Shown here in pieces: positions 1-23,700 of a stretch of DNA of 23,700 nucleotides. Source of the DNA: a virus. A program made the position numbers and the translations under genes. The notes under the pieces are model-generated. The model did not search any database, was not told the DNA's origin, and worked only from the letters and a program-made list of their open reading frames with translations. The stretch covers positions 1 through 23,700 of IMG/VR virus record IMGVR_UViG_3300033064_001827. One strand, given 5' to 3'. Each line of letters begins with the position of its first letter. Within the stretch, counting starts at the first letter, position 1.

Positions 1-39
1 AATTCAGTATCTTTAGGTATTAATAATTAAAACAACAAA
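1..39 (+). promoter_or_regulatory. Promoter/leader repeat, copy 1
   Basis: This 39-base leader recurs at 284-322 with one mismatch (T at 21, C at 304). It contains TATCTTTA at 8-15, one base from the Bacteroidota -7 consensus TAnnTTTG. The -33 element would lie outside the window. The 3' half is A-rich (AATTAAAACAACAAA) with no Shine-Dalgarno sequence, as is usual for Bacteroidota translation starts. It directly precedes the gene at 45. The promoter role is inferred from the repeat and its placement. Confidence 0.5.
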
Positions 40-44
40 AGGTT

Positions 45-260
45 ATGGAATTTCAATTAAATGAGTGGTACAGTGTTAATGATCTTCATTCAGATCTAGA
101 GTTTTTTTTCGAAGATATACAATCAAAAGATAGTAGAGTAGGATTGCTTATGAAGTATGAATCAGGTCTAATAGAATTTGAAAAATCTCCTTACTTGAAA
201 GGTAATGTAGATCGTAGTAGAGAATACTTCATAGATAAATTCATGTTGATTAAATATTAA
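45..260 (+). CDS. Small hypothetical protein (71 aa)
   Basis: I do not recognise this protein. It is acidic and aromatic-rich, has no membrane segment or signal peptide, and contains no cysteine. The ATG lies six bases after the A-rich leader repeat at 1-39, which supports this start. The next gene at 327 carries the same leader, so the two appear to be separately promoted accessory genes of a phage early region. Such short proteins often modify the host, but nothing in this sequence shows a function. The ORF is supported mainly by its leader and by codon use like its neighbours. Confidence 0.6.
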   Translation: MEFQLNEWYSVNDLHSDLEFFFEDIQSKDSRVGLLMKYESGLIEFEKSPYLKGNVDRSREYFIDKFMLIKY

Positions 261-267
261 AATAAAG

Positions 268-298
268 TTGCAAGCGATCTATTAATTCAGTATCTTTA
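268..298 (+). promoter_or_regulatory. Host-type promoter TTG-N20-TATCTTTA
   Basis: TTG at 268-270 is followed after 20 bases by TATCTTTA at 291-298. This matches the Bacteroidota sigma-A layout (TTG, about 19-21 bases, TAnnTTTG) except for the final G. The same AGTTG-N20-TATnTTTA arrangement occurs at 1507-1537. It overlaps the second copy of the leader repeat and precedes the gene at 327. Confidence 0.5.
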
Positions 299-322
299 GG
301 TATCAATAATTAAAACAACAAA
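284..322 (+). repeat. Promoter/leader repeat, copy 2
   Basis: This is a direct repeat of 1-39 with 38 of 39 bases identical. It covers the -7 element and the A-rich untranslated leader of the gene at 327. Identity stops at the coding region, so the regulatory leader, not the gene, is what is shared. Such duplicated leaders could give co-ordinate expression and could also serve as recombination points for gene gain and loss. Confidence 0.7.
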
Positions 323-326
323 CAAT

Positions 327-596
327 ATGATGACAAGAGAACAATTCTTAAGCGGTACAATCTTTACAATCGGAGTACCAACTTACAAAGGAGCTTGTAC
401 TTATTCTTACAATAAGGATGCTGGATGTATAATGAGACAGTCTAGATCTTCTATAGATGAGAGAGTAGTTATAGATGATTACGAATGTAACATACCTAAG
501 GTAGGTAGGTTAGGTTTTCAAGGGTTCACTTTCGTACTGAAGAAGAGAGTATTAGTCAAGTATAAGTTTTCGGACTTAGTAGAATTTAAAGGTTAG
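327..596 (+). CDS. Small hypothetical protein (89 aa)
   Basis: I do not recognise this protein. It is basic, has no membrane segment, and carries three cysteines (near residues 24, 35 and 54). A lysine-rich beta-like C-terminus ends in a short hydrophobic and charged stretch. Two ATG codons are adjacent at 327 and 330, and the first lies just after the A-rich leader. The stop codon at 594-596 lies inside the 5' stem of a strong terminator, so this is the last gene of its transcript. It has its own host-type promoter and is probably an accessory early gene. Function unknown. Confidence 0.65.
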   Translation: MMTREQFLSGTIFTIGVPTYKGACTYSYNKDAGCIMRQSRSSIDERVVIDDYECNIPKVGRLGFQGFTFVLKKRVLVKYKFSDLVEFKG

Positions 597-618
597 TCTT
601 CGGACTAACTTTTTTTTT
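592..618 (+). terminator. Rho-independent terminator with UUCG loop
   Basis: GTTAGTC (592-598) and GACTAAC (603-609) form a perfect 7-base-pair stem around a TTCG tetraloop (599-602). Nine T residues follow at 610-618. The stop codon of the gene at 327 is within the stem. This is the clearest terminator in the window. Confidence 0.93.
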
Positions 619-1073
619 GGAAAATTCTTACCGAGGTCATAGTGATGTCACTGTGATGTCAATTTGAAATAAGTTTGATCGTTGTTTTCATGCAACGGTT
701 TTACAGGCGGTTTTCCGCAGCTCCTATAGGTTTATCTATTTCTGACTAAAATTGAGGTATGGGGATATATATTTATATAAACTACTTAGTATAAGTTTGG
801 AAGTTGTTATGAATCGTATCTCCTCAATAGTACTTCAATCTTTCCCAAGATCGTATTGTACTCAATCCTTCCTAAAAAGGTATACTATTCAAGTTGTCCT
901 CCTGCCTTATCACGACATAGCTGCTATCCCTAGCATAGTTACCACCTATATCCCTTACCTACCTCTTATGTTGTAATACTATTGGTTTCTTGTCTATATT
1001 TAATATACAACCTTTTTGTTATTTTTTGCAACAATGCATTAAAAATTTTTTGCATAAAATTTGATTATATACA
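619..1073. other. Structured non-coding region
   Basis: I see no convincing gene here. The segment contains a tandem GTGATGTCA repeat (642-650 and 653-661). Hairpins include CGTTG/CAACG (680-684 with 693-697), GCGG-TTTT-CCGC (707-718) and TGCTA-TCCC-TAGCA (922-935), whose minus-strand form has a GGGA loop. An inverted pair ATTGAGG/CCTCAAT lies at 751-757 and 822-828. The motif ATAAGTTTG-N3-GTTGTT occurs at 669-686 and 791-808, and each copy includes a perfect TAnnTTTG. Related GTACT(T)CAATC repeats occur at 830-848 and 858-875. From about 815 to 970 the + strand is pyrimidine-rich, opposite to the coding strand elsewhere. It could be a structured RNA, a control region or a gene remnant. Confidence 0.5.
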
Positions 1074-1091
1074 ACATATATATTTATATAC
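1074..1091 (+). promoter_or_regulatory. AT-rich promoter-like motif
   Basis: ACATATATATTTATATAC lies immediately before the ATG at 1093. It resembles the ACATATTTAT element seen before the tail genes at 4450, 15724 and 18476 but carries an extra TA step. No TTG lies 20 bases upstream. It is a weaker match than the three tail-region copies and could simply be an AT-rich leader. Confidence 0.25.
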
Positions 1092-1092
1092 A

Positions 1093-1506
1093 ATGAAGAA
1101 CCTAGACAGCAATAATCTATTCAATATATTTTCCCAGGGAGACGAAGCTATCTACCAACAACACGGAATACCATACATTGTTGATAATAGTTTCATATTA
1201 TTTGGCACAGTAATAACTGCAGTACAAAATTATACAATACTCAACGAGATGTATATTTACAAATATGGACAAAGGTATATTGACGTAAAACATTCGATAA
1301 AACTCAAGTACTTCGATAAGATTATCACCTACCTCGAAACAATGGATGAGATACACCAAGATACGGTGAGAGACATATTGCATGAGTTTAAACCTAATGC
1401 AGTTAATAGTGCATTAAATCAATTACTACAGTTTTACCAGGATAACGAGATGTATGAGACTTGCGCAATTATTTTAAAATTTATACATATTTTTTTTAAA
1501 AAATAG
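1093..1506 (+). CDS. Hypothetical protein (137 aa)
   Basis: I do not recognise this protein. I chose ATG 1093 rather than the upstream in-frame ATG at 982. Upstream residues would be hydrophobic and low-complexity, while 1093 follows an AT-rich promoter-like motif and opens a hydrophilic sequence. The protein is rich in tyrosine and isoleucine. Its second half looks helical, with alternating hydrophobic and charged residues, and it ends in a short lysine tail after a hydrophobic stretch. It stands alone between a non-coding stretch and the promoter of the next gene. Function unknown. Confidence 0.6.
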   Translation: MKNLDSNNLFNIFSQGDEAIYQQHGIPYIVDNSFILFGTVITAVQNYTILNEMYIYKYGQRYIDVKHSIKLKYFDKIITYLETMDEIHQDTVRDILHEFKPNAVNSALNQLLQFYQDNEMYETCAIILKFIHIFFKK

Positions 1507-1537
1507 TTGGTATACTAAATGTTTGTTCGTATATTTA
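1507..1537 (+). promoter_or_regulatory. Host-type promoter TTG-N20-TATATTTA
   Basis: TTG at 1507-1509 and TATATTTA at 1530-1537 are separated by exactly 20 bases, the same architecture as at 268-298. It starts just after the stop codon of the 1093 gene. It lies upstream of the small membrane protein and the GIY-YIG gene, which would form one transcript. The leader that follows (ATAAAACAACAAG) is A-rich like the others. Confidence 0.5.
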
Positions 1538-1576
1538 CATATATAAAACAACAAGATAATTTAAACAATAAACATT

Positions 1577-1774
1577 ATGACAATTGATCCAGTACTTGCA
1601 CATTATTTACACAGTTACTTAGCTATAGGACTAGCATTTGCGTTGGTAAGTGATATTTGTATATACTACTTAAAATCAAGTGAACAGTATACTTTTTTAC
1701 AAATTACGATGTATATACTATTTTGGCCAATAATATTGGCAGTAGTAATACTTTCGTTTATTAACAAAAACTAA
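1577..1774 (+). CDS. Small two-helix membrane protein (65 aa)
   Basis: Two hydrophobic segments are visible, at about residues 9-31 and 40-61. They are joined by a short polar loop containing lysine and glutamate. The protein starts with a short polar N-terminus and ends in a lysine/asparagine tail. It is probably an inner-membrane protein of the infected host cell. Small phage membrane proteins include holins and superinfection-exclusion factors, but no endolysin is adjacent and neither role can be assigned. It is three bases upstream of the GIY-YIG gene and probably co-transcribed from the promoter at 1507. Confidence 0.65.
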   Translation: MTIDPVLAHYLHSYLAIGLAFALVSDICIYYLKSSEQYTFLQITMYILFWPIILAVVILSFINKN

Positions 1775-1777
1775 GCG

Positions 1778-2410
1778 ATGTACAAGGATAAAATAACATT
1801 GGATCAAGCAATGCATCTTGAATCGATAGGAGATATTACAATTATTGATCCATCACCAAAATCTGTAGGTCCCCTAGGAGACCAAGGAATAGCTTGGAAG
1901 GAAAATTTTGTCAAGTTACAATCAAAGCATAGACACATATCTCCAGAAAAACTACTTACATTCATTTCGGCAAAATATAGTATAGAAATACCTCAGGGGA
2001 TAGTAGATCAAAATACTAGTACATATTCGTGGAGATACCTCCATGGTGTACAAAATTCAAACATAGTACAAAAAAGTACTGATAATATTGAGTACGTGTA
2101 TATTCTTGTAAATGCGGGACATCGCGGCATAGTTAAGATAGGAATGACAACTACAACAGTTAATGGCAGAGTTACAAGTTTAAACGCCTCTAGTACGGTA
2201 GATGAATGGGTTGCTAAGTTCGCCATATGTGTTAGTAAGGGTTCGGCGTATAAAGTGGAACAAGCAGTGCATAGTTTCTTTGCATCGCAAAGGGTTTCAT
2301 CGGATATGGGAGGTAGTAGGGAGTTTTTTACTGTCGATCCCTTAACGGCTTTTGATAAAGTACGCGAAGTAGGAGCGTTGTTTATGGTTGGAAATCCTAT
2401 TGTTTATTAA
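1778..2410 (+). CDS. GIY-YIG superfamily protein, T5orf172/MUG113-like (210 aa)
   Basis: The C-terminal half matches the T5orf172/MUG113 branch of the GIY-YIG nuclease superfamily. It has YVYIL at 106-110 in place of GIY and VKIG at 119-122 in place of YIG. R131 sits on the following helix, E161 and H165 lie in the helix VEQAVHSFF, and REFF is at 181-184. These residues fit the metal-binding and catalytic positions of the fold. Residues 1-100 match nothing I recognise and could bind DNA or a partner. Members are common in phages, either as free-standing nuclease-like genes or fused to DNA-binding domains. Target and activity are unknown. It could be a mobile homing-type gene, but I see no intron or flanking duplication. 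Confidence 0.75.
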   Translation: MYKDKITLDQAMHLESIGDITIIDPSPKSVGPLGDQGIAWKENFVKLQSKHRHISPEKLLTFISAKYSIEIPQGIVDQNTSTYSWRYLHGVQNSNIVQKSTDNIEYVYILVNAGHRGIVKIGMTTTTVNGRVTSLNASSTVDEWVAKFAICVSKGSAYKVEQAVHSFFASQRVSSDMGGSREFFTVDPLTAFDKVREVGALFMVGNPIVY

Positions 2411-2430
2411 GGTATATATATAAAATGCGC

Positions 2431-2456
2431 GGTAAAATCTTACCTGTTGTTTCTTT
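2431..2456 (+). terminator. Possible weak terminator
   Basis: GGTAA (2431-2435) pairs with TTACC (2440-2444) around AATC, followed by a T-rich but interrupted tract (2445-2456). It lies just after the GIY-YIG gene and before the A-rich leader of the next cluster. The stem is short, so the call is tentative. Confidence 0.3.
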
Positions 2457-2541
2457 AAAAAAAAATCGGTAACTTCAATCTATAGCCTTTAACAAAAAAG
2501 AGAAAAAAGGGGATAAAAAAAATTAAAAAAAATAAATTAAA

Positions 2542-2715
2542 ATGAGAAACAAAAATTTATTCGAACAAAAACTAGAAAGATTCGAAGCAGAAGTAAAAGG
2601 TATGGGGTATAATATTCATAAAAATGAATTAGATACAGCTTATAGTTTAGTAGAGACTCTTTTAGAAAAGATAGGAGATCTTAGAACTTTGTTAAATACA
2701 GAGCACCAAGACTAA
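2542..2715 (+). CDS. Small helical protein (57 aa)
   Basis: This 58-codon frame starts at ATG 2542 after a very A-rich leader, as the other genes do. Its stop overlaps the start of the HD-domain gene in a TAATG junction, which strongly suggests coupled translation and a real gene. The sequence is highly charged and probably all alpha-helical, with heptad-like leucines in the second half (TLLEKIGDLRTLL), so it may form a short coiled coil. It could be a partner or regulator of the HD protein. I do not recognise a family. Confidence 0.6.
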   Translation: MRNKNLFEQKLERFEAEVKGMGYNIHKNELDTAYSLVETLLEKIGDLRTLLNTEHQD

Positions 2716-3452
2716 TGGAATTAACAGCGGAGCAAATACAAAAGAATTGGGATAAACATCTTAAGATTGTAGATACTTTTATAACGGGAGAACGTAAAGG
2801 GAAATTAAAAGCTCTCTATCTTGATCTTTCTGAAGAAATGATTATGTCTCCTGCTTCAACCAAACCTTCTTTTCATAATGCCTTTGCTGGGGGGTACATA
2901 GAGCATGTTAATAGGGTAGTGCACTGTGCTCTAAAGACAAAGCAGTTATGGGAAGAAATGGGAGCTACTATAGACTTTACAGATGAAGAATTAGTATTTA
3001 CAGCACTTAATCATGATTTAGGTAAAATAGGTGTTAAAGGGGATCCAATGTACATCCCTCAGACAGATGCCTGGAGAAAAGATAAATTAGGAGAAATCTA
3101 TACAGTAAATAAAACTAGTGCCTTTATGTTAATTCAGGATAGATCCTTATTTACTCTTCAGCAATACGGGGTAGCTATGAGTGAAAAGGAATTCTTAGCT
3201 ATTAAATTACATGATGGATTATATGATGATTCAAACAAAGCTTATTATATTTCTTTTAATCCAGATTCTAAATTTAGAACTAATCTAATTAATATTCTAC
3301 ACCAAGCAGATTTATTAGCTTCTAAAATAGAGTATGATAGGCATATAAATGAACAAAAGCAACCTCCAGCAAAGGTAGAGAAGGTTAAAACTACTACAGG
3401 GAAACCTACTAAGACTTCGCAAGGTTTAGCAAATTTAATTCAAAATATTTAG
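2715..3452 (+). CDS. HD-domain metal-dependent phosphohydrolase (245 aa)
   Basis: The protein carries the ligand set of the HD superfamily: H64 in YIEH, the doublet H100-D101 in NHDLGKIG, H166-D167 in LHDGLYD, and H196 with D199 in LHQADLLA. The spacing, with an upstream histidine and a distal aspartate, fits an active metal-dependent phosphohydrolase. The arrangement resembles the HD domain of YhaM-type 3'-5' exoribonucleases, but no OB-fold N-terminus is present. Possible substrates are nucleotides, cyclic nucleotides or RNA ends. The last 35 residues are a lysine/proline-rich tail. It is coupled to the 57-aa gene by TAATG, followed closely by a membrane protein gene, and lies upstream of the late sigma gene. 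Confidence 0.8.
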   Translation: MELTAEQIQKNWDKHLKIVDTFITGERKGKLKALYLDLSEEMIMSPASTKPSFHNAFAGGYIEHVNRVVHCALKTKQLWEEMGATIDFTDEELVFTALNHDLGKIGVKGDPMYIPQTDAWRKDKLGEIYTVNKTSAFMLIQDRSLFTLQQYGVAMSEKEFLAIKLHDGLYDDSNKAYYISFNPDSKFRTNLINILHQADLLASKIEYDRHINEQKQPPAKVEKVKTTTGKPTKTSQGLANLIQNI

Positions 3453-3453
3453 T

Positions 3454-3747
3454 ATGGGAATTTTAGTAGGAATATTATTTATAGTAGTATTAGTTTTAGG
3501 ATACTTGGTATATAACCTAAATCGTAAAGTAATTAAGCAAGAGGGTATTATAGAATACCAAGTAGGATATTTAAGAAATGTTGCGTACCTTATTAATGAA
3601 TCAAAAATTTACGTTGAACAATTAGATGAAAAAGGTGCATTTAGATCCGATGATGAAGTAGGGGTCTTCTTTAATTTTATGAAACAAATACAAGAAACTA
3701 TAAATGATTACCGTCTCCCAGAAGACTATGGCAAAGCCACAAAATAA
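3454..3747 (+). CDS. Single-pass membrane protein (97 aa)
   Basis: A strongly hydrophobic N-terminal segment (about residues 2-20) is followed by a positively charged flank (NRKVIKQ) and a hydrophilic, probably helical, C-terminal domain of about 70 residues. This predicts a membrane anchor with the bulk in the cytoplasm under the positive-inside rule. The gene starts one base after the HD gene stop and overlaps the sigma factor gene by 20 bases, so it belongs to the same operon. I do not recognise the family. Conserved placement between the HD and sigma genes could be tested in relatives. Confidence 0.7.
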   Translation: MGILVGILFIVVLVLGYLVYNLNRKVIKQEGIIEYQVGYLRNVAYLINESKIYVEQLDEKGAFRSDDEVGVFFNFMKQIQETINDYRLPEDYGKATK

Positions 3748-4426
3748 AGATAATTACTATTTTACACAAGAAACAGAGGATGCAATCGTAAGGTATAACG
3801 CATCCTCTGATCCTGTTTTTAGAGATAAGATATTTACAAAAGAAATATACTATCCATTATATAAGTTAGCAGAAAATATTATACACACTTTTAAATTTTA
3901 CTATCTCGATGTCGATAGTATTGAGGATTTAAAATTAGATGTAGTAAGCATGCTTGTTGAAGAAAAGTTATTTAGATTTGATTCAACTAACGGTGCTAAA
4001 GCATTTTCGTACTTTCAAACAATCGTTAAGAGATGGCTTATAAATTACAATAACAAGAATTATAAAAAGCTGAAACAAATAGGATCCTTTGACGAAATGG
4101 AAGATTCGTATGAAGTAGGAGAAGTTGCAAACTCGGAACGAAAAGTTAAAATAGCTACAATTGTTAACCTTTTTGTACAAAATAGTTATGAAAACATAGA
4201 AACCCTTTTTCCTAAAGAGCAAGATCAAAAAGTTGCAGATGCAATTTTAACTCTATTTACAACACGTAATGACTTGGAAATTTTTAGAAAGAAAGCTCTA
4301 TACATTTATATAAGAGAAATGACTGATTGTGAAACTCCTACACTTACTAAGGTTATTTCTAAACTCAAGGATGAGTTTTATACTTTGCATAAAACTTACC
4401 AAGAAGCAGGATTTTTAATTCAATAA
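3728..4426 (+). CDS. 55: Late-transcription sigma factor, T4 gp55-like (232 aa)
   Basis: Residues about 60-126 resemble sigma-70 region 2 as kept in T4 gp55. An acidic-hydrophobic helix (DSIEDLKLDVVSMLVEE) leads into FRFDSTNGAKAFSYFQTIV and a basic aromatic stretch (KRWLINYNNKNYKKLKQ), which corresponds to the core-binding and -10 recognition helices. T4 gp55 is 185 residues, so this is somewhat longer. In T4, gp55 directs RNA polymerase to late promoters that lack a -35 element, working with the sliding clamp and gp33. I prefer ATG 3728 to ATG 3704, because it shortens the overlap with the upstream gene to 20 bases and gives a typical MAK start. A matching promoter-like motif begins at its last base. 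Confidence 0.75.
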   Translation: MAKPQNKDNYYFTQETEDAIVRYNASSDPVFRDKIFTKEIYYPLYKLAENIIHTFKFYYLDVDSIEDLKLDVVSMLVEEKLFRFDSTNGAKAFSYFQTIVKRWLINYNNKNYKKLKQIGSFDEMEDSYEVGEVANSERKVKIATIVNLFVQNSYENIETLFPKEQDQKVADAILTLFTTRNDLEIFRKKALYIYIREMTDCETPTLTKVISKLKDEFYTLHKTYQEAGFLIQ

Positions 4427-4446
4427 CATATTTATATAATAAATAC
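4426..4446 (+). promoter_or_regulatory. Candidate late promoter, copy 1
   Basis: ACATATTTATATAATAAATAC sits between the sigma factor gene and the ATG at 4450. The ACATATTTAT core recurs before the genes at 15724 and 18476. No TTG lies about 20 bases upstream. An AT-only -10-type element without a -35 is the design of T4 late promoters (TATAAATA). It heads the baseplate block. Its recognition by the gp55-like protein is inference. Confidence 0.5.
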
Positions 4447-4449
4447 ACC

Positions 4450-4797
4450 ATGGGATTAGATACTACAATTTTTGGAACAAAAACAGTCTCTGACATCTTA
4501 AAAGAGATCTACGACAACTCTCGAAGCAAATCAAAACAAGTTAATGCTCTTATAGGAGAGTTAAAACCTCTTGTAGAGAATATAGGAGATGCGACCCTTG
4601 TCGTACCTATGATTAAAGAGTACTTAGAGGTAGGAGTAAAGAACGATGAGCACCTAATTAAAATGGTAGCTCTCGTACAGAGATTTGACAACGGAGGTAA
4701 AGGATCGGAAGCAGATTTCTTCAATCCAGAAGAGCTAGCAAGGTTAATGGAACAGAGTGAGCAAATAGGCAAAAAGTTAGATAACAAGGACGAGTAA
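4450..4797 (+). CDS. Hypothetical protein at head of tail operon (115 aa)
   Basis: I do not recognise this protein. It is acidic, probably mostly helical, with no membrane segment or cysteine. A glycine-containing linker near residues 78-84 (NGGKGSE) separates a helical body from a C-terminal helix rich in glutamate. It directly follows the candidate late promoter and is joined to the spike gene by a TAATG overlap, so it is likely made with the baseplate. It may be a structural or assembly factor such as a chaperone for the spike, but nothing in the sequence shows this. Confidence 0.7.
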   Translation: MGLDTTIFGTKTVSDILKEIYDNSRSKSKQVNALIGELKPLVENIGDATLVVPMIKEYLEVGVKNDEHLIKMVALVQRFDNGGKGSEADFFNPEELARLMEQSEQIGKKLDNKDE

Positions 4798-5942
4798 TGG
4801 CATATAAGTCACATTTTACAGCACGAACAGGTAACAAAGGATCAGGAGGAGGAGGTAAAACAAACTCAACCACTACCTACGGACGAGTTATAAAAACCAT
4901 AATATCAGCAAAAGATCCAGACTATAAAGATTCCTCTATGTTAAATGGAGTGTTTTATAGAGTAATGAAAAATGAAAGTGACGAATCAATTGATAGTGCC
5001 ATTGGCGATTCTGTTAAATTTGCAAAACAAGGAAGCTCTACTTTTAGGGTAGTTCCTATGGAAGGGGAAATAGTTGAAATAAGTTCATCACCTATTGCAA
5101 ATAGTCCTACAAGTAGGGTAGATTATTGGACTAAAGTAGTTAATGTATGGAATCATCCACATCATAACGCAAGTCCAGATACTAAGCAACAAAACTGGCA
5201 AGATAGGATAATAGGAGGACAGAAAGAGCAGTCAACAATAAACCCACTTCAAGTTAATCCTGGAGATCTTGTAATAGAAGGTAGGCTAGGACAATCTATA
5301 CGATTTGGAGGAAACAAAGGAACTAACTTAGATTTTATAGATACAAGCAATAATGGAAAGCCTATAATTTTAATAAGTAATGGACAAATCGAAACACAAG
5401 AAGGAGATAGCGCTATATACGAAGATATAAACGAAGATCTGAACTCAATACACTTATTATCTGACCATAAGGCTTCTCTTAAATCAGCTAATGCTAAAAG
5501 AGATTCTTACGACGTAGTTCCACTAACTTCTGAACAATATATTGGCAATCAAGTAATTATAAATGGTGGAAGATTATATTTTAATGCAAAAAACGACTCT
5601 GCTTTTATATCTGCAAAAGAATCAATAGGACTGAATGCGAAAACAATAAACCTAGATGCAGATAGCTATTTTTGTGTAGATGCAAAAAAGATTTACTTAG
5701 GAAAAGCAGCAAGAACAGCAACTACAAAAGAACCTGTTATACTAGGAATTCAATTAGAAAACTGGCTAGTAACTCTACTAGATACGCTAGAGAGCGTAGC
5801 TAACGCAATGTCAACAGCAACAACACCTTTAGGAGGCCCTGTAACCCAACTAATAACAACAGGTCCAGAACTCAAAGCAGTAGTAGGGTTATTGAAGTCA
5901 CAAGTAATAACATTTCAATCTAAAAAAGTATTTACTGAATAA
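4797..5942 (+). CDS. Baseplate central spike, gp5/gpV-like (381 aa)
   Basis: The architecture fits a phage central spike protein. After a glycine-rich N-terminus, residues about 28-170 form an OB-fold-like beta-rich region (VVPMEGEIVEI at 85-95 and GDLVIEGRLGQSIRFGG at 156-172). Residues about 250-305 are a run of short beta repeats (INGGRLYFNAK, AFISAKESIGLNAKTINLDA, KKIYLG) typical of a trimeric beta-helix. The segment EPVILGIQLENWL at 312-324 is like the linker found in VgrG/gpV relatives. The spike punctures the outer membrane at tail contraction. T4 gp5 carries a lysozyme domain; I see none here, so it resembles the simpler gpV type. The gene has TAATG overlaps on both sides. Confidence 0.7.
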   Translation: MAYKSHFTARTGNKGSGGGGKTNSTTTYGRVIKTIISAKDPDYKDSSMLNGVFYRVMKNESDESIDSAIGDSVKFAKQGSSTFRVVPMEGEIVEISSSPIANSPTSRVDYWTKVVNVWNHPHHNASPDTKQQNWQDRIIGGQKEQSTINPLQVNPGDLVIEGRLGQSIRFGGNKGTNLDFIDTSNNGKPIILISNGQIETQEGDSAIYEDINEDLNSIHLLSDHKASLKSANAKRDSYDVVPLTSEQYIGNQVIINGGRLYFNAKNDSAFISAKESIGLNAKTINLDADSYFCVDAKKIYLGKAARTATTKEPVILGIQLENWLVTLLDTLESVANAMSTATTPLGGPVTQLITTGPELKAVVGLLKSQVITFQSKKVFTE

Positions 5943-6868
5943 TGGCAGATATAGTAGATAACTCAATAGCAAAAGCTAGAGAAGCGCAGCAAAAATTTGA
6001 ACAAGCAAAAGCTAAATTTGAAGAAGCTAAAGTAAAGGTAGAAGCAGCAGCAGCAACAGCAAAAGCAGCTCAACAAAAGATAAAGGAAGCTCAAGCAGCA
6101 TTCAAAGCAGTAGGAGGGATAAAAGGAGGAGGAATTGCTGCTATAGTAGCAGTCTTGGTAGGTACTCTAAGAGCGCAGCTAATACTTCGCATACAGACGG
6201 AATTGTTTAAGATATTGAATAAGTTTTTAAATCAATGCCCTAATCCTAAAGATTTACAAAGGATTATAAAAATAAGAAACAATTTACTTAAGAATGTAAA
6301 TAGTTTTCAAAAAAGAGTTGATAAGTTAGCAAAGATAGCACAAACATTGTTAATTACAGTAACAGCAGTTAAACTGCTAATAAAAATAATAACATCAATA
6401 CCAATTCCTACAGCAGTTCCACCAGGAGTGGGTATCCCTGTTAATATTTTAACAAAATATAGCAATACCCTAATAAAACTAAACAAAATACTAGACAGAT
6501 TAGTAGCTGAAGCAGCAGCTATAAATGCTATTATATTAGGAGTTTCTGCAATAATAAAAAACATGAAGCAAAGGCTAGAATCTTTAGACGCTCAAATACA
6601 GGCATGCATAAAAAATCCATCGGAACTATTAGTAGAAACTAGTATAGCAGAATCTAGTTCAAACACAATACCACAAGAAGATTTTTTCTATAAAGGATAT
6701 AGACTAGAGATAGTACAAGATGTAGTTGATTTTAAATTAGCTCCAAAAAGACATGCAATAGCTATAGATAGAGGGGGTACAGTGCGACTATCAGGACCAT
6801 CTTCATTTAGCTCATCAACACAAATACTATTAGATGAATTAAAATTTAGAATAGACCAATTATTATAA
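5942..6868 (+). CDS. Tail structural protein with coiled coil and hydrophobic segments (308 aa)
   Basis: The N-terminal 57 residues are an alanine/lysine/glutamate/glutamine coiled coil. A glycine-flanked hydrophobic stretch (about 60-82) follows, then helical regions with further apolar segments at about 135-168, including a proline-rich break, and at 190-205. The C-terminal part (245-308) looks like a compact domain with YKGYRLEI, RHAIAIDRGG and GPSSFSSS, and ends in an amphipathic helix. The gene lies between the central spike and the wedge genes and is TAATG-coupled to the spike. It may sit in the tail hub or act on the host membrane during DNA entry, as tape-measure-like proteins do. That role is inference; I do not recognise a named family. 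Confidence 0.6.
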   Translation: MADIVDNSIAKAREAQQKFEQAKAKFEEAKVKVEAAAATAKAAQQKIKEAQAAFKAVGGIKGGGIAAIVAVLVGTLRAQLILRIQTELFKILNKFLNQCPNPKDLQRIIKIRNNLLKNVNSFQKRVDKLAKIAQTLLITVTAVKLLIKIITSIPIPTAVPPGVGIPVNILTKYSNTLIKLNKILDRLVAEAAAINAIILGVSAIIKNMKQRLESLDAQIQACIKNPSELLVETSIAESSSNTIPQEDFFYKGYRLEIVQDVVDFKLAPKRHAIAIDRGGTVRLSGPSSFSSSTQILLDELKFRIDQLL

Positions 6869-6885
6869 CATAACTATTTATTAAT
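6868..6885 (+). promoter_or_regulatory. AT-rich leader, possible weak late promoter
   Basis: ACATAACTATTTATTAAT fills the short gap before ATG 6886. It shares the TATTTATTAAT core with the candidate late promoter at 15696-15715 but lacks the full ACATATTTAT. It could be a weak internal promoter or only an A/T-rich translation leader. Confidence 0.25.
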
Positions 6886-7296
6886 ATGAAGTTAGATTTA
6901 TTAAAAAAATTAATAAAAGAAGCAGTAAAAGAAGCAGTTCGTGAGGAATTAAACACAATTTTATCTCAAGACGCAAAACCTGTACAACCACCTAAGCAAA
7001 CTATAACAAAGTACCAAAACTATAAACCTACAGTAGCAAGACCAATTCCTACAGGAGATCCAATTGCTGATTTAATGAATGAGACAAAGTACTCTATGAC
7101 TCAAGGAGATTATCAAAGCATGGTAAGTGCAACATCCAACATGGTACAAGCACCAGGTCTAGGAATGAATCCTATAGAAAACTTTAGACAAGGCCCAGAA
7201 CCGGGATTAGATATAACACAGTTTGATTTTATGATGAAAGCAGGAGACGTATACAAAGCATCAGTAGAAAAAGATAGACAAAGATTTGGAGCATAA
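6886..7296 (+). CDS. Small virion-associated protein candidate (136 aa)
   Basis: The first 28 residues are a strongly amphipathic lysine/glutamate helix (LLKKLIKEAVKEAVREEL). The rest is proline-, glutamine- and methionine-rich with little predicted structure and several methionine pairs. There is no membrane segment. It is TAATG-coupled to the gp25 gene, so it belongs to the baseplate operon. The helix plus disordered tail could be a scaffold, adaptor or assembly chaperone. I do not recognise a family. Confidence 0.65.
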   Translation: MKLDLLKKLIKEAVKEAVREELNTILSQDAKPVQPPKQTITKYQNYKPTVARPIPTGDPIADLMNETKYSMTQGDYQSMVSATSNMVQAPGLGMNPIENFRQGPEPGLDITQFDFMMKAGDVYKASVEKDRQRFGA

Positions 7297-7706
7297 TGGC
7301 ATTTAATGTACAACAAATAAACCCGTTAGATTTACAGCCTAGAAAAGCAATTGGGGTGAGTTTGCCATTTTCTGCTAAGGCTGTGTTTAACTCTACCTAT
7401 ACAACAAAAGATGCCTTAAAGTCTAATATTATTAACTATTTTTTAACTGAAAAAGGCGAAAGGTTTCTTAATCCTAATTTTGGTGCAGGGCTTAGGGCAA
7501 TTTTATTTGAGCAAATATCTCAAGATGTAGAAGAGCAAATTAGGTATATAGTGTCGCAAGGACTAGCAGATTGGTTTCCAAATGTAGTAGCAAATGATAT
7601 ACGAATAATAAGCACTCCCGATACAAATACAACTACAGTTTATATAAATTATAGTGTATCACAAACAAATATACAAGACGAACTAGCAATTAATTTTGAA
7701 CAATAA
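7296..7706 (+). CDS. 25: Baseplate wedge protein gp25 (GPW/gp25 family, 136 aa)
   Basis: The family signature is clear: a helix with LKSNIINYFLTEKGERFLNP (41-60), then NFGAGLRAILFE (61-72), a long helix (QDVEEQIRYIVSQGLADWFP) and a C-terminal beta hairpin. T4 gp25 is 132 residues, so this is full length. The protein joins the wedge to the tail sheath, where its core resembles a sheath handshake domain, and nucleates sheath assembly. It is directly upstream of gp6 with a TAATG overlap, matching the conserved wedge gene order of contractile tails. Confidence 0.9.
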   Translation: MAFNVQQINPLDLQPRKAIGVSLPFSAKAVFNSTYTTKDALKSNIINYFLTEKGERFLNPNFGAGLRAILFEQISQDVEEQIRYIVSQGLADWFPNVVANDIRIISTPDTNTTTVYINYSVSQTNIQDELAINFEQ

Positions 7707-9508
7707 TGGCTCAAGATAGAGATATAAAATACGTAAATAAAGACTTTGGAGACTTTAAGAATCAGTTAATAGAGTACGCTAAAAACTACTTTCCGGACGC
7801 CTACAACGACTTCTCACCTACATCACCAGGTATGATGTTTATAGAAATGGCGGCCTATGTAGGAGACGTATTATCATTTTATCAAGATACACAACTCCAA
7901 GAGACTTACATACAACATGCCAAGAATCCAGCAAACCTATTTAACTTAGCATACATGATGGGGTATCGTCCAAAAATATCAACTCCTTCAGAGGTTGATA
8001 TAGAAGTATCTCATGTAGTAGGAGCTTTAGATGGTAATCCAGACTTAACACAAGCACTACAGATCCCAGCAAACACACAACTAAAATCTACATCAGCAGG
8101 AAATGTTAATTTTGTTACAAACAAACCTATCGACTTTACCTTCTCAGGCCCATACGACAATACACAAGTAACAGTAGAATCACTTAATAACTTAGGAAAT
8201 CCTAATCAATTTAGATTAACCAAAACAGTAAAAGCTACATCAGGAGAAATTAAAACTATTACACAAGCAATTACTTCTGTAGAGAAGTTTAAAACAATAA
8301 CTATTGATGATACCAGTATAATAGGCATTCAGTCGGTAAGAGATAGTAATGATAATTTATGGTACGAAGTTCCGTTCTTAGGACAGGACACAGTATTTGT
8401 TGACAATACAAATAACAGTACAGATGAACAAGTTGTACCATACAGCTTAACACTACAAAGAGTTTCTAGAAGATTCGTAACGAGATTTACCTCTACAGGC
8501 CAATTACAAATTCAATTTGGAGCAGGTATGGCAGGACAAGATGATTCAATAATAACACCAGACCCAGCAAATGTAGGATTTGGCTCAAATCAAGGAATCT
8601 CTAGAATTGATTACGCTTTTGATCCATCAAATTTCTTATCAACAAAAGCATATGGACTTGCACCTTCAAACACAACACTAACAATTAAGTACTTAGTAGG
8701 TGGAGGAGTAGCAGCAAATGTTCCTGCAAATACAATAACTACTAGAGTTAGCCCTATTACAGATCCAACAAACTCACTTACATTTAACAATCCATTAGCA
8801 GCTGCTGGAGGAAGAGATGGAGATACTATTGACGAATTAAGAGAGAACTCATTAAGATCGTTTAACGAACAAGGAAGAGCAGTAACCCTTCAGGATTACA
8901 CCGTTAGATCGTTATCAATGGATTCTAAATACGGATCAATTGCAAAAGTATATATAACACAAGATCAACTAACAAATTCAAACAATAGTACAGATAGTAT
9001 AATTGATAGTAATCCACTATCACTATCTCTATACACTTTAGCATATAACAATAACAAGAACTTAGTAACAGCAACAACTACACTAAAAAGTAACTTAAAA
9101 GTATATCTTTCAGAGTATATGGTACTAACAGATGCTATTAACATTAAAGATGCTTTTGTAGTAACTATTGGAGTTAATTTCGATATAATAGTAAAGCCAA
9201 ACTTCTCAGGAAGAGACGTACTACTTGCATGTACAAATAGACTAAAAGATTATTTTGATATAACAAAGTGGAATATAAATCAACCAATTAATCTTTCGAG
9301 TATCTATACACTACTTGATCAAGAAAAGGGAGTGCAGACAGTGCAAAAAGTTGAAGTAGTAAATAATGTAGGTGGAGTATATTCACAATATGCATATGAC
9401 ATAGTAGGAGCAACTAGAAACAACATAGTATACCCTTCTTACGATCCATGTATATTTGAAGTAAAATTCCCAGACACAGATATTAAAGGAAGAATAACAA
9501 CACTATAA
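7706..9508 (+). CDS. 6: Baseplate wedge protein gp6 (baseplate J-like, 600 aa)
   Basis: The N-terminus shows the typical wedge signature: YVNKDFGDFKNQLIEYAKN, then FSPTSPGMMFIEMAAYVGDV at about 36-55 and FYQDTQLQET. The middle contains the J-like segment GGRDGDTIDELRE (about 368-380) followed by GRAVTLQDYTVRSL, and the C-terminus has the usual alpha/beta arm. T4 gp6 is 660 residues, so this is close to full length. It forms the dimeric ring that ties the six wedges around the hub and transmits the conformational switch for contraction. It is TAATG-coupled to gp25 and one base before the next gene. Confidence 0.9.
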   Translation: MAQDRDIKYVNKDFGDFKNQLIEYAKNYFPDAYNDFSPTSPGMMFIEMAAYVGDVLSFYQDTQLQETYIQHAKNPANLFNLAYMMGYRPKISTPSEVDIEVSHVVGALDGNPDLTQALQIPANTQLKSTSAGNVNFVTNKPIDFTFSGPYDNTQVTVESLNNLGNPNQFRLTKTVKATSGEIKTITQAITSVEKFKTITIDDTSIIGIQSVRDSNDNLWYEVPFLGQDTVFVDNTNNSTDEQVVPYSLTLQRVSRRFVTRFTSTGQLQIQFGAGMAGQDDSIITPDPANVGFGSNQGISRIDYAFDPSNFLSTKAYGLAPSNTTLTIKYLVGGGVAANVPANTITTRVSPITDPTNSLTFNNPLAAAGGRDGDTIDELRENSLRSFNEQGRAVTLQDYTVRSLSMDSKYGSIAKVYITQDQLTNSNNSTDSIIDSNPLSLSLYTLAYNNNKNLVTATTTLKSNLKVYLSEYMVLTDAINIKDAFVVTIGVNFDIIVKPNFSGRDVLLACTNRLKDYFDITKWNINQPINLSSIYTLLDQEKGVQTVQKVEVVNNVGGVYSQYAYDIVGATRNNIVYPSYDPCIFEVKFPDTDIKGRITTL

Positions 9509-9509
9509 A

Positions 9510-10622
9510 ATGGCAGTATACAGAATATTTCCTGAAAAGGATGCGTTTATATCATCAGAAGTACCAACAGGAAATGCTGGTAAGGATGAAATAATTGAGA
9601 TAGGAGGGTACTCAGATATTACAGGTATAGGGGAAACTAACCGCTTACTGATTCAATACACAACCTCAGAAATCCAAGATGTAATTGCAAATAAAATAGG
9701 TCAAGCAAATTATAGTGCTAGTATAAACCTATACCTAGCAGATGCATACCAAATACCAGTTGAATACACTCTATACGCATACCCAGTATATGGATCATGG
9801 AATAGTGGTGTAGGAAAGTTTGGGGATATTCCAACAAATACTACAGGAGTTTCTTGGATAAATAAACAAGCAGGAGAAGCATCTCCTTGGATAACAACAG
9901 GATTTGCAGTAAATACAACAGGATCGTACAAGTCTGGATCAACTCCAGGAGGAGGAAATTGGTATACAGGATCAGCAGGTATTAATTTAGAATTTACCCA
10001 ATCACATGTACTAAACTCAACCAACGATGTTAATATAAATGTAACAAAAGCTATACAACTGTTTAATAGCGCTACGTTAGTTAATAACGGGTTTATTGTA
10101 AAACTACCAGACAATCTCGAGTACAACACTACAGCCTCTATTCGACTTAAATATTATGGCGTAGATACCAATACAATCTACCCACCATTCTTACAATTTA
10201 AATGGGATGATAGTGCATATAGTACAGGATCTCTTTCCGTACTATCAAACAGCACTTCAATTATTAATCTAACTAATAATAAAGGAAAATATACAGACGT
10301 AGGAAAACAGAGATTTAGAATGTCAGCAAGACCTAAATACCCGGTAAGGTCTTTTACAACATCATCAGCATTCTTAACAAACTATGCACTACCTTCAGCT
10401 TCGTACTGGGGATTGAGAGATGAAAATACGGAAGAGATGGTTGTAGATTTTGATACACAATTTACAAAAATAAGCTGTGATTCAAACGGAGCATTTTTTG
10501 ATGTATATATGGATGGGTTGCAACCTGAGAGATATTATCGTATATTAGTAAAGACGACTTTAGATGGAAGCACTACGGTAGTAGATAACCAGAATATATT
10601 TAAAGTAGTAAGAAATGGCTAA
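9510..10622 (+). CDS. Beta-rich baseplate structural protein (370 aa)
   Basis: The sequence is almost entirely beta-rich and rich in threonine, serine, asparagine and tyrosine, with no membrane segment. Residues 4-50 (YRIFPEKDAFISSE then ETNRLLIQY) resemble the opening of DNRLRE-type beta-sandwich domains. A glycine-rich loop lies at about 145-157 (GSTPGGGNWYTGSAG). The C-terminal 90 residues look like a second sandwich domain ending in YYRILVKTTLDGS. Position right after gp6 suggests a wedge or periphery protein, in the place of T4 gp7 or gp8, though I see no clear similarity to either. It starts one base after gp6 and overlaps the next gene by eight bases. Confidence 0.65.
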   Translation: MAVYRIFPEKDAFISSEVPTGNAGKDEIIEIGGYSDITGIGETNRLLIQYTTSEIQDVIANKIGQANYSASINLYLADAYQIPVEYTLYAYPVYGSWNSGVGKFGDIPTNTTGVSWINKQAGEASPWITTGFAVNTTGSYKSGSTPGGGNWYTGSAGINLEFTQSHVLNSTNDVNINVTKAIQLFNSATLVNNGFIVKLPDNLEYNTTASIRLKYYGVDTNTIYPPFLQFKWDDSAYSTGSLSVLSNSTSIINLTNNKGKYTDVGKQRFRMSARPKYPVRSFTTSSAFLTNYALPSASYWGLRDENTEEMVVDFDTQFTKISCDSNGAFFDVYMDGLQPERYYRILVKTTLDGSTTVVDNQNIFKVVRNG

Positions 10623-10953
10623 CGATATTAGTATACAAAAGACAGTTTTTGGTAATGTAGATTTTTTAAAAGTAGTAGATACATCTTTTAAGACATTTAC
10701 ACAACCCGTTCCTGAAGAGGATTTAGATACTTCTGAAGAATTATTTAGACTATACGATAAGCTATACTACTCAATAGATATTGAAGGAGATCAAAACTCT
10801 CACAGATACTTAGTAAACAGAAGCTCAGAGTTGCTTAATTTTGATAAAGTTACTGAAGATATTCAACCACTATTGGATGAGATAGCAGAATTAAGAACAG
10901 AAAATCTTAGCCAAGCTCAGCAAATCTTAGCTCTAGAAACAAACATAATATAG
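10615..10953 (+). CDS. Small structural protein with C-terminal coiled coil (112 aa)
   Basis: The protein is acidic. Residues 1-45 look beta-rich (TVFGNVDFLKVVDTSFKTFT). A tyrosine-rich helical segment follows (LFRLYDKLYYSIDIEGD), and the last 30 residues are a regular coiled coil (LLDEIAELRTENLSQAQQIL). It overlaps the preceding gene by eight bases and abuts the next, so it is tightly bound to the wedge operon. It may be an oligomerisation or adaptor subunit between the wedge and the large protein that follows. I do not recognise a family. Confidence 0.65.
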   Translation: MANDISIQKTVFGNVDFLKVVDTSFKTFTQPVPEEDLDTSEELFRLYDKLYYSIDIEGDQNSHRYLVNRSSELLNFDKVTEDIQPLLDEIAELRTENLSQAQQILALETNII

Positions 10954-13900
10954 ATGGCAGATATAGTTTATACAGTTAATCAAGATTTACCAGAAAACAT
11001 AACAGGTTTTGAACAATACTCTCAAGAAGATAAAGCATTGGTATCTTCGTTTCAGATTAACAGTACGTTTGATCCAACCAAGCATTACTCAGAACTACAC
11101 ATACTATCTTTATCGGATGAGTTATTAGAAAGTACGTACACATACAATTCGTATACTTTATTAGGAAATGCACAATCTGCCGGACAAGCAGGAACATCTA
11201 TATTGACAATAGATCCAATACAAGATAGCAAGGCTTATGGTTACGAAAATGCAGGAATAAAGCTACTATACCACTTTTTAGATGATTTATATAGCGAAGA
11301 TCTTAGCACTGTAGAATTCTATATTAAAAGCATATCACCAGATAGGACAGAACTATCACTTTCAACTTTAAACTTAACACCTGAAGTAGTTGCAACAATA
11401 ACTTCAAACATTAAAGCTAATTTACAAAATCAATCATATTTTACAGGATTTAGATTAAATTTTAAAAATAATGATTTATTTATTGCAACTAATATAGATA
11501 CTTTAGGTACTGATACTGAGCAAGTAGTAGTAGTTAAGTTATACGAACCACTTCCAACTACTTATAGTACGAAAAGCACTTTAAGTATTGTAGATATAGT
11601 GTCGGATTCAGTAGTCTATGAGGTAGACTCACAAACAATAGAAGTACCTGAAGTACCACCAACCTTACGATCTGCTAATTTTAATATTGAAATAGCAGAT
11701 GATAGTGTGATACCTACTCAATATTATAACTACAATGAGCTATTTAGCTATCCAATTAACAATGCAAATAGTGAAATATTTTCAACGGTTAATGAAAAAG
11801 GAATAAGCATTAATGTAGATTATTCGGACTTTAACGACTTCGTACACTTCTCATCAGCACAAGAAAGATTATTAAACTTTAAATATAAACTAGATTTAGT
11901 AGCAAGCTACTCATCGAGTATATCCGAAAACTCCAATGCAACTATAGGGCTTGAAGGAGTATTAGGAACTACAACTTATTATGAAGGATTAATAACTGGC
12001 ATTGTAAGTAACTTTGATCACTACGAGAGATTTTTATACTACGAATCTGGAAGTAGCTGTTGGCCAAAAAGCAATACAACCAAGCCACACATAAACAAAC
12101 CAAGTAGTAATTCTGAATCAATAACTTGGTACACGGGCCAAATTAGCAAAGCAATTGAGTACGACTTAGCAAATAATAGCTCACTCGCTTACAGTATTCC
12201 AACATACCTAAGAGATGATACGAATAATGAAAATTATTTAACATTTGTTTATATGATAGGTCAGCATTTTGATAACCTATGGCTATATTCAAAAGCAGTA
12301 ACAGATAAATATGATGCTGATAATAGAATTAATTACGGTATTTCAAAAGACTTAGTAGCAGAAGCTCTAAGAAACTTTGGAGTAAAACTATATACTTCCA
12401 ACAAATCAGTAGAGGATTTATTTACCACATTTATCGGACAAGCATATCAATCAGGTAGTGAGAAAATTAGTACATATATAACAGGATCATTAACAGGTTC
12501 TAACACTCCTATTCAACCAACTTCGTACGACAATTATCAAAAAGAAATACAAAAACGTATATACCACAATCTTCCTTTACTTTTAAAATCAAAAGGAACA
12601 GAGAGAGGATTAAGAGCTTTAATTAACTGTTATGGTATACCAGCAAACACTTTAGATATAAAGTTGTATGGAGGAACTAACCAAACAAATTTACCATTTT
12701 TTGCAAATACACAATACGTTACAAGTTCATTAGATAAAATAAGATTAGATAATACAGGAAGCGTTATAGATGGAAATACTTTATCCAATTTTACGTCAAT
12801 AGCAAAAGTAGATCAAAAGTACACAAACGATTTACATACTATTGAAGTAGGATTCTCTCCTACAGATAATATCGACCAGTATATCATATCACAATCGTCA
12901 GCTACTTTTAATATTGACCAGTACTTAGGAGATCCTACCAACATAACCTCAGGAAGTTACTCAGGACTAGACACAGCAGCACAACAAATTTTACAATCAC
13001 TAGAGCAGTACGACTTGCAAGATTATGTAAGATTAATTAAGTTTTTTGATAATACAATCTTTAAAACTATAAAAGACTTTATACCAGCTAGAGCAGTAGC
13101 AACTACAGGAGTTATTATTAAACCAAATCTACTTAATAGATCAAAAGCAAAATCAGTAGCAGTTTCTGCAACACAACCAGAATATACAGCATCAATTGAT
13201 ACAGCATTTATATCAGGATCAGATGGAGGAGCTTTTGAATCTACTACAGCAATTGGTGGCCACTACGATACTTCTTGGATAAATTTTATACAAACTCCAC
13301 AAGGACTAGGGCAAGATACTAGGAACCAAGGTACAAGGCTACCCGAATATACAGGAGAATTAGGTCAATCAAATATTACCGTTTCTACAGTTAATTTAAA
13401 CATTAACAATTCATTTAAAATACAAAATCCAATACCTATTGCCAATCAACAGGTGCGATTAATTAAAGATTTTCCATCAAACATTTGTGGAATTACACCA
13501 AATTATGGAACTTTCATAGTTACAAGAGACGATACTGCTCCATTTACATATAACAACTATAGCATTAGGCAGAGATTTAGCATACCCGGAGATGCTACAG
13601 CTACATATCAAATATACTCAGGCTCAGAAACACCAGTAATTATTACATCAACTGCAAGTACATACGATTTTAATAAAAACTACACAACCTACATAGTAAG
13701 TGCATCTAAACCTACACCTGCAGGATGTACAGGTTCAGCAAAATTTAAAACTGAATTCTGCGACATAGTACGACTTAGTAATCCTAGTACAGTACAATAC
13801 GATACACAAGTACAACTTAATACATTTTTTACTACAGGATCAAATACAAATACACAGTACTACACAGTGATAAACAACATAGAAAGTCCAATTAATACCC

Positions 13901-14400
13901 CATACAACTTTACCCAAAGCATAGGAACATCTCTTCAGGTAAGACTTAAAGACAATAGCATTGCTTCTTGTCAGCAACAGACAACTAACATTGTAATAGT
14001 AAGCCAACCAACACCAAATGGAACAACCCTATCCGGAAATTTTGTAAATCAGTATGGAGAATTTGAACTACAAAGCATTGATGCAGTAGCTGAAGCAACT
14101 ATGACACTAGGAGCATCAGGAAACTTTGGAACTTTAAATCTGTCACTATACGTTAATGAAAATCCTGACAGAGCTCAAGCATATTACAGAATATACTCAG
14201 GAGGAACACTACTATACACATTAACTCCTATACTAAGATCTAATGGTACACCAAGCGTCACAGCAGCTTACCTAGACCTTAATACACTAAACGGACTAGT
14301 AGCAGAAGAGGAATACACCATACAGTTAAGCATTGTAGCTACCTACATGAAGTCATTTATTGCGCCGACTGCTATAGTATCAATAGGACCATCTATATAA
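10954..14400 (+). CDS. Large baseplate wedge protein, gp7/gpI-like candidate (1148 aa)
   Basis: The central part has features of the tail protein I family: QHFDNLWLYSKAVTDKYD (about 437-454), GISKDLVAEALRNFGVKL, then KRIYHNLPLLLKSKGTERGL with KGT at 547-549 and RALINCYGIP. In contractile tails the gpI counterpart in T4 is gp7 (1032 aa), encoded next to gp6, and length and position fit. Residues 1-420 are beta-rich with acidic patches. From about 790 to the end, one or more Ig-like beta domains with paired cysteines (GCTGSAKFKTEFC) appear. These could be arms or decoration. The gpI link is from motif and order only. Confidence 0.6.
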   Translation: MADIVYTVNQDLPENITGFEQYSQEDKALVSSFQINSTFDPTKHYSELHILSLSDELLESTYTYNSYTLLGNAQSAGQAGTSILTIDPIQDSKAYGYENAGIKLLYHFLDDLYSEDLSTVEFYIKSISPDRTELSLSTLNLTPEVVATITSNIKANLQNQSYFTGFRLNFKNNDLFIATNIDTLGTDTEQVVVVKLYEPLPTTYSTKSTLSIVDIVSDSVVYEVDSQTIEVPEVPPTLRSANFNIEIADDSVIPTQYYNYNELFSYPINNANSEIFSTVNEKGISINVDYSDFNDFVHFSSAQERLLNFKYKLDLVASYSSSISENSNATIGLEGVLGTTTYYEGLITGIVSNFDHYERFLYYESGSSCWPKSNTTKPHINKPSSNSESITWYTGQISKAIEYDLANNSSLAYSIPTYLRDDTNNENYLTFVYMIGQHFDNLWLYSKAVTDKYDADNRINYGISKDLVAEALRNFGVKLYTSNKSVEDLFTTFIGQAYQSGSEKISTYITGSLTGSNTPIQPTSYDNYQKEIQKRIYHNLPLLLKSKGTERGLRALINCYGIPANTLDIKLYGGTNQTNLPFFANTQYVTSSLDKIRLDNTGSVIDGNTLSNFTSIAKVDQKYTNDLHTIEVGFSPTDNIDQYIISQSSATFNIDQYLGDPTNITSGSYSGLDTAAQQILQSLEQYDLQDYVRLIKFFDNTIFKTIKDFIPARAVATTGVIIKPNLLNRSKAKSVAVSATQPEYTASIDTAFISGSDGGAFESTTAIGGHYDTSWINFIQTPQGLGQDTRNQGTRLPEYTGELGQSNITVSTVNLNINNSFKIQNPIPIANQQVRLIKDFPSNICGITPNYGTFIVTRDDTAPFTYNNYSIRQRFSIPGDATATYQIYSGSETPVIITSTASTYDFNKNYTTYIVSASKPTPAGCTGSAKFKTEFCDIVRLSNPSTVQYDTQVQLNTFFTTGSNTNTQYYTVINNIESPINTPYNFTQSIGTSLQVRLKDNSIASCQQQTTNIVIVSQPTPNGTTLSGNFVNQYGEFELQSIDAVAEATMTLGASGNFGTLNLSLYVNENPDRAQAYYRIYSGGTLLYTLTPILRSNGTPSVTAAYLDLNTLNGLVAEEEYTIQLSIVATYMKSFIAPTAIVSIGPSI

Positions 14401-14412
14401 CCATAACCAACC

Positions 14413-15666
14413 ATGACTATTTCAGACTTTAAATTCTTACTATCAGATACGTTATCAGAGAGCTACATAGGAGGTGCAGGAACACAGGTTATAGCACTAT
14501 TTAACACCTCATCACTAGGAACCACTATAGACGCAATAGCACTACAAGTAGATAATACAACTACACTAACAACTTTAGAACAAGCAATCACAGTAACCCT
14601 GAAGCTACCAGCATCAGGTTCAGTAATTAGTATAGCAGTTACAGATTCGCTATTGCCTTATAGACTAATAAACAAAAGTGTTGTACAGCAATACTTTGTA
14701 TATGAAATATATCCTGAAAATCAACGACCAGTAATCATTAATCCAACAACAGGATCAGCCACTGGATACGAAGAGTACATTACAGAGTTAATACTAGAAC
14801 CTACATCGACACAAGAGAGTTTTAGTACAAGTGCCTATAACATTCTTATAGGAGATGTACAACAAAGTAGGCAATCAATCTATGCATATAAATTAGACAA
14901 AATAGCGTTAGTAGGAACAGGTTCAAATCCAAGAAACCTACCAAGCATATTAACAGATACTGCACAGCCTGCAGACATACAAGACAGTAGCTACTTGAGC
15001 AGGACTTGGATAAATCCTAGGTATGAAGGAAGTACACTAACAACAATAACCAATGGAAATACAGATCCGTTTATATCAGCTACACCTGTTCAAGGAGCGT
15101 TTTATGAGAAAGGCGTATTAGATAGTTTTATAGTAAGCGAACAGCAAGCAAACACAGTAAAGTATGAAGAGTTCTTCTATAATGGAATAGGCACAGTACC
15201 AGACTACGCTCTCATCGACACAAACTGGACCTTTGTATCGTCAGACAACAGTGGGTTTAATCAAAACACAACACAAGTAGTATTAACAATAGGCTCAGAT
15301 ATATTAAAAAATCCAATAGGCATAACAGATATTTTACGAGTAAGTGGATCAATATCAGGAATATCTACAGAGATCTTAAGTGTAACACCTCCTACAACAA
15401 ATACAAACTACTATCCGTTTGAGAACATAGGCACTACTACTGGAACACTTAACATAGTGAGAGGGTACAGTGGAACACCTAGAACAGGTTCATTTAATGA
15501 TAACTCTCGTATCTATAAGGTTAATCCAACATACCTATATAGAAGAGCTGGAGCTGGTTTTCTAGCACTAAGAGAAGGTAAGTTTATAACAAACAGATCA
15601 GCAACAATTTTAAATATAGGTTTAAAAGGACAAGTAATAAGTGGTAGTACAACTAACTACTTATAA
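14413..15666 (+). CDS. Tail/baseplate structural protein (417 aa)
   Basis: This is a beta-rich, threonine- and serine-rich protein with no cysteine and no membrane segment. The N-terminal 95 residues look like a beta-sandwich (SVISIAVTDSLLPYRLINKS). A short linker is followed by ALVGTGSNPRNLPS and DSSYLSRTWINPRYEGS (about 168-215), then a second domain ending in a glycine-rich RRAGAGFLALREGKF motif (about 375-390). It lies 12 bases after the large wedge protein and before a candidate late promoter, so it ends that transcript segment. It is probably a baseplate-periphery or fibre-attachment protein. I do not recognise a named family. Confidence 0.6.
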   Translation: MTISDFKFLLSDTLSESYIGGAGTQVIALFNTSSLGTTIDAIALQVDNTTTLTTLEQAITVTLKLPASGSVISIAVTDSLLPYRLINKSVVQQYFVYEIYPENQRPVIINPTTGSATGYEEYITELILEPTSTQESFSTSAYNILIGDVQQSRQSIYAYKLDKIALVGTGSNPRNLPSILTDTAQPADIQDSSYLSRTWINPRYEGSTLTTITNGNTDPFISATPVQGAFYEKGVLDSFIVSEQQANTVKYEEFFYNGIGTVPDYALIDTNWTFVSSDNSGFNQNTTQVVLTIGSDILKNPIGITDILRVSGSISGISTEILSVTPPTTNTNYYPFENIGTTTGTLNIVRGYSGTPRTGSFNDNSRIYKVNPTYLYRRAGAGFLALREGKFITNRSATILNIGLKGQVISGSTTNYL

Positions 15667-15695
15667 AAATGGTAAAAAGCAAAAATAGTAACAAG

Positions 15696-15715
15696 ACATA
15701 TTTATTAATAAAAAC
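15696..15715 (+). promoter_or_regulatory. Candidate late promoter, copy 2
   Basis: ACATATTTATTAATAAAAAC lies in the 57-base gap before ATG 15724. The first ten bases are identical to the copies at 4426 and 18409. There is no TTG in the -33 position. The gap is one of the few intergenic spaces in the tail block, which supports a promoter. Confidence 0.5.
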
Positions 15716-15723
15716 AAAGTAAG

Positions 15724-16383
15724 ATGGGATATTTAAATAATACAGTAGTAACTGTAGATGCAATTTTAACAAAAAAAGGAAGAGAACTACTTGCAAGAGG
15801 AGATGGATCTTTTAAAATAACACAATTTGCATTGGCAGATGACGAAATAGATTACACACTGTATAACCCTAATCACGTATCAGGATCAGCATACTATGGT
15901 GAAGCAATAGAAGGTATGCCACTACTAGAGGCATTTCCCGATGAAAACCAAATTATGAAGTATAAACTAGTAACCCTACCAAGAGGAACTTCAAAACTTC
16001 CAATACTTGATTTAGGATTTGCAGCAATTAGACTAAAGCAAGGAGCATCACTAGCAATTACCCCTCAAACACTTAACTACCTAAGTAGCACAAATACTTT
16101 TGAAGCAGGAGGGTATGTAGCAACTATTGCAGATGCTAGAGTTTTAAATACCTTTAATGGCGTTGGTATTAATACAACTGAAGCAGCAGCTTTAAATTCA
16201 ACCACTACTTTAGGAACTAATGTATCTAAAACAGTAATAGGAACCTCAATTAACTTAACAGCAACTACAGTAAATACATTGTTTGGAAACAATACAACAC
16301 TACAAACAACTATTACAGTAATAGGTAGAGATTCAGGAGCCAGGCTAACAATTCCAGTAACTATCATAAAAGCAAACCAATAA
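15724..16383 (+). CDS. Fibre-associated structural protein (219 aa)
   Basis: The N-terminus, LTKKGRELLARGDGSFKITQFALADDEIDY (about 14-43, shown in two adjoining parts in the sequence), resembles the opening of tail-collar and fibre-base proteins, where a helix and a beta strand precede a variable domain. A segment around residues 60-85 (GEAIEGMPLLEAFPDE) is acidic. The C-terminal half is threonine- and asparagine-rich beta structure. It has its own candidate late promoter and is followed after three bases by a pair of related proteins. It may link fibres to the baseplate. No cysteine or membrane segment is present. Confidence 0.6.
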   Translation: MGYLNNTVVTVDAILTKKGRELLARGDGSFKITQFALADDEIDYTLYNPNHVSGSAYYGEAIEGMPLLEAFPDENQIMKYKLVTLPRGTSKLPILDLGFAAIRLKQGASLAITPQTLNYLSSTNTFEAGGYVATIADARVLNTFNGVGINTTEAAALNSTTTLGTNVSKTVIGTSINLTATTVNTLFGNNTTLQTTITVIGRDSGARLTIPVTIIKANQ

Positions 16384-16386
16384 GAT

Positions 16387-17394
16387 ATGTCATTTAAAAG
16401 ATTTGATACAGAAGACATTGCACTAAGTGCAGAATCAATAGTAGCACCAGCTTGGTCTAACCAACAAACAAATTTAACTACTATTTTTAGCAGCTCTCAA
16501 GCAAGCCTTACATCCGGAAAATACTACTATAATATATTTGCAGCAGCTTTAGGTGCAGGAGATATTCAATTTGCAGCAGCATATGGAAATAGAAGAGGAA
16601 GTGGATCGGCACTAATTAGTACTACAGAAGTTGGCAAGTCTCCATCATCGGTAATATACGGACAGTATAGGACGTTAATAAATGGAGATGAGGATACAGA
16701 TTTTACATTTGGAGCAGGAGCACCAACTCCAAACTCAGTCTATGTTATATCAGTTAATAGAGGTAGGTATAAAGAAAAAATACTACCAGGTAGTTTTCAA
16801 CTAAGACTGGGAAGTGGTAGTCGCACAATAAACCTTATAGACAATAGCACAGCTTTATCGACAATCTCATATGTAGATGCAGGAAGAGTATATGATATTG
16901 TAAGTGGAACATTACAAAGTGGAATTACAAACTCAGACCTAACCGCATTTACAGCAGCATCAGGATCGTTTGGAAAAATGTATCCAGATATTGGAGTACT
17001 TGTCTTAAACGCAAATGCATTAAAACACCCTACTATTGGAATTAATTTAAACGTATCAGAAAGCTATAATTCAAATGGAAATAATATAAATACCTTTGCA
17101 ACAGCAATATCATCTGGATCAAGTTTTCAACTAAGATCAGAAGAGACACTAACTTCAAACTATGTATTTATTAGAGTAAGAAATAGCGAATTTAACTATT
17201 CAACTAATCCATCCAATATTACAGGTTCAGGAGAACTAAGACATAACGTAATGATAAATACTCCACAATCGTACATTACAACAGTAGGACTGTATAATGA
17301 TAATAACGACTTATTAGGAGTTGCAAAATTATCAAGACCATTGCTAAAAGATTTTACAAAAGAAGCATTAATAAGAATTAAACTTGATTTTTAA
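16387..17394 (+). CDS. Baseplate/tail structural protein, paralogue A (335 aa)
   Basis: A helical-beta N-terminal domain (about 1-110) contains AAALGAGDIQFAAAYGNRRG and YGQYRTLING. A central beta region follows. The last 75 residues (SEFNYSTNPSNITGSG, then SYITTVGLYNDNNDLLGVAK and SRPLLKDF) are clearly related to the end of the next gene product. The shared part ends in both with an alternating beta strand (ALIRIKLDF here). Length and placement among tail genes indicate a virion component. Paired paralogues could form a hetero-oligomer. It starts three bases after the previous stop. Confidence 0.65.
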   Translation: MSFKRFDTEDIALSAESIVAPAWSNQQTNLTTIFSSSQASLTSGKYYYNIFAAALGAGDIQFAAAYGNRRGSGSALISTTEVGKSPSSVIYGQYRTLINGDEDTDFTFGAGAPTPNSVYVISVNRGRYKEKILPGSFQLRLGSGSRTINLIDNSTALSTISYVDAGRVYDIVSGTLQSGITNSDLTAFTAASGSFGKMYPDIGVLVLNANALKHPTIGINLNVSESYNSNGNNINTFATAISSGSSFQLRSEETLTSNYVFIRVRNSEFNYSTNPSNITGSGELRHNVMINTPQSYITTVGLYNDNNDLLGVAKLSRPLLKDFTKEALIRIKLDF

Positions 17395-17397
17395 TGA

Positions 17398-18351
17398 ATG
17401 GGTGCTTACAAAAAATTAAACAAACAAGATGTATATATAACATCGCGTACTGCTCATAAAACTTACACAGTAGCTAATACCGCATACACCGGTTTAGGAA
17501 TAACTATACAGTCAGTTACTGGAAGCTTATATAACAGCTTAAAGCAACTATACTACCCTTCTAAATCGGAGGGTAATATAGTTTCCCATTCATATGATTA
17601 CTACGACCAAACAACACTCTATAACCCCGATACAAGACAGAACCTACAAAGCGGTAGTACGAATGTTTCTGCATCACTAGTAATATCAATACCTCGAAAC
17701 TTATACGGCACTTACATTAAACCAGGCCCACCGTTTAAGTTATCAATGTTTGATATGCCGGAAGATAAATACATATTGCAGGAGTACGCGTACTGGCCAG
17801 ATATATCTGTGTTTACCCCTGACGTAACATCAAACGAAGATGTGGTTATTGAACAAATAGTAACACGATCAGTGGTTGATGATCAAGAAGGTGGGCTATA
17901 CATATATAATTCAGATCCAAGAAAGTACGTAGGAGATATAGTATATTCCCACGGAATTTTAATACTTACAGATCCGCTAGCAATTACAGGACTTAGAAAT
18001 ACAATAACACTAAAGTCTGAGATAACTTGGCAAACAAGTCATCCAATTTTTACACATACCTATAACTGTAAAATAAAAGAGTCGGAGTTTAACTATACAT
18101 ACAATCCATCTGCACTATCAAGTTCAATAAAAACTACTTACGATAACATAGGTGATATTTACTCCACATCAGTAAACAACTCTAATGGAGTATTAAAAAA
18201 TAACATAACAGGATCTTCCTTTCAACCATACATTACCACAGTAGGATTATACAATGATGCAAATGAGTTAATAGCAGTAGGAAAGATGGCACAACCAGTA
18301 CCTAAATCAGCAAATACAGAAATGACTATAGTTGTACAGTTAGATATATAA
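17398..18351 (+). CDS. Baseplate/tail structural protein, paralogue B (317 aa)
   Basis: Residues 1-60 form a tyrosine-rich beta domain. A middle segment (PPFKLSMFDMPEDKY, about 114-128) precedes a beta-rich region. The C-terminal 90 residues (SEFNYTYNPSALSSS, then YITTVGLYNDANELIAVGK and AQPVPKSANTEM) parallel the end of the preceding protein, with an insertion of about 17 residues. The N-terminal halves do not look alike, so domain sharing rather than whole-gene duplication is likely. Two start codons, at 17395 in another frame and 17398 in this frame, are adjacent; this frame is fixed by the protein sequence. The gene ends just before a small hairpin. Confidence 0.65.
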   Translation: MGAYKKLNKQDVYITSRTAHKTYTVANTAYTGLGITIQSVTGSLYNSLKQLYYPSKSEGNIVSHSYDYYDQTTLYNPDTRQNLQSGSTNVSASLVISIPRNLYGTYIKPGPPFKLSMFDMPEDKYILQEYAYWPDISVFTPDVTSNEDVVIEQIVTRSVVDDQEGGLYIYNSDPRKYVGDIVYSHGILILTDPLAITGLRNTITLKSEITWQTSHPIFTHTYNCKIKESEFNYTYNPSALSSSIKTTYDNIGDIYSTSVNNSNGVLKNNITGSSFQPYITTVGLYNDANELIAVGKMAQPVPKSANTEMTIVVQLDI

Positions 18352-18366
18352 TAGTAGGTTTACTAT
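18351..18366 (+). other. Small hairpin after structural gene
   Basis: ATAGTA (18351-18356) and TACTAT (18361-18366) form a perfect 6-base stem around GGTT. There is no T-tract, so it is not a standard terminator. It could be a transcript-end or processing structure between the baseplate genes and the fibre genes. Confidence 0.3.
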
Positions 18367-18408
18367 AAGTTATCCAAGTAATTAAAAAATTAATTATTGA
18401 GATAAACG

Positions 18409-18429
18409 ACATATTTATAATAAATCAAT
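18409..18429 (+). promoter_or_regulatory. Candidate late promoter, copy 3
   Basis: ACATATTTATAATAAATCAAT lies 47 bases before ATG 18476 in a 124-base intergenic gap. It shares the first ten bases with the copies at 4426 and 15696. The longer leader here gives room for a transcript start and an A-rich translation leader. It would drive the fibre genes. Confidence 0.5.
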
Positions 18430-18475
18430 ATACAACCTATTGTATAGAGTAAAAATACACACATAGAATAAGGTA

Positions 18476-21400
18476 ATGGCAATAAAACTAAGAACAAATA
18501 AAGGAACAGCACTTACTCATCTAGAAGTAGATGAGAACTTTGCCTCTAACATTTACTCAGCATCATTAGAAACAGGAAGTATTGCGCTATATTATACAGC
18601 CAGTGATACTTTTGGTCCTACGCAAAAAGTACTACAAATTCCACTTCAATGGAAAATAGTAGATGGAGTAAACATAGCAAGAAATGGAGATCCAGGAACA
18701 ATCGTAAAGATCTCAGGTAGTATTCAAACTGGACTCAACACAACAACACCAGGATTATACTCATATGCAGGTGGTATTGATACAGTAGCAGATGGGCCCT
18801 ACCAACAAGTTCAAGGAGCTTACAATATTTCTTCTTCATCACCAGCCGCTTTTATAGTAGGTAATGGTAGCTCAACTACAAGATCAAATCTAATATTTGC
18901 ATCAGCATCACAAGTCCAAATAACAGGTTCGCTTTTAATAACAGGTTCAAATACCTTAATAGGAGCTAAAACCATAATAGGTTCCGTTTTTATATCTGGC
19001 TCTAACACTGTAGTAGGAACAAATACTATAACAGGTTCTCTTTTAGTATCAGGAGCAAGTGAGTTAGTAGGAAATCAAACTATATTAGGATCCTTAGCTC
19101 AAGGATCAGGATCACTAGCATTAGGATCAGGATCACACGCAGAAGGTTTAGGTACAGTTGCATCTGGATCATATCAACACGTTCAAGGCCAATATAACAT
19201 ATCTTCATCAGCACAATCAGCTTTCATATTAGGAAATGGTAGTTTAATTACTAGATCAAACTTAATCTTTGCTTCTGGTTCACAAGTACAAATAACAGGA
19301 TCATTAAATATAACAGGATCTTTACAGGTAACTGGTTCAATATTTGGAGATGGAAGTAAGTTGAGTAGTGTAAATGCCCTTACAAAGGTATTTTATGTTA
19401 CAGAAAATGGTAACGATAGTTTTGATGGAAAGACCTTACAAACCAGCTTTCGAACAATTAAAAGAGCATGTACAGCATCTGCAGACCAGTATGCTGCTAA
19501 TCCTACGAGTCAAACAGGATCCGCTCCATACCGAATAAATATAAATGTTAAGAGTGGATACTACAGTGAAGATGCTCCAGTAATTGTACCAGCATTTACA
19601 ACTATAAACGGAAATGATTTAAGATCGGTAATAGTAGCACCATCAGGATCCACTAGTGGTTCAAATTTATTTCAACTTAATAATGCAACCTATATTTACG
19701 GATTACGATTAGAAGGATGTGTATTAGATAGTTTAGAGGATCCTAGACAAGGATTCTACTTCGCATACCAACCAGGTGCATACTTAACAACTTCTCCTTA
19801 CATTCAAAACTGTACAGCAGTTAATACGCCATTCGATAAGTTCTATACACCATTAAGTTTTGAAGATGGAAACTCACAAGTAGGAAACGGACCAGGTGGA
19901 ATGATAGTAGATGATTCAGTACTTGATCCATACTCTCCTTTAAAATCTATGATTGTAGATGCATATACTCAAGTAGCATTTAATGGTATTGGAATATGTT
20001 TAAGAGGTAGAGGATATGGGCAAATGGTATCGTTCTTTACAAACTTTAGTAGAGTGGGTGTTTTTGCAATAGATGGAGGACATGCTTCCTTACTAAACTC
20101 AAATACTACATTTGGTGATTACGGACTAAGAACAAGTGGATCCAGAATAATGATTAACCCAGATACTTCAACAGTTGATCCCGCTATATATACTGCTTCT
20201 GCTGATTTGCTTTCAACATTGAAAGGAGATATACAAAGCTATGAAATAGCATTTTTACAAGCAAGCGGATCTACTGCATATACAGGTAGTGTATACGCAG
20301 GAACTACTGAAAGTAATGCTCTTTTAGCAAATTGTAAAAAAGATGCAGAATATTTAGTAGATGCTCTTGTAGCAGATTTAAAATCATCAACAGCAACAAA
20401 CATCTCAAGATTTACACAAGGGTATTTTAAAGCTCAGGATATATCTACTAATACAAGATACACTTTACCAAGCGCTTCTAACGCATACACAAAAGGAGTA
20501 ATAACAGTTATTCCACAAAAATCAGGTAGTGATGCAGGTTCAGATGGTAAAAAGTTTACAAAAGATTATTTACTTACTTTTAATGCAATAGCGGATTATA
20601 TATACACTTCATCATTATCAGCACCTGCTAAAGCAAAAGTTAGACAACTTGTAAATACATTAAACCACACAATATCAAGTGTAGTATTACAAGAAAAAGA
20701 TAGGTATAAAAAAGTAGCTCCAAATACATCAGCTGTCCCAACAACTTTAGTTGCTTCAGCAGCAACCTATGCAACTACAATAGAGAATGCAAGACAAACA
20801 ATTATTACTAATGAAATAGACTACTTAGTAGCAACTAGTCCTAACTCTGGGAGATATACAAATACACAGGAGAATGCAGTAGTAAGAGCAAAATGTGCAA
20901 CAGATGCAGGACAGTTAATAGATGCAATTAAAGCAGATCTACTTACTACAGGATCTGGATATACGGTACGATTTACACAAGCATATTTTCCACCAATATC
21001 AGGTTCAACTGCAACTAGAGTATTAAACTCAGGATTAGGAACTGCTGTACCTGACGCATCGGGTACGTACACAAATATTGCACAGGATTATTTAAGAGCA
21101 TTTACATCGATAAGTAGTAGTATAGTAGCATTACCAGGCTTATCTGAACAAGCAAAAACTAAAGTTGCTGAGTTAATAAAAATACCAAGCGGTTCAATCG
21201 CAGACCTAGTAGTAGCCAATCCAGCAACAAGTGCACTAATACAAGAAGTAACACTACTAGAGGAATTTGGATCATTAATTACATCAACATCACATGATTT
21301 TTCGTATGCAGGATCAGGTGTAAATTACTTAGCATTTCCTAACAACCAAGGAGGTACAGGTAAAACATCAGTAGAGAGAAGGATTTTTAATGAAGGATTA

Positions 21401-21556
21401 GGAAGAGTTTACCATACATCAGGAGATGAAACAGGAGATTTCTATGCAGGAGATGATTTTGTAATCAGACAAGATACAGGAACAATTGATGGTAGATCAT
21501 TTTCAAAATCTGTATCAGCATTAACAATACCAATAAACTTAGCATTAGAAGGTTAA
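18476..21556 (+). CDS. Large tail fibre/structural protein with beta-helix domain (1026 aa)
   Basis: The start AIKLRTNKGTALTHLEVDEN is typical of T4-like tail structural proteins. Residues about 105-305 carry two YadA-head-like modules (QQVQG at 110-114; SHAEG at 220-224 with QHVQG at 234-238) and ITGSL stalk repeats. Residues about 305-560 look like a right-handed beta-helix (VTENGNDSFDGKT, then glycine/asparagine-rich rungs), as in pectin-lyase-fold fibres. Residues about 570-745 and 765-950 are two copies of a helical domain (TASADL and NCKKDAEYLVDALVADL; KCATDAGQLIDAIKADL). The end, GDFYAGDDFVIRQDTGTIDG, is a beta motif common at phage fibre ends. It probably forms a trimeric receptor-contacting fibre. 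Confidence 0.75.
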   Translation: MAIKLRTNKGTALTHLEVDENFASNIYSASLETGSIALYYTASDTFGPTQKVLQIPLQWKIVDGVNIARNGDPGTIVKISGSIQTGLNTTTPGLYSYAGGIDTVADGPYQQVQGAYNISSSSPAAFIVGNGSSTTRSNLIFASASQVQITGSLLITGSNTLIGAKTIIGSVFISGSNTVVGTNTITGSLLVSGASELVGNQTILGSLAQGSGSLALGSGSHAEGLGTVASGSYQHVQGQYNISSSAQSAFILGNGSLITRSNLIFASGSQVQITGSLNITGSLQVTGSIFGDGSKLSSVNALTKVFYVTENGNDSFDGKTLQTSFRTIKRACTASADQYAANPTSQTGSAPYRININVKSGYYSEDAPVIVPAFTTINGNDLRSVIVAPSGSTSGSNLFQLNNATYIYGLRLEGCVLDSLEDPRQGFYFAYQPGAYLTTSPYIQNCTAVNTPFDKFYTPLSFEDGNSQVGNGPGGMIVDDSVLDPYSPLKSMIVDAYTQVAFNGIGICLRGRGYGQMVSFFTNFSRVGVFAIDGGHASLLNSNTTFGDYGLRTSGSRIMINPDTSTVDPAIYTASADLLSTLKGDIQSYEIAFLQASGSTAYTGSVYAGTTESNALLANCKKDAEYLVDALVADLKSSTATNISRFTQGYFKAQDISTNTRYTLPSASNAYTKGVITVIPQKSGSDAGSDGKKFTKDYLLTFNAIADYIYTSSLSAPAKAKVRQLVNTLNHTISSVVLQEKDRYKKVAPNTSAVPTTLVASAATYATTIENARQTIITNEIDYLVATSPNSGRYTNTQENAVVRAKCATDAGQLIDAIKADLLTTGSGYTVRFTQAYFPPISGSTATRVLNSGLGTAVPDASGTYTNIAQDYLRAFTSISSSIVALPGLSEQAKTKVAELIKIPSGSIADLVVANPATSALIQEVTLLEEFGSLITSTSHDFSYAGSGVNYLAFPNNQGGTGKTSVERRIFNEGLGRVYHTSGDETGDFYAGDDFVIRQDTGTIDGRSFSKSVSALTIPINLALEG
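19133..19239 (+). repeat. Fibre cassette repeat, copy A
   Basis: This 107-base stretch matches 22503-22609 in the neighbouring fibre gene with six mismatches, and its first 41 bases are identical. It encodes SHAEGLGTVASGSYQHVQGQ and the following YNISSSAQSAFILGNG. Five of the six changes are silent third-base changes; one gives S to L. Confidence 0.85.
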
Positions 21557-21578
21557 CATAAAACAAAAAAATAACAAT

Positions 21579-21929
21579 ATGGCAGCAACTAAAATACCAT
21601 TAAATACATTCCTATCCGTAACAGGATCATTAACAACAAGTCCAATACTACTATACTCAACAACAGCTTCAGTATCTACAATTGTACTATCTGCTGCTGT
21701 AGCAAATGTAACACCAAGTACACAGTACTTTGGAATGCATATAACTAAATCAGGATCAGCTGCACCAGTTTATATAGTATCTGGATCAGGTATTGCTAAG
21801 GGAGAATCAATGAACCCACTTCCAGGAAAAATTATCTTACAAAAAGGAGATGGCTTTTATGCAACAGCCACTGCAGGTAGTGGTAACATACACGTAATAC
21901 TATCTTTATTAGAAACAGCAATAGACTAA
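21579..21929 (+). CDS. Small beta-rich structural protein (116 aa)
   Basis: This is a serine-, threonine- and alanine-rich beta protein with one methionine-histidine segment (YFGMHITKSGSAAPVYIV) and a glycine-rich C-terminal turn (KGDGFYATATAGSGNI). There is no cysteine or membrane segment. The A-rich leader before ATG 21579 has no Shine-Dalgarno. It sits between two large fibre genes, where small fibre-tip, fibre-adaptor or assembly proteins are often found. The VTGSLTTSP near residues 14-22 echoes the ITGSL stalk motif of both fibres, so it may associate with them. I do not recognise a family. Confidence 0.65.
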   Translation: MAATKIPLNTFLSVTGSLTTSPILLYSTTASVSTIVLSAAVANVTPSTQYFGMHITKSGSAAPVYIVSGSGIAKGESMNPLPGKIILQKGDGFYATATAGSGNIHVILSLLETAID

Positions 21930-21938
21930 TTAAGTATC

Positions 21939-23700
21939 ATGGCAAAAAGATCAACTAGAAAACCAGAAGGAGCTAGAAATTTAACAATAGGAATTTATTC
22001 TCAAGTAGGTGGGGAAGATGTACAAGCAGTAGGGGACTTCTCACATGCAGAAGGATCAAATACAACAGCATCAGGATCCTTTTCACATGCCGAAGGATTT
22101 GGTACGATAGCATCAGGATCTTACTCACATGCAGAAGGACAAACTGCAAGGGCAGAGGGATCCTATTCACATGCAGAAGGATCTTCTGCAGTAGCACAAG
22201 CAAGCTTCTCACATGCAGAAGGAGTTAGCACAACAGCATCAGGATTTGGTTCACATGCTGAAGGATTTGCTACAACAGCATCAGGATCTTCTTCACATGC
22301 AGAAGGATATCTTACAGAAGCTATAGGATTGTACTCACATGCAGAAGGATATAGTACAGACGCAATAGGGGACTATTCGCATGCAGAAGGTTTAAATACA
22401 ATAGCGAACGGAGTTGCATCACATGCTGAAGGAAACAATACAACAGCATCAGGATCACATTCACATGCAGAGGGATCAGGATCTGTAGCAATAGGAATCG
22501 GCTCACACGCAGAAGGTTTAGGTACAGTTGCATCTGGATCATACCAACACGTTCAAGGTCAATATAATATATCTTCATCAGCACAATTAGCTTTTATATT
22601 AGGAAACGGGACATCCAATGCCAATAAATCAAACTTAATTTTTGCCTACGGAACACAAAATAATGGTGTAGTTGAAATAACAGGATCACTTAGAGTAAGT
22701 GGTTCAATAACAGGTTCTTTTCTTGGAACTGTATCGAACATAGAGGGAGGTACAGCAAATTACATTACACTTTGGAAGACTGCAACTTCTTTAACAACTA
22801 GTTCAATCTACCAATTAGGTAGCAAAATAGGTATAGGAACAACAAATGCTACAAACACTCTAACAGTTCAAGGAACAACAAGCCTAAATGGTAATACATC
22901 TATAACAGGATCCCTAGCACAAGGGGTCGCAGGAAACGAAGCCTCAGGACTAGGAGCACATGCAGAAGGACTTAGTACTACAGCATCAGACTACTACTCA
23001 CATGCAGAAGGACGCCTTACACAGGCATTAGGACAATACTCACATGCAGAAGGATTTAATACCTTATCATCAGGATCGTACTCACATGCACAAGGATACA
23101 TAACACAGGCAATCGGAAATTATTCCCATGCAGAAGGATATAGTACAGACACAATAGGAGTAAATTCACATGCAGAAGGGTTTAAATCACAAGCATCAGC
23201 AAGCTATTCACATGCAGAAGGTTTAAGCGCAATAGCATCAGGAACATACTCACATGCAGAAGGAAATGGTACAAATGCATCAGGAAGTCGCTCACATGCT
23301 GAAGGAGCTAGTGCAAAATCAATTGGGATAACCTCACATGCCGAAGGACAAAGTACAACAACATTAGGAACATCTTCCCATGCAGAGGGATTTAATACAG
23401 ACGCAAATGGAGTATATTCACATGCTGAAGGATACCAAACAAAAACAGAAGGAACAGGTTCACATGCAGAAGGGCTTAATACAACAGCACAAGGAAATTA
23501 CCAACATGTCCAAGGGCAATATAATATTTTATCCCCTGCACAATCAGCTTTTATAGTAGGAAATGGAACAAGTACTGGTAACAGATCAAACTTAATTTTT
23601 GCCTCTGGTTCACAAGTACAGATAACAGGTTCATTAATGGCACCTTCAATAACAGGTTCTTTATTTGGAACTGCATCAAACATACAAGGTGGTACAGCAA
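21939..23700 (+). CDS. Giant repeat tail fibre, 3' end beyond window (587 codons seen)
   Basis: An open frame with ATG at 21939 runs to the window edge. After a basic N-terminus (MAKRSTRKPEGARN), SHAEG-type repeats recur every 14 residues: 12 units from residue 35 to 193, ending in QHVQG at 203; then 13 from residue 340, ending in QHVQG at 522. This is the YadA/Hep_Hag left-handed beta-roll repeat, which trimerises in adhesins. Each array ends with an AFI(L/V)GNG and SNLIFA segment and ITGS stalk motifs. The region at about 262-339 carries NYITLWKTATSLTTSSI and KIGIGTTNATNTLTVQG, a fibre module. The last residues begin a second copy of that module. It is probably a host-range receptor-binding fibre. 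Confidence 0.85.
   Translation, partial: MAKRSTRKPEGARNLTIGIYSQVGGEDVQAVGDFSHAEGSNTTASGSFSHAEGFGTIASGSYSHAEGQTARAEGSYSHAEGSSAVAQASFSHAEGVSTTASGFGSHAEGFATTASGSSSHAEGYLTEAIGLYSHAEGYSTDAIGDYSHAEGLNTIANGVASHAEGNNTTASGSHSHAEGSGSVAIGIGSHAEGLGTVASGSYQHVQGQYNISSSAQLAFILGNGTSNANKSNLIFAYGTQNNGVVEITGSLRVSGSITGSFLGTVSNIEGGTANYITLWKTATSLTTSSIYQLGSKIGIGTTNATNTLTVQGTTSLNGNTSITGSLAQGVAGNEASGLGAHAEGLSTTASDYYSHAEGRLTQALGQYSHAEGFNTLSSGSYSHAQGYITQAIGNYSHAEGYSTDTIGVNSHAEGFKSQASASYSHAEGLSAIASGTYSHAEGNGTNASGSRSHAEGASAKSIGITSHAEGQSTTTLGTSSHAEGFNTDANGVYSHAEGYQTKTEGTGSHAEGLNTTAQGNYQHVQGQYNILSPAQSAFIVGNGTSTGNRSNLIFASGSQVQITGSLMAPSITGSLFGTASNIQGGTA
22041..22559 (+). repeat. SHAEG repeat array 1 (42-base period)
   Basis: The array holds twelve 42-base coding units, each containing SHAEG, plus a terminal QHVQG unit. 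The core DNA is close to TCACATGCAGAAGGA, while the other positions of each unit vary (GxxTxAS consensus). The period is uninterrupted from residue 35 to 207. Confidence 0.92.
22503..22609 (+). repeat. Fibre cassette repeat, copy B
   Basis: This is the partner of 19133-19239: 107 bases with 101 identical. It forms the end of the first SHAEG array and the following domain of the giant fibre. A more diverged third copy of the QHVQG part begins at about 23502. Confidence 0.85.
22956..23516 (+). repeat. SHAEG repeat array 2 (42-base period)
   Basis: Thirteen 42-base units, starting with AHAEG at residue 340, are followed by QHVQG at 522. One unit has SHAQG. With array 1 this makes 25 SHAEG-type units in the visible part of the gene. 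The two arrays are offset by 319 residues when aligned on QHVQG. Confidence 0.92.

Follow-up and report, generated by a model that had tools for sequence, protein, structure and literature searches.

A probable multi-head host-contact fibre built of YadA-head-like repeats in an Immutovirus-like phage

The window analysed here is an entire virus record (IMGVR_UViG_3300033064_001827, 23,700 bases), and a gene on its plus strand (open reading frame 21939-23699) runs off its 3' end, with 587 amino acids read and the stop codon absent up to the record end. The best explanation overall, and one in which we have considerable confidence, is that this gene encodes a host-contact fibre of the phage tail, built in the manner of a multi-head adhesin, whose body is swapped among phages. 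The fibre is a cleanly laid out addition to an already known and widespread kind of phage fibre.

The readable part of the gene (21939-23700, 3' end open) is modular, and all its modules lie on the plus strand. Degenerate N-terminal turns (21972-22040), recognised in the sequence and by predicted strands from residue 14 on, come before array 1 (22041-22544), which consists of 12 SHAEG units of 14 residues each. This is followed by cap 1 (22545-22688; QHVQG..AFILGNG..SNLIFA..ITGS), placed by cap comparisons and the family alignment, by connector 1 (22689-22757; LRVSGSITGSFLGTVSNIEGGTA) and by a linker module, NYITLWKTA..SSIYQ..IGIGTT (22758-22955), that precedes array 2. The 13 units of array 2 (22956-23501; 11 SHAEG, one SHAQG and one AHAEG) lead to cap 2 (23502-23633; QHVQG..AFIVGNG..SNLIFASGSQVQITGS), again placed by cap comparisons, and to connector 2 (23634-23700), which the record end cuts after ..SNIQGGTA plus one base (A). 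Unit spacing is exactly 14 residues throughout both arrays, and SHAEG occurs 23 times in the protein compared to at most once in 2000 shuffles of its residues. QHVQG starts at residues 203 and 522, 319 residues apart, and the module order QHVQG..AFI.GNG..SNLIFA..ITGS..SITGS.xGTxSNIxGGTA is common to both caps. An earlier sequence-only reading of this DNA had claimed the 12 and 13 units, the identical cap order at a spacing of 319 residues and the record end at the GGTA of the second connector, and all three were confirmed, the last with one further base. The same reading called the fibre giant, which the comparison with complete relatives of 187-2162 amino acids does not bear out.

The gene lies in the tail module of a recognisable phage. 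Window genes 1778-18351 match gp123 to gp105 of Flavobacterium phage immuto one-to-one with 26-88% identity, most above 55%, and profile matches and synteny identify a baseplate block (7296-17394, plus strand) of gp25-like and gp6/J-like proteins and homologues of immuto gp113-gp106, which places the fibre in the tail module. The fibre genes lie downstream of the syntenic block, where immuto has its "tail fiber" and "tail spike" genes. Gene 21939 matches immuto gp101 ("tail spike", E=5e-76) and the profile phrog_25468 (E=9.8e-78), and these matches, together with its syntenic place behind the baseplate genes, identify it as an Immutovirus-like tail fibre. The synteny with immuto and the gp25-like and gp6/J-like baseplate proteins suggest that this is probably a contractile-tailed Immutovirus-like phage of Flavobacterium or a related Bacteroidota host. 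Two genes at the end of the syntenic block (16387-17394 and 17398-18351) are distant paralogues, each cross-matching immuto gp106 and gp105, and most syntenic phages retain the two together. At the other end of the window, a 37-nt element (TTCAGTATCTTTAGGTATnAATAATTAAAACAACAAA) is found in two copies (3-39 and 286-322; 0 expected), each directly 5' of an ORF start. Its core is enriched between small immuto genes (16 sites, 3.8 expected), and it is probably a phage promoter.

Most relatives of the fibre carry the N-terminal anchor MAIxLRTVTGSxLTxxQxDxNFSS, which has no counterpart in gene 21939 and is found instead on the neighbouring fibre gene (18476-21556, plus strand, 1026 aa). That gene has one SHAEG unit (19133) followed by an unrelated body, with cap modules at 18797-18901 and 19169-19273. 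We infer that the fibre of gene 21939 may dock on this anchor-bearing neighbour. The neighbouring gene is itself chimeric, with a body and a C-terminus that match other families of tail fibres (phrog_5342, phrog_17885). A small protein of 116 aa (21579-21929, plus strand; phrog_1276) is encoded between both fibre genes, and one other locus, L183, carries the C-terminus of gene 18476 together with a homologue of this small gene.

The SHAEG repeats are YadA-head-like, judging by sequence comparison. Among solved structures, the best sequence relatives are trimeric autotransporter adhesin heads (BpaC 7o23, E=3e-13; CbpF 9u93, 2e-5), and part of the cap aligns weakly in the profile search with the stretch of CbpF that comes after its repeats. 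The window protein scores 22.9 bits against Pfam YadA_head (PF05658), under the gathering cut-off of 25, which the close relatives L009, L011 and L041 exceed (52.1, 42.2 and 31.6 bits); matches to the NCBIfam models EmaA, Ata and BimA are all far under their cut-offs. The 14-residue tandem spacing of YadA heads is present, and 2526 spacings of 14 were counted among the relatives. An AlphaFold model of the window protein made with 17 sequences, a single-chain prediction that can reveal neither trimer nor handedness, gave two solenoids (residues ~12-206 and ~326-500, pLDDT about 93-96; ~95 for array 1 and ~93 for array 2) with two strands per 14-residue turn. The caps and linkers stayed below pLDDT 50 in the whole model, and a cap plus linker modelled as a single chain reached pLDDT 63 with no structural match. 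Foldseek/VIA matches of the whole single-chain model were generic PDB beta-helices only, YadA not being listed among them. The earlier proposal of a beta-roll with cap domains is supported in that both arrays are confident single-chain solenoids, and not for the caps, which did not fold.

Fibres of this architecture are common. A search of viral contigs yielded 361 relatives, of which the best 80 were retrieved; the 83 complete non-redundant ORFs over all loci retrieved range over 187-2162 aa, 4-68 units and 1-5 arrays. Two or more arrays are present in 35 of the 83, two or three strict caps in 11 of the 83, and two relatives, L005 and L011, have three array-plus-cap blocks each. This shows that the multi-block architecture, suspected from the window alone, is real and ordinary in this fibre kind. 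A search of cellular genomes gave only three weak relatives, one of them a prophage-type fibre in a Clostridia assembly, and no relevant literature on SHAEG repeats or on Hep_Hag phage fibres was found. Other fibres (L163, L198 and L232 of one contig, and L240) contain many copies of TATNIAGGTA..QISPGITGFIGTGTTG, another repeated fibre building block with the same GGTA connector.

The model proposed here is that the product of gene 21939 would be the host-contact fibre, or adhesin, of an Immutovirus-like phage, in which each 14-residue SHAEG unit would make up a single turn of a beta-roll like that of YadA heads, and a trimeric shaft would probably be formed by three chains. Each roll would be closed by the cap QHVQG..AFIxGNG..SNLIFA, and the GS-rich connector and the NYIxLW/GIGTT linker would join one roll to the next, giving a chain of heads and linkers like that of multi-head trimeric autotransporter adhesins. 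The fibre would be attached at the phage tail, and the rolls would bind the receptor with their variable lateral faces. The fibre body would be swapped and reshuffled among phages between conserved surroundings, as seen in the pair L005 and L073 described below, and perhaps also exchanged between the fibre genes of one genome. Such swapping would alter array number and fibre length, and tandem copying of the 319-residue unit would not be the main route.

The alternative that survives best, though we consider it unlikely, is that the array serves only as a passive spacer, with specificity residing in a distal domain encoded past 23700. Many phage fibres bind via their tip, and the relatives share a C-terminal domain, ILQL..EGMI..GS..LYYYNGTxWNALF, after the last cap. 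However, in the six proteins that end in this way the C-terminal domain has a mean identity of 62%, whereas array positions 6-14 have 35%, which is the reverse of what is expected of a specificity tip. This conserved terminal domain and the variable array faces favour host contact by the sides of the rolls, and the terminal domain would then be a folding or trimerisation unit.

How the fibre changes length is best seen by comparing related phages. At the locus behind genes 16387 and 17398, the number of units in the fibre ranges from 0 to 28 among syntenic phages. Two near-identical phages, L005 and L073, share 96.6% identity on the upstream side, which reaches about 85 codons into the fibre gene, and 97.8% on the downstream side, whereas their fibre bodies are only 75-78% alike, in patches, and have three array-plus-cap units in L005 versus two in L073, with different ends. 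A similar pattern was found on one side in L069 and L082. In another pair, L023 and L031 (~91% identical), unit number is the only difference (31 vs 28). Taken together, the L023/L031 units and the L005/L073 bodies show that unit gain or loss and body replacement both occur, with the large differences coming from replacement, and where near-identical phages vary, the fibre body seems to have been replaced. The idea in the sequence-only reading that such fibres change length by recombination is supported in that array and unit numbers vary between near-identical phages, but in L005 and L073 this is replacement of a whole body and not the gain or loss of one unit. One further pair of contigs, L080 and L081, is 99.95-100% identical except for stretches of ~101 and 118 bp present only in L081; the ~101-bp stretch is within the fibre gene and its absence splits the L080 frame, and this difference is an assembly artefact or a real variant.

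These comparisons bear on a second alternative, in which the 319-residue array-plus-cap block is a tandem duplication unit and length changes by recombination between units. Two blocks of identical module order at this spacing speak for it, as do the three-block fibres of L005 and L011. The connectors are also alike, with 56 nt of connector 1 88% identical to 23645-23700. Arrays 1 and 2 share their unit order weakly (5 of 300 shuffles reach it), and caps are more alike within one protein than between proteins (DNA 0.81 vs 0.72). However, repeat units are ~63% identical in DNA within and between arrays whatever the distance, and array DNA shows 60-70% identity at all offsets, without any block standing out as closer; among 12 loci, order-preserving block duplication between arrays was at most weak. 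The closest relative of the 5' half of cap 1 is in another gene, the neighbour 18476-21556 (91% over 124 nt; next best locus 83-85%), and the second caps (QSVIGQFN) of L006, L007, L009 and L010 are alike from one phage to another but unlike the first cap in their own protein. The replacement of the body between L005 and L073 also argues against this alternative. We therefore regard tandem duplication as improbable, and on the DNA comparisons the 319-residue block is mostly not a duplication, or only an old one; the sequence-only reading described it as a unit of duplication, and a recent duplication of it is not supported by the ~63% identity of the units or by the relationship of cap 1. The difference between the 5' and 3' halves of the caps suggests cap exchange between the two fibre genes, and the mosaic signal is modest, reaching significance in the 5' half (p=0.0007) and not in the 3' half (p=0.11). 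A search for DNA-level recombination seams at caps and connectors found codon identity no higher there than in the arrays.

The sequence that follows the caps in relatives indicates what may lie past 23700. When a cap is followed by the terminal type (ILQL..), a stop comes within 56-68 residues with no further array (14 of 14). When it is followed by the connector type (..TGSLFGTAS..), the frame continues for 141-936 residues in all 20 untruncated relatives, with a further array present in 13 of 25. In the window, cap 2 has a continuation of the connector type and not of the terminal type, so by analogy with these relatives the frame likely continues past 23700, and a third array there is about an even bet. 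That the frame ends soon after 23700 in a truncated or decaying gene is hardly credible, since all it has in its favour is a stop lying outside the record, while connector-type caps like cap 2 continue in 20 of 20 cases. An exact 44-base search of viral contigs for the continuation gave no match. The sequence-only reading had predicted an LW segment next, and the LW linker is a genuine module, also present in L041, L064, L227 and L253. The TxxNIxGGTA connector is no proof of it, as in other fibres this connector leads more often to other segments, mostly G/N-QxPYQ modules. An A as last base is compatible with N or T and rules out the G-initial continuation that is commonest after the GGTA connector elsewhere. 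A contig break caused by a repeat in the window was considered and rejected, the last 11 bases being unique within the window.

The closest known counterpart of the fibre is immuto gp101 (YP_010114582.1, phage vB_FspM_immuto), which likewise has a SHAEG array and a QHAQG..AFIIGNG..RSNLVFA cap (55% identity over 240 aa) and the same tail-module neighbourhood. It differs in its single array, of 10 SHAEG units, and its terminal domain, where the window fibre has two arrays, and in a long N-terminal part before the array, where the window fibre is almost without an N-terminal domain. Heads of trimeric autotransporter adhesins (YadA/Ylhead/Hep_Hag; BpaC 7o23, CbpF 9u93, BpaA 3LAA) have 14-residue roll repeats like those of the window fibre, and several heads per protein joined by linkers are known from the multi-head architecture of BpaA (PMC2942831). 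Unlike these adhesins, the window fibre has a SHAEG core and not SVAIG, lies in a phage tail context and has a cap and connector that differ from their necks. No membrane anchor or secretion module was seen; an adhesin-type membrane anchor was looked for in the complete relatives read and none was found, the 3' end of the window gene being outside the record. The prophage fibre in the Clostridia assembly (L254, Firmicutes) shares SHAEG units and an AFIIGNGTS..RSN cap with the window fibre, but has another N-terminal anchor (Phage_tail_fib) and a Peptidase_G2 autoproteolytic C-terminus, both domains being found in the fibre gene scanned there. Two adjoining prophage-type tail-fibre genes at this locus (L254:1026-4894) both have SHAEG units and a GNG cap, so that the repeat module is found in phage groups that differ widely. 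In metaviromic islands, marine phage tail fibres have also been reported to carry a YadA-type domain where they vary most (PMC3909814); unlike the window fibre, they have only one such domain and an N-terminal anchor that is T7-like. In T4, host range is widened by duplication of an adhesin domain of gp37 (Tetart et al. 1996, cited in PMC9603124). As cited there, this is an earlier case in which repeated fibre domains change host range; the domain concerned is small and lies near the tip, and the effect was shown by experiment.

Through the data presented here, a large number of environmental phage fibres, most of them without annotation, can be connected to the well-studied architecture of trimeric adhesins in bacteria. 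The function of such fibres is testable in the cultured phage immuto, and L005 and L073, near-identical phages with different bodies, are a natural comparison for the evolution of fibre length and host contact. Tentatively, and with less confidence than for the window fibre itself, it is possible that in the fibres of aquatic Bacteroidota phages a chain of freely swapped beta-roll heads lies between an anchor and a terminal domain that are both conserved, and that host contact evolves in this way. If this is true, host contact would evolve by the exchange and re-chaining of whole heads, including between two fibre genes, and not by change at the tip.
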